Assembly (NCBI GenBank): GCA_029260165.1
Contig: JAJDDT010000042.1
Span: forward strand, 62,001-126,000
Direction of reading: 5' to 3'
Length of the DNA: 64,000 nucleotides
Origin: Phycisphaerae bacterium
GTDB taxonomy: Bacteria > Planctomycetota > Phycisphaerae > UBA1845
Shown here: positions 1 through 64,000 of the stretch, piece by piece
Layout of the letters: every line of letters starts with the position of its first letter
How positions within the stretch are numbered: the stretch's first letter is position 1
Notes under the pieces: model-generated
The model's input: the letters and a program-made list of their open reading frames with translations, nothing else
What the model was told of the DNA's origin: nothing
Database searches by the model: none
Position numbers and translations under genes: made by a program

Positions 1-167
1 GTGCGTCTGATTTTGATCTGGGTCAACCGGGACAGGGTGCGACGCCGGGGCAGCCTGATCGGCGTGGCGGCGGTGCGCCGGGTGGGGAAAATATCGGTGA
101 CGATGGTGATCTGAATCCGGTGGCGTTGCCGAACCGTGGTGGTCGGCGAGGGGGGCGTGGTCGGTGA
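1..167 (+). CDS. C-terminal end of a protein upstream of gspJ (partial, probably T2SS pseudopilin)
   Basis: An open frame runs in from the left edge and stops at TGA 165-167. The visible 54 residues are low in complexity: Gly-, Pro- and Asp-rich, then an Arg/Gly tail (RGGRRGGRGR). The stop overlaps the gspJ start by one base (TGATG), so it belongs to the same operon. By position it could be a GspI- or GspH-like minor pseudopilin with an added disordered tail. No conserved domain lies inside the window, so the family is a guess from gene order only. Confidence 0.6.
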   Translation, partial: ASDFDLGQPGQGATPGQPDRRGGGAPGGENIGDDGDLNPVALPNRGGRRGGRGR

Positions 168-1156
168 TGGGTTTTCGTCGTCGGAGAAGCTTGACGCTGA
201 TTGAGGTCGTTTTGACGGTCGGGCTGATGGTGCCGTTGATGGGGATGTTGTTTTGGTTCTACGCATCGGCGTTGGAGACGCGTGATCGCAATGGGGAAAT
301 GGTTCGGGAGACGCAGTTGGCGCGGGTGATCGTGGATCGGATTGCCCGGGAGCTGCGTCAGTCGACGGGTTTTGCCAGTGGTTATGGGCCTGGTGTTTTC
401 GGGACGAGGCATCGCATTTCGATCAACACGGTGGTGATTCCGGACAAGGCGTTGTTGCGCAAGCAGGCGATCAGCGAGACGGATCGTCCGGGGCAGTTTG
501 ATTTGCGGCAGGTTGATTACTACATCGCGTGGGATGAGATCAACGTTGACGAGAATGGTGATCCGCGGGCGTTGGGAATGGTTCGTCGGGAGCGGCGGAC
601 GTTCAATCAGTTGAAACCGGTCGGAGAACCGGGCGAGGTTCCGTTGGATGATCCGGCTGCGTTGCCGGGAGGGGTTGAGGGGCAGCCTGATGGTGGTTTG
701 GTGGGGGACGGTTTGGGTCGGGGTGACGAAGCGGCGGGTGACGATGCCGCGGGCGACGAGCAGCCATTTGATCCAACAGGTGCGGAGACGGTTGGTGAGC
801 GTGTTGACGACGAGTTGGATGATGTTGAGTTGGAAGGGTCGAAGCAGGAGTTGTACGCCCCGGAAATTCGTTTTGTCGAGTTTTTCTATCATGATGGTAA
901 CAAATGGTGGGAGAGCTGGGAGATTGACGAAGGCAATTCGTTGCCGCAGATGGTCATGATTACGGTGGGGTATGAATCCGAGCTTCCGGAAGACGAAGAG
1001 ATTGAGATTATCGAGGAGATGTTCCTGAACGAGGAGGATATCGAGCCGTTGCCGGAGGACCGGTACATGGTGATTGTTCGCATTCCGCAGGCGGACTCGT
1101 TTTTTGGTTCGCGTGTGCAGCGTGAGGTGTCGTCGCTTGCGGATGTTGATTTTTGA
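167..1156 (+). CDS. gspJ: GspJ-like type II secretion minor pseudopilin
   Basis: Minor pseudopilin predicted to sit at the tip of the T2SS pseudopilus in the inner membrane. The N-terminus has four Arg and then a type IV prepilin motif (SLTLIEVVL at residues 8-16) with Glu at mature position 5 and a hydrophobic helix. Cleavage would fall after Ser8, where Gly is usual. At 329 aa it is longer than most GspJ proteins. A Gly/Asp/Glu-rich insertion at about residues 155-220 separates the pilin core from a C-terminal part that reads like the GspJ beta region. GTG 164 is a possible alternative start. It is followed without a gap by gspK. Assignment to GspJ rather than another minor pilin rests on the long form and on adjacency to gspK. 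Confidence 0.75.
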   Translation: MGFRRRRSLTLIEVVLTVGLMVPLMGMLFWFYASALETRDRNGEMVRETQLARVIVDRIARELRQSTGFASGYGPGVFGTRHRISINTVVIPDKALLRKQAISETDRPGQFDLRQVDYYIAWDEINVDENGDPRALGMVRRERRTFNQLKPVGEPGEVPLDDPAALPGGVEGQPDGGLVGDGLGRGDEAAGDDAAGDEQPFDPTGAETVGERVDDELDDVELEGSKQELYAPEIRFVEFFYHDGNKWWESWEIDEGNSLPQMVMITVGYESELPEDEEIEIIEEMFLNEEDIEPLPEDRYMVIVRIPQADSFFGSRVQREVSSLADVDF

Positions 1157-1158
1157 TT

Positions 1159-2616
1159 ATGGTTGATCTGGCCAGACAATCTGTTCGGCGTGGGATGATT
1201 TTACCGCTGATGCTGCTCGTGTTGGTGCTGCTGGGCATGTTGGCGGCGAGCGGGTCGTTTTTTGTCCATGCGGATATGTCAGCCACTCGGTCGGGTGCGC
1301 GTCGGTTTCAGACGCGGATGGCGGCTGAGGCTGGTTTGGAGAAGGTGAAGTTGTTCCTGCGCGATCATCGGCTTGACGACGCGAGTTGGTATGACAATCC
1401 GGAGCAGTTTCATCGCGTGATTGTCTGGACGGAGACCGAGCAGGTTGAGGAATACGGTTCGGTCGAGGAGTACGATGAGCCGACGCAGAATTATCGGTTT
1501 AGTGTCGTGGCGGACAATCCGGACGATGACGAGGTGCTCGTTCGGTTTGGTGTGACGGATGAAGCCTCCAAAATCAATATCAATACGGCTCCCGTGTCGC
1601 AGTTGGTTGCGCTGATCACGCCGTTTATCGACGAGGAGGATGAGTGGACGGCTGAGCAGATTGCGGATGCCATTCTGGATTGGCGTGATGGTGATACGCA
1701 GCCGCGGCCGTTTGGGGCTGAGGCGGAGTATTATTCGCTTTTGGATCCGCCGTACGCGGTGAAAAACGGTCCGTTTGATACGGTGGAGGAATTGTTGCTG
1801 GTTCGGGGGATGACGGCTGACCTGTTGTATGGTGAGGATGTGGACCGCAACGGTCTGTTGAGTCCGAACGAGGACGATGGGGATTTGATTTTTCCGGACG
1901 ACGATCTGGACGGTTTTCTCAATCGCGGTGTGTACCCGTTTCTGACGGTGTATTCGCGTGATTTCAATACCGCAGCCGACAACAGTGCTCGCGTGTATCT
2001 GTTTGGGGATCCTGGTACGGTGACGTCGCAATTGACCGGGTTGGTGAGCAATGCGTCGCAGGTGGATTTCATCGTGAGTGCGGCGGCGGGTACGCCTCGG
2101 ATAACGTCGTTGGGGCAACTGATGGACCCGAGGGTTACTGAGGATGGTAATTCGCAGGCATCGTCGGTGACGTTGGCGGACATGGGCTGGATCACCGATC
2201 GGATCAGTCTGTCGCAGGAGCCTGATCGGTTGGGGTTGATCAACATCAACACAGCCTCTCCGACAGTGTTGCGGACGTTGCCGTCGTTGGAGGAGGAGGA
2301 TATTCAGTTGTTGCTGGAAGCCCGGGCGGAGGTGCCGTCGGAGGAGCGGGTCGATCTGGGTTGGGTGGCGGCGATTGTCGGGGCGGAGAAATTCAAGGCG
2401 ATCGAGCCCTTGCTGACGGTTCGGGCGATGCGGTTTCATGTCGAGGTGGTTGGGTATGGCGATCACCTCGGGACGATGACGCGTCTGGAATCGATTTTAG
2501 AGATGCGTGGTCCGGTCGCGCAAATCATTTACTTGCGTGATCTGACGAATCTGGGTACGAGCTATCCGGTGCGGTATCCAGTCGGAGATGAAGAACTTGT
2601 TGGGTACACTCGTTGA
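1159..2616 (+). CDS. gspK: GspK-like type II secretion minor pseudopilin
   Basis: Large minor pseudopilin that caps the T2SS pseudopilus with GspI and GspJ. The N-terminus carries RRGMILPLML followed by a hydrophobic helix. It lacks Glu at mature position 5, the known GspK exception among pseudopilins. Two helix-hairpin-helix-like segments with ININTA motifs (SKININTAPVSQL near residue 135, LININTASPTVLRTLP near 360) are the hallmark of the T2SSK family. At 485 aa it is longer than the roughly 330 aa of proteobacterial GspK. ATG 1159 was chosen over TTG 1153; neither has a clear Shine-Dalgarno. The end overlaps the next gene by 29 bases, implying translational coupling. Confidence 0.87.
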   Translation: MVDLARQSVRRGMILPLMLLVLVLLGMLAASGSFFVHADMSATRSGARRFQTRMAAEAGLEKVKLFLRDHRLDDASWYDNPEQFHRVIVWTETEQVEEYGSVEEYDEPTQNYRFSVVADNPDDDEVLVRFGVTDEASKININTAPVSQLVALITPFIDEEDEWTAEQIADAILDWRDGDTQPRPFGAEAEYYSLLDPPYAVKNGPFDTVEELLLVRGMTADLLYGEDVDRNGLLSPNEDDGDLIFPDDDLDGFLNRGVYPFLTVYSRDFNTAADNSARVYLFGDPGTVTSQLTGLVSNASQVDFIVSAAAGTPRITSLGQLMDPRVTEDGNSQASSVTLADMGWITDRISLSQEPDRLGLININTASPTVLRTLPSLEEEDIQLLLEARAEVPSEERVDLGWVAAIVGAEKFKAIEPLLTVRAMRFHVEVVGYGDHLGTMTRLESILEMRGPVAQIIYLRDLTNLGTSYPVRYPVGDEELVGYTR

Positions 2617-4177
2617 CAAACCGATCCTGGCGGTTGACTGGGATGTCAGGACGCTTCGCATTGTTCATGCGCGTGTGAGCAAAAGCTCGGCTGATATCGA
2701 GCAGGTGCTCAGTATCGCGATTCCGTCCGATGTGGACCGTGATGATCCCGAGTCGATGGGGAAGTTTGTCCGTGCGGCGCTCACGAAGGCGGGGATTACG
2801 ACCAAACGTGTGTTGTTCGATGTTTCCCGCGACCACGCCAACATCTACACCCTGATGCTGCCGCCTGCGACGTTGAACGATCTGGCAGGGATGGTGCAGA
2901 TGCAGATTCCGCGCGAGTTGCCCTTTCCGGTGGAGCAGGCTGCGATCGATTTTGCGGTGTCGCCGGAATTGGAAGGCGACAATCGACGGGTGTTGGTCGC
3001 GGCTGTTCAGCGCGAGACGTTGAAACATTTTACCGATGTTTTCGAGCACGCGGGTTTGAAGCTTGAACGCGTCGGGTTGCGTCCGAATGCGAATCAGTTC
3101 GCGGTCAACGAGATGCTCGAGCCGACGCAGCCGGACTATGTCCTGTTTGTCGATGTTGGTCCGGTGACGACGGAAATCACGGTGCTGCGTCGCGGTCAAC
3201 TGGTGTTTTCACGAGCGGCTGCGGTGGTGGTTCCGGATGCTTTCGACCAACCCGTGGCGGAACCGGTCGAACCGATGCCGGGGGATGGTGAGCCGGAGTT
3301 GCGACTTGCGACAGCCCCGACGCCGGAATCGACGTTGGCGGGCGTCGTTCGCGAGTTGACCATTGAGGTGACGCGTTCGATCGAAGCCTATCGTGCGACC
3401 GACCCCGAGGCGCATGTCGATCATATCGTCATTGGTGGTAGTTGTGATGTTGAGGACGCACTTTCCGAGGCGATTCAGCGTCAATACAGCATCAGCACGC
3501 AGCCGTACAACCCTGCGAAGTGTTTTGGATGGTCCGCGGATGAAGGGGCGGAAGCGGGCGCGTTTGCGTCGACGTTGGGTATGGTGCTGGGGCAGTTCAA
3601 GCCTGACGAGTTGAAGTTCAACCTGATCGATCCGAAGAAGCAGGTGAGCGTTGCTCAGCAGCGGATGCGCCGTGCGCCGGTGGCGGTTGTGACGGGGGTG
3701 GCTGCTGTTGCGGCGGTGGTGGTTTGTTATGTCAATTTTGTCAGGCCTTTGCATGTCGAGAACAAGGAGCTGGCAAGACAGAAGGCTGAACTGAGGGGCG
3801 AGCGCGACAGTCACGACGAGTTCAAGAAGCTGGTCAGGATTCTGGATGATTACGAGGACAACCGGGTGGTGTGGCTTGATGAGCTGCACGATGTTTTGTC
3901 GGCGGGTGTGCTCGCGGACAACAAGAGCATCGTGTTCAATCAGATCAATATGTCGAAGCGACGGGAACGCATCACGCTGCCGTTTCGGGCGGTCGCGGGG
4001 GCGGTTCCGAATGATGCGGTGAAGGATCTGGAAAATGTGAAGGCGGGTGAAGATGGTCATCTGAAGTACGATGCTGTTTTGGGTCCGACCAGTACGAAAG
4101 CGGGCGAAAAGTATCCGTTGATGGGAACGTTGAACGTTGGCCTGCTTGGCAACGAAAAGAAGGACGAGAAGAAGTGA
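2588..4177 (+). CDS. PilM/GspL-like inner-membrane assembly protein
   Basis: Predicted T2SS/type IV pilus inner-membrane platform protein that links the cytoplasmic ATPase to the periplasmic components. Residues 1 to about 345 form a PilM/GspL actin-like cytoplasmic fold, with an N-terminal DxxxxR-type opening (AVDWDVRTLRIV) and a later VDVGPVTTEITV phosphate-loop-like segment. A single membrane helix lies at about 361-383. It is followed by a charged, coiled-coil periplasmic part like GspL-C or PilN. At 529 aa it reads as PilM joined to PilN, which is the GspL plan. It overlaps gspK and precedes the GspM-like gene. GspL and PilM are both reasonable names. Confidence 0.8.
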   Translation: MKNLLGTLVDKPILAVDWDVRTLRIVHARVSKSSADIEQVLSIAIPSDVDRDDPESMGKFVRAALTKAGITTKRVLFDVSRDHANIYTLMLPPATLNDLAGMVQMQIPRELPFPVEQAAIDFAVSPELEGDNRRVLVAAVQRETLKHFTDVFEHAGLKLERVGLRPNANQFAVNEMLEPTQPDYVLFVDVGPVTTEITVLRRGQLVFSRAAAVVVPDAFDQPVAEPVEPMPGDGEPELRLATAPTPESTLAGVVRELTIEVTRSIEAYRATDPEAHVDHIVIGGSCDVEDALSEAIQRQYSISTQPYNPAKCFGWSADEGAEAGAFASTLGMVLGQFKPDELKFNLIDPKKQVSVAQQRMRRAPVAVVTGVAAVAAVVVCYVNFVRPLHVENKELARQKAELRGERDSHDEFKKLVRILDDYEDNRVVWLDELHDVLSAGVLADNKSIVFNQINMSKRRERITLPFRAVAGAVPNDAVKDLENVKAGEDGHLKYDAVLGPTSTKAGEKYPLMGTLNVGLLGNEKKDEKK

Positions 4178-4212
4178 TCATCATGTTGCGAGACGAAAGA
4201 GGAATCTGACCC

Positions 4213-5871
4213 TTGTCGGAACGCGAGAAAAGATTAGCGACGTTTCTGGGCATCGCCGTGGCGGGGCTTGTTGGCTGGCGGGTAGTCTGGCCTGCGGTCC
4301 GGAATGCCACCGTGGAGATGGCCAACGAAAATCGCAGGCTTCAGGACGACATACTCGACCTTCAGGACGACCTTGACAGCATCGGTGTTTATCAGGATGC
4401 GTATAAGGAATACCTTGCCCGCACGGGCAACACCAATCCCGACGTCGTTCGCGACAACATGCACGCCAAACTGATGGCGCTGACGCGGGCAGCCAACCTG
4501 TCCGACGTTACTGTCACGCCCAAACGTCCCGGTGAGTACAAGACCCCCGGAAAGCGTCGTCGGAAAACGGACATCAGGACGGTCGGATTCACGATTCGCG
4601 GAGATGGTCAGCTCAAGCAGACAGTCGAGTTTCTCAAGTCGTTTTACGAGTTGCCGTACGTCGCGCAGATCACGGATTTGAAAATCGTGCCGAAGAGATC
4701 GCGGCGGTCGAGGCGCGGACCGAAGGGGCCTGATCTTGTCAGCATGACAGCCACGATCGAATCGCTGGTGCCTCCGACTGATCCGCTGCATGAGATCAAT
4801 CCGGAGCTGCTGACGGCGGTGGACTCGGTCACGATGCACGGTGGCAAAGAATACGCGATGATCTGGAAGCGTGATCCGTTCAAGGAGTACGTCAAACCGC
4901 CGCCACCCCCCGTTCGGCGACCGGATCCACCCAAACAACCGGTGAAGCGCCCCGACCCGCCAAAGCAACCAATAAAGCGTCCGGATCCGCCTCCTCCACC
5001 GCCCCCACCGGTCGGCGATCCGGAGCGGACATTGAAGCAGGTTCGCATGACGCTGTTGTATGGCGTTGACGAGGTGCTCGTCGTCAATCCGGGCAACGGT
5101 TCGAGCGAGTACGTTGGTATTGGTGATCAACTTGACGGCGGCGAGGTGCTGATGGTGCACTCGTTGGGGCCGATCACGCGTCGCGAGGATGAGAAGATCC
5201 GGTTTTATCCCCTGGGTATGAAGCTGGCTTACTGCGTCGAGATCGACCAGGCCGGGGACCAATATCCTGAGGTTGTGTATGCGTTTGACGAGGTGAAGGA
5301 CGATCTGATTCCGCCGGAGCCTGAGAAGCCGATGGAACCGGATGATGAGGACGATGATGACGAGGATGCGCAGGAGGACGAACGGCGTGATCCGGTCAAG
5401 CCACCAGGTCCAAAGCCGTCATCCGGGAAGTCGCCGACGGTGAAACCGTCGCTGGTTGCGCCGTCATCTGCCAAACCGTCGTCGGCCAGGCCCGGAGTTG
5501 GAAAGGTTGATTCCGCGTTGCCGAGGGCAAAATCTCCCAATCCGAAACCGGGCGCGGTTGTGCCGAAAGTCAGGCCCGTTCGTCGTCCGTCGCGCGATCG
5601 TCGCGCTGGCGGTTCACCGAGGTCATCGGTGTTGTTTTTTACCCGTCCGTTCGGGCTTCAATCCTCGACGATCAAGGTGTTGGGGAATGGTGCGATGCCC
5701 GACCCCAAATTATTGAACCGCGTCGGCAGGAAAACGCTGGCGGATGTGATTCGTTCCACACAGAATCGTGGTACAACCAGGGCGACGGCGGCCAATCGGG
5801 CGCGAAAAGTCCGACCGGGGCGAAATACCGGACGATCCGGGCCGGCGATCGACAAGAAAACGCAGAGATAG
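4213..5871 (+). CDS. GspM/PilO-like protein with Pro-rich linker and GspC/PilP-like region
   Basis: Residues 1-10 are cytoplasmic, 11-29 a membrane helix and about 35-60 a coiled coil, followed by a PilO/GspM-like alpha-beta domain to about residue 195. RDPFKEYV then leads into a proline stretch (about 226-266) and a short beta-rich module (about 272-346, ending LGPITRR...FYPLGMKL). RDPF plus a Pro linker plus a small beta domain is the plan of GspC homology regions and PilP, so I infer a fused GspM-GspC role. The last 180 residues are disordered: an acidic patch at about 375-391, then KPS/PKP repeats and a basic tail. The start is TTG 4213. The fusion is inferred from motif order, not alignment. 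Confidence 0.68.
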   Translation: MSEREKRLATFLGIAVAGLVGWRVVWPAVRNATVEMANENRRLQDDILDLQDDLDSIGVYQDAYKEYLARTGNTNPDVVRDNMHAKLMALTRAANLSDVTVTPKRPGEYKTPGKRRRKTDIRTVGFTIRGDGQLKQTVEFLKSFYELPYVAQITDLKIVPKRSRRSRRGPKGPDLVSMTATIESLVPPTDPLHEINPELLTAVDSVTMHGGKEYAMIWKRDPFKEYVKPPPPPVRRPDPPKQPVKRPDPPKQPIKRPDPPPPPPPPVGDPERTLKQVRMTLLYGVDEVLVVNPGNGSSEYVGIGDQLDGGEVLMVHSLGPITRREDEKIRFYPLGMKLAYCVEIDQAGDQYPEVVYAFDEVKDDLIPPEPEKPMEPDDEDDDDEDAQEDERRDPVKPPGPKPSSGKSPTVKPSLVAPSSAKPSSARPGVGKVDSALPRAKSPNPKPGAVVPKVRPVRRPSRDRRAGGSPRSSVLFFTRPFGLQSSTIKVLGNGAMPDPKLLNRVGRKTLADVIRSTQNRGTTRATAANRARKVRPGRNTGRSGPAIDKKTQR

Positions 5872-5969
5872 CAGCCCCCTGGCTGCAACCTGCGCGGGGT
5901 CGTCGTTGAATGATCGGGTGTTGTTGGATGAATAGCAGGGAACCCCCGCTCGAAGCGTGGAGATCAAAC

Positions 5970-8900
5970 ATGACAGAATCGATGATAAGAATTACCCCCG
6001 GAAACGATCGACGTTCGGTCATCGGACTGATCGTTCTGGCGCTCGTCTACGTTGGGTTGGCGGGGACGGTCCGCGCGGGCGAACCTGGCGAGGAGTCCCG
6101 AGTGTTTGCGGCTGCCTTCGGAAGCAGTCAACCCAACCCGGTGATGCAGGCCCGTGACAATCCGCGATCCGCCGGCGGTGCCAGGAATCGATCCACACGC
6201 AAACCTCGTTCCACTCCCAAACCCAAACCCACGACGCCGGGTCGTAATCGCGGGAAGCAGAATACGCCCGCGCCAAGTGCCAATGTTGAAAAGGTCAGGG
6301 GCACGATCAATCTCGAAGCCGAGGAATTGCTGAAACCGGCTGAGGAACGAAGTTACAACTTCAGTCTCGTGGACGGGACGTATGCGAATCTTGTTGAGAA
6401 TTTTGCGCGTATGTCCGGGTTGGGCGTGATTGGTGACGCACCACAAGGGCAGGTGTCGTTTGTGAGCACGCAGGAGATGGATTTTCGATCGGCGTTGAAT
6501 CGCGTGCGCATGCTCCTGTTCAAGTTCAGTCCGATCGAACCCTATTGGCTGATGTACGAAGAGGAACATCTGGAGGTGCTCCGAGTCAATGACGTATGGC
6601 GGGTGATTGATCAGGACAAGTACCTGTTCATGAATGTGGCGGATTTTCGAGCGGCGCAGAAAAAGGGTGATCTGTATACGACCGACCTGGCCATGGTTCT
6701 TTACACGCCGACGGATACGTCTGTTTCGGATTTCACCATGCTGCGTGATTTCATGCCGGACTATGTTCGTATCGCGCCGATGGGCGGTACCAACTCGATG
6801 GCTATCTTCGCGCTGGTCAGTGATATCGAAAAATACCTGTCGTTGATCAAGCTGTTTGAGGGGGCGGGCGAGGATCCACGTGTTCTTATAAAGCTCGCCG
6901 TGAACCATCTTATCCCGAGCGTTGCGGTCACGACGCTGAACACGCTGATGGACGACCTGCAGGGTGTGGGTGGTGCAAAGCGTCCTCGTGGCAGGGTGCA
7001 GGACCCGACGGCCAGTCTGCCGGGTGAGCAGACCGTGCTCTTTCCTGATGACAATCAGGGCGTGCTCATCGTTCGGGCGATTCCTCGCGTCATCAAGGAT
7101 ATCGAGGAGATGCTCGCGTTCATCGATGTTCAGTTGGACGCGGAATTATCACCGGTTGTTATTCCGATCAGGTACGCCAGGGTTGACGAGGTTCGCGATC
7201 AGATTCACAGTTTGATTTCGGCGAGTGGTGGTGTCGCCGGAAAAAGTTCCACGGCGAAGCCTCGGCGGAACAAAGGCGGCAAACGCGGGGGCAGCAGCGC
7301 TCCGATTGTGACCGAAGGCCTGCTGCTGCTGGCCAATTCCAGAACGAACGAATTGATCGTTCGGGGAACCGAGGATGAGGTGAGCAGGGTCCGCCGTTAC
7401 ATTCGCCTGTTCGATGTTCCGGCTGATTCCGACAAGCCCGTCATTGTTTCGCTACAGCATGTTTCCCCGGAAGATATCAACACCACGATCACGCAGATTG
7501 TCCAGGGGCAGCGGGGAAAACGGGCGGCTGCGGAGAGACCCTTCAATTGCTATCCGGAGCCTGTGTCGGGGGCTTTGATTCTCGTCGGTGCCAGGGAGGA
7601 TGTCGAAGCCGCCAGGGATTTGATTGCCATCATGGATGTCGCGGCTGCGACGCCGACCCTGCATGCTCATCGGCTCGAGAATGCGTCCCCGTCGGTTGTG
7701 ATGGATCTGATCACGATTCTGGACGCCCCGGGGGCACCCTCGCCCGGAGGCAAGCGCCCACCGCGGGGGAGGAAAGCCTCCGGCAGCACATGGTATGTCG
7801 ACAACACGACCAACACGATTTACATGATCTGCACGGATGACGAATGGAACGAAAAGTATTTCCCGGTCATCAAACAAATGGACGAGGATGCTGCCGAGAT
7901 TCCGAGTCATGTGCTGATCGAAGTGAAGAACCTTGCGAGCGATGAAGCCGTCAATATTCTCCGTGAGATTTTCGCACCAGGTGCCAAGGGAGCGAACGCG
8001 TTTCGAATCATCGCCGCAAGCAACGGTATTGTCGTGGACGGTGCCTCCCCTGCTAAAATCGAACATATCCGCGAGGTGTTGGCAGACATCGACATCGATT
8101 CGGAAGGTCGTCAAAGGCGAATTTTCACGCTTGAATTCGCTGATCCCAACGAGATCAAAACCGTCATCGACTCGGGGATTGTCGGGTCGGGTCGTGTGAG
8201 GCGTGTCAAGCGTCCGCAGCCCGGAGCCGTTCCGGGTGTTATCACCACGGTCGTTGGTGATCTGCTGATCGTGAGTGCCTCGGCTGACGAATTGCTCGAT
8301 ATTGAAGAGCTTGTGAAGCAGTTGGACGTTGTCAGTGAGTCCGAGCGGTCCATTCGTGTTTACAGCGTACCGCCTGGTTTCGATGTGGAATCGATTGCAA
8401 CCCAGTTGGAGCAGTTGATCCGAACCACCGCACCTTCGGGTGCCCGTCGCCGAACCAAGAACCCCGCCTCGCAAGGGACTGACGGTTCGATTCAAATCGT
8501 CTCCCAGCCGATTTCGAGAAAGATTCTGATCAGAGCGCCGGAGGGGGATTTCTCTATGATTGAGGAGTCCTACGCGCTGCTGACCGCCGACGCGGAAATC
8601 GAACCGGTCGAGATTCGTTTCTTCCCGGTCGAGCATGTTGATCCCGGCGACGTTGCCAACATGATCGAGCCTTTCCTTCAAATGCGTGCGGAATCGTTGA
8701 TCAAATCGGGCGAATTGCGCGTCGAACCCGATGTTAGCAAGAGAAGTGCCATCACGACGGTGTCCACGATTCGCGTGTCGGCTGATCTTCACGGTGACCG
8801 TGTGTTGGTTGCAGGTCCCACGTCAATCATCCTTGAAGCAGAGCAGTTGATTCGGGAGATCGATCAGCCACCTGCGTCCACGGACGATCGCATTCTGCGA

Positions 8901-11900
8901 ACCATCGAGTTGTCACGCACGACGCCCGATCAGATGATCACCACCATCAAAGCCATGATCAACAGTGGATCCTCGTCACCCCGCAAGCCTGATCGCCCGC
9001 GCCGCCCGAGAATCCGCAAGTCCAAGTCCAAGTCCAAATCCAGTGAATCCGGTTCCGCCCTTGCTTCGGCCACCTCTGATGGTCCTCTGGATGTGACCAT
9101 CGCGTCCGCCCCGGGTGGAAACGCCGTGATCGTCAGTGGCGATGCCCATGATGTGGACGAGGTCGAAGCCTGGATTCGCAAACTCGACGGCGAAGCCACC
9201 GGCAGCACCGTTCTGAAAATCTACAACATCGTCAACGCCGAGGTCGAGGAGATGGCTGACACCATTATGGCGTTGTGCGATTCCGGCTCGCCGGGCAAGT
9301 CAAAACCGAAGGATGACGATTTTTCTTTCTACGAGCCAAATCCCGTGCGCAAAGGCGCGGACATTACGCTGACAACAGACTACTGGAACAAACGCATCCT
9401 GGTTCGTGCGACGCCCGCCAAGATCTACGAAATCGATCAGATCATCGAGCTGTACGAGGGTAAGGAGGGCGAGGAGCCCGAATTCCGGGGCGGCGGCGAG
9501 AATGTCCCGCTGTTGTTTTTTGAACTCGCCCACGCCGATCCGTTCGACGCCGAGTATCAACTCGAGAGCATTCTCCCGGTGGTCTGGACCCATTCAGAGG
9601 AAATCCCCGACATCGACTACATCCCGGGTACGCAGTTGCTCGTCGTCAAAGCCAAGACCGAGTATCACTCCGAGATCAAGGGATACATCACAAAATACAT
9701 CGACAAGCTTGACGAAGAGGGAACGCCCGATCGGGTCGTCAAGTTCAAGGATATCACCGGTATGACCGCCAGTGACATGGCAGGGATACTTAAGTCTCGT
9801 CTGCCCCATCTCAATGTTGATTTGATTCAGATTGGCGAAGATATTCCGCAGTTGAAGCCCGTCGGTCCTTATAGTCCGCCCGCCGAGGCACAACCGCAAT
9901 GCGTCCTGCCGGCTTCGCTGGCCAAACTCCTGTCGGTCACCACGATTTCTCAGGCGCCATCCGGTCGCGACAATGAGAAGGAAAAAGCAGCGACAAAAAT
10001 CGCGCAAGCATTCGTTGCGCAAAGCGAAGGCGTCGGGTTGGACGGAGGAAACAGCGACACGAACAGCGATGCCACCGGCGAAGAGTCCGTCGCAGACGAG
10101 CCAATCACGATTCGATTCGACGACCGCACGGGTGTCATCGCCCTCGAGGGCGCGCCCAAAGACGTCGATGCCATTTCGGAACTGGTCGAGGAGTTGATCA
10201 AACAACGCGAATCCTCCTCACGCAAGATGGAGGTCCGGGTCTACCGTGTGCGCTACCGCGACGTGAATGAAGCCACCAACGTCCTCATGAACGCCCTTGG
10301 GATCCAGCGAGCAACCCAGGCCAACCGTGGAAACGCCGCAGCACAAGCCGCCCAGCTTCGTCGCCAAATGCAGCAAATGCAGCGAGCGCAGAAGGCTGCG
10401 GGGGGACGGCCGGGCGCTCAGCCCAACGCCGTGCCGCAACCGAATATCGACCCGCGCACGGGAATGCCCATGCAGGAGGAAAAAAAAGAGGATTCCAAAA
10501 AATCAGGCCTCGGTGACGTTCGCATCACGCCCGATCCCAAAAACCGCTTCATGATCATCACGGCTGCCACCGAGGATTTCCCGGTCATCGTCGAGTTGCT
10601 CGCGACCATCGACCGACCGTCCGAGGTCGACAAGAGTTTCAAAATCTACAAACTCACCAAGCTCATCGCGTCCGATGTCGAGGGACAACTAAAGGAACTG
10701 CTCGGCATCAGTGCGGCCAAAGCATCCACCCGCAGACCGACAGCCAACCCAGGCACGCGCAATCGTCGTGGCGGCAACAATCAAAACCGCGCCAATCAAC
10801 AGATAGAAGACGCCCTGATGCAATTCGCCAGCCTCGGTGCCAATGGCGGGACCATCGACGTTGCCTCGGACGTCACCGTCACCAGCAACCCATCAGCCAA
10901 CACGCTGCTCGTCAATGCCCCGGAACCGGTCCACGAAATCATCGCCGAATTCATCAAGGATCTCGAAGCGCAGGACATCCCCACCCTCGAAACCCGCACC
11001 TATCGGATGACTCATTCCGATGTCGCCGCCTCCGCAGAACAACTCACAAAAATGTTCAGTCAGCGCAAGGGCGATGCTGGTTATGATCCCAACGCGGTCA
11101 ACAAAGCCACCTTCACGGCGGACCCACGCACGAACACCCTGATTGTCCAGGCATTTGACACCGATTTCGACAAGATCGAGCCGCTGATCACCAAACTCGA
11201 CGAGGACATGGGTGACGACGCCGACGTCCTCACCTTCAAACTCGAATACGCCGACGCAACCCAGACCGCCCGAACACTCAACGAAGTCTATGGACAGGGC
11301 GGAGGTAAACGCGGTGCCAAGGGTGTGAAAATCGTCGGCGATCCGTCGTCAAACACGCTGTTTGTGACGGCTCCACAAAATCAGCGGGACGACATCTCCG
11401 CGCGCATCATCGAAATCGACGCCCAGGCCGCCGACGTCATCGAACCGAGAACGATTAAAATCGTCGCGGGCGATCCCGACAAGATCGCCCAGTCGCTCAA
11501 GACGGTCTTTACCAGCGGCGGCGGCAAGTCGGGCAAAGGGGCCATCACCATCGTCGGCGACAGCGTCGGCGGACAGGTGATCGTCTCCGCACCGGACGAC
11601 GTCTTCAACAAAATCGAGTCGCTGACCCGGAAAATGGACCAGTCTACCATCGGCGAAAAAGTCAACATGCGCGTGTTCAAACTCGAACACGCCCAGGCCG
11701 TCGAAGTCCATGGCCAGATCATGAACCTCGTCCGACAGATGGGTCAGCAACTCGGTCCACAGGCGCGTGAAATGGGGGTGTTCACGGCAGTCCCCGACGA
11801 ACGCTCCAACGCGATCCTGTGCATGGGCAGCCCGATTTCATTCGTGCTCGTCGAAAAAGCGATCAAGGAAGTGGACGTCCCACCCACGGACGCAACCCAG

Positions 11901-13715
11901 GTCGTCACCGCCATCTATCGCCTCGTCCACGCAGACGCAACGGAACTGGCCAGCAACATTACGCGCATCTTCACGGCCAAGCGAGGCACCGGCGTCGAAC
12001 CACCCAAGGCAGAAGCCAACCGCTCCAACAACATCCTCATCGTCCGAGGCACCGAATCGCAAATCAAACAAATCAACGAAGAGGTCATCAAGCCTGTCGA
12101 GGACAAAGCCTCCGGACACAACGTCATTCGCGAAATCGTTGCCCTCGAACATGCCGACGCAGCCGACATCGCCCGAATCCTCAACGAAAACATGAACAAG
12201 ATGAGCGGTGGGCAGCGCAAGGGTCAGCCAATCTCGGTGATCGCCAACGCGGCGCTCAATTCCATTGTCATCAACGGTGCCGAGTCGGACGTGACCGATC
12301 TCGTCACCCTTGCGAGTGATCTCGACAAGGAACCCTCGCACGCAACCGACCGCAGTGTCAGGAATTTCCCCCTCGCCCACACCAACCCGTGGGTGATCGC
12401 CGACGCGATCCGACAGATCTACCGACCCAAACGCGGACCCTCCAACCCGGCTGACGAAGTCGTCGCCATCGCCGAAGGAACCGCCATGGCGGTCATCGTC
12501 TCCGCCTCACAGAAAAACATGGCCAGGGTCACCGAGCTGATCGCAGAGCTTGACAAACCGGGCGCTTCGGACAGCGACGTTCACGTTGTTGAAATCAAAC
12601 ACGCCGACGCAGCCAGCGTTGCTCAAAGCCTGACCCAACTCTTCGTGCACGGCGGTGGAGGCAGAAATGTCCGCGGACAGTCCACGATTCAAATCACCAA
12701 CCCGAGAGGCAGCGACATGCTGCTGATCAAAGCCAATCAGACGGAACTCGACCGAATTCTCGCCGTGGTCGAGGACCTCGATCAATCGTCAGGCAATACC
12801 GACGAAATCAAGATGATCGTCCTGAAAAACACCGACGCCGACATGATGCAGCAAGCCATGGAAAACTACCTCCGCAAACCGGGTCAGCGCGGCGGGGAAC
12901 TCGTCGGCGACGTACGCATGACCGCCAACACCCAGAACAACACGCTCATGGTCTCCGGAGATCCCGAGGAAGTCGCCCGCATCGAGGGTATCATCAGCAA
13001 CCTGGACGTCGAAGTCGAAGGCGCTGCCAACGCACCACGCATCATCCAGCTCGAACACGCCCGCGCCTCCCAAATTCAACCAACGCTCGACGAAATGTTT
13101 GGTCAGGCCAGCGGTAAGGGAAAACGCGGCAGAAACAACAAGACCGAAGCACCGATCATCGTTGCAGATGACGCCAGCAACACGTTGTTGGTCCGTGCAA
13201 GGCCCACCGATTTCGCCATAGTTGAGGATCTCGTCGAAATGCTCGACAAAAAACCCGAAGAGGATCGGGAACCGATTCGAATTGTTTCCGTCGCTGAGGG
13301 TGTCAAGGCAGCCGACATGGCTGACCTCATTCAGTCCACCGTGAACGAAAGTGAGCGCATCCGTGCTGAACAAACCGGTGGCGACGCTGCCACCATCGTC
13401 GTCAGTGCGTACCCACGCGGGAACGGATTGATCCTGGCTGGTTCACCCGCACTCTTTGAAAATGCCACAAAACTGATCCGCGATCTCGAGACGATGGGTG
13501 TGACGGGCGGAAACAGCGTCCGAATCCTCAAGACGAAAAATATTTCTGCGAGCGAAATTCAGCGTTTACTCAACCAGGTTATTGACGAGAATGGTCGGTC
13601 AAGCGGAACGTCATCGGGCGTCCGCCGGTCGGGGGGTCGAAACAATCGATCGTCCGGTCGAGGCTCGAACACGCGGCGTCTGCCGCGACGAAACAGCCGG
13701 GGAGGGCGTCGTTAA
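5970..13715 (+). CDS. Giant secretin N-domain repeat protein without a secretin barrel
   Basis: A 2,581-aa predicted exported protein. ATG 5970 was chosen because GGAG lies 7 bases upstream and the protein then begins with a classical signal peptide (hydrophobic about 16-33, cut near VRAG); ATG 5910 lacks both. After a low-complexity stretch there is an N0/STN-like domain (about residues 90-180). About 25 repeats of 70-110 aa follow, each with hydrophobic-x-x-ADA-type helices, an NTLIVxA-type strand and a closing (I/L)xxLD helix: the secretin N1/N2 fold (Secretin_N). The 26th repeat is cut in half, followed by a Ser/Arg/Gly tail. No C-terminal secretin beta-barrel is present. Gly/Lys/Arg-rich loops interrupt many repeats. 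It probably works with the true secretin encoded next. Confidence 0.85.
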   Translation: MTESMIRITPGNDRRSVIGLIVLALVYVGLAGTVRAGEPGEESRVFAAAFGSSQPNPVMQARDNPRSAGGARNRSTRKPRSTPKPKPTTPGRNRGKQNTPAPSANVEKVRGTINLEAEELLKPAEERSYNFSLVDGTYANLVENFARMSGLGVIGDAPQGQVSFVSTQEMDFRSALNRVRMLLFKFSPIEPYWLMYEEEHLEVLRVNDVWRVIDQDKYLFMNVADFRAAQKKGDLYTTDLAMVLYTPTDTSVSDFTMLRDFMPDYVRIAPMGGTNSMAIFALVSDIEKYLSLIKLFEGAGEDPRVLIKLAVNHLIPSVAVTTLNTLMDDLQGVGGAKRPRGRVQDPTASLPGEQTVLFPDDNQGVLIVRAIPRVIKDIEEMLAFIDVQLDAELSPVVIPIRYARVDEVRDQIHSLISASGGVAGKSSTAKPRRNKGGKRGGSSAPIVTEGLLLLANSRTNELIVRGTEDEVSRVRRYIRLFDVPADSDKPVIVSLQHVSPEDINTTITQIVQGQRGKRAAAERPFNCYPEPVSGALILVGAREDVEAARDLIAIMDVAAATPTLHAHRLENASPSVVMDLITILDAPGAPSPGGKRPPRGRKASGSTWYVDNTTNTIYMICTDDEWNEKYFPVIKQMDEDAAEIPSHVLIEVKNLASDEAVNILREIFAPGAKGANAFRIIAASNGIVVDGASPAKIEHIREVLADIDIDSEGRQRRIFTLEFADPNEIKTVIDSGIVGSGRVRRVKRPQPGAVPGVITTVVGDLLIVSASADELLDIEELVKQLDVVSESERSIRVYSVPPGFDVESIATQLEQLIRTTAPSGARRRTKNPASQGTDGSIQIVSQPISRKILIRAPEGDFSMIEESYALLTADAEIEPVEIRFFPVEHVDPGDVANMIEPFLQMRAESLIKSGELRVEPDVSKRSAITTVSTIRVSADLHGDRVLVAGPTSIILEAEQLIREIDQPPASTDDRILRTIELSRTTPDQMITTIKAMINSGSSSPRKPDRPRRPRIRKSKSKSKSSESGSALASATSDGPLDVTIASAPGGNAVIVSGDAHDVDEVEAWIRKLDGEATGSTVLKIYNIVNAEVEEMADTIMALCDSGSPGKSKPKDDDFSFYEPNPVRKGADITLTTDYWNKRILVRATPAKIYEIDQIIELYEGKEGEEPEFRGGGENVPLLFFELAHADPFDAEYQLESILPVVWTHSEEIPDIDYIPGTQLLVVKAKTEYHSEIKGYITKYIDKLDEEGTPDRVVKFKDITGMTASDMAGILKSRLPHLNVDLIQIGEDIPQLKPVGPYSPPAEAQPQCVLPASLAKLLSVTTISQAPSGRDNEKEKAATKIAQAFVAQSEGVGLDGGNSDTNSDATGEESVADEPITIRFDDRTGVIALEGAPKDVDAISELVEELIKQRESSSRKMEVRVYRVRYRDVNEATNVLMNALGIQRATQANRGNAAAQAAQLRRQMQQMQRAQKAAGGRPGAQPNAVPQPNIDPRTGMPMQEEKKEDSKKSGLGDVRITPDPKNRFMIITAATEDFPVIVELLATIDRPSEVDKSFKIYKLTKLIASDVEGQLKELLGISAAKASTRRPTANPGTRNRRGGNNQNRANQQIEDALMQFASLGANGGTIDVASDVTVTSNPSANTLLVNAPEPVHEIIAEFIKDLEAQDIPTLETRTYRMTHSDVAASAEQLTKMFSQRKGDAGYDPNAVNKATFTADPRTNTLIVQAFDTDFDKIEPLITKLDEDMGDDADVLTFKLEYADATQTARTLNEVYGQGGGKRGAKGVKIVGDPSSNTLFVTAPQNQRDDISARIIEIDAQAADVIEPRTIKIVAGDPDKIAQSLKTVFTSGGGKSGKGAITIVGDSVGGQVIVSAPDDVFNKIESLTRKMDQSTIGEKVNMRVFKLEHAQAVEVHGQIMNLVRQMGQQLGPQAREMGVFTAVPDERSNAILCMGSPISFVLVEKAIKEVDVPPTDATQVVTAIYRLVHADATELASNITRIFTAKRGTGVEPPKAEANRSNNILIVRGTESQIKQINEEVIKPVEDKASGHNVIREIVALEHADAADIARILNENMNKMSGGQRKGQPISVIANAALNSIVINGAESDVTDLVTLASDLDKEPSHATDRSVRNFPLAHTNPWVIADAIRQIYRPKRGPSNPADEVVAIAEGTAMAVIVSASQKNMARVTELIAELDKPGASDSDVHVVEIKHADAASVAQSLTQLFVHGGGGRNVRGQSTIQITNPRGSDMLLIKANQTELDRILAVVEDLDQSSGNTDEIKMIVLKNTDADMMQQAMENYLRKPGQRGGELVGDVRMTANTQNNTLMVSGDPEEVARIEGIISNLDVEVEGAANAPRIIQLEHARASQIQPTLDEMFGQASGKGKRGRNNKTEAPIIVADDASNTLLVRARPTDFAIVEDLVEMLDKKPEEDREPIRIVSVAEGVKAADMADLIQSTVNESERIRAEQTGGDAATIVVSAYPRGNGLILAGSPALFENATKLIRDLETMGVTGGNSVRILKTKNISASEIQRLLNQVIDENGRSSGTSSGVRRSGGRNNRSSGRGSNTRRLPRRNSRGGRR

Positions 13716-13839
13716 TAGCGACGGCCACCTCAATCGGATTTGGATCAGGACACAGTCGGACAGGATGCCGTCTGTTTATCACGCGGACGTCGTTATTGAA
13801 AACGTCAGCGATGCACGGAATGCATAGAAGGAAGCTGTT

Positions 13840-16800
13840 ATGAAATCACGGTCAACGCGCATTTTCCCCACACGCTGTACCGTCGTCTCGGCCCTTGCGG
13901 TCGCGATCCTGCTGCCGGTCATCACCGCCGCCCAGCAAAAGACGAAATCGCCATCCGACCAGGAAACCGAAGCCATCCGCCGCATGGTCGCCGCCGGTCA
14001 GAAACAGCAGACCGCCGACGCGCCGCTTGATCTGAAGTTATCCGGAAACGACGTGACTGTCGAGACGCTTCCCACCGGTGAAATCGTGCTCATGGGCAAC
14101 GACGCCGACCTCGACATCCTCGAATCCTTCATCAGTATGCTCGATCGTCAGATTCCCGAAAAAGACATCGTCATCCACACCCTCGCAAAAGCAAGCGCCG
14201 AACAGGTCGCCCAAAAACTCGAATCCATCATCCCCGAGGTCTTTCCAGGCATCCAGGAACTGCCCGATCAAAGCGTTTCAGTCCAGGCCCTCTCATCCTC
14301 CGTCCTGCTCATCGCCGCCCCGGCTGAACGCATCGATCGCATCATCCAGATCATCGAAGCCATCGACGAGGTCGAAGCCTCCCTGCAGGATTTTGAAGTC
14401 ATGCGATTTCAGATCAAGTACCGAAAAGCCGGCGAAGTCGCGACCCAGCTCGAAGAGGTCGTCAAGAAAATCCAGACCAAGCAGGGTGCGGACGCAGCCG
14501 AGGAAGTAACCTTCGACGTCAACGACGCAGACAACAGCATCACCATCTTCGGCCCCGAAACACTCAGGGATCAGATTCAGAAAATCATCGACACCATCGA
14601 CGTCGAACCCGCCGAAGGTTTCAGCCACCTCAAACTCGTCATGTACCCGCTGCTCAACGTACAGGCTGACGACATGAAATCGGTGCTCGAGGAAATGCTC
14701 AAATCTGCCGAAAGCGGGCAGGATGTGCAGGAAGCCATCCGCCGCCTCAGCGTTATCAAGCGGGGTGCCGACGGTTCACAGTCCGAGCTTCAACCCCTCG
14801 ACCTCGACAAACCGCTTCGCGTGTTGGCTGACAAGGGCACCAATTCGCTCATCATCGCCACGATCGAGAAGAACATCGAACCCCTTGGCGAGATCGTCGC
14901 TCTGCTCGACGGTGTGCCCATCGCGCACGAAATGGGACTGGAAATCTTCCCGCTCAAATTCGCCGACGCCGACGCGCTCAAGGAACTCATGGAGCAGATG
15001 TTCGACGACGGCAAGAAACTGCCCGAGCGCGCTCCAGGCGGCGATCGCACCGAAGCCATCCCGCCCGACTCGGTCGGTTCCGCTTTCATGCACAACATCA
15101 ACATCAAAGCCGACAAACGCACCAACATCCTGATCGTCTCCGGTCGTCCGGGGCAACTCGCCCTCGCCCGCACCGTGGTTGAGGAACTCGACGTCCCGAT
15201 GTCAGCCGCCAGATTCCCGCTCAGGCTGCTTTTCTGTGGTCAGAATGTGGACTCAGGTCGCGTCAAAGCCATCGTCGAGGAACTATTCACCAGGCGAAAG
15301 GAAACCCTCGAAAAGACCGATGCAGGCGAGCTAGCCGTTGCCCGCGAGGAGGTGTTCATCGCCGTCGATTCGCGCAGCAACGCACTGATCGTCTCCGCCA
15401 GTGAATCGAACTACGACGAAATCCGGAGCGTCGTCGATGAGTTGAACGTCGCCATCGATCGCCTCGTCGATAACATCCGAATCATCAATTGCGAAAACAC
15501 GCACGCCGCCGACCTCGCCACCAAAGTCGACGAGCTTTGGGAGCGAAAATCGCGTCTGCGAAGCCAGGACGAACTGCCGGAAGACAAACCGATCCTCGTC
15601 GCAGACACACGCTCCAACGCACTGATCGTCGCCTCTAGCAACGAGGATTTCGCCGAAATCAGTGATCTGGTCGCCAAGCTCGAAGCCCAACCGCTCTCAC
15701 CGATCGCCGAAATCCGCCTGCTCACGTTGCAAAACAACGACGCAAGCCAGGTCTCCGACATGCTCAAGCAGCTCTTCGAGGAACGCGCCCAGCAACGCCT
15801 CGCCCAGGGGCAGGAAGAGAACCCCGCCGACCGGGTCGCCGTTGCAGCCGACCCTGCCACCAACACCATGCTCATCGCCTCCAGCAAGGAAAACTACAAC
15901 GAGATGATGCGCATCATCGACGCCATCGACGTCGAACCCGACATGGACGGCGTGGTCAATATCTACGTCCTGCAAAACGCCGAAGCCCAGCCCGTCGCCG
16001 ACAAGATTCAGGAACTGTTCGACCAGGGTCTCTACAGTCCAATGGCCGGCATCGGTGACAACGCCATCGTCGAGGAACGCAAGAAAGTCGCCATCATCGC
16101 CGACGTCCGATCCAACGCGATCATCGTCAGCGCCTCCAAGCCGAATCTTTCCATCGTCCAAAGCCTGATCGAACGCATGGACGGTGAAATCTCCGACCTC
16201 TTCGCCGAAAACTACAAACTCATCCCACTGCTCCACGCCGACGCCGTCAAACTCGTCGGTATGCTCGACAAGCTCTTCGACGGCCAGGCATCCGCCGCCT
16301 CGGATCAGGACATCTATCCCAAACCGACCATCATCGCCGACGCCCGCAGCAACACGCTCATCATCACAGGCACCCGCGATGCCCTCGGACGCTGCGGCGA
16401 CCTCGTCAGCCAGCTTGACCGACCCGCTGGCCCGCCAACCTCCGTCTTCGAGGTCTACACGCTCGCCCACGGGTCCGCCGCCAAGCTCGCCACCCGCATG
16501 CAGGAACTTTTCGACCAGCGATCCGAAGGTCAGGACGACGCAGCAACCCCCATATTCATTCAGGCGGACGAAACCTCCAACAGCCTCATCGCCAGCGCAG
16601 CCCGCGACGACCACGTCCTCATCGTCGGTCTGCTCGAATTGCTCGACAAACCATCCAACATCGCAAAACAGTTCCACATTTTCCCGCTGCACGCAGGACG
16701 CGCCGAAGCAATCGCCGAAACCATGGACCAACTCTTCCAGCAACAGGCGGAAGGCTCCAGCGGTCGAGCCGACGCGATCGCCGTCCAGGCAGACCCACGC

Positions 16801-18789
16801 AGCAACTCGCTGGTCGTCTGGGCATCCGCCTCCGAGATGGACAACATCGCGACCATCGTCGAAAAACTCGACACCGCCCGACCCGCCGTCGAAATGATGA
16901 TGCGCGTCGTCCGACTCAAGCAAGCCCTCGCCGAGGACTTCGCAGAATCCTTCGAGGAAACACTTATGGGCGGTCAGACCAGCGGCGGTGATGACCAGGA
17001 AGCCATCATCGTCTCCTTCATCCAGAAAAACGATGACGGCACCGAGGTTCTCCGCAAGCTCCTCCGCCAGGACATCACCATCAACCCGGACCCACGAACC
17101 AACTCCCTCATGGTGATGGCCCCTGCGGAAAGCATGGATATGCTCGAAGCCCTTATCCTGGACTTCGACAGCATCGCACCCGCCGCCGCCGAAATCAGCT
17201 TCTACCAGCTCGCCAACGCAGACGCGGAAGAGGTCAAGGAAAGACTCGACGAACTATTCAGCACCGAGGAACAGGACAGCGACGACAATCTTGAGCAGCG
17301 AATTGTTTTCGGTGGCGAGGGAGGTGGAACGGTCCAGGTCAGCGGAGACGCTGGTGGAAACCGGCAGATGATTCGGTTCACCGCCGATCGTCGAACCAAT
17401 TCCATCATCGCCGCAGGCAACCGCGTCGATCTCGACATGGCTGAGGAACTCATCCGCATGCTCGATTCCCAGGACATCGACGAACGTATTCAGGAGGTCT
17501 ATCGCCCCAGACACATCACCGCCTCCGTCATGGCCGAAAACCTGACGCAGTTTGTCGAAGCCGAAAACGATGTGCTTGGCGAGCTTGACGACGAAAGCTC
17601 TGTCCGCCGCCGCGCCGAAAAACAAATCAGCGTCGTCGGTGATGAGGACACGAACCTCCTTCTCGTCGGTACAAGCCCCAAATACTACGACGACGTCAAC
17701 GAACTCATCCGCCAGATCGACCGACCCGAACCACAGGTCATGATCTCCGTGCTCATCGCCGAGGTTTCCGTCGACGATCGCTTTGAACTCGGCGTTGAAT
17801 TCGCCGCACAGGATTTGCACTTCTCACAAAACGCAACCACAGGACGCAACGGTGTTATCCAGGGCAACGGATTCGACGTCATCGCAGGAACCGATATCGG
17901 AGCCGCCGGCGCGGGATTTGGCGGACTTTCACTCACCATCTCCGGTGAGGATTTCGCCTTCCTTTTCCGCGCTCTCGACTCCCAGGGCCAACTCGAGGTC
18001 CTCTCCCGTCCGACCCTCCTCGTCCAGAACAACGCCACTGGCAACATCACCATCGGTGACCGCGTGCCCATCGTTTCGGGCACCACCAGCGCGGGAGGTC
18101 AAAGCTCAACCCAAATTCAGTACGAAGAAGTCGGCATCATTCTCGACGTCACTCCGCACATCAATCCCGATGGCTATGTGAACCTCGAGATCGCCCCCGA
18201 AATCTCCCAGATCTCCAACCAGGCGCTGCAGGTCTCCGAAGGTTTGGTCGCGACCGTCTTCTCCCAGCGAACCGCCGAAACCACCGTCACCGTGCGCGAC
18301 GGCGAAACCGTCATCCTCGGCGGCCTTATCACCGAAACCGTCGAGGATGCCGAAACCAAAGCGCCAATCCTCGGCGACATCCCATTTCTCGGAGACTTCT
18401 TCAAAACGACCACGAAAATCTCAAACAAGACCGAATTGCTCATCGTTCTCACCGTCGATGTCGTCCGCGACGAATACGAACTCCGCGAAGCCTCCGAACA
18501 CGAACGCGACCTGGCTGAGTTCCTCCCGGATCGCGTCAAACGACATCGCCTCATGCAGGGCATGCGCATTAAACCGGACGACGACGTGTTCGGGCCCGTT
18601 GAAGACATCGAAAACGGCATGCCCGCAGAGCCTGCAACAACCCCCAAACGCGACAAGGGTATCTACGGCCCAAGCCTCAAAACCTACGGACCTGCCACCC
18701 CGACCGCAGCCAAAAAGGTCAACCAAAACCCGGAACACGCCGCCGCAAGGCGGTATGGTCCCAGGCTTGTCCGTGACGATTCCAAATGA
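13840..18789 (+). CDS. gspD: Giant GspD-like secretin with about 14 N domains
   Basis: A 1,649-aa outer-membrane secretin. AAGGAAG lies upstream of ATG 13840, and residues 1-31 form a signal peptide (ILLPVITAAQ). Residues about 60-1295 hold about 14 Secretin_N-type repeats, each with an N(A/S/T)LI(I/V) strand. Residues about 1296-1535 are a canonical secretin domain: QVMISVLIAEV, SRPTLLVQNN, VPIVSG, YEEVGIILDVTPHI, VRDGETVILGGLI and PILGDIPFLGDFF. E. coli-type GspD has four N domains, so this gate would carry a very long periplasmic vestibule. The tail (about 1560-1649) is basic and Pro-rich and may help outer-membrane targeting. It is co-directional with the giant partner 124 bp upstream and overlaps the following lipoprotein gene by four bases. 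Confidence 0.93.
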   Translation: MKSRSTRIFPTRCTVVSALAVAILLPVITAAQQKTKSPSDQETEAIRRMVAAGQKQQTADAPLDLKLSGNDVTVETLPTGEIVLMGNDADLDILESFISMLDRQIPEKDIVIHTLAKASAEQVAQKLESIIPEVFPGIQELPDQSVSVQALSSSVLLIAAPAERIDRIIQIIEAIDEVEASLQDFEVMRFQIKYRKAGEVATQLEEVVKKIQTKQGADAAEEVTFDVNDADNSITIFGPETLRDQIQKIIDTIDVEPAEGFSHLKLVMYPLLNVQADDMKSVLEEMLKSAESGQDVQEAIRRLSVIKRGADGSQSELQPLDLDKPLRVLADKGTNSLIIATIEKNIEPLGEIVALLDGVPIAHEMGLEIFPLKFADADALKELMEQMFDDGKKLPERAPGGDRTEAIPPDSVGSAFMHNINIKADKRTNILIVSGRPGQLALARTVVEELDVPMSAARFPLRLLFCGQNVDSGRVKAIVEELFTRRKETLEKTDAGELAVAREEVFIAVDSRSNALIVSASESNYDEIRSVVDELNVAIDRLVDNIRIINCENTHAADLATKVDELWERKSRLRSQDELPEDKPILVADTRSNALIVASSNEDFAEISDLVAKLEAQPLSPIAEIRLLTLQNNDASQVSDMLKQLFEERAQQRLAQGQEENPADRVAVAADPATNTMLIASSKENYNEMMRIIDAIDVEPDMDGVVNIYVLQNAEAQPVADKIQELFDQGLYSPMAGIGDNAIVEERKKVAIIADVRSNAIIVSASKPNLSIVQSLIERMDGEISDLFAENYKLIPLLHADAVKLVGMLDKLFDGQASAASDQDIYPKPTIIADARSNTLIITGTRDALGRCGDLVSQLDRPAGPPTSVFEVYTLAHGSAAKLATRMQELFDQRSEGQDDAATPIFIQADETSNSLIASAARDDHVLIVGLLELLDKPSNIAKQFHIFPLHAGRAEAIAETMDQLFQQQAEGSSGRADAIAVQADPRSNSLVVWASASEMDNIATIVEKLDTARPAVEMMMRVVRLKQALAEDFAESFEETLMGGQTSGGDDQEAIIVSFIQKNDDGTEVLRKLLRQDITINPDPRTNSLMVMAPAESMDMLEALILDFDSIAPAAAEISFYQLANADAEEVKERLDELFSTEEQDSDDNLEQRIVFGGEGGGTVQVSGDAGGNRQMIRFTADRRTNSIIAAGNRVDLDMAEELIRMLDSQDIDERIQEVYRPRHITASVMAENLTQFVEAENDVLGELDDESSVRRRAEKQISVVGDEDTNLLLVGTSPKYYDDVNELIRQIDRPEPQVMISVLIAEVSVDDRFELGVEFAAQDLHFSQNATTGRNGVIQGNGFDVIAGTDIGAAGAGFGGLSLTISGEDFAFLFRALDSQGQLEVLSRPTLLVQNNATGNITIGDRVPIVSGTTSAGGQSSTQIQYEEVGIILDVTPHINPDGYVNLEIAPEISQISNQALQVSEGLVATVFSQRTAETTVTVRDGETVILGGLITETVEDAETKAPILGDIPFLGDFFKTTTKISNKTELLIVLTVDVVRDEYELREASEHERDLAEFLPDRVKRHRLMQGMRIKPDDDVFGPVEDIENGMPAEPATTPKRDKGIYGPSLKTYGPATPTAAKKVNQNPEHAAARRYGPRLVRDDSK

Positions 18790-19322
18790 TCGTATCCAAC
18801 CGTCACACAAAGGGAATCTGCGCGCTGATCTTCGCGACCATCGCAGCCACAGCGCTCACGGGCTGCGACACGTCCAGTGCAGGACGCTCGTTCAAGCTCC
18901 ACGAGAACATCGTCACCGTTCCACGTTTCTACAACAAAGAGAATCCGTGGATCAATTTCGAAGACCCGCCCACCGACGAGCCACAGGGAATCAAAATCGT
19001 CCTTTACATGCAAAGCCCGGACCAGAAACTCGGCATCTACGGCGACGGCACGATCGTTGCGAATATCTACGATGTTGAAAAAACGTCCGGCGGACCCGAG
19101 AAAAGAACCCACCTGAAACAATGGGCTTTCGACCCCGACCAGGCCGCCATTTTTCATGGAAAACGAAGTCGACTAGGCCAACCCTACTTCCTTGTCCTCG
19201 CATGGCCCGAACTGAACCTTGTCGGAAAGGAAATCCTGATCGCCATCTCGTTCCAGCGAAAGGATGGCCGACTCGTCAAAGCCCGCCCCGTCCACATAAG
19301 AGTTCCCGGCCCGGCGAGATGA
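18786..19322 (+). CDS. Predicted lipoprotein in the T2SS operon
   Basis: A 178-aa protein with a lipoprotein signal ending in a good lipobox (ALTGC, Cys about residue 27). The mature part is beta-rich with no family I recognise. ATG overlaps the secretin stop (ATGA), so it is translationally coupled to gspD. Coupled lipoproteins next to secretins are often pilotins or assembly factors, and that is a possible role here, but the sequence does not resemble known pilotins such as PulS or AspS closely enough to say. It is followed by a second lipoprotein with another ATGA overlap. Confidence 0.8.
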   Translation: MIVSNRHTKGICALIFATIAATALTGCDTSSAGRSFKLHENIVTVPRFYNKENPWINFEDPPTDEPQGIKIVLYMQSPDQKLGIYGDGTIVANIYDVEKTSGGPEKRTHLKQWAFDPDQAAIFHGKRSRLGQPYFLVLAWPELNLVGKEILIAISFQRKDGRLVKARPVHIRVPGPAR

Positions 19323-20017
19323 CAAACATCGTTGCCGGATTACCCAAACCCCTGCGACTCACCATCCTCGCCCTGACCGTTCCCGCGATCATCCAGTCAG
19401 GTTGTAAGGATGACAACCCACCTCCGGAAACCACCGCGCTGCCCGAATCGCAGAAAAAAAACACCGTCCCCCAGGACGCGACCCCGCTCGAAACCATCAA
19501 CATCCTCCGCGCCGCCCGCAGCGAAGGTCACTACGATCAGCTCGCAAACCACCTCCAACCGGAACGCGAAGCCGACGTCGTCTCACTGCTCCGCGCCACC
19601 GATCGCCTCATCGCCGCATCGTCCATGCTCACTGCCCGCGTCAAACAAGTCTACGGGCCAGCCGCCGTCGACAAATTTCAATACGACAACCTCAACAATA
19701 TCGCCGGTGTCTTCTCCCGCGACGTGACCTTCATCTCCGAAGACATCGAAGGCAACACCGCCACCGTCGTCTACCAGATCGCCGACCGTCTTCCCCTCGA
19801 CTCCGTCAAACTCGTCCACCGCGACCATCGCTGGATTCTGAAAACCGAACCCATCGGCGATCTCCCCGACGCCATCTTCAATCTCGCCGACCTTTTTGAA
19901 CGGATGGCCAAACGCCTGGTGGAAAGGAATCTCACCCCCGATCAATTGCAAAAGGAAATCGAAATCCGAAGCATCCCCATCTTTCGCCAAATCGAGTCGA
20001 TGACCCCCAAACCGTGA
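19319..20017 (+). CDS. Predicted lipoprotein, second in tandem after gspD
   Basis: A 232-aa protein with a signal peptide and lipobox (IIQSGC). The mature part begins with a short disordered linker, then is mostly helical with a central strand-rich part (EGNTATVVYQIADRLPLDSVKLVHR) that looks like a small NTF2-like or DUF4878-type fold (weak inference). ATG 19319 was chosen because it overlaps the preceding stop by four bases and starts a proper signal peptide. It ends the T2SS transcription unit and faces the iscA-like gene across about 100 bp. Confidence 0.78.
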   Translation: MTNIVAGLPKPLRLTILALTVPAIIQSGCKDDNPPPETTALPESQKKNTVPQDATPLETINILRAARSEGHYDQLANHLQPEREADVVSLLRATDRLIAASSMLTARVKQVYGPAAVDKFQYDNLNNIAGVFSRDVTFISEDIEGNTATVVYQIADRLPLDSVKLVHRDHRWILKTEPIGDLPDAIFNLADLFERMAKRLVERNLTPDQLQKEIEIRSIPIFRQIESMTPKP

Positions 20018-20053
20018 CCCCAACCCGGAATCGCGAACCCCAACCACAGAAAA

Positions 20054-20080
20054 ACACGCACCCAACAGGTGGATGCGTGT
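20054..20080 (-). terminator. Intrinsic terminator for the iscA-like gene
   Basis: Inverted repeat ACACGCA (20054-20060) / TGCGTGT (20074-20080), with a partly paired 13-base interior. It lies between convergent genes. AAAAA at 20050-20054 reads as a U tract after the hairpin on the minus strand, so it best fits termination of the iscA-like transcript. It might also act weakly on the plus strand. Confidence 0.6.
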
Positions 20081-20120
20081 CTCAAATCGTTGTCTCAAAT
20101 AACCAGGCGGTGACGCTTCG

Positions 20121-20507
20121 TTACGCGGAAAAACTGCTCCCGCAACCGCAGGAACTCGTCGCGTTCGGATTGCTGAACACAAACCCGCGACCCATCATCC
20201 CGTCCTTGAAGTCGATCACCGTCCCCTGAAGGTACAGGAGGCTTCGCGAATCGCAGATAACATCAACGCCGTTGACGATCCAGTGCTCGTCCGTCTCCTG
20301 CATGCTCTCGGTAATGTCCAGCGAATAGCTGAATCCGCTGCAACCGCCGCCTTTCACACCGACGCGAAGATACATCGGCTTGACCGCCGTCTCCACACCG
20401 CCCGACTCGCCCGCGCCGCTGGATTCCCCACCGTCGCCCGATTCCTGCTGTTGCTTGATAATCGTCTGAACTTCCTGCGCTGCACGTTCGGTCAATTCGA
20501 TCGACAT
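20121..20507 (-). CDS. A-type iron-sulfur cluster carrier (IscA/ErpA/SufA/HesB family)
   Basis: A 128-aa Fe-S carrier that passes clusters to apo-proteins in the cytoplasm. The three ligand cysteines of the family are present: Cys56 in GGGCSGFSY and Cys120/Cys122 in SSCGCGSSF. The start was set at 20507 because AAGGAG lies 10 bases upstream; the frame extends further 5' without family similarity. A Gly/Ser/Glu-rich insertion (about residues 21-43) in the first part is unusual, as the family is normally about 107-115 aa without it. It stands alone with its own terminator. Which subfamily (IscA, ErpA or SufA) cannot be settled from sequence alone. Confidence 0.93.
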   Translation of the reverse strand: MSIELTERAAQEVQTIIKQQQESGDGGESSGAGESGGVETAVKPMYLRVGVKGGGCSGFSYSLDITESMQETDEHWIVNGVDVICDSRSLLYLQGTVIDFKDGMMGRGFVFSNPNATSSCGCGSSFSA

Positions 20508-20723
20508 CTCGACTTCGCTCCTTGCAAGGCGAACAACATCACCCACGACATCCTCTGTTACCATCCACCTCGGATGCACCCTTCATCGGGATATATAGCA
20601 CCAAATTGGTCCTTTTTCAACAACTTTCCCGACCAGACGCCCTCGCCCAACAAGCAACGACCGCCTAAACTCACAAACGGCGTCCAGACAAGCCCCCAAT
20701 CAGCAACGAGAGGCCAACACCCA

Positions 20724-21788
20724 ATGATCGAATGGTCCGAAAAAATTGACCTTTTTCTGCAAAAAGGAGCCAATCCCCGCGAAATAGGCCACCACCGCAC
20801 GATCGACAGCTTCGCAAATATCGCCGACGAGTACAACGCTGCCACAAAAGCAGGCCTCTGCGATCGCTCCCACCGCACGATTCTCGAAATCACCGGAAAC
20901 GACCGCGCCAGTTGGCTTCACAATCTCACGACCAACATTGTTCGCGAACTAAACGTCGGGGACGGAATTTACAGCTTCGCTGTAAACGTAAAGGGGCGAA
21001 TCCTGTTCGACATGAACATTCTCGTCGACACCGATCGGATTCTCCTCGACCTCGATCACCGTTGGATCAGCCAGGCCACCGAACATTTCAACAAGTACAT
21101 CATTACAGAAGACGTGAGGATGACTGACTGGACCGACCGCTCAAACCGTCTCACCGTGACAGGCGAAAACGCCTGCGGAATCCTCGAAAACCTTGCGAAT
21201 GCCAATCTCACCGCCGTCGCTCAATTGCAAATCTGTCACATGCAGATCGCAGGCCGGGAGGTTCTGCTGTTCAAACATGACGACATTGGGATACCAGCCT
21301 GCGACCTGATTATCCCACGCGACGGCGTTTCATGCGTTTGGGACGCGATCATCGCCGCGGATGCAACCCCGGTCGGATACACCGCGATCGATACCCTCCG
21401 CATCGAAAACGGGATTCCCTGGCCCATTTCGGAAATCCACGACGACGTTCTCCCCGCAGAAACAGGCCAATGCGACCGCGCGGTCAGCTATCGAAAAGGT
21501 TGCTACCTGGGCCAGGAGATCATCGAACGCATGCGCACCCGAAACGTGCAAGCCAAAAAGCTCGTGATGATCGCCTGTGACGCAACCCCCGAAAAATGCG
21601 TGAACGCCATCATCGAATTCAAAGGCCAACCCGTCGGAACCGTGACCAGCGCGTGTGCATCACCCGCCCGGGGAAAAACGATAGCGCTGGGCTACGTCCG
21701 TGCGGAGTTGGCAGAGGTTAATCGTGAACTGACCCTGGGATCGTGTCCCGTCACCATCCTCGAACCCCCGAATCGTCCCGATCACTAG
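20724..21788 (+). CDS. ygfZ: YgfZ/GcvT-family folate-binding protein
   Basis: A 354-aa protein of the COG0354 family related to the aminomethyltransferase GcvT. In other bacteria YgfZ uses tetrahydrofolate to help maintain Fe-S enzymes such as MiaB. The diagnostic motif KGCYLGQE (about residues 257-264) is intact, including the redox Cys. The N-terminal fold includes DRASWLHNLTTN and FAVNVKGRILFDM, typical of the family. It lies next to an A-type Fe-S carrier in divergent orientation, which fits a shared Fe-S role. ATG 20724 follows a modest purine-rich stretch (GAGAGG). The frame is open further upstream but loses similarity. Confidence 0.9.
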   Translation: MIEWSEKIDLFLQKGANPREIGHHRTIDSFANIADEYNAATKAGLCDRSHRTILEITGNDRASWLHNLTTNIVRELNVGDGIYSFAVNVKGRILFDMNILVDTDRILLDLDHRWISQATEHFNKYIITEDVRMTDWTDRSNRLTVTGENACGILENLANANLTAVAQLQICHMQIAGREVLLFKHDDIGIPACDLIIPRDGVSCVWDAIIAADATPVGYTAIDTLRIENGIPWPISEIHDDVLPAETGQCDRAVSYRKGCYLGQEIIERMRTRNVQAKKLVMIACDATPEKCVNAIIEFKGQPVGTVTSACASPARGKTIALGYVRAELAEVNRELTLGSCPVTILEPPNRPDH

Positions 21789-22327
21789 AGGTTTTCAGGC
21801 CGGTTGGTGATGGCTTCAGTCCTGGGGGGAGCCAAATCAACGTTCGCTCATTATCCGTGAACGCCTCGATTAGTTCGAGTCCACGACGCGCGACACCCGT
21901 GCAGGTCGGGCACCGCCCGACAACCCACCATCCAACCTTGTCGATCAATCCGGTCTCCCGTGGGTCGGGCAACGCCCGACGATCCAACATTCGCGACATG
22001 AGCGTCGGGCAATGCCCGATCTACTCGGCGGTCCCTTGTTTTTCTTGGTTTTTCTAGTTTTTCACAGGCCTGTTCGCATTTGACCCAATTTTGCGAACTG
22101 AGTTCGCTTTCCTTCCAGAAGCGTAACACGGAGCGAATCGACGCTCAAGCCCTATCGCGGTAGGTCGAATTGCCATTTCGCCGCCCCGGTGTACCATGAC
22201 GGCTCGACGGGCTGAGTTCGCACTTCCATGCGGATTGCGAACTCGTCGATCAAGTTGTTGCTTTATCGGCAGCCTCTTCATTTTGCCGCATTACATCATG
22301 GCCGCCCGACCGTTCTGTAATTGCTCG
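21789..22327. other. Intergenic region with hairpin repeats, no gene seen
   Basis: 539 bases between convergent genes. Only the GTCGGGC/GCCCGAC hairpin repeats (21905-22031) stand out. The rest includes a T-rich stretch (22036-22063) that could follow a terminator hairpin. I found no coding frame with protein-like character and no tRNA-like cloverleaf. Confidence 0.6.
21905..22031. repeat. REP-like intergenic hairpin cluster, copy A
   Basis: Three short palindromes of the form GTCGGGC-NNN-GCCCGA(C/T) lie at 21905-21921, 21964-21980 and 22004-22020. The last 55 bases (21977-22031) recur at 23006-23060 with five mismatches. The hairpins follow the ygfZ-like stop and could also act as 3'-end structures. 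The pattern resembles repetitive extragenic palindromes. Confidence 0.75.
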
Positions 22328-22822
22328 CTATCTGACCATTTCACGGCCAAAGCTAATTCCGCCCCGCAGATTAAGCTCTAGTTTCTGTTGTAAAATGAGT
22401 TGAGGAGCCTTGCGAACGTATTGTTCAAACCCAATCGACGTCACACTGATTAGCCCTTCCTGACATTCGATGTCCCAGGCCCATTCCAAGGCCGCACCAA
22501 TGTGTTTGGCATTCCTGGGTCGCTTGGGATTCTCCCGCCTAACGTCAACAATCTCCAGATCACCCATCGAGTCCAGATCGAACTTCAAGTCATGGATGTT
22601 CTTGAATACCATCGTGCATGGGGACACCCAGAATCTGAAGTAGGTACCCCCGTTGTCTGGCTTGACCCACTCAAAAACATAGTCGAGATCAATCCAAAGC
22701 TCGAAGTCCTCGGGACGGAAGGCAACCGCGAAAACGTGTGAGTCATGCCAGCCCATTTGTTCAAAATCGGCAGTGGTCCAAATCTCTTTTTCAAGTCCGT
22801 AATCCATAGCAATTGGCCCCAT
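22328..22822 (-). CDS. Hypothetical protein with a WHDS motif
   Basis: A 164-aa soluble protein with no signal peptide. Features: MGWHDSHVFAVAF near residue 23, then alternating strands with many aromatic and acidic residues (LWIDLDYVFEW, YFRFWVSPCTMVFKNI). This WHD-start, beta-rich layout matches a widespread family of uncharacterised bacterial proteins, some found near toxin-immunity loci, but I cannot name it. An internal ATG at 22807 is an alternative start. It is flanked on both sides by the REP-like repeat and has a less GC-rich codon choice than its neighbours, so recent acquisition is possible. Confidence 0.75.
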   Translation of the reverse strand: MGPIAMDYGLEKEIWTTADFEQMGWHDSHVFAVAFRPEDFELWIDLDYVFEWVKPDNGGTYFRFWVSPCTMVFKNIHDLKFDLDSMGDLEIVDVRRENPKRPRNAKHIGAALEWAWDIECQEGLISVTSIGFEQYVRKAPQLILQQKLELNLRGGISFGREMVR

Positions 22823-23237
22823 TGACGCACCAACCTCGGTCTACCTGTCGATCTCGATACCGAACAACGTGGTGAACGGAAATCTGCCGACGTCCAAGCA
22901 GCCACGATACCCTAATCACAAATCGCCTGCTGCTGAACACGCGAGTGGTTCGCCTTCCTTGGTGGAATGCGAATTCCGGATCAGCCGAGTAGGTTGGGCA
23001 CCGACCGACGATCCAACATTTGCGACATGAACGTCGGGCAATGCCAGACCTACTCGGCTGGTCCGGCCGCTCCACTTCGCACCCACAGGGCCGTCGAAAA
23101 TGTCAATCTGCCCGTCAAACACGCTCTGCGAATAATCCATTGCAGCGCCAACCACAGCAACATCGCCGTCCATCACGGCTGACAGGCCGGTTCGCAAACA
23201 GCCTTTTTTCGTTGCACACCTCGCTACCGAACCCGGC
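22823..23237. other. Intergenic region with REP-like repeat, no gene seen
   Basis: 415 bases between two minus-strand genes. It holds one palindromic repeat copy (22982-23060). Short frames here are in repeat sequence or lack protein character. Confidence 0.55.
22982..23060. repeat. REP-like composite palindrome, copy B
   Basis: A perfect 13-base inverted repeat (CAGCCGAGTAGGT at 22982-22994; ACCTACTCGGCTG at 23048-23060) encloses a core shared with copy A (23006-23060 against 21977-22031, 50 of 55 bases identical). The whole element could fold into one long hairpin. Confidence 0.8.
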
Positions 23238-24158
23238 TTAGTCCAGCCCGTATCGATGGTCCTCAGCCTGTTGACGTTGGGTGGCTTCCTGGAGGGCGCG
23301 TTTCTCATTGTCGGACAGCGAAGTCAACCCCGAAATGCTCACCTTTGTCAGGATGCGGTCGATCAGTTCAGCGTCCTGTCGCCTCTGAACGACGCGCTCC
23401 TTGAATCCGACTTGTCGTCCCTTGGCGGTGCGTTTGAAGGGGATCGCCCTCGCGATTGGCGGCATCATGCCCCAGCGTTGCTGCCCATGACGAACCCACC
23501 AGTATCCGAAAACAAGACCCACAAGGTGACAGGCATCACCGCCGGCGTTGGAACCGCGATGGTAGAGGTTGTACGCATACCACACGCCGAAGACGAGGGC
23601 GGCTGTTCGGATGTTGACCGGAAACAGAAAATAGACGAGCACCTTTGCCTGGGGAAACAGGACGGCGGCTGCGCCCAGCAAACCGAGGATGCAACCCGAT
23701 GCACCGACGGCGGGATGATTCGGCAACCAGTTGACGACGTTCAGACCCAGGTAGAATATGTTGCCGAGGAAACCCGAGACGGTATAGAAAATGAAGAACC
23801 GTTTCGGTCCCCATGTTCGTTCGATCGCGGGCCCCAGGAAGTACAACCCGAGCATGTTAACGAAAAGGTGCATCCCGCCGGCGTGCAGGTACTCACTGGT
23901 AATTAGTCGCCAGATTTGTCCGCGCAGCACATGGGGCGTGCTCATTTCGAGCCAGTTGTGAATCGGGCTTTGGACATCGATGTAGCGTCCGACCTGCACT
24001 TCAACACGCGTCATCATCGCAATAATGTGAATCAATACGTTGGCACCGATCAGGATGAATGCGACGGACCGAAAGCGCGACGCCCCCGACTGCCTCATCA
24101 TCGTCCGGACGACGCCGAACGGCTGTTTTTGCGCGTAATCTCGATCCTGCCAGCCCAT
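23238..24158 (-). CDS. Rhomboid-family intramembrane serine protease
   Basis: A 306-aa polytopic membrane protease that cuts substrates inside the membrane. The catalytic Ser154 lies in VGASGCILGL and His211 in GGDACHLVG. The family's HLFVNMLGLYFLG helix is present near residue 97. GASGC is a variant of the common GASGA. About six helices lie between residues 32 and 220. The soluble C-terminal tail (about 225-306) ends in DRILTKVSISGLTSLSDNEKRAL, a short motif seen on some bacterial rhomboids. The start lies one base after the NUDIX stop, so the two genes form an operon. Confidence 0.93.
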   Translation of the reverse strand: MGWQDRDYAQKQPFGVVRTMMRQSGASRFRSVAFILIGANVLIHIIAMMTRVEVQVGRYIDVQSPIHNWLEMSTPHVLRGQIWRLITSEYLHAGGMHLFVNMLGLYFLGPAIERTWGPKRFFIFYTVSGFLGNIFYLGLNVVNWLPNHPAVGASGCILGLLGAAAVLFPQAKVLVYFLFPVNIRTAALVFGVWYAYNLYHRGSNAGGDACHLVGLVFGYWWVRHGQQRWGMMPPIARAIPFKRTAKGRQVGFKERVVQRRQDAELIDRILTKVSISGLTSLSDNEKRALQEATQRQQAEDHRYGLD

Positions 24159-24159
24159 G

Positions 24160-24669
24160 TCAGCCCTTTTTTCTCAGTAGATAACAACCCAAAATCGCCA
24201 GCGTTTTGGCATCACGGATTTGGTTTTGATCCATCGCATCGCGAATCTGATCCCACGTCATGATCTCGACGCGGATGCGTTCGGTCGAGTCGAGGCGCTC
24301 GCCTTCGGTCAGGTCGCCGGCGACAAACGTGTGGATGTATTCGTTGCAGAAACCGGGCGTGGTGTAGAAATCGATGAACGGCTCGATCGTTCCGCACTTG
24401 TAGCCCGTTTCCTCCTCAAGCTCGCGGATGGCGGTTTCGATCGGTTTTTCGTCGGGTTCCATCGTACCTGCCGGCAGTTCGATCAGTTCCTCGCCCGTCG
24501 CACGACGAAAATGGTGCAGAATCGCGATCCGGTCCTCGTCCAGAATCGGGAGAATAACGACGGCACCGGGGTGAATAACAACCTCGCGGACCACGGTTCC
24601 ACGGTCGGCTTCCTGGTATTCCCGGCGTTCAACGGAGATTATTTTGCCCTTGAGCAGGGTTTCAGCCAT
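24160..24669 (-). CDS. NUDIX hydrolase, ADP-ribose pyrophosphatase-like
   Basis: A 169-aa cytoplasmic pyrophosphatase of the ADP-ribose/NDP-sugar type. The Nudix box is complete: Gly68, Glu74, Arg82, Glu83, Glu85-Glu87 and Gly89 fit GX5EX7REUXEEXGU. The upstream ELIELPAG is typical of the NudF/ADPRase group. It is the first gene of a two-gene unit with the rhomboid protease and is divergent from dxr. The substrate is predicted from family likeness only. Confidence 0.92.
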   Translation of the reverse strand: MAETLLKGKIISVERREYQEADRGTVVREVVIHPGAVVILPILDEDRIAILHHFRRATGEELIELPAGTMEPDEKPIETAIRELEEETGYKCGTIEPFIDFYTTPGFCNEYIHTFVAGDLTEGERLDSTERIRVEIMTWDQIRDAMDQNQIRDAKTLAILGCYLLRKKG

Positions 24670-24849
24670 GATCGGTTTTTCAATCCCTCATCTGTCCCGA
24701 CGCTGTCCTGGCACGCACGAGCAGTTGCCGTCGTGATTATAGGTGTGCATTTTGCCCCCGCAAACACAGTTCTGTTCTTGTTTGTCCGGGTGCGTGAGCA
24801 TACGATACCGCGGTGGCGGGGGAACGCTTCGCGATTTTCTGACAATCCC

Positions 24850-26004
24850 ATGCACAAACAACGCGTCGTCATCCTGGGTTCCACGGGTTCCATCGGCCAA
24901 AACACGCTGGTCGTGCTGGACGGATTGCGCGATCGGTTCGACGTCGTGGGATTGGCGGCGGGGACGCGTTGGGAGATGTTGGCGAAACAATCGCGGAAGT
25001 GGTCGTGTGAGGCGGTCGCGTTGAGCGATGCGTCGTCGTCGGACGATTTGAAGGGTGCGGTTTCGTCGGATTTACAAGTTCTGACAGGTTCGGACGCAAT
25101 GGTTGAGCTGATCGACCGAATCGAGTGTGACGTCGTCATTGTGGCGGTGGTCGGAGCCGCCGGTTTGCCTGCGACGATGCGTGCGGCTGGTTTGGGCAAG
25201 CGGATCGGGATTGCAAACAAGGAATCGCTGGTGGTGGCTGGCCCGCTTCTGACGCAGTTGGCGGCTGATTCGGGTGCAACCCTGATTCCGATCGATAGCG
25301 AGCATTCCGCCATTTTTCAGGCGATGCACGCCGGTCGGCGGGAGGATGTGCGAAGAGTCGTGTTGACGGCGTCCGGGGGTCCGTTTCGGACCTGGCCTGC
25401 GGATAAAATTGCCAGTGCAACTCTTAAAGAGGCACTGAATCATCCAACGTGGGACATGGGGCCTAAGATTACGATTGATTCAGCCACGATGATGAACAAG
25501 GCGTTGGAAATTGTGGAGGCACGGTGGCTTTTCGGGTTGGATCATGACGAAATTGATGTGATTGTTCATCCTGAGTCGATTATTCATTCAATGGTCGAGT
25601 TTCGGGACGGGTCGGTGATGGCTCAGCTTGGCACGCCTGACATGAAGACGCCGATTCAGTATGCGTTGACCTATCCGGAGCGGTTGGCGTGTCCATCGGA
25701 GCGGTTGGATTTTCAAACGCTGGGGCGGATGAGTTTTGAGCCTCCGGATGTCGAGCGATTTCCGGCGCTCAGGCTGGGATATTCCGTGGCGGAACGGGGT
25801 GGGACTGCGGGCGCTGTGTTTAACGCAGCCAACGAGTCGGCGGTTCGGTTGTTTCGGGATGAAGCGATTGGTTTTTGTGATATTGTGAGCACGGTCGAGC
25901 GTGTGCTCGATCGTCATTCGTTTGTGGCGACTCCGACGTTTGCCGAATTGATGGATGCGGACGCCTGGGCCCGCGACGAGGTTCTTCGATGTACGACATG
26001 TTAG
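24850..26004 (+). CDS. dxr: 1-deoxy-D-xylulose 5-phosphate reductoisomerase
   Basis: Converts DXP to 2-C-methyl-D-erythritol 4-phosphate with NADPH, the first committed step of the MEP isoprenoid pathway. Motifs in order: ILGSTGSIGQNTL (NADPH binding), IGIANKESLVVAG, PIDSEHSAIFQ (metal and substrate), LTASGGPFR, HPTWDMGPKITIDSATMMNK and VHPESIIHSMVEF. The length of 384 aa is normal. ATG 24850 begins exactly at the family N-terminus; the long open frame upstream is not homologous. The 3' end overlaps rseP by 16 bases. The dxr-rseP order is common in bacteria. Confidence 0.97.
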   Translation: MHKQRVVILGSTGSIGQNTLVVLDGLRDRFDVVGLAAGTRWEMLAKQSRKWSCEAVALSDASSSDDLKGAVSSDLQVLTGSDAMVELIDRIECDVVIVAVVGAAGLPATMRAAGLGKRIGIANKESLVVAGPLLTQLAADSGATLIPIDSEHSAIFQAMHAGRREDVRRVVLTASGGPFRTWPADKIASATLKEALNHPTWDMGPKITIDSATMMNKALEIVEARWLFGLDHDEIDVIVHPESIIHSMVEFRDGSVMAQLGTPDMKTPIQYALTYPERLACPSERLDFQTLGRMSFEPPDVERFPALRLGYSVAERGGTAGAVFNAANESAVRLFRDEAIGFCDIVSTVERVLDRHSFVATPTFAELMDADAWARDEVLRCTTC

Positions 26005-28298
26005 GGACGATTTCAGCTATGGATGGGTCTGCGACTCTTTTGGGGCAATCTGCGATTCTGTCGATATGGAGCGGGGTTTGGCCTTACCTGATGATTTTTG
26101 CCGGTTTCAGCGCGGTCATTTTTGTGCACGAACTGGGGCACTTCATGGCGGCCAAGTGGGCGGGCGTGAAGGTGGAGCGTTTTGCGATCGGTTTCTTTTC
26201 CGAGGTCGTCGGATTCACGATCGGGGAGACGCGGTATTCGTTCAACATTCTGCCCCTGGGCGGGTATGTGAAAATGATGGGCCAGGAGGATTTCGACGAC
26301 AAGTCGGAGGAGCTGAAATTCAACGATGACCCCCGTTCGTTTACAAACAAACCCGTCTACAAGCGGATGATCATCGTGTCGGCTGGGGTAATCATGAACA
26401 TCTTTTTCGCGGCTTTTCTGTTCGTGATTGTGTTTATGAATGGCAAGGAGGAGCGATCGACGACGATCGGGACGGTCGTGCCCGGGACGCCGGCGTCTCA
26501 TGGCGGGTTGCAGCCTGGGGATATTATCAGGCGGATCAACGACAAGGACATCCGTTCGCACCAGGAGGTTCAGTTTGCGGTGACGTTGTCGGATCCGCAT
26601 CGGGCGTTGAACATTTTGATTGATCGTGATGGAACGGAACGGATGATCGAGGTTCATCCCGAGCCTGACGATCACGAGAATCTTTTGAAAATCGGGATCG
26701 CACCAGCCACGACAAATGACGTAATTCTTCCTGTCGGGCAGGATTTTGATCCCAGGAATCCGACGCATCTGCAGAGTGGTGACAGGATTGTCGCGTTGGA
26801 GGGCAGGGAGATCGACCCGGACACCCGCGGTGGGATCGAGTGGAAGTTGCGAACGGCTGACGGTTCGCCGACGAAGGTGACTGCTGAACGGCAGGATCCG
26901 GATGCACCGGACGAAACGACGACGGTTGAAAACGTTCTGGTGTTCAACTCGATGTTCCTTCAGGCGAGCGATCCTTTGGAAATGCCTGCCTCGCGAAATC
27001 TGTTGGGACTGACCCCGCCGGTGCGTGTTTTTTCGGTGTCGCCGAAGGGTCGGGCGGAGCTTGCGGGTATCAAGCGCGGGGACGTGATTATTCGGCTTGG
27101 TGCGCATGAATACCCGACGGCAGAGCAGATAGCCGAGGCGGTGCGGGACAGCAGGAAACTGCCCGATCCCGAAAAGGTCGGGACGCTTCGCGGTCGAATT
27201 TATCATCGCTTCTCGTGGAATCCGGAGACGGACATTCCGGTGCGCGTGTTGCGCAACGGGAAGAAACTGTCGCTCGTCCTGCGTCCCAAAATCGACGGAG
27301 AGAAGCGTCCCTCGAACGGGATGCAGCTTGGTGGGATCGCAGATGGGACGCTTCGTGTCGCGGGAATTCATGAGAAGATTCATGGGCGCGTGTCGCCTGC
27401 TGCGGCGGCAGGGATTGGGGTCGGATCGTTGATCGTCGCCGTCAACGGTGATCCGGTTCGGACCTGGCGTGACCTTGCGGAGAGGTTTCAATCTCTTGCG
27501 GGCACGACGGTGAAACTTGATTATCTTGATTCTGATGACCGGAGTTCGTCGTGTGATTTTCGCATTCCGGAATCGCCGTTGATCCGACTTGGGTTGACCA
27601 CGCTTGGGAAAATTGAGTCGGTTGATGGTGAACGGTCGGTGATGGTGGATACGAAATCGCGACGCAAGCGTGTCTCGGTAAATCATCCGGAGGGGTTTTA
27701 TGTTGCGCTGAGTCGAAAACTCGCGGATGGGGACGCCGCACCAACAACCGTCGAGGTCGAATATCGGGAGAAGCCCTGGTCGGAGATAAAAACGGGGACG
27801 CTCGATATCACTTCCGGCAGCATTGACCCGTGGGTTTATCGCATCATGCATTACCCGGTCGTGGTGATGCGTGAAAAGCGTGTGCTGCTCAAGGCTGAGG
27901 GTCCGTTGGACGCTCTTTCGATCGGCGTGAGGAAGACCGGTTACTTCATCATGCAGGTTTACACGATGATGGAGCGGATGATTGTCTCCCGCAGCGTTGG
28001 CGTGAAGCACCTGTCAGGTCCCGTGGGGATCGTGAAAATGGGTGGTGAGGTAGCCAAAACGGGTTTCAACCACATGCTGTTCTTTTTGGCCATGATTTCT
28101 GCTAACCTTGCGGTGATCAATTTTCTGCCGTTGCCGATTGTCGATGGTGGGTTGATGGTTTTCCTGATTGTTGAGAAGATCAAGGGGTCCCCGGTGAGCC
28201 TGCAGGTTCAGGTGGCGACGCAGGTCGTTGGGTTGTTTCTGCTTGGGGCAGCTTTTCTGTTCGTCACGTTTCAGGACGTGATTCGTTTGGCGGGGTAA
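25989..28298 (+). CDS. rseP: RseP-like site-2 zinc metalloprotease with extra PDZ modules
   Basis: An inner-membrane M50 protease that cleaves membrane-anchored anti-sigma factors or signal peptide remnants. The zinc motif HELGH is at residues 47-51, in the first membrane helix. The second active-site segment (INFLPLPIVDGG) is near the C-terminus, followed by a last helix. At 769 aa it is far longer than E. coli RseP (450 aa). The added length is in the periplasmic part, where I see at least three PDZ-like blocks (GGLQPGDII, ELAGIKRGDVII, AAGIGVGSLIVAVNGDPV). Starts at codons 4 or 11 are possible; ATG 25989 overlaps dxr. Confidence 0.95.
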   Translation: MYDMLGTISAMDGSATLLGQSAILSIWSGVWPYLMIFAGFSAVIFVHELGHFMAAKWAGVKVERFAIGFFSEVVGFTIGETRYSFNILPLGGYVKMMGQEDFDDKSEELKFNDDPRSFTNKPVYKRMIIVSAGVIMNIFFAAFLFVIVFMNGKEERSTTIGTVVPGTPASHGGLQPGDIIRRINDKDIRSHQEVQFAVTLSDPHRALNILIDRDGTERMIEVHPEPDDHENLLKIGIAPATTNDVILPVGQDFDPRNPTHLQSGDRIVALEGREIDPDTRGGIEWKLRTADGSPTKVTAERQDPDAPDETTTVENVLVFNSMFLQASDPLEMPASRNLLGLTPPVRVFSVSPKGRAELAGIKRGDVIIRLGAHEYPTAEQIAEAVRDSRKLPDPEKVGTLRGRIYHRFSWNPETDIPVRVLRNGKKLSLVLRPKIDGEKRPSNGMQLGGIADGTLRVAGIHEKIHGRVSPAAAAGIGVGSLIVAVNGDPVRTWRDLAERFQSLAGTTVKLDYLDSDDRSSSCDFRIPESPLIRLGLTTLGKIESVDGERSVMVDTKSRRKRVSVNHPEGFYVALSRKLADGDAAPTTVEVEYREKPWSEIKTGTLDITSGSIDPWVYRIMHYPVVVMREKRVLLKAEGPLDALSIGVRKTGYFIMQVYTMMERMIVSRSVGVKHLSGPVGIVKMGGEVAKTGFNHMLFFLAMISANLAVINFLPLPIVDGGLMVFLIVEKIKGSPVSLQVQVATQVVGLFLLGAAFLFVTFQDVIRLAG

Positions 28299-28336
28299 AA
28301 GTGGGTGACAGTCCATTCGTATATTGCAAGGACGAT

Positions 28337-29047
28337 ATGAAGCTACAACTAATGATTGAACTGGAGGGGGCCGTCGCGGATGTCATGGCGGTCTACTGGA
28401 AAGCGTACACGCATGCGACCGACGAGCTTGGGTTGGCAAGGACGGACCAGAACGTGTTCCGGCGTGTCCTGCGGCAGGGTCATCCGATCGGTGCGACGAT
28501 TCGCGGAGCCAGGCCTGACAAAATCGCAGCGTTTCAAAAGCTGTTTCAGGAGACTCTTGAAGCGGATGAGACCGTGGGTGAGATGGTCGTTCAGGACGAA
28601 ATCCGGGCGGCGTTGTCGCGGCTTCGTGATTTTGGGGAATGCAATCTGGTCACATGCGGGTCCAACAAGGGAGCAAGGCAGCGTTGGCTTGACGAGCATG
28701 ATTTGTCGATCATGTTCACGCGCATGGCGGTCCTGGCTGCGGCGCGCGATCGTCGCGCTGTAACGATGCAGGGATTGCTCGAGGATGGTTGTCAGGCGTT
28801 GGTGGTGGCATCCTCGCCGACGGTGGTCGCGACCGGATGCAGTTGCGATATGGTGACGGTGGGGATCGCCGGGGGCGTTGCAACGTCGCAAAAACTGACC
28901 CAGGCTGGCGCGACGCACATTTTCGCAGACCTTGGTGATATTGTGGCTGACCTGGAAAAGGGTGGTTCGACGCTGTTGCAGTGCGGGTTGCCACCGGGGG
29001 CGGTTCGCAGGGACTGGTCTGTTTCCACGAATGTACGCAGGTTCTGA
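28337..29047 (+). CDS. HAD-superfamily-like protein lacking catalytic aspartates
   Basis: A 236-aa soluble protein whose layout follows phosphoglycolate phosphatase-type HAD enzymes: motif I at the N-terminus, a helical cap, VTCGSNKG as motif II, and a C-terminal AGATHIFADLGDIVADL typical of the PGP group. Motif I reads IELEGAVADV instead of DxDGTxxD, and the motif IV aspartates are absent (VVASSPTVV), so hydrolase activity is unlikely. AAGGA precedes ATG 28337; GTG 28301 is an alternative start. It lies 38 bases after rseP and one base before the next gene, so it is probably co-transcribed. Confidence 0.7.
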   Translation: MKLQLMIELEGAVADVMAVYWKAYTHATDELGLARTDQNVFRRVLRQGHPIGATIRGARPDKIAAFQKLFQETLEADETVGEMVVQDEIRAALSRLRDFGECNLVTCGSNKGARQRWLDEHDLSIMFTRMAVLAAARDRRAVTMQGLLEDGCQALVVASSPTVVATGCSCDMVTVGIAGGVATSQKLTQAGATHIFADLGDIVADLEKGGSTLLQCGLPPGAVRRDWSVSTNVRRF

Positions 29048-29048
29048 T

Positions 29049-30248
29049 ATGCAATGGATTGGAAACGTTTTTCTTTTGGCGTTTCTTGTTCTCGCACTCA
29101 TGATTCATTCCACGGCGCTCGCGACCGAAAAGACGATCCCGCCGATTGATGAGATTTCGGTGGCGGATTTTGAGGCGGTGTTTGTCGTGTTCGCGGTCCG
29201 CGCCGGTCCGGATTGGGCACTGGGGTCAACCTTTCGGCAAGCGGCGGAGCAGATGGGACGTATTGAGGGAGCTGGACCGCTGTTTGCTCGACGCACTGCG
29301 GGCGGTTTGACGCACATTGGTTTTTTCACGCAGGGGGTTTCTGTGGCACCGAACGGTTTTGCGGTGAAACGATGGCGAAGCTATCGGGCGGCCACGGTTC
29401 GCGCTGTTGGGCGTTATGGAACCATTTCGCGACACGTTGATCGGCTTCGCGCGTGGGTGGAAGATAACGGGTTCAACGCGACCGGAGACCTGATTGAAAT
29501 CTACCCCGACCGCGTGGACGGGCAATCGGTGTTTGAGATTCGGTTGATGCTCGGTGATGACGATCAGACGGTGCGGGGTGCGTCGTCGCAGACGCGCGAC
29601 GCGGTGGATGTTGCGGGTGCGACAACAGGCACGCCCGCCTTGGAATCGACAACGGCCGAGGAGCCCGAGGCGGTTGTCGCGTTGGAATCCGCCGTTGAAA
29701 CGCAGTCAGTCGCGCCCGCGGACCTATCGAAGCCTGATTCGGATATTGAAAATCAAAACGTCGCAACAACGGTCTTGGTGGAGGTTGTCGAACTCGATCG
29801 CGGGGTTGGAGAGCTGGTCGCCGCGGGTGATTTGAAGATGGCGTCCGAGCGTGCGCTGCCTGATTATCCTGGGATTGCCCCCGGATCGCGCAGGTGGATT
29901 CAACTGGTTCGTGATCGCGTTCGCGTGCTGGGCGTTCTTCTTGATCGCAAGCACGGGGACAAGGTGGCGGAGCTGAGTCAATTCATGGAGGCTGTCGTTT
30001 CCAGATGTGATGTGCTGGTTGCGACGGTGTCGGATCAGACAACGCCGGTAACCATGAATGCCCGGATCGATCGGTCGCCCTTTCTTGATGAGCTTGACAA
30101 ACTGATCGTGCACGTTCACATCAAACCATCGGGCCCTGACGAACTTCGCGAACGTATTGTTGATCTTTTTGAGCGAATGGCGACGATGAACAAGCAGAAC
30201 GGTCAAGGGGTGTTGGTTTCTCCGACTACGGACACCACTCCCGACTAA
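29049..30248 (+). CDS. Exported protein with GyrI-like effector-binding domain
   Basis: A 399-aa protein with an N-terminal signal peptide (hydrophobic 5-22, cut near STALA). Residues about 30-180 resemble the GyrI-like/SOUL small-molecule-binding fold (GSTFRQAAEQ, YRAATVRAVGRYGTISRHVDRLRAWV, IEIYPD). A disordered Thr/Glu/Val-rich linker (about 185-255) and a helical C-terminal domain follow. GyrI-like domains are usually cytoplasmic ligand sensors, so an exported copy is uncommon. The start lies one base after the preceding stop. Ligand and role are unknown. Confidence 0.72.
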   Translation: MQWIGNVFLLAFLVLALMIHSTALATEKTIPPIDEISVADFEAVFVVFAVRAGPDWALGSTFRQAAEQMGRIEGAGPLFARRTAGGLTHIGFFTQGVSVAPNGFAVKRWRSYRAATVRAVGRYGTISRHVDRLRAWVEDNGFNATGDLIEIYPDRVDGQSVFEIRLMLGDDDQTVRGASSQTRDAVDVAGATTGTPALESTTAEEPEAVVALESAVETQSVAPADLSKPDSDIENQNVATTVLVEVVELDRGVGELVAAGDLKMASERALPDYPGIAPGSRRWIQLVRDRVRVLGVLLDRKHGDKVAELSQFMEAVVSRCDVLVATVSDQTTPVTMNARIDRSPFLDELDKLIVHVHIKPSGPDELRERIVDLFERMATMNKQNGQGVLVSPTTDTTPD

Positions 30249-30270
30249 TTGCGAAGGAAAGGGATATTCC

Positions 30271-30750
30271 ATGAACCACATGCGCATCGGTGTGGCTGGG
30301 GTCGTGCTGACGACGCTGGCTTTGCTGGCAGGTTGTGCGTCGCGGAGCGATTTCACGCTCAAGACGCTCGACGGCGAAGACGTCACGATTGGCAGGCAGC
30401 AGGACAAGGCTATTCTGCTCGCGTTTTTCGCTCACGGGTGACCACCCTGTCGTGCGGAGGTTCCGCACTTAATCGAGCTTCATAACAAGTATGAGGGCAA
30501 GGGATTTCGCGTCGTGGCTGTCAATACCTGGGATGAAGATGCAAAGTTGCTCAAAAAATTTGTGAAAAAAGAGAAGGTACCCTATCCAATCCTGCTGAAC
30601 GGTAGCTCCGTGGCGGATGATTGGGGCGTGAAGTATCTGCCGACGAATTTCCTCCTGGACGCAGATGGCAAGGTAATCATGGAGTTGGATGGGCTCGGTA
30701 CAGAGGACATGTCGAAAGTCGGGAAAGCGATCGATGAGCTGATCGAGTGA
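30271..30750 (+). CDS. TlpA/ResA-like thioredoxin lipoprotein, probable selenoprotein (UPPC active site)
   Basis: Predicted periplasmic thiol-disulfide oxidoreductase of 159 aa, if TGA 30439-30441 is read as selenocysteine (Sec57). The frame runs from ATG 30271 (upstream AGGAAAGGG) through a lipoprotein signal ending LLAGC and FTLKTLDGEDV, to AFFAHG-U-PPCRAEVPHL. The TGA sits exactly at the first Cys of the CPPC motif; Cys60 is the resolving residue. After the TGA the same frame continues as a normal thioredoxin fold (FRVVAVNTWDED, cis-Pro in YLPTNFLLDADGK) to the stop at 30748-30750. The Trp normally preceding the motif is Gly. A SECIS-like hairpin follows the TGA. Alternatives are a sequencing error or a nonsense mutation; TGA is a normal stop in the neighbouring genes, so general recoding is excluded. 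Confidence 0.85.
30452..30468 (+). promoter_or_regulatory. Candidate bacterial SECIS hairpin
   Basis: Perfect 6-bp stem GTGCGG (30452-30457) / CCGCAC (30463-30468) with the five-base loop AGGTT. There are 16 bases between the TGA (ends 30441) and the loop, and a G is the second loop base. Bacterial SECIS elements are known to need an apical loop with an early G about 16-37 bases after the UGA, so this fits at the short end. It lies inside the coding region (RAEVPH). Confidence 0.75.
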
Positions 30751-30793
30751 TGCTGGTCGCGGTTGGCGAATCCCTGGTGGTGAATCCGTTATC

Positions 30794-31495
30794 ATGACCG
30801 CAGGCCGGGGCAGGATATTGAATCGCGAGCAGGTGCGAAGCATCGATCGAATTGCGATTCAGGAGTACGGGATTCCCGGGATCGTGCTGATGGAGAACGC
30901 CGGGAACAACGCGGCGACGCTGATGCTGGATCGGACGGTAATGGTCGAGGCGGGTGTTGCGTTTGATGATATTCAACGTGTCGTCATCCTGTGCGGAGCG
31001 GGCAACAACGGCGGTGACGGATTCGTCATTGCACGTCACCTCGCCAATCGAAACCATTGGGACATTATCACCGTCCTGGTGGGCGATTCGCAACGGCTGT
31101 CGGAAGACTGCCGCGTCAATCACGATATTTGCAGCAAAATGGGCCTGCCGATCGAGTCGGACGCGCCGCCGATCGACGGGAGCGATCTGATCGTCGACGC
31201 GATCCTCGGAACGGGTTTTTCAGGGAACGTCCGCGAGCCGGCTGCTTCGATCATCGATACGGTCAACGCGAGTCGATGCGCGGGTGTTGTGGCGATCGAC
31301 GTGCCCTCCGGACTGGACTGTGATACGGGTGAATCCGGAAACGTGGCGATTCGTGCGAATCTGACGATCACATTTGCGGCGAACAAAATCGGTTTCCGGC
31401 AACCCGCAGCCATCGCCCACATCGGAAGGGTCCATGTGGCTGACATCGGTGCACCTCGGGCGATCATCGATCGGGTTCGACACGCAACCGGCTAA
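30794..31495 (+). CDS. nnrE: NAD(P)H-hydrate epimerase
   Basis: A YjeF N-terminal-type epimerase of 233 aa that interconverts the S and R forms of damaged hydrated NAD(P)H so that the dehydratase can repair it. Motifs: GIPGIVLMENAGNNAA near the start, VVILCGAGNNGGDGFVIARHL, LIVDAILGTGFSGNVR and VVAIDVPSGLDCDTGE, all conserved. The companion dehydratase domain (NnrD) is not fused here and is not elsewhere in the window. It follows the thioredoxin-like gene by 43 bases and converges with a small minus-strand gene at its stop. Confidence 0.95.
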   Translation: MTAGRGRILNREQVRSIDRIAIQEYGIPGIVLMENAGNNAATLMLDRTVMVEAGVAFDDIQRVVILCGAGNNGGDGFVIARHLANRNHWDIITVLVGDSQRLSEDCRVNHDICSKMGLPIESDAPPIDGSDLIVDAILGTGFSGNVREPAASIIDTVNASRCAGVVAIDVPSGLDCDTGESGNVAIRANLTITFAANKIGFRQPAAIAHIGRVHVADIGAPRAIIDRVRHATG

Positions 31496-31719
31496 CGTTC
31501 GACGACGACATCGACGGAACCGACGGCTCGAAGCGCGACGTTGGCCAGCAACAGCGATCGAACGGTCTCCTGCAATCGCGATTCGCATTCTGCCAGTCGA
31601 ATCGACGCCCGGCGTGATCGGCCACGGACCGAAGCGTCGAGCGTTTCGTCAATTTCGTCCAGCAATTCGCGAATCTGCGAGACCAGTCGGCGATGTTTGG
31701 TGTACACTGACACGGGCAT
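31492..31719 (-). CDS. Small hypothetical helical protein
   Basis: A 75-aa predicted cytoplasmic protein that fills the gap between nnrE and the next plus-strand gene. It is helical and charged, with a coiled-coil-like stretch (RRLVSQIRELLDEIDETL, then RLAECESRLQETVRSLLL). ATG 31719 has GTGGAG nine bases upstream. The stop overlaps the nnrE stop by four bases in convergent orientation. Reality is judged only from composition, start signal and fit to the gap; no family is recognised. Confidence 0.5.
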   Translation of the reverse strand: MPVSVYTKHRRLVSQIRELLDEIDETLDASVRGRSRRASIRLAECESRLQETVRSLLLANVALRAVGSVDVVVER

Positions 31720-31766
31720 GTGACGCGTCTCCACAAGCGGGGAATCTCACCCATGGATCGGACCGC

Positions 31767-32693
31767 ATGATGGCTGACTTTCGTCCCAACCGACTTGTCT
31801 TTGCGTTGTTGCCCTGGCTGGTGACATTGGTTGTCACCACGACGGCTGGCGCGCAAAAGCCCAGAACCGAAATTTTTCAACGGATTGCACGGCGGCCCGA
31901 ATTCAACACGGTGCGCACGGACACAGTCGTGTTTCTATCGGACCTTGATCGGGACGTTGCCAGGGCAGCCGTCATCGAAATCGACGCAACACGCCAACAC
32001 GTTTTCGCCCTGCTAAAAAGAATTCACGTTGAACAAACACCTCAACGAATTCGAGCACTGCGCGTTGTCGGTTTTTCCGAAGCATCGGATTTTCACGCGG
32101 CAGCCACTGAAATCCGAAAAGACCTGGTTGCGTCCGCGGGGTTTTACGACCGGAAATCCGGGGTGACGTTCTTTCATATTCCCACGTCAACCGACGCTTC
32201 GGACCCGATCGTCGACCAGGCATGGAAACTTGTTCTCCGCCATGAAACCGTCCACCAGGTTCTCGATCTTCACGCGCCAACGCTCACCACGCGACTCCCA
32301 TGGTGGGTATCAGAGGGGTTGGCGTGCTGTTTCGAATCGGGATCCAATGACGACACATTCAACCAATGGCGAGCCATGGACCTTTGTCCATCGAACGGGT
32401 CCGTCACGACCGCTCCGCAATTCGTTGACACCGTCAACAATCTTTGGCTGGCAACAACGAACACGAACCCGACCGCGCACGACTACGCCGTCGCATGGGC
32501 ATTCGCGCATCATCTTGTTCGCAACCACCCGGGCATGTTCGGAAAGTTCCTTCGCGACATTCAGTCCGCACCAGCCTGGGATGACCATCGAATCCTGTTT
32601 GAGCGATCGGTATTCACATTCGACAAGACGCGTGCAGTCCGCATTCTCAACGAGGTTCATCGCCTCGCTTGCCCAACCTCAGCCAGTGAATAA
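31767..32693 (+). CDS. Exported gluzincin-like (peptidase MA-like) protein
   Basis: A 308-aa protein with a signal peptide (hydrophobic 10-28, cut near AGAQ). It has a zinc-protease signature HETVH at about residues 159-163, and WWVSEGLACCFES about 20 residues on supplies a likely third ligand Glu. This HExxH...(W)xxEG layout is typical of the peptidase MA-like/DUF1570 group seen in Planctomycetes and relatives. ATG 31767 or the adjacent ATG 31770 begins the signal peptide. The target is unknown; cell-wall or surface protein turnover is a guess. Confidence 0.82.
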   Translation: MMADFRPNRLVFALLPWLVTLVVTTTAGAQKPRTEIFQRIARRPEFNTVRTDTVVFLSDLDRDVARAAVIEIDATRQHVFALLKRIHVEQTPQRIRALRVVGFSEASDFHAAATEIRKDLVASAGFYDRKSGVTFFHIPTSTDASDPIVDQAWKLVLRHETVHQVLDLHAPTLTTRLPWWVSEGLACCFESGSNDDTFNQWRAMDLCPSNGSVTTAPQFVDTVNNLWLATTNTNPTAHDYAVAWAFAHHLVRNHPGMFGKFLRDIQSAPAWDDHRILFERSVFTFDKTRAVRILNEVHRLACPTSASE

Positions 32694-32732
32694 GATGGGC
32701 GGGAGGTTACCACTGGCGCGGTAGTAAGCATC

Positions 32733-34073
32733 ATGAATATAGTCATCGCAGGAGCGGGCGCGGTCGGCAGACACCTGGCGGAGGTGCTGGCAGCCTCGGG
32801 TTTGAACGTCACGATTATCGAGATGAGCCTGGAGACGCTTCGTGCGCTCGAAAATGAACTGGACATCCGCACCCTGCGCGCCAACTGTGCGCACGCACCC
32901 GCGTTGATTCAGGCCGGCGTGCCCAATTGTGACATGTTCGTGGCCGCCACCGACATTGACGAAATCAACCTTCTGTCCGCTTCGGTCGCAAAGAAACTCG
33001 GTGCGAAGCGGTGCGTTGCCCGTGTTCATCACCGGGCGTATTTCAGCTCGTCGGCGCTCGATTACGGTCAGCAATTCGGGATCGACAACCTCATCTGCCC
33101 CGAACACGCCACCGCCGTTGAAATCGCCCGATCGCTGCGCAATCCCGGCTCGCTCGCAGTCGAGGACTTTGCCCGCGGTCAGATCGTGATGCAGGAGATT
33201 GTCGTCGCCGAAAATGCCAAAGCCGTCGGACAACCACTCGCGGAACTAAAGATGCCTCAAGGGGCACGCATCGCCGTTGTCACACGCGATCACAAGTCCT
33301 TTATCCCTCTGGCCGGCACGGTTATCAGCAAGGACGACGTCGTTTCGCTCATTGGCGGGCGTGACATATTTGAGACGGCTCGACGCATCTTCCAACCTGA
33401 AAAAATCAAACGAAAACACGTCGCCGTGATGGGCGGATCATCGATGGGTGTCTGGCTCTGCCGCGCGCTACGCCATCGACATTTCGCCGTGCGTCTCTTC
33501 GTCACGGATCACGACCGTGCGGAGGAATTGGCGGAAAAGCTCGAGCACGTCACGGTCGTACGCGCAGACCCGACCGAACCCGCCGTCTTCACCGACGAGG
33601 GAATCGCAGACGCCGATGCGTTCGTTGCGCTGACCGACGACGATGAACACAACATCCTCGCAGCCGCCCAGGCCAAGAGCATGGGTGTCAAATTCGCGGT
33701 GGCGGTCACGCAGCGATCGACGTACCTGCACCTGCATCGTCATGTGGGAATCGACCGGGCGTTCAGCCCGCGGCAGGTGGCGGTCAAAAACATTCAGATA
33801 CTGCTCGATCCCGGATCCGTTCGCGTCCTCGCGTCGATGGTCGAAGCCTCCGCCGATGTTTACGAGGTTCGCGTCGGACCGCGCAGCAAAGCCGTCGGAA
33901 CGTGTCTGCGCGATCTCAAGCTCCCAGGGCCATCCGTCGTCGGAGCCATTCTTCGAGGTGAAAAGGTGCGCGTTCCAGGTGCGGATGACACGATCGAGGA
34001 AAACGATGTCGCGCTCATTATTGGCGGGAAGGGGCTTGAGAAGGAACTGACCAAACTTCTCGCGGGCAAATGA
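32733..34073 (+). CDS. trkA: Trk potassium uptake regulatory subunit TrkA
   Basis: A 446-aa cytoplasmic gating protein for the TrkH potassium channel. It has two RCK repeats: the first begins with the NAD-binding motif GAGAVGRHLAEVL at residues 6-18 and the second with VAVMGGSSMGVWL near 232. Each is followed by a TrkA-C domain (about 150-215 and 360-440). Length and duplication match TrkA. It lies four bases before trkH and is clearly co-transcribed. ATG 32733 gives the exact family N-terminus. Confidence 0.97.
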   Translation: MNIVIAGAGAVGRHLAEVLAASGLNVTIIEMSLETLRALENELDIRTLRANCAHAPALIQAGVPNCDMFVAATDIDEINLLSASVAKKLGAKRCVARVHHRAYFSSSALDYGQQFGIDNLICPEHATAVEIARSLRNPGSLAVEDFARGQIVMQEIVVAENAKAVGQPLAELKMPQGARIAVVTRDHKSFIPLAGTVISKDDVVSLIGGRDIFETARRIFQPEKIKRKHVAVMGGSSMGVWLCRALRHRHFAVRLFVTDHDRAEELAEKLEHVTVVRADPTEPAVFTDEGIADADAFVALTDDDEHNILAAAQAKSMGVKFAVAVTQRSTYLHLHRHVGIDRAFSPRQVAVKNIQILLDPGSVRVLASMVEASADVYEVRVGPRSKAVGTCLRDLKLPGPSVVGAILRGEKVRVPGADDTIEENDVALIIGGKGLEKELTKLLAGK

Positions 34074-34077
34074 TATC

Positions 34078-35619
34078 GTGAAAACGCTTGTTATCATTCG
34101 CAATCTGGGCTTGCTCCTCCTTGTGACCAGCGCATCCATATTGCTCGTGGCTGCGTGGTCATGCATCCAGTGGCTGCTCGGGGACCCGTCAGAAAAAGCT
34201 GCCCTGCAAGCACTGATCATGACCGTGGCTGGCGGGGGGCTGGTCGGGATGGGGCTTTGGCTCGTCGGTAAGCGCGCCCGCCACACCGTCGGTCGCCGGG
34301 ACGCGATTCTTCTCGTCGCCACCAGTTGGTTCGTGGCCGCTGCGTTGTCTGCGTTTCCGTATCGACTCTGGACCGCGTTTGCCGATATCGCACCGACGGA
34401 CTGCGCGTTCACCAACTATGTCGATTGCTATTTTGAAGCCATGAGCGGGCTGACCACAACCGGCGCAACCGTTCTCACCAACATCGAAGCCCTCCCGCGC
34501 AGTCTTCATCTGTGGCGATCGCTTACCCACTGGCTCGGCGGATTGGGCATCGTCGTTTTGTTCGTCGCCGTTCTGCCCATGCTTGGGGTCGGAGGCAAAC
34601 GACTGTTCCGGGTCGAATCACCAGGACCAACCCCCGAAGGGGTCACGCCTCGTATTCAGGAAACCGCCCGTGTTCTCTGGCTCATCTATCTCAGCTTGAC
34701 GGTCATCGAAATCCTCGTGCTTCGCATCGTCGGATTGACATGGTTCGATTCCGTCTGCCACACGTTCGCCACACTCGCCACCGGCGGGTTCAGCACGCTC
34801 AATTCCAGTGTGGCAGGTTACCAATCGGTCGCGGTCGATACCGTCATCATCATTTTCATGGTCGCCGCCGGTGTGAACTTCGGGCTGTATTTTCAAATTA
34901 TCAAGGGTCGTTGGCGATCGGTGGCCGGCGATCGCGAGTTGCGTTGCTATCTTGGCTTTCTCGCCATCGGGTCCGCGCTCGTCGTTTTTTCAATTCTGAA
35001 TCGCGAACTCGTCACGACCGACGGAACCACCATCGCCAACGCCGACCTCGGTGACGCGGTCCGATACGGCGTGTTTCAGGTGGTAGGCGTCCAGACAACC
35101 ACCGGTTTCTGCACCGCTGATTTCGATCTCTGGCCTTTCCTGCCCAAATTCGCCATGCTCCTGCTCATGTTCGTCGGGGGGTCCGCCGGCTCGACCGGTG
35201 GCGGCATCAAGGTCATTCGATTCATGATGGCCTTCAAAATCCTCTGGGCGGAACTCGAACGCGTTTTTCATCCCAACGTCGTCAGACCTGTCAAAATCGG
35301 CAACGCCGTCATCGACACCGAAATGAAACTCGCAACGATGGTCTACTTCGTCGGAATAGCCGTGCTCACGTTGCTCGGGATGGTCGCGCTCATGCTGTTC
35401 GAATCCGGCAAGGGCATCGACAGCATCACCGCCCTGACCGCCTCAATCGCAACGCTGAACAACATCGGACCAGGATTGGCCAGGGTTGGCGCGACCTGCA
35501 ACTTCGGATGGTTCACCAGCAGCAGCAAATGCGTCATGATTCTTCTGATGGCGCTGGGCAGACTCGAGGTCATGACCATCGCCGTCCTCTTCTTCCCAAG
35601 ATTCTGGCGAGGCGATTGA
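34078..35619 (+). CDS. trkH: Trk potassium uptake membrane subunit TrkH
   Basis: A 513-aa polytopic channel subunit that moves K+ with TrkA control. About ten membrane helices surround four selectivity-filter-like loops: SGLTTTGATVL, TLATGGFST, TTTGFCTADF and TLNNIGPG. SLTHWLGGLGIVV and GGSAGSTGGGIKVIR are conserved TrkH/KtrB segments. The start is GTG 34078, four bases after trkA. No trkE/trkG homologue is nearby. Confidence 0.96.
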   Translation: MKTLVIIRNLGLLLLVTSASILLVAAWSCIQWLLGDPSEKAALQALIMTVAGGGLVGMGLWLVGKRARHTVGRRDAILLVATSWFVAAALSAFPYRLWTAFADIAPTDCAFTNYVDCYFEAMSGLTTTGATVLTNIEALPRSLHLWRSLTHWLGGLGIVVLFVAVLPMLGVGGKRLFRVESPGPTPEGVTPRIQETARVLWLIYLSLTVIEILVLRIVGLTWFDSVCHTFATLATGGFSTLNSSVAGYQSVAVDTVIIIFMVAAGVNFGLYFQIIKGRWRSVAGDRELRCYLGFLAIGSALVVFSILNRELVTTDGTTIANADLGDAVRYGVFQVVGVQTTTGFCTADFDLWPFLPKFAMLLLMFVGGSAGSTGGGIKVIRFMMAFKILWAELERVFHPNVVRPVKIGNAVIDTEMKLATMVYFVGIAVLTLLGMVALMLFESGKGIDSITALTASIATLNNIGPGLARVGATCNFGWFTSSSKCVMILLMALGRLEVMTIAVLFFPRFWRGD

Positions 35620-35866
35620 TTCCAGCGATGCAAGGGTCAATGGCACCTCGCCGAAATCGCCATGGACCCGAAGGAAACTGACGAATCGTGCCTTGAACGG
35701 GCACGGGTAAGGTTGCATTCCGACAGGGCGACCGGGTTTTCAATCTCCCATTGGTTGACGTTGAAAAATGGTGTGGCGTGGGTTGGTTGGATTCGCGGGG
35801 TCGATGGTGTCGGAAGGTGCGGGCACCTGCTCTACCGTGGGAAGACGAATCGGCTATGCTTGGGGG

Positions 35867-38059
35867 ATGAACCGGGACGAGATTTGTTCTGATTTTCTGG
35901 ATGCGTTGACGTTTGAACCTTATCCGTTTCAGGAGGATGCGCTTCTTGCGTGGTTTGAGGAGGAGGGTGGGGTTTTGGTGACGGCTCCCACGGGGATGGG
36001 CAAGACGTTGGTGGCTGAGGCGGCGATTTTTGAAGCGCTCAAATCCGGGCAGCGGCTTTATTACACGTCGCCTTTGATTGCGTTGACGGATCAGAAGTTT
36101 CGCGAGTTTCAGGACTCGGCTGAGCGGTGGGGGTTTGCGCGGGATTCGGTGGGTTTGATCACGGGGAATCGTCGCGTGAATCCGGAAGCGCCGGTGAAGG
36201 TGGTGGTGGCGGAGATATTGTTGAATCATCTGTTGACTGGTGAGGAGATGATGCACGATGTTTCCGGGGTGGTGATGGATGAGTTTCATTATTTCAATGA
36301 TCGCGAGCGGGGGATTGTCTGGGAGTTGTCGTTGGTGCTGTTGCCGGAGTCGGTGCGGTTGATGTTGCTGTCGGCGACGGTGGGGAATTCCGTTGAGTTT
36401 GTGCATTGGCTGAAGAAGCAGCATGGGCGGAGGGTTCGGTTGATCAAGACGGATCAGCGGCGGGTGCCCTTGGCGTATGAATGGGAGGAGGGCAAACTGC
36501 TGACGGAGCTGTTGCCCGGGATGGTTGCGTCGGATGATGCGGAGAATCGCTCGCCTGCGTTGGTGTTTTGTTTCAATCGGGACGAGTGTTGGGAGGTGGC
36601 AGAGCGGTTGAAGGGGTTGTCGCTGATTGGGAGTGACAAGCGGGCTGATATTGAAGCGTATTTAGCGGATCGGGACTTGACTGATGGGGTTGGGCCGAAG
36701 CTGAGGCAGATGTTGATACGTGGGGTCGGGGTGCATCATGCGGGGGTGTTGCCGAAGCACAAGGAGGTGATCGAGGAATTGTTCCTGCGGAAGTTGATTC
36801 CTTTTGTGATTTGTACGGAGACGTTGGCGGCGGGGATCAATCTGCCGGCGAGATCGGTGGTGTTGAGCACGCTGATGACGGGCAAGCCTCGGGAGAAGAA
36901 GCTGATCCCGCCTTCCTCGGCCCATCAGATGTTCGGACGGGCGGGCAGGCCTCAATTTGATTCGCAGGGGTATGTTTATGTGATTGCGCATGATGATGAT
37001 GTGAAAATCAATAAATGGAAGAAGAAATATGAGAAGATTGATCCAAACTCGAAGGATCCTGGGATCATGCGGGCGCGGAAGGATCTGGAGCGTAAGAAAC
37101 CTTCACGGCGGAAGAATGTGCAGTATTGGGTGGAGGGGCATTTCAGGCAGTTGATTGAGGCGGGGCCTGCGAAACTGGCGAGTCGGTCGATGATTCCCTA
37201 TTCCGTGCTGATTTATTTGTTGACGAAATATGGAGCATTGCATGAGGTTCGGGATTTCTTGTCGAAGCGGTTTAATACACCTGAGTGGATTCAGAAGTTT
37301 CAGAATCAACTCGATCATATGATTGGTAATTTGCAGGCATTTGGGTATTTGAAGCGTGGGGAGGATGCGGATCAGGTAACGCTTGAGGGGAACATCGAGG
37401 CGTTGTTGACGTTTCGGAGTGTGGATCCGTTGTTCGGGGCGTTTTGTCGCGAGCAGTTGGTATTCAGTGATATGGCGGAGAAATTGCAGGTATTGGAGGC
37501 AATGATGCCATTGCCGGGGTCGATGATGCGGGGGAACTGGTTGCCGGATGATCGGGAGATTGGTCCACTGGAGATGGAGGTGGTCAGGCCTGAGCTGTTG
37601 AAGCGGGGTTTGATCGTTGTGGATGGTGAGACGGGGGGGATCAAATCGACGTGGGATGATCCTGAATTTGAGGACTATCTGGAGGATGAAAAGCCGAAAC
37701 GCCCGCCGTCGCTGCCGGAGATGCTGGAGGCGTGGTTTGATGATCGGTTGGCGAGTCCGGAGGATGTGTGGGTTCAGCCCAAGTGGTTGGCGGGTGGGAT
37801 GTTTGATGGTGGGGACGAATTTTTCAAGTATGTGAAGGCGCGGACGCTGGTGAAGAATGAGGGGCTGGTGTTGCGTCATTTGTTGCGGTTGATCATTTTG
37901 GCAGAGGAGTTTCATTTGTTGTCATCGGGTGATCCGGAGTATGCGGAGATTGGTCAGCGGTTGACGAAAATCTGTCAGCAGGTTGATGGGAGTTATACGG
38001 ATCGGTTCTTGTCGTCGCAGCATGAGGCGCGGGATGCGGCTTCGCGGATGGCGGGTTGA
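35867..38059 (+). CDS. Ski2-like DEAD/DEAH-box superfamily II helicase
   Basis: A 730-aa predicted ATP-dependent RNA or DNA helicase. Motifs: Q-type FEPYPFQEDAL, Walker A APTGMGKTLVAE (about residue 40), DEFH box (about 138), SAT, then HHAGVLP, TETLAAGINLPAR and SAHQMFGRAGRPQ of the second RecA domain. The QxxGRAGR-type motif VI and the AGINLPAR sequence place it in the Ski2/Mtr4/Hel308 branch. The C-terminal 300 residues are helical and unassigned. Start ATG 35867 was chosen because similarity begins there; the open frame extends about 100 bases upstream without homology. Confidence 0.92.
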   Translation: MNRDEICSDFLDALTFEPYPFQEDALLAWFEEEGGVLVTAPTGMGKTLVAEAAIFEALKSGQRLYYTSPLIALTDQKFREFQDSAERWGFARDSVGLITGNRRVNPEAPVKVVVAEILLNHLLTGEEMMHDVSGVVMDEFHYFNDRERGIVWELSLVLLPESVRLMLLSATVGNSVEFVHWLKKQHGRRVRLIKTDQRRVPLAYEWEEGKLLTELLPGMVASDDAENRSPALVFCFNRDECWEVAERLKGLSLIGSDKRADIEAYLADRDLTDGVGPKLRQMLIRGVGVHHAGVLPKHKEVIEELFLRKLIPFVICTETLAAGINLPARSVVLSTLMTGKPREKKLIPPSSAHQMFGRAGRPQFDSQGYVYVIAHDDDVKINKWKKKYEKIDPNSKDPGIMRARKDLERKKPSRRKNVQYWVEGHFRQLIEAGPAKLASRSMIPYSVLIYLLTKYGALHEVRDFLSKRFNTPEWIQKFQNQLDHMIGNLQAFGYLKRGEDADQVTLEGNIEALLTFRSVDPLFGAFCREQLVFSDMAEKLQVLEAMMPLPGSMMRGNWLPDDREIGPLEMEVVRPELLKRGLIVVDGETGGIKSTWDDPEFEDYLEDEKPKRPPSLPEMLEAWFDDRLASPEDVWVQPKWLAGGMFDGGDEFFKYVKARTLVKNEGLVLRHLLRLIILAEEFHLLSSGDPEYAEIGQRLTKICQQVDGSYTDRFLSSQHEARDAASRMAG

Positions 38060-38098
38060 TATTGACCGGGTGATGCGTGGGTGTGAACATGGTTTGCG

Positions 38099-38746
38099 AT
38101 GATTGAAACGCTTTCGGGACAGGTGGCAGAGGTCGGCGACGGGTTTGTCGTGTTGGATCGCGAGGGGATCGGGTTTCGTGTGGCGATACCGGCCTATTGT
38201 CTGGGCGAATTGGCGAGTCGGAACGGGCAGGGGGTGATGTTGCACACGTTGCTATTTATTGACGGGCAGCAGAACGGGCAGATGGAGCCTCATCTGGTGG
38301 GGTTTACGAATTCGGCGGACAAGGTGTTTTTTCGGCGGTTCATTTCGGTGAAGGGGATTGGTTGGAAGAAGGCGCTCAAGGCGTTGGCGTTTCCGGCGGG
38401 GCAGGTGGCGTCCTGGATTGAGCATGGTGATGCGACGTCGTTGAAGCAGTTGCCGGGGATTGGATCGCGGGCGGCGGACCTGATCATCGCGCAGTTGAAG
38501 GGGAAGATGGATGACCTGGCGCTCGCGGCTGGTGCGACACGGGGGAACGCGATGGTGGGTGCGACGGGTCATGTGTTCAGCGAGGGGCAGCGGGATGCGC
38601 TTGAGATTATGGTGGCGTTGGGGGATTCGCGGGTGGATGCGGAGGGGTGGGTCCTGACTGTGATGGAACGGGAATCGGGGGAGTCGCCGACGTCGGCGGA
38701 GGATTGGATTCGGGCGGCGTACGCGATTCGGTCGGGGGTTGTGTGA
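38099..38746 (+). CDS. ruvA: Holliday junction branch migration protein RuvA
   Basis: A 215-aa subunit that binds Holliday junctions and loads RuvB rings. The N-terminal OB fold starts MIETLSGQVAEV. Two helix-hairpin-helix segments follow (RRFISVKGIGWKKALKAL and LKQLPGIGSRAADLIIAQLK). The C-terminal domain III, which contacts RuvB, begins near residue 160 (GQRDALEIMVALG). SVKGIGWKKA is a slight variant of the usual GIGPKLA. ruvB follows after 101 bases. No ruvC is in the window. Confidence 0.95.
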   Translation: MIETLSGQVAEVGDGFVVLDREGIGFRVAIPAYCLGELASRNGQGVMLHTLLFIDGQQNGQMEPHLVGFTNSADKVFFRRFISVKGIGWKKALKALAFPAGQVASWIEHGDATSLKQLPGIGSRAADLIIAQLKGKMDDLALAAGATRGNAMVGATGHVFSEGQRDALEIMVALGDSRVDAEGWVLTVMERESGESPTSAEDWIRAAYAIRSGVV

Positions 38747-38847
38747 GTGGGTCCCTACCGCGACCTCGCAGCCAATCCCCGATGGCGACGTGTATCCTTA
38801 CCCGAAGATAGGCGCACGTCCCCGTTTTTTTGTTAGACTGTCGTGCT

Positions 38848-39876
38848 ATGGCACGGGAGCGGATTATTTCGGCGCAGTCGGCGGGGGTGGTTGAGGACGT
38901 TTTCAGCAACGTGCTGCGTCCGCAGCGGCTGGCGGAGATGATCGGTCAGCGGACGGTGATCGACAAGCTGTCGATCGCGATTGAGGCGGCGACGAAGCGA
39001 CGTGAGCCGATGGAGCACATCCTGCTTGACGGTCCTCCGGGGTTGGGCAAGACGACGTTGGCGCATGTGATCGGTAACGAGATGGGTGCGGGGAACGTCC
39101 GGGTGACGTCGGGGCCTGCGTTGGCCAGGCAGGCGGAGCTTTTGACGTTGCTGACGCAGATGGAATCGGGGGATGTGATCTTCATTGACGAGATTCATCG
39201 GTTGCCGAGGCCTGTGGAGGAGTTTCTCTATCCGGCGATGGAGGATTTTCGCGTGGATTTCACGATTGAGGGTGGTCTTGGTGGTCGGGTGGTGAATTTT
39301 GCGTTGAAGCCTTTCACGTTGATTGGGGCGACGACGCGTGCGGGAATGTTGTCTGCAGCCATGCGGGACCGATTCGGTCATCAATATCATCTTGAGTTTT
39401 ATTCGACCGATGAGCTGACGCGAATTGTTGAGCGGTCGGCGAGCAAGCTTGATATTCCGGGGGATGTTGATGCGCTGTCCCGGGTTGCGGGTCGGTCGCG
39501 GGGGACTCCCCGGGTGGCGAATCGGTTGCTGAAGCGGGTTCGGGATTATGCGCAGGTTCGTGCGGATGGTCGGTTGACGGCTGAGGTGGTCGAGCGTGCG
39601 CTGGATATTCAGCAGGTTGATTCGTTGGGGCTGGATGAACTGGATCGGGCGTTTTTGCGGGCGTTGATCGAGGTCTATTCGGGTGGTCCTGCGGGGATTG
39701 AGGCGATTGCGGCGACGATGGGTCAGGAGCGGGATACACTGGAGGACGTGGTCGAGCCTTATCTGTTGCAGATCGGGCTGTTGATCCGCACGCGTCAGGG
39801 TCGGCAGGCGACGCGGGCGGGGTATGAACATTTAGGGATGGTTGCGCCGCCAACACCACAGGCGGACTTGTTTTAG
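38848..39876 (+). CDS. ruvB: Holliday junction helicase RuvB
   Basis: A 342-aa AAA+ hexameric motor that drives branch migration with RuvA. Walker A GPPGLGKTTLA, Walker B IFIDEIHRL, sensor 1 IGATTRAGMLS and sensor 2/arginine-finger region (SRGTPRVANRLLKRVRD) are intact. The C-terminal winged helix carries PYLLQIGLLIRTRQGR. ATG 38848 was chosen as it matches the family start; an in-frame codon 18 bases earlier lies in unrelated sequence. Nearly invariant, so the call is very secure. Confidence 0.98.
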   Translation: MARERIISAQSAGVVEDVFSNVLRPQRLAEMIGQRTVIDKLSIAIEAATKRREPMEHILLDGPPGLGKTTLAHVIGNEMGAGNVRVTSGPALARQAELLTLLTQMESGDVIFIDEIHRLPRPVEEFLYPAMEDFRVDFTIEGGLGGRVVNFALKPFTLIGATTRAGMLSAAMRDRFGHQYHLEFYSTDELTRIVERSASKLDIPGDVDALSRVAGRSRGTPRVANRLLKRVRDYAQVRADGRLTAEVVERALDIQQVDSLGLDELDRAFLRALIEVYSGGPAGIEAIAATMGQERDTLEDVVEPYLLQIGLLIRTRQGRQATRAGYEHLGMVAPPTPQADLF

Positions 39877-40142
39877 GCAGGACTCTGTAATCCAGCCTGC
39901 TCTTGAGCGCGGTGTTCGACTGGTACGAAACATCCTGTGGCTCTTCCGGCAGGAGTGGCGATATTCGCGTCCTGCGTCAATCATTTCCATCAACGGTTAA
40001 GCGGAGCAGCGATGGGCACTGACTGATTTCGCAACATCAAATGGAACAAATCGGTCGAACGCGCATTCGACGCAAAACCGGGCCGTGCGCGGCAGAAGGA
40101 TCAATATCTGAGCATACAAGCCTACATGCCGACTCGCGGCAT

Positions 40143-40538
40143 CTACCGATGCCCCGGAAGTCGGCACACGCGGGAGACCCGATACCGATGTTTCGCGAAC
40201 GTCAGATACCCCCGATCAAACACCCACCGAAACCCCGGACAAACCGCCAACAAGTAAACCGGAGTCGCCCACCATATCCGCCGCGTGATATATCGATAAA
40301 CATTTGCCCCACGCACCTGCCCTCCGTCAGCCAACAGCAACCGCAGGTCCGTCAATAATTCATCCTCCGACAGCCCCAGACGCTCGCGCACGAACTCGCT
40401 CTGTAGCAACGCAACGTCGAACCCCCGCCTGGCCAGGGTGTTTTTCCAGAACGGCACCCATCGGCTGCAAAACCCGCAGGACCCGTCATACAAAACCCAG
40501 CCACGAACATCCCGGGGTTCAACCGATGACGACATCAA
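40143..40538 (-). CDS. DCC-family thioredoxin-like protein (DUF393)
   Basis: A 131-aa DUF393 protein with the defining YDGSCGFC motif (Cys21 and Cys24) after a first beta strand. The family is predicted to be thiol-disulfide oxidoreductases with a thioredoxin fold. The middle helix-rich part (SELLTD-like SEDELLTDLRLLLADGG) and WWATPVYLLAVCPGFRWVFD are family features. It follows the DUF2071 gene by seven bases in the same operon. The substrate is unknown. Confidence 0.88.
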   Translation of the reverse strand: MMSSSVEPRDVRGWVLYDGSCGFCSRWVPFWKNTLARRGFDVALLQSEFVRERLGLSEDELLTDLRLLLADGGQVRGANVYRYITRRIWWATPVYLLAVCPGFRWVFDRGYLTFAKHRYRVSRVCRLPGHR

Positions 40539-40545
40539 TCAATCC

Positions 40546-41283
40546 TCACGCAATCCTCACACCATGCGAAACCGTGACAGCCGACCCGTCTGCCAGAAAC
40601 GCCGACGTCGGTTCACCATCCATCGCCCCAACAAACCGATCACCATACAAATGCGCCACATCGCAATCCAACCGCGCTGACAATGCTTCACAAACCCGCC
40701 AGGGCGGGTGTGCCACCCGATACTCAACCGTCCCGCCATCACGCTGCCTCGCATAACCCCAATAATGCTCCGCAATAAACTGCGATTCACTACCATCCAC
40801 CAACTTCAAAGGCCGGTTATCGATTATAAGCTCCACCTTTCCCGCCGACCCATCAAATTGCCAATTATACAAGACAGCCCGAACAACCCCATCCGCGGTC
40901 CGTTCAATCCGATGCCCCATCGGACAAGCCGAGTAATTCTCGTTGAACAACTTTCTCGCCACAAACGCAACCATGAATTTCGGCACAAGCTCCCGTACGA
41001 AAACAACACCTCGCCGCCAACCATCGCCCGTTTTGCGTCGCACATAAAACCGCAGATTGACCTCCTCAAACGCCCCATGAAAAGGAACGGGTACGCCCAT
41101 GATTCGAGCCTTGAGAAACAGGAACCCAACCACACTCAAATACGCCTCCCCGTCCCACAAATCCAGTTCCGTCCCCTGCGGCACCAGCGGCCCCACCACG
41201 TCGCGATCCACGCGCCAGTTCAGCATCGCCAAATCCCGCCATTCCGCACTCAGAAAAACACCCTTTTCCATCGCATCGCCCAT
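40546..41283 (-). CDS. DUF2071 (YqjF-like) family protein
   Basis: A 245-aa protein of the DUF2071/YqjF family, related in fold to acetoacetate decarboxylase. Typical segments are LNWRVDRDVVGPLVPQGTELDLWDG near the start, VNLRFYVRR, and FNENYSACPMG in the middle. ATG 41271 is an alternative start. It forms a two-gene unit with the DCC protein and starts divergently from the membrane protein at 41427. No biochemical role is established for the family. Confidence 0.88.
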   Translation of the reverse strand: MGDAMEKGVFLSAEWRDLAMLNWRVDRDVVGPLVPQGTELDLWDGEAYLSVVGFLFLKARIMGVPVPFHGAFEEVNLRFYVRRKTGDGWRRGVVFVRELVPKFMVAFVARKLFNENYSACPMGHRIERTADGVVRAVLYNWQFDGSAGKVELIIDNRPLKLVDGSESQFIAEHYWGYARQRDGGTVEYRVAHPPWRVCEALSARLDCDVAHLYGDRFVGAMDGEPTSAFLADGSAVTVSHGVRIA

Positions 41284-41426
41284 GACCGAGTCCTATGCGA
41301 CGTTCGCAAAATCTGCAGCAGGAATTTTCAGGTGATGCATTTGGACCTCACGGATCGATACAGAAACAGGGAGATTGTGCGCCCGCACACCACGGACGGC
41401 ACAACAGAGCCAACCGGGAGCAACTG

Positions 41427-42173
41427 ATGCTGTACGCCGCGCTGACATTCTGGCTGCTCGTCGTCATTTTCGTCGCATGGGGCATCCAACGCCTCTGGTC
41501 CGGAATGGTCGAACCACGCGTTTTCAACGCCCTCCTGCTGCCCGGAACCCTCGTTGCCCAAACCGGACACGTCATAGGCTGCCTCATCACCGGCGCCACC
41601 GTCAACAACACGACGCTTTTCACCAACGGACGAGGCGATCCCGAAACCACACCCAACGCAAAACCCCGGATTCCAATCGTCGGCCCGATCGTCATAGGCC
41701 TCCTGCCACTCGTTGCCTGCACGATCGCAGTATACCTCGTCGCTGGAACCTGGGGCGACCGTATTTTGTCCGCCATGTCCGGGGATCAAGTCGCCACCGC
41801 CCTGCCATTGTCATTTTCCGCATTTTGGCAACTGCTGCGCGATCAGGTCTCGATCGTCGAACGACTCGTGAACGCCGTCCTGTCCTCCCTGCCCGGAAAC
41901 TGGAAAATCTGGGCTTTTCTGTACCTCCTCGTCTGCCTGACCGTGCGGATGGCTCCGTTTCCCGGGACGCAGCGTGGGTCGATGAGCGCCATTCTGCTGA
42001 TTGGCATGATTTTCGCCCTTGGCGGCTTCATGACAGCCACCTCCGCCCATCTCATCGCCGCAGGATGGGGTGTTCTGACCCTCACCGTCGCAACCCTCCT
42101 GCTCCTGCTGCTGATCAGCCTGATCGTCCGCGGCGGCGTGGAACTGGGAAAACTGCTCCGAAATCAGGGCTGA
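41427..42173 (+). CDS. Multi-pass membrane protein resembling a degenerate M50 peptidase
   Basis: A 248-aa integral membrane protein with about five helices. Near residue 35 it reads LPGTLVAQTGHVIGCLITGA, the position and spacing at which M50-type proteins have HExxH (PGTFVHELGHALVALLTGA-like). Here the first His and the Glu are gone and only the second His remains, so zinc catalysis is unlikely. GGGAG-type RBS (GGGAG at 41415-41419) decides ATG 41427 over the longer frame. It is followed by the poly-Asp gene. The homology is inferred from pattern only. Confidence 0.7.
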   Translation: MLYAALTFWLLVVIFVAWGIQRLWSGMVEPRVFNALLLPGTLVAQTGHVIGCLITGATVNNTTLFTNGRGDPETTPNAKPRIPIVGPIVIGLLPLVACTIAVYLVAGTWGDRILSAMSGDQVATALPLSFSAFWQLLRDQVSIVERLVNAVLSSLPGNWKIWAFLYLLVCLTVRMAPFPGTQRGSMSAILLIGMIFALGGFMTATSAHLIAAGWGVLTLTVATLLLLLLISLIVRGGVELGKLLRNQG

Positions 42174-42194
42174 CATTCTTCTCAAAAAATACCC

Positions 42195-42225
42195 TTGACA
42201 ACTGCCCGGAATTCGCGAAATTTCG
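42195..42225 (+). promoter_or_regulatory. Possible promoter with overlapping palindrome
   Basis: TTGACA (42195-42200) is a perfect -35 hexamer. At a 17-base spacing the -10 position holds AAATTT, inside the palindrome CGAAATTTCG (42216-42225). The -10 match is weak, so this is only a candidate promoter or operator for the poly-Asp gene. Confidence 0.3.
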
Positions 42226-42291
42226 TCGCGCGAAGCGGGGATGCCATTCCACGAGACGCTCGCAATATTGGCAAACAGAAAGGAGACCGGA

Positions 42292-42546
42292 ATGTTCGAC
42301 GCAACCCAACAGGCCAACACCGTGACCGAAAAATTCGACACCCTGACCGCCGATCCGAATGATGTTGGCATCAGTCAGGATGAATTTGCAATCGACAACA
42401 ACGACGACGATTGGGACGAACAGGACGACGAATTCCTCGCGACCGAAATGATGGCTGACCCCGACGACGACGATGACGATGACGATGATGACGACGATGA
42501 CGACGATGATTTTGATGACGACGACGAGGATTTCGACGACGACTAA
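42292..42546 (+). CDS. Small Asp-rich acidic protein
   Basis: An 84-aa highly acidic soluble protein. AAGGAG six bases before ATG 42292 fixes the start. Residues 1-50 are mixed acidic. The C-terminal third is a run of Asp broken by two Phe, one Glu-containing step and FDDD, encoded by a GAC/GAT trinucleotide tract likely to change length by slippage. Such tails could bind Ca2+ or basic proteins, but no family is recognised. It stands alone with a possible promoter upstream. Confidence 0.75.
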   Translation: MFDATQQANTVTEKFDTLTADPNDVGISQDEFAIDNNDDDWDEQDDEFLATEMMADPDDDDDDDDDDDDDDDDFDDDDEDFDDD

Positions 42547-42666
42547 CCCACCGAAACCAAACGCTTGTTGTACAACCGTCGTTCTTTGCTATCCTTTTAC
42601 GCAGGAGTCGAAACTAGACGCCAACCAGACCGGCGAGCCGTCATTAATCGATCAAGGGGCCTGCTC

Positions 42667-43800
42667 ATGCGCAAGAAGACCACCCGTTCCATTCCAGGCA
42701 CCATCCTCACCCTGATCCTCGTCCTGCCAATCACCGGCTGTCCCGCTGTCACACCGGACAACCCCGCCCCCCTCACCGTCAGTATCTTCTGCCCATCGGC
42801 TGACCAGACCACGGGACAATCCATCACCATCACCGCCACCACAAACCGAACTTCCGCCACCACGTCCTTTGACACCGTTGGCGACGTCACCACCTCAAAC
42901 GAAGACAACACCCTCACTGTCACCGCGCAGTCCGCCGGCGACGTCACGATCACCGTCACCGCTCGTCAGGGCGACGAATCTGCCACCGACTCCTGCACCA
43001 TCACCTACAGGGACAACGATCAACCCGTCCCCCTCGCCATCGACATCGCGTGCCCCGTTGGGATCACCACCATTGACGAAACGGCTCAAATCTCCGCCTC
43101 CACAAACGACCCCGTCGCCATCATCACCTTCGAATCCACCGACGGCGAACTCAACGACAACCAGGACGCAACAGCTTCGCTCACCAGTGCGCAACCCGCC
43201 CCAATCACCGTCACCGCCACCGCAACGCTTGACGACCAGTCAGCCACCGCCTCCTGCACGATCAACTTTGAACTACCCACCAACACCCGCGAACCTGTCC
43301 CCGCCTCCTCTGTCGTCCGCCCACCCTTCGCCAGCTCTTGCGCCCAATCCGTCGTCAACTGCACAACATCGTTCCCCGTCGCCATCATCGAAATCGCACC
43401 GGACCAAACCCAGACCGTTACGGAAACCGACGAGGGCTTCATCCTCGAAGGCTCGTCCAACAGCGGGGCTGAAACCGTCAACCTCGTCGGTGCCAACTCA
43501 CGATTCGGAAACACGGCCACCGAACTCTTCCACAACTGGTCCGTCGATGCGACCGACGACAACCCCTGCTCTCTCGCACCGGGCATTGAATTCGCTGCGG
43601 ACGCCAACGTCTCGGTCCTGCTCGCCACAGGGACTCATTACATCCGTCTTACCGTCCGAAACGACCTCGTCAGCGCGGAAGAAGCCTCCGGGCTGCCGGC
43701 CTGCGGTGTCGTTCCCGAAGACTTCAAATCCGACTTCAGGGAGGTCGCCATCGAGGTCCGCGACGCGCCGGCCAACAACGAAAACCCCACGCCCCAATAA
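42667..43800 (+). CDS. Lipoprotein with Ig-like beta domains
   Basis: A 377-aa lipoprotein: signal with lipobox PITGC (about residue 25), then Thr/Asp/Ala-rich beta repeats. Two related repeats of about 80-85 aa (IFCPSADQTTGQSITITATT..., IACPVGITTIDETAQISAST...) each carry a Cys at the start and one near the end (DSCTITY, ASCTINF), so each could form a disulfide. They look like small bacterial Ig-like/PKD domains. The C-terminal part holds four more Cys. AAGGGG precedes ATG 42667. The downstream gene encodes an outer-membrane barrel, so surface placement is plausible. Confidence 0.8.
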   Translation: MRKKTTRSIPGTILTLILVLPITGCPAVTPDNPAPLTVSIFCPSADQTTGQSITITATTNRTSATTSFDTVGDVTTSNEDNTLTVTAQSAGDVTITVTARQGDESATDSCTITYRDNDQPVPLAIDIACPVGITTIDETAQISASTNDPVAIITFESTDGELNDNQDATASLTSAQPAPITVTATATLDDQSATASCTINFELPTNTREPVPASSVVRPPFASSCAQSVVNCTTSFPVAIIEIAPDQTQTVTETDEGFILEGSSNSGAETVNLVGANSRFGNTATELFHNWSVDATDDNPCSLAPGIEFAADANVSVLLATGTHYIRLTVRNDLVSAEEASGLPACGVVPEDFKSDFREVAIEVRDAPANNENPTPQ

Positions 43801-43833
43801 CACGATCACCCGGACAGAAATTGTCACCCGATC

Positions 43834-45213
43834 ATGGACGGCAGAATGCAAACCAGAACCAACCCAACCCCACAAACCCGATTCCGTCCCCACGCGTCAC
43901 TCTGCATGTTCCTGTTACTGTCTGCCACCGCAGGCACGTTCGCACAGGAAACAATCACCCCATCCACGAATCCCGACGCACCGATCACCGAAACACAACA
44001 AACCGTCCGGTCCGCCCTCGAACACGCAGCCAACCAAATCGCCAACCGCCAACATGCGGCTGCTCTCGAATCCCTCAAACCCGTCGAATCCCTCGAGCCC
44101 GACAATCCCTGGCTCCACTATTTCAAGGGAACCGCTCATCTGGGACTCGAAAACTGGTACCCTGCGATGGACAGCTACGACACCGCCACCGATCTCCTGC
44201 TCTCCTACGGACAACCCGAACCGCAGCTTTACGAAACCATCAAACGCTACCGCACCCAGGCACGCCGAAACGTTTTTAGTCTGTCACTCACCACCGGCAT
44301 CGCCTGGGACTCGAACGTCTCCTACGTCGGCGACTCAGGTTCACAAGCCAACCTCATCTCCGGACAGGGGGACGCTGTCTTCTCCACCCGCTTCAATATT
44401 GCCTACGCCCCCATCGCCAACGAAACCGAATCGCTCACTTTTGTCGCCCGAACCCACAACACCTGGCACGCCGACGTCGATCAGTTCGATGAACAGGACT
44501 ACGGCTTCACCACCAACTACACGCGAAATCTCACCGACCAATGGTCTGCCTCCCTGCGATACGACTACGACATCGTCTATCTCGGACGACAACCCTTTGT
44601 CTCCTCACATGCTCTCTCCCCATCGCTGCGATATGGCTGGACCCCCACAGACGCCCGCCTCCAACCCACGAGAACCGACTTCTACTACCGCATCGAAGCG
44701 CACGACTACCTCTTCCGAACCGCGACCGAATTCGACCGCGATGGTTTCGAGAACAGCCTGGGCCTGTCCCAATCCTTTCTCTGGCAACCCAACCCTGAAA
44801 ACCCGTGGGCGATGACCATCGATACCGGGTACGCCTTTGAATTCGTCGCCACCGAGGGTCGCGAGTTCGACCAGCTCCGACATAATTTCTACCTTGGATT
44901 CGGAATCCCCCTGACCAGTCCCCTGCTGCCTCAAAACGATTTGCAATTGCAGATCAACACCAACGTCGAGGTCGGCCAATACCGCGAAGCAAGCCTGATC
45001 GACCGCGACAACGACGAACGTCACGACGTCATCACCACCATCGAAGCCATCTTCAGCCAAAACCTCGTTCGCCATCCCACCCGTGGCGACCTCACCATGC
45101 ACGCCATCGTCGGCTACTCGACGGCGGCGTCCAACATCACCCGCCGGGACCGCTCCGAACCTTTCACCTACGAAAAATGGATCACCGGTGTGCAATTCGA
45201 GTGGAACTGGTAG
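43834..45213 (+). CDS. Outer-membrane beta-barrel protein with TPR head, SlaM-like
   Basis: A 459-aa protein with a signal peptide (cut near TFAQE), a TPR-like helical pair (about residues 55-125, AANQIANRQHAAALESL...) and a C-terminal barrel of amphipathic strands ending in Trp, the usual BAM signal. RNVFSLSLTTGIAWDSNVSYVG matches the opening of the surface lipoprotein assembly modifier (Slam/DUF560) barrel. The adjacent upstream lipoprotein could be its client, which would fit Slam pairs in Neisseria, but this is inference. It is also possible that it is a different DUF560-like porin. Confidence 0.75.
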   Translation: MDGRMQTRTNPTPQTRFRPHASLCMFLLLSATAGTFAQETITPSTNPDAPITETQQTVRSALEHAANQIANRQHAAALESLKPVESLEPDNPWLHYFKGTAHLGLENWYPAMDSYDTATDLLLSYGQPEPQLYETIKRYRTQARRNVFSLSLTTGIAWDSNVSYVGDSGSQANLISGQGDAVFSTRFNIAYAPIANETESLTFVARTHNTWHADVDQFDEQDYGFTTNYTRNLTDQWSASLRYDYDIVYLGRQPFVSSHALSPSLRYGWTPTDARLQPTRTDFYYRIEAHDYLFRTATEFDRDGFENSLGLSQSFLWQPNPENPWAMTIDTGYAFEFVATEGREFDQLRHNFYLGFGIPLTSPLLPQNDLQLQINTNVEVGQYREASLIDRDNDERHDVITTIEAIFSQNLVRHPTRGDLTMHAIVGYSTAASNITRRDRSEPFTYEKWITGVQFEWNW

Positions 45214-45353
45214 CAGTCGCCCTGGTTCACGACATGGTTTTGTCGAAAAACTTTCTCGCGTAATTCTGTCATACGCAACCTTCCGGCCGCCTGGGCGTTG
45301 CACAGGTCAGTCAGGTTTCGACGCGATCGCCCGCCCCGCACCAGCCGGACAAA

Positions 45354-46376
45354 TCAGGAGGGTAGCGACATCCGCAGCAACGCACTCTCAAAAATCAACA
45401 TCACCACACCCCCGACTGCCACAAACGCACCCAGAACCGCCCGCAGGCTCACACGTTCCTTGTGCAAATACCGCACGAACGGCAACACAAACACCGGCGA
45501 CAACGAACACAACGTCTGCGCAACCCCCAACGGTGCCCGGTCCGCCGCAACCAGCGACATCCAAACCCCCAGATAGGGACCAACAACCGCGCCCCCCGTC
45601 GCCAGAAGATAACCCGCCGCGGGTGATCCCGTCCGATTGGGCAGCACCCCCGCACGTCGCCGTCCACGCTCGCGATACCAGTACACCCCCAGCACAGGCC
45701 CCATCCCAATCAACGCAAACACCATCCGCACAAACGTCGCCGCCTGCGGATCCATCGTCACTGCAACATCCGCCATCCCATGCCCCATCCCCTGTTTGCT
45801 CAACAGCAAACCGCCCGCCTGACACGCCGACGCGATCAACGCCAACAATATCCCCCGTACATACAACGGCGATCTGGGCTTCAGCACCGAAACAGGCTTC
45901 TCCAACACCACCCAACCGATGCCACCCAACGTCACGGTGATCCCCGCCACCGAAATCCAGGACAGCTTCTCACCCAATACCAACCAACCAAAAACCGCCG
46001 CAAACAACGGCGACGTCGTCATGAGCAGCGTCGACAACCGCGGACCCAAATCCACGAACGCCGTAAACAATGCCTGATCACCGATCGTCAGTCCCACCAA
46101 ACCCGAAGCAGCAAGGAACAACACTTGCTCACCAGTCGCGTCAGGCCACCACATCCCGAACATCAACCGATGCGTTACCCCGCAGAAGACGACGGCTAAC
46201 ACCAGCCGGAACGCATTGACCGTCGTTGCCCCAATCCGCCGACCCGCCGCCGAAAAAAACAACGACGTCCCCGTCCATCCCAGGGACGTACCGATTCCCG
46301 CCGCCTGACCGGCGTACGCTGACCAGTCAATCGCGATCGCTGCCAACATCGTCAACATGCAGGAACCCCAAAACAT
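45354..46376 (-). CDS. EamA/DMT-family transporter
   Basis: A 340-aa inner-membrane transporter of the drug/metabolite superfamily with two EamA repeats of five helices (about residues 18-155 and 170-325). GDQALFTAFVDLGPRLSTLLMTTSPLFAAVFGWLVLGE at the end of the first half is the typical EamA signature. The substrate cannot be told from sequence. The stop of the SurA-like gene lies three bases upstream of its start region, so the two may be co-transcribed. Confidence 0.9.
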   Translation of the reverse strand: MFWGSCMLTMLAAIAIDWSAYAGQAAGIGTSLGWTGTSLFFSAAGRRIGATTVNAFRLVLAVVFCGVTHRLMFGMWWPDATGEQVLFLAASGLVGLTIGDQALFTAFVDLGPRLSTLLMTTSPLFAAVFGWLVLGEKLSWISVAGITVTLGGIGWVVLEKPVSVLKPRSPLYVRGILLALIASACQAGGLLLSKQGMGHGMADVAVTMDPQAATFVRMVFALIGMGPVLGVYWYRERGRRRAGVLPNRTGSPAAGYLLATGGAVVGPYLGVWMSLVAADRAPLGVAQTLCSLSPVFVLPFVRYLHKERVSLRAVLGAFVAVGGVVMLIFESALLRMSLPS

Positions 46377-46379
46377 GCA

Positions 46380-47561
46380 CTAAGGCGTTGACATGATCCC
46401 AGGCTGCGGAGCCGCTTCCGCCACAGCACGCAGAAACCGCGAAATGTTCTTCGGACGAATCATCGCCTTCGCCTGCAACGTCTTGATGTCCTCCTCCACC
46501 AGTTTGTTGAACTGTTCGTCGCGAAAACGACTGATTAACTGTGGCTGAAGACTCTCAAAAGTAGGCGCCCCCCCCTGATCAACACCCACAGCCATCACCA
46601 GAAAATACGCCCCATCCGTCTCAATAATATCACTCACCTCGTCCACGCGCTCCAGCGCGAACAACACCTCAACGGCAGGTTCGTACCGCTCCCGCAGGCT
46701 CCCCTCCGTCACCCAACCCCACTCGCCCCCCAACGACGCATTCAAACCCGTCGAACATCGCTTCGCGACGGCCGAAAAATCCTCCCCATCCGACAACGCC
46801 CGCCTCGCCTCTTCAATTTTCGCCCGTGCAGCCTCGCGAGCCTCCGGCGACGGCGAATCAATCGCGACCTCAATCAACAGCATGTTCCGACGTGCGGGCT
46901 TGTCCAGCTCTTCCCGCTCCCGATCATACAATTCCCAAAGCTCGTCACGCGTCGGATCCACAACCCTGGGCCTAACATTTATCTGCAGATAACGAATGAT
47001 CATGATCTCACGACGCATTAACGAACGAGCATCCTCCATCGTCATGTCCAGATCCGACAACATCTTCTCAAACCGGGTTTGGCGGCCACCAAATTCCTTG
47101 TTGATCCGCTCCCGAATCCGGTCGTCCACAACACCGTCCAGAAACGTTGACTCCTGATCCGTCAGGTGCTCGACGGCTTTTTGATGCACCAATGCCTCCC
47201 TCGCCAACTGACGAACACGAACATCGATCGCCTGCTGAAGGTAGGCCATGTAACTCTCGCGCGGCATCTTCCTGGAACGCTCCATCAGGTCCGGCATGAC
47301 CGGTGCCAAAACTTCGCTCGTCGTGATACGTTCACCGTTGACCATCAATACCGGCACAGGCTCAACCGACTCCGGATCACCAAAATCATAGGAAACCGTC
47401 TCCGCAGGCTTCTCCGGACGCATGTTCGCCCGCTGCTCCAGCCGCTCGCGCTTCGCGTTCGTTTTCTGCCCGAGACTGGTGCAACCACCGATCGCAAACA
47501 GGCCAATCGCCAATATCCCAAAAGTACAACCGCGCATCCGAAACCCACCAATCATCATCAA
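46380..47561 (-). CDS. Lipoprotein peptidyl-prolyl isomerase of the SurA/PrsA (parvulin) type
   Basis: A 393-aa chaperone/PPIase predicted to help fold exported proteins. The N-terminus is a lipoprotein signal ending AIGGC, so it is membrane-anchored like PrsA. A SurA_N-like helical domain (about residues 60-235) is followed by a parvulin domain (about 240-345, with DFSAVAKRCSTG, GGEWGWVTEG and YFLVMAVGV). It lacks the second PPIase domain of E. coli SurA. Internal ATGs offer later starts. It is divergent from aroC, with a palindrome in the 5' region. Confidence 0.88.
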   Translation of the reverse strand: MMMIGGFRMRGCTFGILAIGLFAIGGCTSLGQKTNAKRERLEQRANMRPEKPAETVSYDFGDPESVEPVPVLMVNGERITTSEVLAPVMPDLMERSRKMPRESYMAYLQQAIDVRVRQLAREALVHQKAVEHLTDQESTFLDGVVDDRIRERINKEFGGRQTRFEKMLSDLDMTMEDARSLMRREIMIIRYLQINVRPRVVDPTRDELWELYDREREELDKPARRNMLLIEVAIDSPSPEAREAARAKIEEARRALSDGEDFSAVAKRCSTGLNASLGGEWGWVTEGSLRERYEPAVEVLFALERVDEVSDIIETDGAYFLVMAVGVDQGGAPTFESLQPQLISRFRDEQFNKLVEEDIKTLQAKAMIRPKNISRFLRAVAEAAPQPGIMSTP

Positions 47562-47571
47562 TTCAGTGTAG

Positions 47572-47592
47572 CGTCACCCCTGGTGGGTGACG
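47572..47592. promoter_or_regulatory. 8-bp inverted repeat in the surA-like/aroC divergent region
   Basis: CGTCACCC (47572-47579) and GGGTGACG (47585-47592) are perfect inverted arms with the spacer CTGGT. The repeat lies 11 bases upstream of the SurA-like start codon, so it could be a transcription factor site or a hairpin in that mRNA leader. No known operator is recognised. Confidence 0.4.
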
Positions 47593-47773
47593 AGAAGGCA
47601 AATCAACCCAGGGCAGATTCACCACATCGTCAGGCAAGACCTGCCCCCGCACCGCGATTCCGCGAGCACCGCAAAACCGCAACGAATCCGAGCATAACCA
47701 CACAAACCCCATCCTCCAAACCAATTCATCCCCACACTTCCAACCACCCCCACATCCTCGTATCATCCCCCCA

Positions 47774-48937
47774 ATGCCTATGCTCCAATATAAAACCGCC
47801 GGTGAATCGCACGGTCAACGCCTGATCGCTCTCGTCGAGGGCATGCCAAATGGACTCTCGCTCGACCTCGACATGATCAATCGCGAAATGCACCGCAGAC
47901 AGGGCGGCTACGGTCGCGGCGGAAGGATGGCCATCGAAAAAGACAGCGTCAACATCCTCTCCGGCATCCGAAACAACACCACCATAGGATCACCCATCGC
48001 CATCGAAATCGCAAACAAGGACTGGCGCATCGACTCCGCCCCCGTCATCAAACGTCCCCGGCCCGGACACGCCGACCTCGCCGGCAGCCTCAAATACCTC
48101 ACCGACGATTGCCGGGAAACCCTCGAACGAGCCAGCGCTCGGGAGACCGCCGCCCGCGTCGCAGCGGGCGCTCTCGCCAGATGCCTGCTCCACGCCTTCG
48201 ATATCAAGGTCGTCGGTTTCGTCCGCACCATCCTCGACGTCGACGCCAAGATCGACCCAACCTGGACCCCCGACGAACTCGTCACCCGTCGCGATGCGAA
48301 CCAGGCCTACTGCCCGGACCAGACCGCCGCCGACCAGATGATCGCAGCCATCAAACAGGCCAAGCGCGACAAGGACACCCTTGGCGGCATCGTCGAGGTT
48401 CAGGTTCACAACCAACCACCGGGTCTGGGCACCTGCGTCCAATGGTCCGACAAGCTCGACGGAAAACTCATGCAGGCGGTCGGCGCCATTCAGGCGTTCA
48501 AGGGCGTTGAAATCGGCATGGGGTTCGACGTCGCGAGAAACCGCGGCAGCGACGTCCACGACGAAATAAGCTACGACCCCGCCAAACGCGACACTCCATC
48601 TCTCGGGTTCACCCGATTACGCAACAACGCAGGCGGTATCGAAGGCGGCATGACCAACGGACAACCCATCGTCATCCGCGGAGCCATGAAACCCATCAGC
48701 ACCCTCATGAAAGGAATGGCCAGCGTCAACCTCGACACCAAACAACCCGAACGCAGCGACTACGAACGCAGCGACGTCTGTAGCGTACCCGCCGCGAGCG
48801 TCGTCGCGGAGAACGTCGTCGCTTTTGAAATCGCCGCAGCCTTCCTCGACAAATTCGCCGGCGACACCATGATCGAAATCCGAAACAGCTACGATCATTA
48901 CCTCACCGCTGCCCGCGCCATAGGCCAATCCCCGTAG
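47774..48937 (+). CDS. aroC: Chorismate synthase
   Basis: Converts 5-enolpyruvylshikimate 3-phosphate to chorismate, the last step of the shikimate pathway, using reduced FMN. The length of 387 aa is normal. Signatures: KTAGESHGQ at the start, RRQGGYGRGGRMAIE, RPRPGHADLAGSLKY, ERASARETAARVAAGALA and RNNAGGIEGGMTNGQPI. A second ATG two codons later is an alternative start. No other aro gene is beside it. Confidence 0.97.
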   Translation: MPMLQYKTAGESHGQRLIALVEGMPNGLSLDLDMINREMHRRQGGYGRGGRMAIEKDSVNILSGIRNNTTIGSPIAIEIANKDWRIDSAPVIKRPRPGHADLAGSLKYLTDDCRETLERASARETAARVAAGALARCLLHAFDIKVVGFVRTILDVDAKIDPTWTPDELVTRRDANQAYCPDQTAADQMIAAIKQAKRDKDTLGGIVEVQVHNQPPGLGTCVQWSDKLDGKLMQAVGAIQAFKGVEIGMGFDVARNRGSDVHDEISYDPAKRDTPSLGFTRLRNNAGGIEGGMTNGQPIVIRGAMKPISTLMKGMASVNLDTKQPERSDYERSDVCSVPAASVVAENVVAFEIAAAFLDKFAGDTMIEIRNSYDHYLTAARAIGQSP

Positions 48938-48955
48938 ATCAGCCAACGCATCCCC

Positions 48956-50467
48956 ATGACCCGCCGCAAGACAATCACCATCTTATCGCTCGTCGTTCTC
49001 GCCACAGCGCTTGTCGCCATTCGCCTCTACCCGACAACCACCTACTACCGCCACCGTCTCGAACAAAAACTCTCCACACAACTCGACATGCGCGTCACCA
49101 TCGAACGCATCCAACAAAAATCCAAAACACGCATCCTCCACAACGTTACTGCCATCGCACGCCAACGAGACGTCGAAATCTTCCGCTGCGAGCGAGCCGA
49201 ATGGAGGCGACTCGCCAATCGACCCCAAACACTCCGATCACTCAAACTTGTCAACGGACGCATCCTTGTTGGCGAAACCCAATGGCAGCGCGACGACTAC
49301 CAACAGATCCTCCAGAGCAGCCTCGGACACGACTTCGCCGAAATGGGCATCACCGATATCGACCTCGAAAACATCGATCTCGAGTGGCGACACCCGCAAT
49401 TCACCTTCTCCGCGCGTCACACCACAGGACACATCGACTTCGACGACGACAACACAGCGCACGCCATTCTCACCGCTCCCAGCCTCAACGGCTCAAACGT
49501 CTCCGACCCCATCCGCATCACGACCCAATTCACCACCGAACCAACCGTCCGCTTCCAGCACGTCACCCTCGACATCGCCCGACTACCCCTTGCCGCACTC
49601 GGCATCGAACCGTTCGTCGGCGGCCCCGTCACCACAGGTTCATTTCGAGGGACCGTCGTCTACCGACAAGCCGACCATATGTCCGTCAAAATCAACGGCA
49701 ACATCGAAAACGCACAGCTCGATGAACTCACCCGAACCCTCCCCCACGGACCCTACAAGGGACAGGTCGATCTCACCGTCGATCTCGCCGAAATCCGAAA
49801 CAGGAAACTCGCCACGTTGCGACTTGCCGCAAACATCAACGACCTTCATCTGAAACAAATCACCAAAACCCTGAACCTTCCCGACATCGACGGCACCATC
49901 GACCTCCGCGTCCACAACGCCGTCTTCCACGACAACCAACTCACCCACCTCAGCGCCACAGGACAAGCCGATCGCGTCCCCCTGGATGCGATCACTGCTC
50001 TTCTCGGAAAGGGGACCATCACCGGATCGCTCGGCATCACCGTCAACGCTTTCCAATGCGTCGGCGTCGAAATCGCAGCCGCGAACATCGCCCTCACGGC
50101 CATCCCACCCGCCGACGCACCGGGCACCATCGACCGCGACGTTCTCAGGCACCTCTCCGAACTCGCCCTGGGTTTTGACGCCACCACCGTCATCCCAGCC
50201 GCCATCGAAAAAATCGAATACACCCAACTTGGTGTCGAACTCGATCTCATCGGCGACCGCCTCCGCGTCCGGGGTACCCATGGCCCGAACGGCAACCGTA
50301 TTCTCACCATCAATTTGTTGGGTACCAAAATCCCCGTCGTCTCCGCCCCCGATGAGACCTACAATATCCACGATCTGCTGGAACAAATCCGCCAAAAAAT
50401 CGCCGAAACCAACCGTCAAAAGATCAAACAATGGTGGCAGGAACGAACCAGGCCCGACGCCGATTGA
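48956..50467 (+). CDS. AsmA/TamB-like membrane-anchored protein
   Basis: A 503-aa protein with an N-terminal membrane anchor (about residues 7-22) and a long periplasmic repeat of alternating strands (e.g. IDLDNIDLEWRHPQFTFSARH-like ladders). The composition is Asp/Thr/His-rich and beta-strand-rich, like AsmA/TamB/YdbH proteins that span the periplasm and take part in phospholipid transport or outer-membrane assembly. The short C-terminal helix is charged. It lies 18 bases after aroC. Homology is by fold pattern, not a specific motif. Confidence 0.72.
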   Translation: MTRRKTITILSLVVLATALVAIRLYPTTTYYRHRLEQKLSTQLDMRVTIERIQQKSKTRILHNVTAIARQRDVEIFRCERAEWRRLANRPQTLRSLKLVNGRILVGETQWQRDDYQQILQSSLGHDFAEMGITDIDLENIDLEWRHPQFTFSARHTTGHIDFDDDNTAHAILTAPSLNGSNVSDPIRITTQFTTEPTVRFQHVTLDIARLPLAALGIEPFVGGPVTTGSFRGTVVYRQADHMSVKINGNIENAQLDELTRTLPHGPYKGQVDLTVDLAEIRNRKLATLRLAANINDLHLKQITKTLNLPDIDGTIDLRVHNAVFHDNQLTHLSATGQADRVPLDAITALLGKGTITGSLGITVNAFQCVGVEIAAANIALTAIPPADAPGTIDRDVLRHLSELALGFDATTVIPAAIEKIEYTQLGVELDLIGDRLRVRGTHGPNGNRILTINLLGTKIPVVSAPDETYNIHDLLEQIRQKIAETNRQKIKQWWQERTRPDAD

Positions 50468-50618
50468 TCCCCCAATTCTACCACATCACCCCGTACCATT
50501 CTCTGCAGCGTCACCCGTTCCATGACGCCGGGGCCGCCGGATGTTTTGGGGTCGATTGGTTCAACCGTCTATCCGAACTGCCGTGACGGGCATTCAAAAC
50601 GACACACCATCGAACCAG

Positions 50619-51806
50619 TCAGATGTCCACCCCCGCCACGTCGCGCCGCCACAACTTCCCGACCGCACCAAACACCCCACGCAACCACCGACCCACCAAC
50701 GCACACCACGTCCAACCAACATGACGTCCACCATACGACGCCGCCAAATGCGCCGCATCGGGTAATATCACCGCCCGCAGATAACCAAACCTGAAACCCA
50801 GCCCCGGCGTACACAGCATATCCACAACCGTTCGACGCACCGGATGGGCTGCGTCCTCCGGCGATTGTCGCACCGCCAACCGATCCCGCCACGACACGCG
50901 CTCGTCCGCCAACCTCCGCCGCACGTCGTCAGGAATCACGCAGCCAACCTGCGACTCGACCCATTCAATTCCGACTCGTGCCGCATAGATCAATCGCCAC
51001 ACCCGCAACCGCTCAACGAACATCGACCAATCAATCTGATCCCCAAACCAATCCACAAACCGACGCACATCCATCGCCCAAATCAATCGTCCACCACCAT
51101 GAAACGACGCATGACACAACAGATGAATCAACATGTTTGTCGCCGACGGCACGCACATTACGGTGCCACCCATTGGGACGCCAACCACATCCCCCATCAA
51201 CGCCCCGTCAGGCACCGTTCGCGCATAACGCAACGGCCGCCACGGTCGCACATGCACATCCAACCGAACCCCGTTGGACCCGCCGCCCACATAATCCCGC
51301 TCATAATGAAACCGTGGGAAAAAATCCGCCCGCAACAAATTACGCCCAGGCTCATACCCCAACCGCCGCAACAACCCATCCGCCCGATCCGCATCGGCCG
51401 GACGAATCAACAAATCCACGTCCGTCATCGGACGCAACGACAAATCGTCATACAACACCCCCAACAGCGCCGCCCCCTTCAACACCACCAGCCCCACGTC
51501 CGCCTCCGCAAACGCCGTCACAATCCGCTCCAGCCGCGTCAACCGATGACGATTCAACCCCGCCGTCTGATCAGCCGTCGCAACCAACTCCCGCTGCACC
51601 TCATCAGGCAACGCAATCCCACGCTCCCGAACCGCCTCCCAAACCAACCCAGCCACACCCTCAACCTGTGCACACGACACCAACCGACCCCATCCGCGAC
51701 CATCGTCCACCGCAGGCCAATCCCCGTCCCCGAGCAATAGCCGTCCCAGTCGCGTCACCAGTGACGCATCAGCAGCCAACACCGTTTTTGAAGAATTCGA
51801 TCTCAT
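50619..51806 (-). CDS. Uncharacterised nucleotidyltransferase (NTP_transf_5-like)
   Basis: A 395-aa protein of the large uncharacterised nucleotidyltransferase family. The signature VVLKGAALL followed by LRPMTDVDLLIRPAD carries the nucleotidyltransferase aspartates (TDVDL). The C-terminal half is helical with many Trp/Arg/Val and no second domain that I recognise. Its ATG overlaps the kinase stop by four bases; it is the last gene of the four-gene cassette. Members often travel with HprK-related kinases and PqqD-like proteins. Confidence 0.87.
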   Translation of the reverse strand: MRSNSSKTVLAADASLVTRLGRLLLGDGDWPAVDDGRGWGRLVSCAQVEGVAGLVWEAVRERGIALPDEVQRELVATADQTAGLNRHRLTRLERIVTAFAEADVGLVVLKGAALLGVLYDDLSLRPMTDVDLLIRPADADRADGLLRRLGYEPGRNLLRADFFPRFHYERDYVGGGSNGVRLDVHVRPWRPLRYARTVPDGALMGDVVGVPMGGTVMCVPSATNMLIHLLCHASFHGGGRLIWAMDVRRFVDWFGDQIDWSMFVERLRVWRLIYAARVGIEWVESQVGCVIPDDVRRRLADERVSWRDRLAVRQSPEDAAHPVRRTVVDMLCTPGLGFRFGYLRAVILPDAAHLAASYGGRHVGWTWCALVGRWLRGVFGAVGKLWRRDVAGVDI

Positions 51807-52738
51807 GACATGACAGCCGACCGCACCAGATCGACCGTTTCATCCAACTCACCCGCCGCCAACTCATACACCCGCGCATCACGAACAACATCCGCCATGA
51901 TCCGCACGCCGGCCGACCGAAATTTCGCAAAATTGAACGACACCTCATTCAACCGCAGCACTGCTTCCGCCCGCGAAATCTCCGTCAACCGCGCCCGCTG
52001 ACCTTCCGCATATTTGGGGAATATCACAAATCGAACCGGACATCGCCCACCGATCCGGTCCCCGTTCAGCTCGAAAGGCTTCACAAACGTCACCCGTCCC
52101 TTTTGCCCCTTCTGATAGTCTCGCCGGCGCGACGTTTGCAATCCCATCGCGTCGATTACCGGAAATGAACCCTCCTTCAAACACAACGCCTTCGGATACG
52201 CCCGCAGTTTTAGATCATCCGGATCAATCAACGCAAACTCGTCCGACAGATACCGCCAACCGCTCCGCACCAAACCAGCCGTCAGCGTCGTCTTCCCACT
52301 GCCCGGACTCGCCGGCAGAATCACACCCTGACCATCCACCTCCACCACGCCCGCGTGAATCTGATAAAACCGCGGGTGATACAACATGATGTGCCAGTTG
52401 ATCGCCCACTCGATGTGCGGCAGCAGCGACGGATTGTTCCAAACCGTGAATCGATGCTCCCCGTCCGCCCAAACCTCATAACGACGTCGCTTCATTCGCC
52501 CCAATCGCGTCGGCTTGACCTCAACGAGGATGGCATCACGCGTCGGTTCTGACATCCGACAGTGCTCGTACAATTCGCAAAAATCCCGCATCGCCGGACG
52601 ATATGGACACTTCAGCGACACCGCGATCACACCAATTTGAAAATGAGCGATCTCGCCTCCCCCATCCCCGAAAAAATCGCGATCAGACCATTCCGCCACA
52701 CACGCCAACTGACCCGACTGTCCGCCCAACCTCGTCAC
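51803..52738 (-). CDS. HprK-related kinase A
   Basis: A 311-aa P-loop protein related to HPr kinase/phosphorylase. Walker A PASPGSGKTTLTAGL (about residues 142-156) is followed by GWRYLSDEFALID, in the position where HprK has its second acidic motif. AINWHIMLYHPRFYQIHAGVVE just before the P-loop is typical of HprK-related kinases in exosortase and HPr-rel-A loci. There is no HPr or PTS gene here, so the substrate is not HPr as such. The start is GTG 52738, overlapping the PqqD-like stop. Confidence 0.88.
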   Translation of the reverse strand: MTRLGGQSGQLACVAEWSDRDFFGDGGGEIAHFQIGVIAVSLKCPYRPAMRDFCELYEHCRMSEPTRDAILVEVKPTRLGRMKRRRYEVWADGEHRFTVWNNPSLLPHIEWAINWHIMLYHPRFYQIHAGVVEVDGQGVILPASPGSGKTTLTAGLVRSGWRYLSDEFALIDPDDLKLRAYPKALCLKEGSFPVIDAMGLQTSRRRDYQKGQKGRVTFVKPFELNGDRIGGRCPVRFVIFPKYAEGQRARLTEISRAEAVLRLNEVSFNFAKFRSAGVRIMADVVRDARVYELAAGELDETVDLVRSAVMS

Positions 52739-53061
52739 GCCGACTCGCTTTCGCCAACACGTTCAACCAAACCCGATTCCCACATCGCCTTGATCGCCGT
52801 GGGCACATCACGTCTCGCCACGTCCACGGGTACGTCAAACCGCCCAACCATTCGCGTGACAATCTCATCAACACCCGTCACGCCGTCGCAGCCACACCAG
52901 ACGAAATACGCCGACCGATTCAAACGACACGTCGTGTTAAACACCAGATCGTAAAGCACCGCTTCGCCATCGATTTCGTGCACATCAACATCATGGCGAC
53001 GTACGAAGCGATTCAATGCACCCACCGAATCACCAGACGGATTGTCCACGTTTGCGATCAT
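52735..53061 (-). CDS. PqqD-like peptide chaperone, HPr-rel-A system type
   Basis: A 108-aa protein with a PqqD fold. PqqD-type proteins bind precursor peptides and hand them to modifying enzymes. Residues about 25-100 show the pattern VLYDLVFNTTCRLNRSAYFVW...VTGVDEIVTRM...VARRDVPTAIKAM, typical of PqqD-like families with a central winged helix. Its stop and start overlap the neighbours by four bases on both sides. By analogy it would present the 70-aa peptide encoded upstream. No radical SAM enzyme is adjacent, so the partner is likely the kinase. Confidence 0.8.
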   Translation of the reverse strand: MIANVDNPSGDSVGALNRFVRRHDVDVHEIDGEAVLYDLVFNTTCRLNRSAYFVWCGCDGVTGVDEIVTRMVGRFDVPVDVARRDVPTAIKAMWESGLVERVGESESA

Positions 53062-53270
53062 GACGTGGCACTCACCCCACTGGCTGCCAACGCTTCCGAA
53101 GGCCTGAACAAGTGAATCAGCGGCGCCGAGTAGACCAAAAGCTTCGTCGCACCCCCCATCACCGCCCGCCGGGAGTGCACCGCCTCAATGTCCGCGCCAA
53201 CGGTCTCCGCATCGGACCGCTCGCGCCCATCAACCGCGCGAAACTCGTCTTGTCCCTGCTTGTCGGGCAT
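53058..53270 (-). CDS. 70-aa leader-like peptide, candidate substrate of the cassette
   Basis: A short protein starting at ATG 53270, with GAGGTGGAG 5-9 bases upstream. It has an acidic, polar N-half (1-33), then RR at 34-35, a hydrophobic stretch (about 37-55, AVMGGATKLLVYSAPLIHLF) and an ALA-type end near residues 60-62, leaving a short tail ASGVSATS. It overlaps the PqqD-like gene by four bases (ATGA). The arrangement suits a peptide precursor or a small Tat-like exported protein. Both readings are inference; I recognise no named family. Confidence 0.6.
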   Translation of the reverse strand: MPDKQGQDEFRAVDGRERSDAETVGADIEAVHSRRAVMGGATKLLVYSAPLIHLFRPSEALAASGVSATS

Positions 53271-53425
53271 ACAGACTCCACCTCAATCTGTGACGTCGAT
53301 TATCAGCCACAGAGGTTTATCGGTCGCGTTTTGAGCCGAGTTGACTACCGGTCTTGCAAGGACCGATAACCCACAAGAAATGAAAATCCACCCCAACCGC
53401 AGGCGTACCCACCGCCCGCAGTTCG

Positions 53426-53605
53426 TCAGTGCGTCCGGTGCTTGCCGTGATGATGGACGCGGTGCAGGATCAGCACGGCAACAGCCGGCAGGAACAACAG
53501 ATTCCCCACCGGATCCGCCCGAACCAGGCCAATCGAACCCATTGCGTTCGTCGGCACAGCCACCACGCACAAGAACACCAAAATCCCAATCGCCAATCGT
53601 AACAT
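53426..53605 (-). CDS. Small membrane peptide with His-rich basic tail
   Basis: A 59-aa predicted membrane peptide: hydrophobic 1-19, a short linker with GSIGLVRADP, a second hydrophobic segment at about 34-48 and the tail HRVHHHGKHRTH. GGAGG six bases upstream of ATG 53605 decides this start over the longer frame to 53701. It lies 155 bases upstream of the 70-aa peptide in the same direction, so it may belong to that cassette. The His cluster could bind metal. No family recognised. Confidence 0.55.
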   Translation of the reverse strand: MLRLAIGILVFLCVVAVPTNAMGSIGLVRADPVGNLLFLPAVAVLILHRVHHHGKHRTH

Positions 53606-53764
53606 CTCAGCACCTCCGATGGCCGAAACACCAAGGCCTTCACCATTCAACATGACACACAGACGGCCCCAGTCAAGTAGATTCTTTGTTACCGAACACA
53701 AAGAAAAACAAGTAACACTGTATATGAGGTGCAGTTCCAGTCCATGGGGGCTTTTTCGTGGCGT

Positions 53765-53802
53765 AATGCTAATTTTATGCTAAAAAAACAAGAATTAGCA
53801 TT
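53765..53802 (+). promoter_or_regulatory. Fic operator candidate 1
   Basis: AATGCTAAT (53765-53773) and ATTAGCATT (53794-53802) form a perfect 9-bp inverted repeat, with a further direct copy ATGCTAA at 53777-53783 between them. It lies in AT-rich sequence upstream of fic and shares its arm sequence with candidate 2. Confidence 0.65.
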
Positions 53803-53821
53803 GCAAATGGAAGACGGTGTG

Positions 53822-53850
53822 TTATGCTAATGTTGTCGATATTAGCATAA
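53822..53850 (+). promoter_or_regulatory. Fic operator candidate 2
   Basis: TTATGCTAAT (53822-53831) and ATTAGCATAA (53841-53850) form a perfect 10-bp inverted repeat with a 9-base spacer. It ends 17 bases before the TTG start and just before the AGGAG ribosome site, so a bound protein would block transcription or translation of fic. Confidence 0.72.
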
Positions 53851-53867
53851 CGATCAGGAGAACGGTC

Positions 53868-55199
53868 TTGCCGCTCAAAATCCCGCGAAAACCCAAGCCA
53901 TACGGGCAACTCTTAGACGAGGTCGATATCTATCGGGTACTCGAGTTGGAGCAACTCCTCCTTGACCAACCCCAAGACAAATATCTCCACTGGGACAAAA
54001 TCCGCCATTTGGCATCGCCTGACGGATTCAGCCACGACGAGTGGTGGTGCGCGATTAAAATGGCTCGCAGGCAAAACAGCCGTCCAATTCCCCTGCAAAC
54101 GCAATCAAGCGAACCATTCCATTTCCACCTGCCGGACCCCATTCCGGAAACGCTGCACTGGATTGACCAGAACGCCGGCGGTCGAATCGAAATGCCCATG
54201 CAGACGGCTACTCCCGACACGCGCGATCGATACCTGATCAACTCGCTCATTGAGGAAGCCATCACATCAAGCCAACTGGAGGGAGCAACGACCACAGGAC
54301 CGGTCGCGAAGGAACTCATCCGAACAGGTCGACCACCGCGTGATGAAAGCGAGCAGATGATCGTCAACAACTACCTCGCAATGCGAAAAATCCGCGAGTT
54401 CGTTGACAAGCCACTGACGCCGGCAGTAATCAAGGAACTACACACGATTATTTCGGATAAGACATTGCAGCAACCGTCCGATAGCGGACGCTTCCGACGA
54501 GATGACGAAAACATCGTTGTTCAAGACGACCATGGAAACATCCTGCATACACCTCCACCAGCCGATCAGTTACCAGAACGGATGGACGCACTGTGCCGGT
54601 TTGCCAACAGCGAAACCCCTGACCGATTCGTCCACCCGGTCATCCGTTCCATCATCATTCACTTCTGGTTTTCTTACGATCACCCATTCATCGACGGAAA
54701 TGGTCGGACTGCCCGCGCTTTGTTTTACTGGTCCATGTTGCATCACAAGTACTGGCTTTGCGAATTCATTTCCATATCTGAAATCATACGAAAGGCGCCG
54801 AAGCGGTACGGCCGAGCATTTCTGCATGTCGAGACAGACGAAAACGATCTCAATTACTTCATCATTTACCATCTGACTGTCATTCGCCGAGCGATCGAAA
54901 GTTTGCGCGAGTATCTCCAGAAGAAAACGGAGCAACTTAAGAAAGTCGAAGCGCATCTCCGCGGAAATCAGACATTGAACCATCGCCAACAGGCTCTCAT
55001 CAGCCACGCGCTGCGACACCCGCAGCAGGTCTACACAATCGCCTCCCACCAACGAAGCCACAACGTCGTCCCGCAAACCGCACGGACAGACCTCAACAAC
55101 CTTGCGGAAAAGGGACTGCTACATCGCAAACGGATCTCGCGCGTTTGGCGATATACCCCGGTCCCCAACCTCGAAGCCAAGCTCGCAAACATTGGCTGA
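53868..55199 (+). CDS. Fic-family AMP transferase-like protein with C-terminal winged helix
   Basis: A 443-aa protein. The TTG start at 53868 is decided by AGGAG seven bases upstream. The Fic motif HPFIDGNGRTAR (residues 272-283) is complete, including the catalytic His272. The class II inhibitory motif SSQLEG (Ser134 to Gly139, SxxxEG) lies upstream, so the enzyme should be auto-inhibited. Residues about 365-443 form a winged helix-turn-helix (RQQALISHALRH... TARTDLNNLAEKGLLHRKR). With the palindromes upstream this predicts self-repression. Fic enzymes transfer AMP to proteins; the target here is unknown. Confidence 0.93.
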   Translation: MPLKIPRKPKPYGQLLDEVDIYRVLELEQLLLDQPQDKYLHWDKIRHLASPDGFSHDEWWCAIKMARRQNSRPIPLQTQSSEPFHFHLPDPIPETLHWIDQNAGGRIEMPMQTATPDTRDRYLINSLIEEAITSSQLEGATTTGPVAKELIRTGRPPRDESEQMIVNNYLAMRKIREFVDKPLTPAVIKELHTIISDKTLQQPSDSGRFRRDDENIVVQDDHGNILHTPPPADQLPERMDALCRFANSETPDRFVHPVIRSIIIHFWFSYDHPFIDGNGRTARALFYWSMLHHKYWLCEFISISEIIRKAPKRYGRAFLHVETDENDLNYFIIYHLTVIRRAIESLREYLQKKTEQLKKVEAHLRGNQTLNHRQQALISHALRHPQQVYTIASHQRSHNVVPQTARTDLNNLAEKGLLHRKRISRVWRYTPVPNLEAKLANIG

Positions 55200-55268
55200 C
55201 GAAACGCAGTCCTGTTTCCGTCAGCCCTGCGCCTGTGCACAACTTCACCGCGCCGATACGATGCCCGC

Positions 55269-57365
55269 GTGTCTCATCGCGCCAATATCCTTGCTCGCAT
55301 CCCCAAGCCTGCCGCTCGATGGTCCAGGCTTTTCGGGATGGCCACCGTCGTCGGGCTGCTTGGCGGGCTGACCGCGGCTGGGATGGAATGGGCGCTTCAC
55401 GAAGGCTCCCGCCTGCTCGTCGAAAAATTCACGCACACCGCCAGCGCGACCGTCGGACAATTCCACCTTGGCGTCCTGCTCCTGCCCGCGGCCGGCGGAC
55501 TCGTGGCAGGCCTTGCGATCCATTTGCTGTGCCCGACCGCGTTTGGCCACGGCACCGACGCCCTGACCCACGCCTTCCACCACGACATGGGCAAATTTCC
55601 CGTCAAAGGTCCCGGCATCAAGGGCATCGCCGCCGTCGGCGTCATCTCCTGCGGGGGATCCGCCGGCCCCGAGGGCCCCATCGCCGCACTTGGGGCTGCC
55701 ATAGGATCGACCGTGGCGGGTCTTTTCGGAATGACGCCGCGCGAGCGTCGCGTTCTGCTCGTCGCGGGTTGCGCAGCCGGTGTTGGAGCCATCTTTCAAT
55801 GCCCGCTGGGCGGAGCACTTTTTGCGGCAGGGGTCCTTTACAAGGAACCCGAATTTGAAACCGACGCCATCGTCCCCGCTTTCGTCGCGTCCGTCGTCGG
55901 ATACTCCACCTTCATGGCCTTCTACGGATTTGGTGAATTTCTCATCCCCAACGCGAACGATCTCGTTTTTTCCGAGGTCTGGCATCTGCTCCCCTATCTC
56001 CTGCTCGGACCGCTCTGCGGACTCGTCAGCATACTCCTCAGCCTGTCCATGTGGATCGTCGAGAAAAAACTCCTTCCGCTCTCACGACTGCCACGCTGGT
56101 TCGCACCGGCCATTGGCGGACTCAGCACCGGTGCCCTCGCCTGCGCACTGCCGCAGATCATGGACGGGCGATACGACTTCATCCGCAATGCCATGTCCGG
56201 TTTCGATTACAGCGGTAACAACTGGTGGACGTGGGCAGGCCTGTTCGGCGCGGTCGCCGTCGCCAAATGCATCGCGACCGCCCTTACTGTCGGCAGCGGC
56301 GCGTCAGGCGGTGTCCTCGGTCCCAGCGTTTTCGCCGGTGGAGTTGTCGGCGCCTTCCTCGGTGCCGTTCTTGAAGCTCTCTACCCGGGACAGTTCCCCG
56401 AAACACTCCGGATGGCCCTCATCCCCGTCGGGATGGGCGGCGTCCTGTCTGCCTCGATGCGCGTCCCGCTCGCCTCCGTCGTCATGATCATGGAGATGAC
56501 CGGCAGCTATGGCTTGATCGTTCCGCTCATGCTCGTCTGCATAACCTCCTACGTCATCGGGCGACGTTTCGGACTCAACCACGAGCAGCTCCGCTCAGCG
56601 GCTGACTCCCCCGCCCACGCCGCCGATGCGATCATCCACATCCTCGAATCCAACCGCGTCAGACAATTCATGGAATCAGATTGGCCACTCGTCGCCACCC
56701 CTGACATGACGATTCCCCAACTTGTCGAACGCATCCAACCGGGCACGCGACCTGTCTTCGCCGTCGTTGAAAACAGCAGACTCGTCGGACTGATATCCGT
56801 CCCGGACCTCGATGGCATCATGGCGGAACCAGGATTGGCTGACGCACTCATCGCCAGCGACATCATGACCGAACAGCTCGCGACCGTCTTCGACGACGAT
56901 GACCTTTACGCAGCCCTGAACGTCTTTCGCATCGAAAACCACGACGTCCTGCCCGTCGTCTCCCGCGGTCGAAAACGACCATGGGTTGGCATGCTCACGC
57001 GCAAACGCGTCTTTGAAGCGGTCCAGCAAAAAATTCACGAAACCCAGCAGGCTGTTCTGCAGGAACACGCCGGTCTCGCTGCCATCGAACAGGAAGGAAA
57101 ACTCCAACAACTCGTCATGGGGGTCAACCCCACACGCAACGATCAGATCCAACGACTCATCGTTCCGATGCAGGCACTGGGCCAATCACTCCGCGAGGCG
57201 GACTTTCGGAAGAACTTCGGTGCGCAGGTAATCGCCATCGAGAAAGCCGACGGGACCATGGAATGTCCGCCCAACATCGATGCTCCGCTCACCATGCGCG
57301 ACCGACTCGTCGCCGTCGTCTGGCAGGACAGAACCTCCCCCGAACCCAAATCTGACAACAACTGA
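55269..57365 (+). CDS. ClC-family chloride channel/transporter with CBS pair and RCK_C-like tail
   Basis: A 698-aa membrane protein with about ten helices and the ClC filter segments SCGGSAGPEGPIAALG, GGALFAAGVLYKE and GSGASGGVLGPSVFAGG. The second filter Glu is present in GPEGP. Two CBS domains (about residues 465-590) follow. The last 60 residues (GAQVIAIEKADGTMECPP...LTMRDRLVAVVWQ) resemble an RCK_C/TrkA-C module, an uncommon addition. The start is GTG 55269; ATG 55261 is in another frame. Transported ion presumed chloride. Confidence 0.93.
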   Translation: MSHRANILARIPKPAARWSRLFGMATVVGLLGGLTAAGMEWALHEGSRLLVEKFTHTASATVGQFHLGVLLLPAAGGLVAGLAIHLLCPTAFGHGTDALTHAFHHDMGKFPVKGPGIKGIAAVGVISCGGSAGPEGPIAALGAAIGSTVAGLFGMTPRERRVLLVAGCAAGVGAIFQCPLGGALFAAGVLYKEPEFETDAIVPAFVASVVGYSTFMAFYGFGEFLIPNANDLVFSEVWHLLPYLLLGPLCGLVSILLSLSMWIVEKKLLPLSRLPRWFAPAIGGLSTGALACALPQIMDGRYDFIRNAMSGFDYSGNNWWTWAGLFGAVAVAKCIATALTVGSGASGGVLGPSVFAGGVVGAFLGAVLEALYPGQFPETLRMALIPVGMGGVLSASMRVPLASVVMIMEMTGSYGLIVPLMLVCITSYVIGRRFGLNHEQLRSAADSPAHAADAIIHILESNRVRQFMESDWPLVATPDMTIPQLVERIQPGTRPVFAVVENSRLVGLISVPDLDGIMAEPGLADALIASDIMTEQLATVFDDDDLYAALNVFRIENHDVLPVVSRGRKRPWVGMLTRKRVFEAVQQKIHETQQAVLQEHAGLAAIEQEGKLQQLVMGVNPTRNDQIQRLIVPMQALGQSLREADFRKNFGAQVIAIEKADGTMECPPNIDAPLTMRDRLVAVVWQDRTSPEPKSDNN

Positions 57366-57382
57366 CCCGGGACAGGCCCGTT

Positions 57383-59101
57383 TCAGGCGCCGACGAGTGC
57401 CCCCTTTGCGACCCGACTGCCATCGCACATCAGATCACGAAAGCACGGCGGCTCGTAGGTCCAGCCTTTCTGCAGCCGCCGATCCTCGCGTCCGATCATG
57501 TATCGCAGGTATCGGCCCACGACAGGGCCTGCCAGTCGCGACTTGAGGCCAAACTCGCGATAGAGGTCCTTGAGCGTTCGCGATATCTTTTCAGACAACA
57601 GGGAGTCGGACTGGAACCACTTCCGTGCGGCCCAGAGCGCGCCGGTGTACGTTACCGCGAGTTCTCGCGCTTCCCACGCGAAACGGCTTTGGACACGGCG
57701 GTCCGGGTGATTCTTGTATCGTTTCCAGCCACGGAGCACGGTGCGGGTGATACGAACGATGCTCGGCCCGTTGATCTCGAAATCGCGACGAAATGCCCGC
57801 AGCAGGAATTCGGTCTCTCGTCCGTGTTTGATATTGGGGTGTCGATAGTTAAATTTCAACTGTCCGTGCGCGTCCGCTTCCGGGCAGTCAGCAGGATCGA
57901 GCAGTAATCCCCTGGCTTGATGCTCGGCGTGCAGCGGCGTTCCGGGAATGGGTGTGTAAAGCATGAACTGGTGGAATTCGGTGTCGTGTGCGACGGCGTG
58001 GTCGATGACGGCATCGATGTTGTCGGGCGTGTGTTCCTCCATTCCGATGATTGACGATCCAAGCACGCGAACGCCGTGGTCCTGGAGTTCACGAACAAGT
58101 GCACGGGTATCGGTGCCCTTGAGCTTGGAGTATTTGGAATCCTCCCCTTCGAGGCCCATCCACACCCATGAGATTCCGAGTCCGACGAGTTGCTCCATGG
58201 TGTACGACTGCAAAACCCTGGCTGAGCTGAACACATACATGGCCCAGGATTTGTCGTGTTCGATCATCAACTCGAGTAGTCGAATCGCACGCTTGCGATG
58301 CAGAAGGAAGTTTTCGTCCATGACGAAAAAGGATCGCACCTGCATGTCCCGTTCGAGTTGGCACATAACGTCGAACAGTTCGTCGCCGGTGTCGTAAAAG
58401 TGCAGGCATTTGCCCTTGCCTCCGAACATGGTGGAGGTAGCACAGAAGTTGCAACCAATGGGGCATCCGACGGAAGGAATCAGCGTCGCAGCCACATCGC
58501 CTGGTTTTTCCGTAAGATTGACGCCCATGGTTCGAGCCCCGATACCTGAGGCGATTCGTGGATGGCGGATCGGAGCGCTCGCGTCCTCGCCGAGGTATTT
58601 GCGCATCCAGCTCACGCCGTCACCGCGCACGATGTGGTCGGCGTCGATTCTCTGACTCAGATTGGGAATACCGGAGACGTGCCCGCCGACGACGATGGTT
58701 GCGTCCGGCAGGTGCGTGCGGACCAACTCGCACATTTTGCGCACTTTCCCCACGTTCGGCATGATGGATCCGATGCCGACGATGTCGTAGTGGTGTGTGG
58801 TGATCTCCTCGATGAATTTCTCGAGCGTGGGAAAATCGAGGAGCGTGCTGGGGGCTTTGATGTTGTTTTGGATCAGCATGAGGCCCCACGAGCGGTGGAA
58901 CATGCGCAGCGAAAATGCGCGCTGCACCCGGGTCACCTGGTTGTGGTACAGCTCCATGGGGTTGATCGTCCGACTTCCGTAGGCGTCGTCGACGGCAAAC
59001 GGTCCGAACACGCTGCTGAGCAGCACGCGTGCTCGTGAGCCTGAAGGATGAACGGGTGGTGCTGACTGATCGATCGGCGCGGCGATGCTGAGTTCTATCA
59101 T
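57383..59101 (-). CDS. B12-binding-domain radical SAM protein
   Basis: A 572-aa radical SAM enzyme. An N-terminal cobalamin-binding-like domain (about residues 20-185, with VGIGSIMPNVGKVRKMCELV and IVVGGHVSG) lacks the His-on DxHxxG motif. The Fe-S motif is CPIGCNFC (Cys213, Cys217, Cys220). Conserved FFVMDENFLLH and GISWVWMGLEGED continue the barrel. AGAGG nine bases upstream selects ATG 59101 over the longer frame. It follows nadA in the same direction. The reaction is unknown; methylation or C-C bond formation are typical of the family. Confidence 0.9.
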   Translation of the reverse strand: MIELSIAAPIDQSAPPVHPSGSRARVLLSSVFGPFAVDDAYGSRTINPMELYHNQVTRVQRAFSLRMFHRSWGLMLIQNNIKAPSTLLDFPTLEKFIEEITTHHYDIVGIGSIMPNVGKVRKMCELVRTHLPDATIVVGGHVSGIPNLSQRIDADHIVRGDGVSWMRKYLGEDASAPIRHPRIASGIGARTMGVNLTEKPGDVAATLIPSVGCPIGCNFCATSTMFGGKGKCLHFYDTGDELFDVMCQLERDMQVRSFFVMDENFLLHRKRAIRLLELMIEHDKSWAMYVFSSARVLQSYTMEQLVGLGISWVWMGLEGEDSKYSKLKGTDTRALVRELQDHGVRVLGSSIIGMEEHTPDNIDAVIDHAVAHDTEFHQFMLYTPIPGTPLHAEHQARGLLLDPADCPEADAHGQLKFNYRHPNIKHGRETEFLLRAFRRDFEINGPSIVRITRTVLRGWKRYKNHPDRRVQSRFAWEARELAVTYTGALWAARKWFQSDSLLSEKISRTLKDLYREFGLKSRLAGPVVGRYLRYMIGREDRRLQKGWTYEPPCFRDLMCDGSRVAKGALVGA

Positions 59102-59156
59102 TCTGTGATACCTCTTGTTTTTTCGTTGATTTACGAGGGCAGGCTCAATAATGAGC

Positions 59157-60245
59157 CTATGTCGAAACGTGCGACGGCGTGTTCGACGTCGCAAGCATTC
59201 TTTCCAGGGCGCTGCGAGCGCGAACGGCCACGGATTCCGGAATGCTTACCGCATAGCGGTTCAACTTCAGGGATTCGAGCGTTTGTTCCAGCGTGATCTC
59301 GTTCATGTGTGGGCAGCGTATGCTACAGAGACGCAGCATTTCCTTATCCGGGTTGTCGGCGGCGACGTTGTCTCCCATCGCACATTCGGTCAGCAACAGG
59401 TACCGCGACGCTTTGGTTTGTTGAACATGACGAATCATGGCGGAGGTGCTGCCGGAGAAATCAGAAGCAGCCACGACATCCGGCGGGCACTCCGGGTGGG
59501 CCAATACGACCACGTCGGAAAACTGCCTGCGTACGTCCTCCACGTCCGACACGCTGAATCGCTCGTGCACTTCGCATCGGCCATTCCACCCGACAACGGT
59601 GGACCCACTCTCGCAGCCGCTGTTCGGTTCGACAAAATCGCTCGTCGTTCCTGATTTCGAGATAATGATCTTTTTGCCCGTTTCCTTTGCCACGTTTCGG
59701 GCGAGGTACTCATCGGGGATAAAGATCACGGTGTCGGTGTCGAAGGATTCGACCACGGCGGCTGCATTGCCTGAGGTGCAGCACGCGTCGCACTCCGCCT
59801 TAACGTCGGCATAGGTATTGATGTAGCAAACAACCGGGACTCCCGGGTAGCGTGATTTCAGATGTCGTACGTCCGCGGCGGTGATGCTGGCGGCGAGTGA
59901 ACAACCCGCGTCGGGCGATGGGACCAGAACCGTCTTGTCGGGGCTGAGGATTTTGGCGGTCTCCGCCATGAATCGCACGCCGCAGAAGATGATTGTGTCT
60001 GCAGAAGACGTGGCTGCGACGCGACACAACTCCAGCGAATCACCGACGTGATCCGGGATCGTGTGGTACAGAGCAGGCTCCATATAGTTGTGGCCCAGGA
60101 TGAGCGTGTTGCGTTCAACCTTGATGCGATTGATTTCGTAGACCAGCTCCGCTTTGTATCGCAGTTCGCAGTCGGGGACGACTTCAATCAGTTTTTCGCG
60201 CATGGCGCGATACGTTGCGTCGATTGAATTCTCTAGAATGGGCAT
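59157..60245 (-). CDS. nadA: Quinolinate synthase
   Basis: Condenses iminoaspartate with dihydroxyacetone phosphate to quinolinate in de novo NAD synthesis, using a [4Fe-4S] cluster. The cluster ligands are Cys114 (DAGCSLAA), Cys224 (GRCEVH) and Cys288 (TECAMG). AAGGAGG six bases upstream fixes ATG 60245. The length of 362 aa is slightly above the family average, with extra Cys in ECDACCTSG. No nadB or nadC is in the window. It is the fourth gene of a minus-strand series and 34 bases after the tryptophanase-like gene. Confidence 0.97.
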   Translation of the reverse strand: MPILENSIDATYRAMREKLIEVVPDCELRYKAELVYEINRIKVERNTLILGHNYMEPALYHTIPDHVGDSLELCRVAATSSADTIIFCGVRFMAETAKILSPDKTVLVPSPDAGCSLAASITAADVRHLKSRYPGVPVVCYINTYADVKAECDACCTSGNAAAVVESFDTDTVIFIPDEYLARNVAKETGKKIIISKSGTTSDFVEPNSGCESGSTVVGWNGRCEVHERFSVSDVEDVRRQFSDVVVLAHPECPPDVVAASDFSGSTSAMIRHVQQTKASRYLLLTECAMGDNVAADNPDKEMLRLCSIRCPHMNEITLEQTLESLKLNRYAVSIPESVAVRARSALERMLATSNTPSHVST

Positions 60246-60279
60246 GGTTTGCCTCCTTGCGTATGCCTCGTCGGTCCTT

Positions 60280-61635
60280 CTATATTTCCTCAAACCGGGC
60301 GGTGAAATGTCGCAGCATGGGGGCCTCTTCGACGATGCGGAGTCCTCCCAACTCCTTGCGTTGTCCATACAGTTCCACGACAGATTCGATGACGTAGTCT
60401 ATATGGGACTGCGTGTACACGCGTCTCGGAATCGCAAGCCTGACCAGTTCCATGTCAGCCAACTTCCCCTCACCACCGAACATGACGCTGCCGATTTCGA
60501 CAGCACGGATGCCGCCGATTCGATAAAGCCCGACGGCCACGGACTGCCCTGGAAATTCGCATGGTGGAATATCCGGGCAAAATCGTTTGGCGTCGATGTA
60601 AATCGCATGACCACCGGCGGGTTCCATAACCGGAACACCCGCGGCGACAAGTTGTTCTCCAAGATATTCGGTGCTGCGGATGCGGTAGGCGAGGTAATTT
60701 TCGTCAAGAATCTCCTCCAGTCCCTGCGCGAGCGCTTCCAGATCACGCCCCGCCAATCCACCGTACGTTGGAAAACCTTCCGTCAGGATGAGGCTGTTGC
60801 GCGCCTGCTGAGCGAGGTTTTCGTCGCGAAACAACAGCAACCCACCGATGTTGACCAGTCCGTCCTTCTTCGCGCTGATCGTCGCGCCGTCGGCCAGATC
60901 GAACATCTCGCGAACAATGTCGCGAATCGAACGATCGTGCATCCCCGGTTCGCGCGTCTTGATGAAATAAGCATTTTCCGCGAAGCGACACGCGTCCAGA
61001 AAGAATGGAATACCGAAGCGTTTGCAGACGTCGTGCACGCTTTGAATATTCTCCATGCTGACGGGTTGGCCTCCGCTGCTGTTGTTCGTGATGGTCAACA
61101 TGCAGACCGGGATTCGGTCAGCCCCAACACGATCGATCAGCGCCTCGAGTTTGCCGACGTCCATGTTGCCCTTGAAAGGAAGCCGTTTTTGAGGGTCGCG
61201 ACTCTCGTCAATCACCAGATCGACCGCCTCCGCCCCCGTATGCTCCACGTTGGCGCGCGTGGTGTCGAAATGGTTGTTGTTGGGCACAATCTTGCCAGAC
61301 CCGCCAAGCAGGTCAAACAGGATGCGCTCGCTGGCACGTCCCTGGTGCGTCGGCAGAACCTGCTCGAACCCGGTGATTTCCCGGACCCGGTCGTACAGAC
61401 GAAAGAAACTCTCCGCACCCGCGTAGGATTCGTCCCCCCGCATGATGCCCGCCCACTGTTCGCTGCTCATGGCGCTCGTGCCGCTATCGGTCAGCAGATC
61501 GATCAGGACATCGCGCGCGCGAACCGTGAACAAATTAAAATGTGCCCGTCGGATAATCTGCTCTCGTTCCTGAGCGGTTGTCAGTCTGATCGGCTCAACG
61601 ACCTTGATGCGAAATGGTTCGATGATCGTTTTCAT
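60280..61635 (-). CDS. Tryptophanase/tyrosine phenol-lyase-family beta-eliminating lyase
   Basis: A 451-aa PLP enzyme that cleaves an aromatic amino acid to pyruvate, ammonia and the aromatic product. The PLP lysine is Lys257 in SAKKDGLVNIGG. THQGRASE (about 96-103) and SSGGQPVS are family motifs. The segment GIRAVEIGSV has Ile at position 382, where tyrosine phenol-lyases have Arg (Arg381) and tryptophanases a hydrophobic residue, so tryptophanase-like specificity is more likely. It overlaps the preceding oxidoreductase stop by four bases. Substrate is inferred from this residue only. Confidence 0.93.
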   Translation of the reverse strand: MKTIIEPFRIKVVEPIRLTTAQEREQIIRRAHFNLFTVRARDVLIDLLTDSGTSAMSSEQWAGIMRGDESYAGAESFFRLYDRVREITGFEQVLPTHQGRASERILFDLLGGSGKIVPNNNHFDTTRANVEHTGAEAVDLVIDESRDPQKRLPFKGNMDVGKLEALIDRVGADRIPVCMLTITNNSSGGQPVSMENIQSVHDVCKRFGIPFFLDACRFAENAYFIKTREPGMHDRSIRDIVREMFDLADGATISAKKDGLVNIGGLLLFRDENLAQQARNSLILTEGFPTYGGLAGRDLEALAQGLEEILDENYLAYRIRSTEYLGEQLVAAGVPVMEPAGGHAIYIDAKRFCPDIPPCEFPGQSVAVGLYRIGGIRAVEIGSVMFGGEGKLADMELVRLAIPRRVYTQSHIDYVIESVVELYGQRKELGGLRIVEEAPMLRHFTARFEEI

Positions 61636-62660
61636 TTTGGTTGCAAGTCCGCCCGAAGCGATTCGTTACGGGATTGTGTCAGGCTGAGCCTCGACGGGGT
61701 CCACGGCGATGTTTCGTTTCCAGGACCCTGGTCGATCAATTCTGCCGCCAGCCGACCGACGGAATACGAGGCTGTCACCCCATGACCGCCCAGTCCCGCG
61801 ACGTGAAAAAGGCGCTCGCACCTTGGGTCAAACCCAATGACGAATTTTCGGTCAGGTGCGAACACCCGCTGACCCACCCACATCGACTGAATCGAAAGCT
61901 CTCCAAGCTCAGGTTGCAAGCTGCTCAGTCTCTCAGCCAATCGCTCGAATACGTCGTGGTCTTCCCGATAGTCACCCGGAGAAGCCGGGGTTTCATCACA
62001 ACAACACAACAGCAGTCCACCCGATTCAGGCCTGAAATAAAGACCACATGTACCGTTCCAGACAACAGGCAAATCTGCTTCCACCCTGTCCAGCGGAGGT
62101 GTGACAAACAGGTGGCGATTCATCGGGACCATCGGCAGATCGCCAAGCTCCCCCGCCCAGGGACCGGCTGCGTTGACCAGCAGGTTGCAGAGAATCTCGC
62201 CCTGATTCGTGTGAACACGGAGCTTGTCCCCGTCAGATTCCCATTTCAGTACCTTCGTATTGTATCGCACATCACGCCCGTCGAGGTAGGTGCGTAGCAG
62301 ATGGGCTGTGTCCACCGTGCCATCGTCGGCGCACCACTGCCCCTTTCCGATGGCACCCGGGAATCGACTGCCCACGTCATCCTCACCAAAACCAACGAGC
62401 ATCACACCGCAACGGTTGTAGAGTGCGAGTCGGCCCAAACGCAACTCGCCGGCCCCCTCGCTGATCACCTCCTGCTCGGAAGGGTCGTCCGCATGTTCCC
62501 GAATGATGGCTGCGTTACGCCCGGAGGAATGCACCCCGGGAACCTCCTCCTGCTCAACAACCAGAACATCTTCACGCCCAACGAGAGCAAGGTGGTACGC
62601 AGTGGCTGCCCCGGCAAACCCCGCCCCAACAATTAGAATATCTGTTTCGACACGCGACAT
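61632..62660 (-). CDS. DAO-family FAD-dependent oxidoreductase
   Basis: A 342-aa flavoprotein of the D-amino-acid oxidase/glycine oxidase group. DILIVGAGFAGAATAYHLA (residues 7-25) binds FAD, followed by EQEEVPGVHSSGRNAA and a C-terminal VAGLGGHGVTASYSVGRLAAELID. It is fairly short for the family (370-400 aa). It lies between the polyferredoxin and the tryptophanase-like gene with one- and four-base overlaps. An amino acid is a plausible substrate; iminoaspartate supply to NadA is possible but unproven. Confidence 0.9.
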   Translation of the reverse strand: MSRVETDILIVGAGFAGAATAYHLALVGREDVLVVEQEEVPGVHSSGRNAAIIREHADDPSEQEVISEGAGELRLGRLALYNRCGVMLVGFGEDDVGSRFPGAIGKGQWCADDGTVDTAHLLRTYLDGRDVRYNTKVLKWESDGDKLRVHTNQGEILCNLLVNAAGPWAGELGDLPMVPMNRHLFVTPPLDRVEADLPVVWNGTCGLYFRPESGGLLLCCCDETPASPGDYREDHDVFERLAERLSSLQPELGELSIQSMWVGQRVFAPDRKFVIGFDPRCERLFHVAGLGGHGVTASYSVGRLAAELIDQGPGNETSPWTPSRLSLTQSRNESLRADLQPK

Positions 62661-64000
62661 CAGTTTGAACCTTCACGCATGGTATTTTCAACTCCGTTTG
62701 AACCGGAACTCGCCGCACGCATCTCAAGAAGCCTAATCATGTATTGACGAAAAGCCAGTGTTTGTTCGTCCGAAGGGTGAAGGTCCGCCGCGACGTTTAC
62801 CTCCTCGAGCGCGTCGTCGAGGCGACCCGTCATCATAAGGGCCACCGCCAGATTGTAATGAGCGTCAGCATGGTTCGGCCTGAGCTTCAGACACTCTCGC
62901 AGATGCTCGATGCCCTTCTGTGCGTCGCCTCGTTCCACCAGCATCGCCCCCAGATCGTAATGGGCCTCCGCGTAATTCGGTCGAATTTGCAATGCCATCC
63001 GGAGATGACGCTCCACGAGGTCCACACGTCCAGCCTGAAAGTGGACACCCGCCAAGCCATAGTGAGCCTCGCCCCGATTCGCGTCCAAATCAAGCGAAAT
63101 TCGGTATTGTTGTTCCGCCTCAGCCAGTCGATGGCGCTTTGCGAGAACGAAGGCGAGTTCATCACGAACACGAGGATCGTTCGGATAGCGACCGAGCACA
63201 CGCCGTCGAACATCTTCCGCCTCAGCCCACCGTTCGGAACGCACATAGAGGTCGCCGAGCATGCGCTCCACGCGCTCGGTTCGAAGCAACCCCCATCGCT
63301 GTACAGTCTCCAGGTGTGCGATCGCACCTTCGCTGTCATGGCTGCCAATGGAGGTCCCCCGCGATACGCCGCTGTATCGGCTCGTACCCACCACAACGTG
63401 ATAGCGTACAAAAGCACTGTGGACGCTGAACGCGAGGATAGAAAACACGCACACCACAAAGGCGTTACCCGTCCCGGTCAACACCCCCGCCCGCCTTAAT
63501 CGCCATCTGTTGAACATCACATCGCGACGTCGAAACAGACGAATCGCGACAATGGTGGCGTAGGCAAAAACAGAACCCAACGCCAGCGTCAGCAGAAAAG
63601 GCGTGATATCGTAAAGCCCCCGATAAATGAACAGCACCGCCACGAAAACAGTGGCTGCCAGCACTTCCTCCCATAATGAAAAGTCGTATCTCTTGCGAAC
63701 CGTCGTCTCCCCGACCACCTGCTTAAACAGCGAGGGTCTGCCAAAACCGAAGCGGAGGGTTTGCTGTGGACAGACACTGACACAATCCAGATCCTTCAAG
63801 CACGCTGGATTCACAACCATACCGTAGCGATTCACCTCTTCGTGTACACGCACATGTGACGTACACGCAGCCGTACACCTCCCGCATTGCTTGCAGTCAT
63901 CCCCAACACGAATGCGCCCCGGCGCGATCCGATCTGCCAACCCGAACAAGGCACCATAGGGACAACCATAGCGACAGAACGTCCTCGTACCCAGAACGTA
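62660..64000 (-). CDS. Polyferredoxin-TPR membrane protein (partial, 5' end off the window)
   Basis: The frame continues past the right edge, where it reads FCRYGCPYGALFGL, a NapH/CcoG-like CxxxCP segment. Next come a CxxCxxCxxxC ferredoxin motif (CKQCGRCTAAC) and a second cluster site (CLKDLDCVSVCP). Three to four membrane helices (about 90-185 residues later) precede a C-terminal TPR domain of about five repeats (AHYDLGAMLVERGD, AHYNLAVALMMTGR). NapH-like Fe-S proteins pass electrons in the membrane; the TPR suggests a docking role. It starts the visible part of the nadA operon. Confidence 0.87.
   Translation of the reverse strand, partial: YVLGTRTFCRYGCPYGALFGLADRIAPGRIRVGDDCKQCGRCTAACTSHVRVHEEVNRYGMVVNPACLKDLDCVSVCPQQTLRFGFGRPSLFKQVVGETTVRKRYDFSLWEEVLAATVFVAVLFIYRGLYDITPFLLTLALGSVFAYATIVAIRLFRRRDVMFNRWRLRRAGVLTGTGNAFVVCVFSILAFSVHSAFVRYHVVVGTSRYSGVSRGTSIGSHDSEGAIAHLETVQRWGLLRTERVERMLGDLYVRSERWAEAEDVRRRVLGRYPNDPRVRDELAFVLAKRHRLAEAEQQYRISLDLDANRGEAHYGLAGVHFQAGRVDLVERHLRMALQIRPNYAEAHYDLGAMLVERGDAQKGIEHLRECLKLRPNHADAHYNLAVALMMTGRLDDALEEVNVAADLHPSDEQTLAFRQYMIRLLEMRAASSGSNGVENTMREGSN

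Follow-up and report, generated by a model that had tools for sequence, protein, structure and literature searches.

A barrel-less array of secretin N domains in a Phycisphaerae T2SS locus is probably the proximal part of a giant secretin encoded by two genes

Results

The window (the whole stretch of DNA that was analysed, 64,000 nucleotides from a Phycisphaerae bacterium) carries a T2SS locus. Genes for GspE, GspF, GspG, pseudopilin-like proteins, GspK, a PilM/GspL-like protein and a GspM-like protein lie 5′ of the gene for a barrel-less array of secretin N domains, P1, which is followed by the genes for a secretin, P2, and for a lipoprotein (Table 1).

Table 1. Features of the P1-P2 locus (positions in the window)
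Feature	Position	Strand	Basis
GspK	1153..2616	+	PF21687, E 6e-17; NF037980, E 3e-23
PilM/GspL-like protein	2588..4177	+	PF11104, E 3.5e-23
GspM-like protein with Pro-rich linker and weakly GspC-HR-like domain	4213..5871	+	PF04612, E 0.0017
P1, barrel-less N-domain array	5970..13715	+	Open reading frame, Pfam and family-trained HMM
Signal peptide of P1	5970..6077	+	By eye; hydrophobic peak
N0 domain of P1	6333..6611	+	Profile of 22 relatives; PF21305 in relatives
26 Secretin_N repeats of P1 (first repeat, 6666-6857, weak)	6666..13496	+	Pfam and HMM
Long loop inside one P1 repeat (A/B junction)	9696..9983	+	Hydrophobic stretch QCVLPASLAKLLSVTTISQ
Terminal half repeat (beta1-alpha1) of P1	13521..13604	+	HMM positions 1-24; profile-profile, N columns 1-23, E 5.5e-6
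Ser/Arg/Gly tail of P1	13605..13712	+	Sequence and alignment
P2, 14.5 N domains and secretin barrel	13840..18789	+	Pfam
Signal peptide of P2	13840..13935	+	By eye; hydrophobicity
Half repeat (beta2-beta3-alpha2) at the start of P2	14026..14151	+	Profile-profile, N columns 47-82 of 82, E 4.2e-8
14 complete Secretin_N repeats of P2	14173..17733	+	HMM
Secretin barrel domain of P2	17971..18468	+	Pfam (PF00263)
Lipoprotein directly after the secretin	18786..19322	+	LTGC lipobox by eye

The reading frame of P1 is uninterrupted from 5910 to 13715 (plus strand); the ATG at 5970 gives a protein of 2,581 residues, and 5910 is a possible earlier start. Pfam detected 22 Secretin_N stretches (whole-protein E value of 1.3e-168), an HMM trained on the family gave 27 matches, the final one spanning model positions 1 to 24 only, and inspection by eye gave 26 complete repeats followed by a terminal half. 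One repeat (residues ~1275 to 1432, numbered from 5910) contains a very long internal loop. Foldseek matches of the P1 repeats were led by T2SS secretins, and the C-terminal repeats could be aligned across families (27 rows). The tail is rich in Ser, Arg and Gly up to the stop codon and resembles the alpha1/beta2 loops found elsewhere in the array. PF00263 was not detected in P1 at E values up to 1, and a barrel search of the chains of the window matched P2 and not P1, thereby ruling out a hidden barrel in P1. An earlier note on this DNA had described P1 as an array of about 25 repeats of the Secretin_N fold that has a signal peptide, ends in half a repeat and a Ser/Arg/Gly tail instead of a barrel, and precedes a real secretin, and these observations bear out that description.

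No Pfam match named the N0 region of P1 itself. The profile built from this region in 22 relatives matched XcpQ/GspD N0 structures in the PDB (E value of 0.0025), secretins accounting for 8 of 10 matches, and PF21305 (GspD N0) was found in 4 of these relatives (best E value of 1.2e-9). At the level of sequence, the first domain of P1 is an N0 of the GspD kind.

P2 consists of 1,649 residues with 14 Secretin_N stretches and the Secretin domain (PF00263, E value of 3e-47), and it scores as a GspD with TIGR02517 (628 bits). N0 was not seen in P2, and a BON domain was absent from its Pfam matches at E values up to 1. The N terminus of the protein comprises the signal peptide, a linker and then the beta2-beta3-alpha2 half of an N domain. 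Laid in line, P1 and P2 provide N0, 26 N domains, one cut N domain, 14 N domains and the barrel, which is the domain order of any GspD, with N0 located in P1 and the barrel in P2. The GspD-type features (N0, Secretin_N domains, a C-terminal barrel and a T2SS neighborhood) are all present in P1 plus P2, the C-terminal barrel being missing from P1 alone, and the closest PDB entries, in sequence as well as in structure, are T2SS structures of the GspD type. Because P1 has N0 and P2 is both oversized and opened by the complementary half repeat, we read the two proteins as one T2SS secretin. It is likely, in our judgment, that this secretin comprises N0, ~41 N domains and a barrel, and that it is cut in the alpha1/beta2 loop of one N domain. 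The earlier note had missed the N0 domain of P1, the size of P2 (14.5 N domains) and the matching half repeat with which P2 starts.

P1-like matches were obtained in all 40 genomes searched (that of the window and 39 relatives), and the gene boundary between P1 and P2 recurs among relatives with separate signal peptides. For 32 pairs of adjacent chains (the window and 31 others), the region following the last complete repeat of the first chain and the region preceding the first complete repeat of the second chain were aligned separately. In profile-profile comparisons, the front half matched columns 1 to 23 of the N domain (E value of 5.5e-6) and the back half matched columns 47 to 82 of 82 (E value of 4.2e-8); the back half of G001 was read separately from this profile set. 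A strict automatic rule for half domains was passed by 27 of 48 adjacent pairs (15/36 in Phycisphaerae and 12/12 in Verrucomicrobia), counted after removal of duplicate rows (L090, L092, L099, L101, L106 and L189), most failures occurring because single short halves are too divergent to reach the threshold alone. A frameshift between P1 and P2 is ruled out by the recurrence of the cut with two signal peptides. Separately, the P1-like chain of G002 contains an in-frame TAG (L058:8746-8748) in the alpha1/beta2 region of another repeat, which is either a sequencing error or a fresh cut.

Two-gene secretins were first noticed in two Verrucomicrobia loci. A search of 57 genomes of the class Verrucomicrobia gave matches in 12, including the genome of the query itself; 12 loci were read, of which 11 (the query's own included) came from this search and one, L139, from another genome, and the weakest match (G197) was left out. 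In all 12 loci, the first chain comprises N domains and a front half and the second chain a back half and the barrel, the secretin being of ordinary size. These secretins (L148:8295-10985, L139 and L190 to L199) are split inside the last N domain, in the same loop as P1/P2 and with both halves kept, and in a quick FastTree analysis the barrels group as a clade of their own. The other matches of two of the genomes, G148 and G149, were also fetched and include giant single chains, of 3,971 and 3,984 residues with 43 N-domain matches and a barrel (L187:1-11913, plus strand, and L188, minus strand), alongside the small split secretin.

Relatives also make the secretin as one chain or as three chains cut in a loop of the same kind. 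Complete single chains of the order contain 4,144 to 4,890 residues and 36 to 45 N-domain matches, with the barrel at the end. Single chains of 4,754, 4,834, 5,073 and 6,169 residues in other families of the class have 50, 51, 50 and 63 matches, respectively, so that complete single chains of the class range from 32 to 63 matches with the N-domain HMM. The 6,169-residue chain (L169, G078:C18, minus strand) is the largest seen. Three chains occur in two genomes of family f2 (G024 and G031), in which the second cut is located at the repeat matching the one that holds the long loop of P1. Among 120 genomes of the class, 108 gave a barrel match at an E value no higher than 1e-30, and in at least 31 the barrel lay within an open frame of 2,000 residues or more. 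Outside the class, the same HMM detected 1 to 4 N domains in the secretins fetched from proteobacterial and similar sources, and about 6 to 10 and 8 to 13 in Pirellulales-like and Gemmata-like planctomycetes, respectively.

The joined chains were inspected for signal-peptide-like segments in loops of 20 residues or more between N-domain cores, a loop being scored as hydrophobic if it contained a 14-mer above the limit. Seventeen distinct single chains of the order were measured (duplicates L105=G134 and L112=G129 dropped). Of their 268 such loops, 23 were hydrophobic, and all 23 were located at two junctions, A/B and B/C, which correspond to gene boundaries in other genomes and were defined by wide windows of 2,900 to 3,700 and 1,350 to 1,960 residues from the C terminus. 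At the B/C junction, which is equivalent to the P1/P2 boundary, 16 of the 17 chains had a hydrophobic loop. Several junction loops read as whole signal peptides with an AxA motif, such as RKSTIVASSMPLLLMQVAFSTAVAQ in G038. Among 15 AB chains, five (G004, G006, G011, G021 and G098) had no loop above the hydrophobicity limit and two (G013 and G016) had as their sole hydrophobic loop one that differs from the long A/B loop, indicating that the A/B relic is less regular than the B/C relic. In Phycisphaerales proper, similar stretches lie ~24 to 27 N domains from the barrel in most, not all, chains. The most economical explanation of signal-peptide-like stretches inside joined chains is that they are relics left by the joining of genes, and the simplest reading of the junction loops is that genes were cut or joined there more than once. 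Split and joined forms group into clades in both barrel trees (IQ-TREE with 63 rows, and a quick FastTree with 68 rows that excluded rows in which the contig ended early or the upstream gene was out of view), and neither tree polarizes the ancestral state.

The naturally joined junction of one relative (L097) was modeled with AlphaFold (476 residues; alignment of 21 rows composed only of sequences from the window and related loci). The mean pLDDT was 81.7, with values of about 90 for the two halves (residues 161 to 188 and 291 to 321) and below 50 for the disordered linker. The N1-N2 region of GspD (3ezj_C, residues 101 to 235) was superimposed on residues 158 to 398 of the model over 121 residues (Z score of 9.5, rmsd of 5.1), and 5zdh_A (residues 101 to 318) on residues 158 to 476 over 187 residues (Z score of 11.4, rmsd of 6.2). 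The next domain can account for at most 74 of the 121 aligned residues. At least 47 therefore come from the cut domain, which exceeds one half, so the two halves form one GspD-like domain in the model. The prediction thus supports folding of the joined halves of the cut repeat as one N domain in this naturally joined relative. KH-domain rows among the structure matches are unrelated proteins that share the fold only. When the end of P1 was modeled alone (530 residues, 10 rows), the mean pLDDT was 69.8 and six complete repeats were obtained; in the terminal half, the beta1 strand was lost (pLDDT of about 41) and the helix was kept. The contrast with the joined model fits a domain in need of a partner, a point that is suggestive only, the model of the P1 end being weaker overall.

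Upstream of P1, the HR profile of the GspM-like protein matched GspC (7oio) with an E value of 0.053, PF11356 was detected in 1 of 14 members of its family (E value of 0.1), and a phmmer search of the PDB with the protein alone returned nothing relevant. This protein is a candidate inner-membrane partner of N0, and it possibly joins the functions of GspM and GspC in one chain. Downstream, the lipoprotein is a possible pilotin; sequences similar to it were found beside the secretin in both split and single-chain relatives. The same genome also encodes two PilQ/GspD-like secretins of ordinary size (600 and 648 residues; L018:4096-5898 and L019:4115-6061, both on the minus strand).

Discussion

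Usual secretins contain three or four domains that form stacked rings. Like GspD (3ezj, 5zdh and 5wq7), P1 plus P2 has N0, N1-type domains and a barrel in this order and is encoded in a T2SS locus; unlike GspD, it has about 41 N1-type domains rather than 3 and two chains rather than one, and one of its N domains is cut. The domain content and order of the pair, the complementary halves, the joined and three-way-cut homologues, and the relic signal-peptide-like segments are read directly from the sequences. P1 is a real and unusual protein; rather than an independent sleeve, it is most likely the proximal segment of a giant secretin made of two chains. Its place in the channel would probably be next to the inner membrane.

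We propose that P1 (N0, about 26 N domains and a half) would form the inner-membrane-proximal part of the giant secretin and P2 (14 N domains and the barrel, preceded by the second half) its outer-membrane part, each being exported by Sec through its own signal peptide. P2 would form the barrel, perhaps with the help of the adjoining lipoprotein, and the beta1-alpha1 half of P1 would pair with the beta2-beta3-alpha2 half of P2, so that each subunit gains one completed N domain. A single ring of the stack would then consist of two chains and lock two tubes end to end, with N0 docking at the far end on the inner-membrane platform. Such a secretin would run through the periplasm as a conduit of about 42 rings, with a probable length of about 100 to 170 nm if all rings stack; this length assumes 25 to 40 Å per ring, an estimate based in part on the Thermus PilQ figure. 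The planctomycete periplasm can be greatly enlarged, and such a conduit would suit it. The composite domain between separate chains, the stacking of the rings, the docking of N0, the length and the function are what we infer. Of the roles envisaged for P1 in the earlier note, that of a periplasmic tube is the likeliest; a sleeve around the secretion channel and a scaffold for substrates both fit badly, because P1 has N0, the P1-like part and the barrel form a continuous chain in single-chain relatives, and P2 completes the half repeat of P1.

Several other explanations were weighed against this proposal. P1 and P2 could be one secretin in which most N domains do not stack and instead form a flexible string of beads tethering the channel or gathering substrates. 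Long loops are present in many repeats (1,029 non-core segments of 20 residues or more in 127 proteins) and the number of N domains differs between relatives, as might be expected of such a string; to our knowledge, other solved multi-N secretins also stack their N domains, which counts against it. The Foldseek matches of the P1 repeats, led by T2SS secretins, point the same way, as does the PilQ secretin of Thermus thermophilus, described as stacking six N domains as rings over 350 Å in total (PMC5745081), and we regard largely unstacked domains as unlikely. The expansion of the repeats could also be a neutral ratchet, in which duplicates are tolerated, length has no function, and splits and joins are accidents. 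The variable repeat number would agree with this, and so would the persistence of both split and joined forms, which the barrel trees cannot polarize. However, at least 31 of the 120 genomes examined in the class retain single frames of 2,000 residues or more, neither half of the cut domain has been lost, and an alignment of the C-terminal P1 repeats across families is still possible (27 rows), which makes purely neutral expansion less probable still than unstacked domains.

We give little credence to a P1 that would act as a separate periplasmic sleeve or scaffold around a complete P2 channel. P1 does carry a signal peptide of its own, and a barrel and 14 N domains are present in P2 by itself, but N0 is found in P1 and not in P2, the cut domain is divided between the end of P1 and the start of P2, and in single-chain relatives one covalent chain runs from the P1-like part to the barrel. 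An assembly or sequencing error that divided one long gene at the P1/P2 boundary might be suspected from the joined genes of relatives; with a separate signal peptide on each side of the boundary and the cut recurring in 32 pairs taken from different genomes, it can be set aside with near certainty. With P1 and P2 taken as two parts of one secretin, a simple ruler function for the array meets several objections. The number of N domains varies widely among relatives, which a strict ruler would not predict, and the presence of the 600- and 648-residue secretins in the same genome indicates that spanning the envelope does not always depend on 40 rings. The crateriform complexes of Planctopirus, described as sitting where the two membranes are close (PMC5394234), also count against it.

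Secretins lengthened by additional N domains and secretins encoded by several genes have both been described. T. thermophilus PilQ has six N rings, is 350 Å long, is described as bridging most of a wide periplasm and is called one of the largest secretins (PMC5745081). P1 plus P2 resembles PilQ in carrying extra N domains in its sequence; PilQ differs in having six rings and one chain. In the rhizobial type III secretion system, the N-terminal and barrel parts are encoded by two genes, rhcC1 and rhcC2, as in P1/P2, and are reported to be of distinct origins, RhcC2 being Tad-like with a BON domain and attributed to partial gene replacement (PMC3973906, PMC3574062, PMC3459982, PMC4500985). A Tad-origin barrel with a BON domain was not found in P2, and, in contrast to RhcC1/RhcC2 as these sources present them, P1 and P2 are co-linear segments of a single protein, which relatives still produce as one intact chain. 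The closest parallel is the mitochondrial T2SS, in which GspD is described as split into several polypeptides: GspDN1 with a full N domain, GspDN2 corresponding to no more than the C-terminal half of one, and GspDN3 to no more than the N-terminal half (PMC8134430). Half N domains on separate polypeptides are thus common to this system and to P1/P2 (the window and 31 other pairs). According to the same source, the mitochondrial proteins are eukaryotic and have lost N0, whereas P1 keeps it. The halves in P1 and P2 occupy the flanking ends of adjacent genes, so that their order is evident, unlike that of the mitochondrial pieces in the account given there. The statement in the earlier note that no characterised equivalent was known thus does not extend to split secretins as such; it stands for giant co-linear ones, since a giant or co-linearly split T2SS secretin of planctomycetes or Verrucomicrobia was not found in a literature search covering titles and the beginnings of abstracts, with many subscription papers and bioRxiv outside its scope.

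Arrays of about 41 N domains here, and of up to 63 elsewhere, would be on a different scale from known secretins. We tentatively suggest, as an idea with a fair amount both for and against it, that secretin tubes in Phycisphaerae and in some Verrucomicrobia reach 40 to 60 rings, ~100 nm or more in length and several megadaltons in mass, that these would be the longest secretin channels known, assembled from two or three chains via composite N domains, and that the same trick explains the mitochondrial half N-domain proteins. If true, planctomycetes would have a direct conduit from the inner to the outer membrane. The cut within an N domain persists in two bacterial phyla and indicates how a secretin can assemble from several chains, and the P1/P2 cut offers a testable model for the half-domain proteins GspDN2 and GspDN3, which it may explain.

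Two minor observations concern annotation and the surroundings of the locus. With TIGR02517, P1 scores 477 bits, above the cut-off of 351, on the strength of its repeats alone; a protein devoid of the channel domain thus passes the NCBIfam cut-off for GspD, which is a trap for annotation. A protein of 1,470 residues with seven FG-GAP_2 stretches is encoded 5′ of GspE (L016:6657-11069, plus strand).

Follow-up and report, generated by a model that had tools for sequence, protein, structure and literature searches.

Is the TGA codon that interrupts a thioredoxin-like gene in a Phycisphaerae bacterium a stop signal, or is it read as selenocysteine (Sec)? The gene lies at positions 30271-30750 of the window, by which we mean the whole stretch of 64,000 nucleotides that was analysed (contig JAJDDT010000042.1). 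We conclude, with a probability of roughly 95%, that it encodes a selenoprotein, in which UGA 30439 specifies Sec57 in the UPPC active site of a TlpA/ResA-like thioredoxin anchored to the membrane outside the cytoplasm. Given that dozens of related genomes keep both the TGA and a hairpin behind it, the codon is almost certainly read as Sec. We infer Sec incorporation itself from the codon, the insertion machinery, the conservation of the hairpin, the predicted fold and the constraint on the sequence. The features of the locus are listed in Table 1.

Table 1. Features of the candidate selenoprotein locus (window coordinates)
Feature	Position	Strand	Remarks
HAD-hydrolase-like gene, second upstream	28301..29047	+	Identified by eye; syntenic
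Upstream gene for a secreted protein, weak GyrI-like match	29049..30248	+	ORF listed from TTG 28932; ATG 29049 likelier
Shine-Dalgarno-like AGGAAAGGG	30255..30263	+	ATG 7 nt further on; read directly from the sequence
Predicted Sec-containing TlpA/ResA-like thioredoxin lipoprotein	30271..30750	+	159 aa with TGA 30439 as Sec
Lipobox L-A-G-C	30325..30336	+	Cys22 is the predicted lipidation site; sequence pattern
TGA, predicted selenocysteine codon	30439..30441	+	Position 1 of the UPPC active site; aligned TGA in homologues
Predicted resolving Cys60 (TGT) of U-x-x-C	30448..30450	+	Alignment column invariant
Predicted bacterial SECIS hairpin	30452..30468	+	Stem GTGCGG/CCGCAC, loop AGGTT; conserved, covarying; -12.8 kcal/mol
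cis-Pro position, Pro124 of LPT (thioredoxin-fold signature)	30640..30642	+	Invariant column P124; fold model

The reading frame and its predicted product

Read directly from the sequence, the frame starts with the ATG at 30271, ends with a TGA at 30748-30750 and has the TGA at 30439-30441 as its sole internal stop. The internal codon corresponds to residue 57, within FFAHG-U-PPCRAEVPHL, where TlpA/ResA proteins carry their first active-site Cys. Without read-through, the same region would yield an ORF of 56 aa up to the TGA and another of 78 aa from GTG 30514, the next in-frame start. A first-pass annotation, made from the sequence alone, had described this frame, the replacement of the first Cys of CPPC by TGA, the truncation at 30514 to be expected from automated callers and a hairpin shortly after the codon. 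Its coordinates all agree with our reading, including the start at 30514, and its account of the hairpin (stem, loop, 10- and 16-nt spacings, G at loop position 2) is exact.

The read-through product matches the Pfam families AhpC-TSA (PF00578; 6.1e-22, 78.3 bits against a gathering score of 26) and Redoxin (PF08534; 6.3e-20, 71.9 bits against 26.6), with a further match to Thioredoxin_8. The nearest solved structure is ResA, both by sequence (4.9e-19) and by fold (Foldseek 1.5e-14; TM 0.77/0.88 for the ResA-type structure 4nmu), and the AlphaFold2 model has a thioredoxin fold with a mean pLDDT of 87.8. Thus, the Pfam scores, the UxxC motif, the fold and the cis-Pro all place the protein among the TlpA/ResA-like thioredoxins (PF00578/PF08534). 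None of the NCBIfam models attains its cut-off against this protein: the ResA model NF002854 reaches 83.1 bits (cut-off 170), and NF041054, which describes a WAxxUGC protein, reaches 32.9 bits (cut-off 300), the motif here being UPPC, not UGC.

The N-terminus reads as a signal peptide followed by a lipobox of the LxGC type (LLAGC). Of 25 Sec homologues, 22 share a lipobox pattern, and the remaining three have a similar ..GC at the equivalent place. Export and lipidation of the product are predicted from these features.

Sec machinery and the meaning of the UGA codon

The first-pass annotation had named selA, selB, selC (tRNA-Sec) and selD as genes to look for in the same genome, and all four are present. 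The tRNA-Sec scores 68.1 bits against an Rfam cut-off of 47, and ARAGORN assigns it the anticodon tca. The selA, selB and selD genes exceed the cut-offs of their NCBIfam models, and selB and selA are adjacent on contig C5. In the selD gene (L018, G000:C10:9728-10648), a TGA stands in frame at the Sec/Cys position (..SCAGUAGKLP..), and a perfect 9-bp hairpin with the loop CGGT comes after it; judging by this codon and hairpin, SelD is itself a selenoprotein. Two redoxins very likely are as well. Each has an in-frame TGA at position 1 of UxxC and a possible hairpin behind it: one reads FWUTSC (L105, G000:C68:90974-91354), and the other, FWUPFC, lies ~14 kb past the end of the window (L109, G000:C56:140371-140724). 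Two other SECIS-like pattern hits in the genome fall in no recognisable protein frame and were taken as chance. Formate dehydrogenase was considered as an additional selenoprotein, but none of the molybdopterin oxidoreductases present has an in-frame TGA.

Within the family, selA is matched in 47 of 51 genomes. Given that nearly every genome has selA, its co-occurrence with the TGA gene is not discriminating. No selA match was found in two genomes that do have the TGA homologue, G027 (83% complete) and G044 (98% complete); these absences are probably assembly gaps. We also observed an in-frame TGA in the selA of G028 (G028:C353:463-1812), which likely reflects an assembly gap or error.

Another possibility is that a changed code or near-cognate decoding makes the UGA specify Trp, Arg, Cys or Gly. 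We regard this as very improbable. The gene itself terminates in TGA, so the genetic code is not simply altered; the internal TGA aligns with a catalytic Cys; and the genome has tRNA-Sec, SelA, SelB and SelD, with a covarying SECIS-type hairpin behind the codon.

Conservation of the hairpin and of the TGA

In the candidate SECIS element, nucleotides 30452-30457 pair with 30463-30468 to form a perfect 6-bp stem around the loop AGGTT (30458-30462). The stem begins 10 nt and the loop 16 nt after the TGA, and loop position 2 is G. Published rules for bacterial SECIS elements call for a loop of 3-9 nt, a stem of 4-16 bp, a G as the first or second base of the loop, a distance of 16-37 nt from the UGA and an MFE of at most -7.5 kcal/mol (PMC13188914). 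Compared rule by rule, the hairpin lies within all four published constraints, at 16 nt and with an MFE of -12.8 kcal/mol against the limit of -7.5. It also fits a G[G/U] loop with a closing A-U (PMC13188914 constraints).

For a single gene, this hairpin proves little. The 17-nt element has no second copy in the window (0.03 expected by chance with two mismatches allowed), and of the synonymous codings of this protein at local codon usage ~3% are expected to form a perfect stem, which makes the hairpin alone only weakly unusual. Moreover, its bases are shared with conserved codons (RAEVPH), and the protein sequence thus dictates many of them. The hairpin could therefore be a by-product of these codons, with Sec inserted through some other downstream signal, and the single-gene value (P ~0.03) leaves room for such an explanation. 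The homologues leave very little. A perfect stem is present in 45 of 49 TGA genes (it is imperfect in L030, L035, L048 and L086) versus one of 13 Cys homologues, L047 being the only one able to pair all six positions. Within the family (25 TGA genes), standard pairs fill 98% of the cells, and one pair is altered on both sides, in 6 sequences. In the phylum as a whole, where 43 distinct TGA sequences were compared, double-sided changes are seen in three pairs. There, 14 cells are doubly changed (shuffled mean 1.6) and the covariation score is 0.192 (0.066 shuffled), in each case with 0 of 500 shuffles as high, although these counts overstate independence because the sequences are related. When the partner arm is slid, paired cells in the same 43 sequences fall from 98% to at most 78%.

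The compensation can be followed at the level of codons. The silent third base of the Pro codon tracks the Ala, Glu, Val or Lys codon in front of it, such that CCG goes with GCG, CCT with GAG and CCA with GTG. In three sequences (L099-L101), His is replaced by Tyr (CAC to TAC) together with a change of GTGCGG to GTAAGG (RKEAPY); the partner is CCTTAC, and both pairs are kept. A mere by-product of the protein sequence would explain neither the silent base nor the paired His-to-Tyr change, nor why Cys homologues nearly always lack the hairpin, and we give this explanation even less weight than a reassigned UGA. What decides in favour of Sec is conservation and covariation over homologues, rather than the statistic for one hairpin.

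A TGA homologue at exactly the position of residue 57 occurs in 25 of the 51 genomes of the family, in all cases with a lipobox or lipobox-like Cys. One of these is a protein of the same genus that is 68% identical and has the identical TGA. Cys forms also occur at this column within the family (L028, CPFC; L043, CPPC; TGC or TGT). The search of the class brought in a second family of the order with Sec homologues (L070, L074, L075 and L077-L079), as well as further Cys forms (L076, L080 and L081). The search of the phylum added longer TlpA proteins (L086-L103, many of ~464 aa) in which TGA replaces the first active-site Cys and nearly all of which have a corresponding hairpin with the loop AGGCT or AGTCT. 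A contig-level search with the protein found only two distant Cys homologues. The sel genes, the conserved TGA and the covarying hairpin in TGA-bearing relatives bear out the Sec reading proposed at first pass, as do the homologues with TGC or TGT in the same column, which exist and nearly always lack the hairpin.

In the domain tree, every Sec row falls in a single clade (96/93), inside which six Cys rows are nested. The window gene belongs to a Sec-only group of six from the family (92/79). The Sec/Cys label needs 7 changes on this tree (bootstrap 7-7), which indicates that switches between Sec and Cys were repeated.

These comparisons also bear on whether the gene is intact. If it were a pseudogene, or if its product ended after 56 aa with the remainder starting at GTG 30514 or decaying, standard gene callers would yield exactly the 56-aa and 78-aa pieces that they are expected to give here. 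However, amino acids behind the TGA are conserved: relative to the same-genus homologue, dN/dS is ~0.07 upstream of the TGA, where synonymous sites are close to saturation, and 0.21 downstream, so the downstream part is translated and constrained. Cys60 and the following helix, which lie between the TGA and GTG 30514, are conserved, and the TGA is kept at one residue across a phylum. We consider a truncated or decaying gene hardly credible. Finally, a sequencing or assembly error hiding a TGC or TGT of an ordinary CPPC TlpA would require just a single base in an assembly of 119 contigs, but it is excluded in practice by the identical TGA in 24 other genomes of the family, including the 68% identical same-genus protein, and by a hairpin that goes with TGA and not with TGC or TGT.

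Relation to known systems and possible role

Published catalogues already include UxxC selenoproteins in three groups, namely TlpA-like (cd02966), Prx-like (PF00578) and Redoxin (PF08534) (PMC1088965, PMC2398784, PMC9312934 and PMC13188914), the TlpA-like and Prx-like ones since 2005, and selenoproteins in planctomycetes were reported earlier (PMC4807772). The thiol-disulfide isomerase-like selenoprotein from the Sargasso Sea (cd02966, 2005) shares with our protein the TlpA-like fold, Sec as the first residue of UxxC and a predicted bSECIS (PMC1088965; PMC13188914 Table 1). Its description, in the accessible parts of these sources and compared by description only, mentions neither a lipoprotein clade nor its lineage. 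The Prx-like thiol:disulfide oxidoreductase selenoprotein (PF00578) and the Redoxin family selenoprotein (PF08534; PMC13188914) share the UxxC motif, and these two Pfam families are the best and second-best matches here. Compared by description only, both are presented in the accessible parts of the sources without a lipoprotein anchor or a gene neighbourhood. ResA of Bacillus and TlpA of Bradyrhizobium have the same fold and a membrane-anchored extracytoplasmic placement, which is predicted for our protein, but their active sites have Cys in place of Sec. The NF041054 protein is also a ResA-like selenoprotein, with the Sec motif UGC instead of UPPC.

The first-pass description of a "probable new selenoprotein" therefore stands as to selenoprotein but not as to a new kind, since UxxC selenoproteins of the TlpA-like, Prx-like and redoxin types are already catalogued (PMC13188914 Table 1); the gene represents a new clade within a known kind. 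We found no description of this Sec lipoprotein clade in the literature searched, in which catalogued representatives were compared by description only. What is new is a lineage-wide lipoprotein clade outside the NCBIfam cut-offs, its covarying SECIS and a gene order conserved in five genomes.

This order, consisting of the HAD-like gene, the gene for the GyrI-like secreted protein and the Sec lipoprotein gene, is found in the present genome and in G042, G038, G008 and G037; the HAD-like and GyrI-like pair adjoins the Sec gene at loci L022, L023, L025 and L026. The GyrI-like match is below the cut-off (PF06445, 9e-4), and the HAD-hydrolase-like gene matches no Pfam family. The GyrI-like gene is separated from the Sec gene by 22 nt and is probably co-transcribed with it. 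Downstream lies an NnrE/YjeF_N gene, which only the present genome has in this place among the 3-kb loci compared. Elsewhere in the window, two adjoining genes on the plus strand encode giant proteins, one of 2601 aa with 14 Secretin_N stretches (5910-13715) and one of 1649 aa with 13 Secretin_N and a Secretin domain (13840-18789). They follow a PilM-like gene (2588-4177) and are unusually long multi-N-domain secretins. The genes of the window point to no particular phylum, and a search for the planctomycete marker PSCyt1 drew a blank here and in the controls alike.

For the Sec gene, we propose that translation from ATG 30271 would first produce an N-terminal lipoprotein signal peptide. The hairpin would then recruit SelB with Sec-tRNA(Sec) at UGA 30439, placing Sec at residue 57. 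The product would be exported and lipidated and act as a UPPC thiol-disulfide reductase, with Sec57 as the attacking nucleophile and Cys60 as the resolving thiol. With less confidence, and by analogy with the TlpA/ResA family, its putative activity may be the reduction of disulfides or peroxides outside the cytoplasm, and electrons might come from a DsbD/CcdA-type membrane thiol carrier, which is a guess from the same family. The upstream GyrI-like secreted protein might similarly be a partner of the Sec lipoprotein. Our broadest suggestion is speculative and, on balance, somewhat doubtful: an unnamed, lineage-defining clade of Sec-dependent extracytoplasmic lipoprotein reductases may extend across the order, one subclade of which would have a dedicated secreted GyrI-like partner and thus form a small selenium-dependent envelope redox module.

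Since standard gene callers would be expected to break up or miss the gene in all genomes of the lineage, databases probably lack a conserved selenium-dependent envelope enzyme. These genes also offer an unusually clean case of a SECIS hairpin kept by compensatory changes within coding sequence. With several nested switches between Sec and Cys, they make testable what Sec contributes to an extracytoplasmic thioredoxin.

What the first reader, a model, noticed from the sequence alone, without database searches (positions are those of the whole stretch)
50619..53270. Four-gene overlapping cassette: HprK-related kinase, PqqD-like, nucleotidyltransferase and a 70-aa peptide
All three junctions overlap by four bases (53058-53061, 52735-52738, 51803-51806), so the genes are translated as a unit. 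PqqD-like proteins present peptides, and HprK-related kinases and the nucleotidyltransferase are possible modifiers. The first gene is a peptide with a hydrophobic leader-like end. This fits an uncharacterised peptide or protein modification system (HPr-rel-A type), possibly with the 70-aa peptide as substrate.
Basis: partly seen in the sequence, partly recalled or inferred. Interest (0 to 1): 0.72.

Follow-up and report, generated by a model that had tools for sequence, protein, structure and literature searches.

The report
Export-signal peptide with phosphorylating enzyme cassette
A planctomycete bacterium carries a four-gene unit in which a tiny exported peptide is very probably grabbed by an adaptor protein, phosphorylated on serine and further decorated before leaving the cell; it works like a family of phosphorylated peptides reported in other bacteria in 2026, but with the recognition signal built into an export signal.

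Summary
In detail: four minus-strand ORFs, all three junctions overlapping by 4 bp (ATGA, GTGA, ATGA): 70-aa peptide, PqqD-like RRE, HprK-like kinase, NTP_transf_5. The peptide is not incidental. In a same-genus MAG the four genes recur with the same overlaps, and the RR-to-end part of the peptide is the most conserved stretch of the operon (90% identity, dN/dS about 0.06). A precursor with the same leader was found beside 53 of 63 kinase loci in the class; 6 of the other 10 are cut by a contig end where it would lie. In 52 precursors the leader reads [ST]RRxF ... (Y/F)-16 xx P-13 x (V/I)-11 ... AxA, then a core with Ser within positions 1-4. This is the geometry of LppA (Y-16, P-13, V-11, phospho-S3) of the Bacillota 'LPP' RiPPs. 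Elsewhere the precursor is fused to the kinase (4 loci) or to a PqqD (1 locus). Best reading: an LPP-like RiPP system without LppS, LppD or a cyclase, whose RRE motif sits inside a Tat-like signal peptide. Kinase-substrate pairing is strongly supported; phosphorylation, Tat export and the NTase chemistry are inferred. New variant of a known kind.

The parts
53058..53270 (-). Precursor peptide (A), 70 aa; ATG at 53270, GAGGTGGAG at 53276-53284 upstream
   Evidence: conserved in L065 and, by its leader, in 53 of 63 class loci
53085..53171 (-). Combined leader and signal-peptide-like segment, residues 34-62: RRAVMGGATKLLVYSAPLIHLFRPSEALA (twin Arg at 34-35, A-x-A at 60-62)
   Evidence: conserved geometry in 52 precursors; dN/dS
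53115..53132 (-). YSAPLI: YxxPxI RRE-binding motif, Y-16 / P-13 / I-11 relative to the predicted cleavage site
   Evidence: same numbering as LppA Y-16/P-13/V-11 in PMC13381572
53061..53084 (-). Predicted core ASGVSATS (residues 63-70), Ser at core positions 2, 5 and 8 (C-terminal)
   Evidence: C-terminal Ser in 24 of 31 peptides of the Cys-poor type
52735..53061 (-). PqqD-like discrete RRE (B), 108 aa
   Evidence: PF05402; profile hits TfuB1 6jx3 5.5e-13, TbiB1 5v1u, LppB 9x8z 2.1e-10; AlphaFold2 model matches TbiB1-leader complex 5v1v, TMt 0.84
51803..52738 (-). HprK-like kinase (K), 311 aa, GTG start; H128, P-loop GSGK with K149, D166
   Evidence: TIGR04352 192.3 bits; invariant H128, K149, D166; aligned to HPr kinase
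50619..51806 (-). NTP_transf_5 nucleotidyltransferase-like protein (N), 395 aa, with KGxAL...RPMTDVD
   Evidence: PF14907 1.3e-46
53317..53342 (-). Conserved promoter-like element AACTC-N10-GCGACCGATAA, 46 bases before the precursor ATG
   Evidence: only exact match in the whole genome; exact in 7 of 7 nearest cassettes

Best explanation
It is a compact RiPP operon, A-B-K-N. Steps: (1) the 70-aa precursor A is bound by the PqqD-like RRE B through YSAPLI (Y-16, P-13, I-11), which lies inside the hydrophobic part of a twin-arginine signal-like leader. (2) B presents A to the HprK-like kinase K, which phosphorylates a core serine; candidates are Ser64 (core +2, the analogue of LppA S3) and the C-terminal Ser70 (the paeninodin site). 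(3) The NTP_transf_5 protein N adds a further group, probably on the phosphate, as PsmN does with hexoses. (4) B leaves, the leader engages Tat (or Sec), and a housekeeping signal peptidase I cuts after A62, releasing an 8-residue linear modified peptide outside the inner membrane. The association of A with B and K is shown by conservation, fusions and selection. The phosphosite, the NTase product, the export route and the cleavage enzyme are inferred.
For: Same four genes and overlaps in L065. RR-to-end of A: 90% identity, dN 0.062 / dS 1.03, against 39% for its N-terminus and 60-77% for the enzymes. Precursor found at 53/63 class loci; 6 of the 10 misses are cut by a contig end. Cross-trained leader profiles rank the precursor first in 52/52 loci. 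Geometry: P at -13 in 45/52, V/I/L at -11 in 52/52, Y/F/W at -16 in 46/52, Ser at core 1-4 in 52/52, [ST] before RR in 40/52; LppA has Y-16, P-13, V-11, S3 (PMC13381572). Kinase-precursor fusions L133/L136/L149/L151, one without a start codon in the linker; PqqD-precursor fusion L112. B has the lasso-RRE sequence and fold. No lasso B2 gene in the genome; TatC and signal peptidase I present. Cys-type precursors travel with VKOR-DsbA, 18/23 against 0/29 Ser-type, which fits a core that ends up outside the cytoplasm. The kinase tree sorts by core type.
Against: No biochemistry. Tat models barely fire: TIGR01409 in 3 of 54 precursors, none for the window peptide, and in the fused forms the RR segment is not N-terminal, so a classic Tat signal cannot be the whole story. 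No dedicated peptidase (LppS) or exporter (LppD) sits beside the cassette. In Cys-type precursors the C-terminus is not Ser, so the C-terminal phosphosite cannot be universal. The AlphaFold2 model of the natural PqqD-precursor fusion left the leader disordered, so docking was not shown. An aromatic residue at -16 is missing in 6 of 52. Precursors were collected with a pattern that asked for RR and P, so those two columns are partly built in; the spacing to A-x-A and the core Ser were not.
Confidence: 0.72

Rival explanations
1. The hydrophobic segment is only a leader for the RRE and is never an export signal; the peptide is modified and cut in the cytoplasm by an unknown protease and acts there, or leaves by an unlinked ABC exporter.
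For: Tat profile models rarely fire; in the kinase and PqqD fusions the segment is internal; LPP leaders in Bacillota are cut by an RRE-dependent peptidase and exported by an ABC pump (PMC13381572).
Against: [ST]RRx[FVLIM] at a fixed 28-30 residues before A-x-[AG] in 52 peptides is the textbook signal-peptide layout; VKOR-DsbA, an extracytoplasmic disulfide system, accompanies the Cys-type cores; the Vibrio, Sphingomonas and Leisingera cassettes also start with a gene bearing an RR leader.
Confidence: 0.2
2. The unit is a signalling pair: the exported or membrane peptide regulates the kinase, as a sensor rather than as a product.
For: Near-universal presence in its family (43 of 46 genomes) is more like a housekeeping role than a patchy natural product; HprK is itself a regulatory kinase.
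Against: An RRE of the lasso B1 type and an NTP_transf_5 gene are biosynthetic partners in paeninodin, pseudomycoidin and LPP clusters; core length varies from 5 to 75 residues while the leader is fixed, the usual RiPP pattern.
Confidence: 0.1
3. It is a lasso peptide cluster with the cyclase and protease elsewhere in the genome.
For: B, K and N are shared with paeninodin-type lasso clusters; seven Asn-synthase-like places exist on other contigs.
Against: No lasso B2 protease in the genome; an 8-residue core (5-9 in many relatives) is too short for a lasso ring and tail; no cyclase gene recurs beside the cassettes.
Confidence: 0.03
4. The phosphorylated peptide is a carrier or anchor: N or a neighbouring glycosyltransferase links it to a surface polysaccharide. 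(This can be true together with the best explanation.)
For: Glycosyltransferase genes lie downstream of N in about 16 loci; LPP and paeninodin clusters sit in polysaccharide loci (PMC13381572); PsmN adds hexoses to phosphoserine.
Against: The window cassette itself has no glycosyltransferase beside it (neighbours are an AsmA-like gene and a Fic gene).
Confidence: 0.2

Closest known systems
Linear polyphosphorylated peptides (LPP) of Bacillota, lpp cluster of Paenibacillus alginolyticus (PMC13381572, 2026)
   Same: Discrete RRE, HprK-like kinase, NTP transferase, no cyclase; leader Y-16, P-13, V-11; core Ser at position 3 (LPP) against 1-4 here; leader cut by a signal-peptidase-type enzyme there, A-x-A site here
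   Different: No SipW-like LppS and no MsbA-like LppD beside it; leader carries a twin-arginine signal motif and A-x-A instead of HQxIxFETxxS; core often only 5-9 residues, or Cys-rich with VKOR-DsbA; Planctomycetota, near-universal in its family instead of patchy in Bacillota
Paeninodin / pseudomycoidin lasso peptides (PadeK, ThcoK, PsmK, PsmN; reviewed in PMC9266682)
   Same: HprK-type kinase, NTase and PqqD-like B1; C-terminal Ser as phospho-acceptor, present in the Ser-type cores here
   Different: No macrolactam cyclase, no B2 protease; W/Y motif at -15/-12 in the paeninodin-like PbaA; linear product expected here
HPr-rel-A system (NCBIfam TIGR04352 HprK_rel_A, TIGR04353 PqqD_rel_X)
   Same: Kinase, PqqD and nucleotidyltransferase in a row; on Vibrio, Sphingomonas and Leisingera plasmids the first gene has an RR leader too
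   Different: Window kinase is 7.7 bits under the cut-off and the PqqD does not hit TIGR04353; the proteobacterial first genes are 71-270 aa
Bufferins and other MNIO-modified RiPPs with Sec or lipoprotein signal peptides (PMC12452194, PMC12636315)
   Same: RiPP precursor whose leader is an export signal, proposed to be masked by the modifying complex until modification
   Different: MNIO enzymes and Cys chemistry; Sec or SPII signals rather than an RR motif; no kinase

Membership tests
LPP RiPPs | Precursor with YxxPx[V/L] leader motif and variable core | tested here: met
   YSAPLI in the window; geometry in 52 precursors
LPP RiPPs | Discrete RRE of lasso/LPP type | tested here: met
   Profile hits 6jx3, 5v1u, 9x8z; fold match to 5v1v
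LPP RiPPs | HprK-like kinase and NTP transferase in the cluster | tested here: met
LPP RiPPs | No macrolactam cyclase | tested here: met
   None among neighbours; Asn-synthase genes only on other contigs
LPP RiPPs | Adjacent SipW-like leader peptidase LppS | tested here: not met
   No such gene among neighbours in the window or among recurrent neighbours in relatives; the signal peptidase I found lies on another contig
LPP RiPPs | Adjacent MsbA-like exporter LppD | tested here: not met
   Neighbours are AsmA-like, Fic, ClC and radical SAM genes
LPP RiPPs | Full leader consensus YxxPxVLxHQxIxFETxxS | tested here: not met
   Only YxxPx[VI] is shared
LPP RiPPs | (Poly)phosphorylation of a core serine | not testable with these tools
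   Needs mass spectrometry
Lasso peptides (paeninodin type) | B2 transglutaminase-like leader protease | tested here: not met
   PF13471 absent from the genome
Lasso peptides (paeninodin type) | Asn-synthetase-like cyclase in the cluster and a core long enough for ring and tail | tested here: not met
   No cyclase beside the cassette; 8-residue core
HPr-rel-A system | Kinase over TIGR04352 cut-off | tested here: not met
   192.3 bits against 200
HPr-rel-A system | PqqD over TIGR04353 cut-off | tested here: not met
   No TIGR04353 match for the window PqqD
Tat substrates | [ST]RRxFLK-type motif, hydrophobic segment, A-x-A | tested here: met
   the window peptide has SRRAVM, V in place of F
Tat substrates | Match to a Tat signal profile | tested here: not met
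   No TIGR01409 or PF10518 match for the window peptide; 3 of 54 relatives match TIGR01409
Tat substrates | Tat-dependent export | not testable with these tools
   A TatC gene is present; dependence needs an experiment

The most novel reading that the evidence does not exclude
An RRE that doubles as a Tat-signal chaperone: the PqqD-like protein covers the YxxP motif inside the signal peptide until the kinase and NTase have acted, so that only finished phosphopeptide is exported and cut by the ordinary signal peptidase. This would be a RiPP class with no peptidase or transporter of its own, making exported phospho(glyco)peptides of 5-9 residues, and it would link the uncharacterised HPr-rel-A cassettes of Proteobacteria to the LPP RiPPs.
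Probability: 0.4. Interest if true: 0.82.

Novelty: new variant of a known kind. Interest (0 to 1): 0.7.

Why it matters
Linear phosphorylated RiPPs were described only in 2026 and said to be restricted to Bacillota (PMC13381572). Here the same recognition geometry is found in Planctomycetota, where the kinase is present in 43 of 46 sampled genomes of one family, as if it had a basic role. It gives the HprK/PqqD/NTase cassettes a testable substrate, shows a leader merged with an export signal, and supplies ready-made test proteins (natural kinase-substrate fusions). The predicted product, eight residues, is small enough for straightforward structure determination by mass spectrometry once it is expressed.

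Tried and rejected
Sequence search of the window PqqD alone found no solved structure and no plasmid match; the profile did find structures. A simple RR...YxxP regular expression is only about twice as frequent near the kinase as elsewhere and was replaced by profiles with cross-training. Folding the natural PqqD-precursor fusion with a PqqD-only alignment gave a good RRE and a disordered leader, so docking is undecided; an alignment mixing precursors and PqqDs was misaligned and not used. A lasso cluster was rejected. Search for other genes with the promoter-like element: no second exact copy. Two key papers on PadeK and PsmN are not in the library, so their content is taken from the review PMC9266682. 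Paper searches for RiPPs with Tat leaders and for planctomycete HprK/PqqD RiPPs found nothing; this is a limited library. Searching more plasmids for HPr-rel-A cassettes added almost nothing.

Full report
What is there. A GAGGTGGAG stands before the first ATG. The downstream three genes are a PqqD-like protein (PF05402), an HprK-like kinase (TIGR04352, 192.3 bits against a cut-off of 200) and an NTP_transf_5 protein (PF14907). The neighbours (AsmA-like, Fic, ClC, radical SAM) do not belong to it.

Is the short gene real and does it belong. Between the two, the 40 codons around and after the twin arginine are 90% identical with dN 0.062 and dS 1.03; the 28 codons before them are 39% identical with dN 0.71; the PqqD, kinase and NTase are 60, 77 and 66% identical. 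So the second half of the peptide is the best-kept part of the operon.

Wider survey. The kinase is in 37 of 392 genomes sampled from the phylum and in 66 of 397 from the class, including 43 of the 46 sampled genomes of the window's own family (my count on the rows). I fetched 60 further stretches and annotated them in scripts. Of 63 class loci, 53 have a short ORF or ORF end with the same leader; of the other ten, six (L101, L115, L116, L122, L138, L148) are cut by a contig end where the gene would lie, and four (L103, L111, L124, L142) have none that I can recognise. To limit circularity I trained the leader profile on Ser-type precursors alone and tested it on Cys-type loci, and the converse: the precursor was the best of about 250-270 open segments in 23/23 and 29/29 loci.

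Anatomy of the precursor. In 52 class precursors: S or T before the RR in 40; F, V, L, I or M two residues after RR in 51; a proline 15-17 residues on; V, I or L two residues after it in all; Y (32), F (13) or W (1) three before it; an A-x-[AG] site exactly 13 residues from that proline in 45; a serine at core position 1-4 in all. In the LPP paper (PMC13381572) the experimentally cut LppA has Y-16, P-13, V-11 and is phosphorylated on S3 only. The agreement of three leader positions and of the serine, in a different phylum, is the main reason for the assignment. Caveat: RR and the proline were part of how precursors were collected; the distance to A-x-A and the serine were not.

Two kinds of core. 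Ser-type cores are mostly 5-9 residues and 24 of 31 Cys-poor peptides end in Ser: window ASGVSATS, relatives ASPSS, GSGMSPTS, SGGSGVS. Cys-type cores are mostly 30-75 residues with knottin-like spacing (e.g. SNHSCYPAGxxC...CC...C). A VKOR-DsbA gene (PF07884 + PF01323) lies beside 18 of 23 Cys-type and 0 of 29 Ser-type precursors. In the kinase tree the Ser-type label needs 5 changes against 22 for shuffled labels. So kinase lineage and core type go together, though shared ancestry contributes to this.

Fusions. In L133, L136, L149 and L151 the kinase ORF runs on into an RR...YxxP...A-x-A...Cys-rich precursor; L151 has no ATG, GTG or TTG in the linker. These form one clade in the tree (92/90), so one fusion event is enough. 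In L112 a PqqD domain runs into a Cys-type precursor, and in L111 and L114 VKOR-DsbA is fused to PqqD. These tie precursor, RRE, kinase and oxidase to one pathway. They also mean the RR segment is not always N-terminal, which counts against Tat as the only route.

The RRE. A profile of 22 PqqDs hits the lasso RREs TfuB1 (6jx3, 5.5e-13) and TbiB1 (5v1u, 1.3e-12) and LppB (9x8z, 2.1e-10) ahead of true PqqDs. The AlphaFold2 model (pLDDT 85.5) matches TbiB1 bound to its leader (5v1v, TMt 0.84).

Mechanism. Shown by sequence evidence: A, B and K belong together; B is a lasso/LPP-type RRE; A has the matching motif; no cyclase in the cluster and no B2 protease in the genome. Inferred: phosphorylation of a core Ser (from PadeK, ThcoK, PsmK, LppK), addition of a further group by N (from PsmN; LppN gave no visible product), export through Tat or Sec and cleavage at A-x-A by signal peptidase I (TatC and S26 genes exist in the genome). 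The problem of premature export of a RiPP with a signal peptide has been stated for bufferins (PMC12452194); an RRE that sits on the signal peptide would solve it. That last step is my inference.

Beyond the class. The same Y-16/P-13 layout is visible in other planctomycetes (L037, L038, L042, L047; sequences, my count). The first gene of the HprK-related cassettes on Vibrio, Sphingomonas and Leisingera plasmids also has an RR leader; in Vibrio the proline is at -13 too (my count on the printed sequence). Three examples only.

Membership. It is not filed as an LPP: LppS, LppD and the full leader consensus were tested and not found. It works like an LPP. It is not a lasso cluster. It fails both HPr-rel-A models at their cut-offs, the kinase narrowly.

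Novelty and score. New variant of a known kind. Interest 0.7: the association is solid, the geometry match is striking, the chemistry and biology are open.

Noticed in passing
53317-53342 (minus strand): Promoter-like element AACTC-N10-GCGACCGATAA, the only exact copy in the genome, kept exactly upstream of the precursor in 7 of 7 nearest cassettes and in looser form (CCGATA) in others; resembles an ECF-sigma-type promoter.
   Followed up: partly
about 53425-53605 (minus strand): Small ORF (MLRLAIGILVFLCVVAVPTNAMGSIGLVRADPVGNLLFLPAVAVLILHRVHHHGKHRTH) upstream of the cassette, conserved in L065 (MLRITLSIVV...LGLVRADPVGNLLFLPAFAVLIMHHVHHHGRRRAH); unknown, probably membrane protein.
   Followed up: no
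L111:7245-9167, L114:4060-5943, L120:7486-8886: VKOR-DsbA genes beside or fused to the PqqD, only with Cys-rich precursors: a disulfide-forming branch of the same system with knottin-like cores.
   Followed up: yes
L119:770-4309: Glycosyltransferase genes downstream of the NTase in about 16 loci; possible source of a sugar added to the peptide.
   Followed up: no
L054:9540-9788, L060:9205-9327, L064:8837-9004: A different short precursor (KKLPVYEAPEVITYTDEEIFEKLGPAHTG...) beside HprK-like kinases in other planctomycetes; Y..P.V leader without RR, perhaps another RiPP.
   Followed up: no
5910-13715 and 13840-18789: Very long ORFs (2601 and 1649 aa) in tandem elsewhere in the window, not examined.
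   Followed up: no
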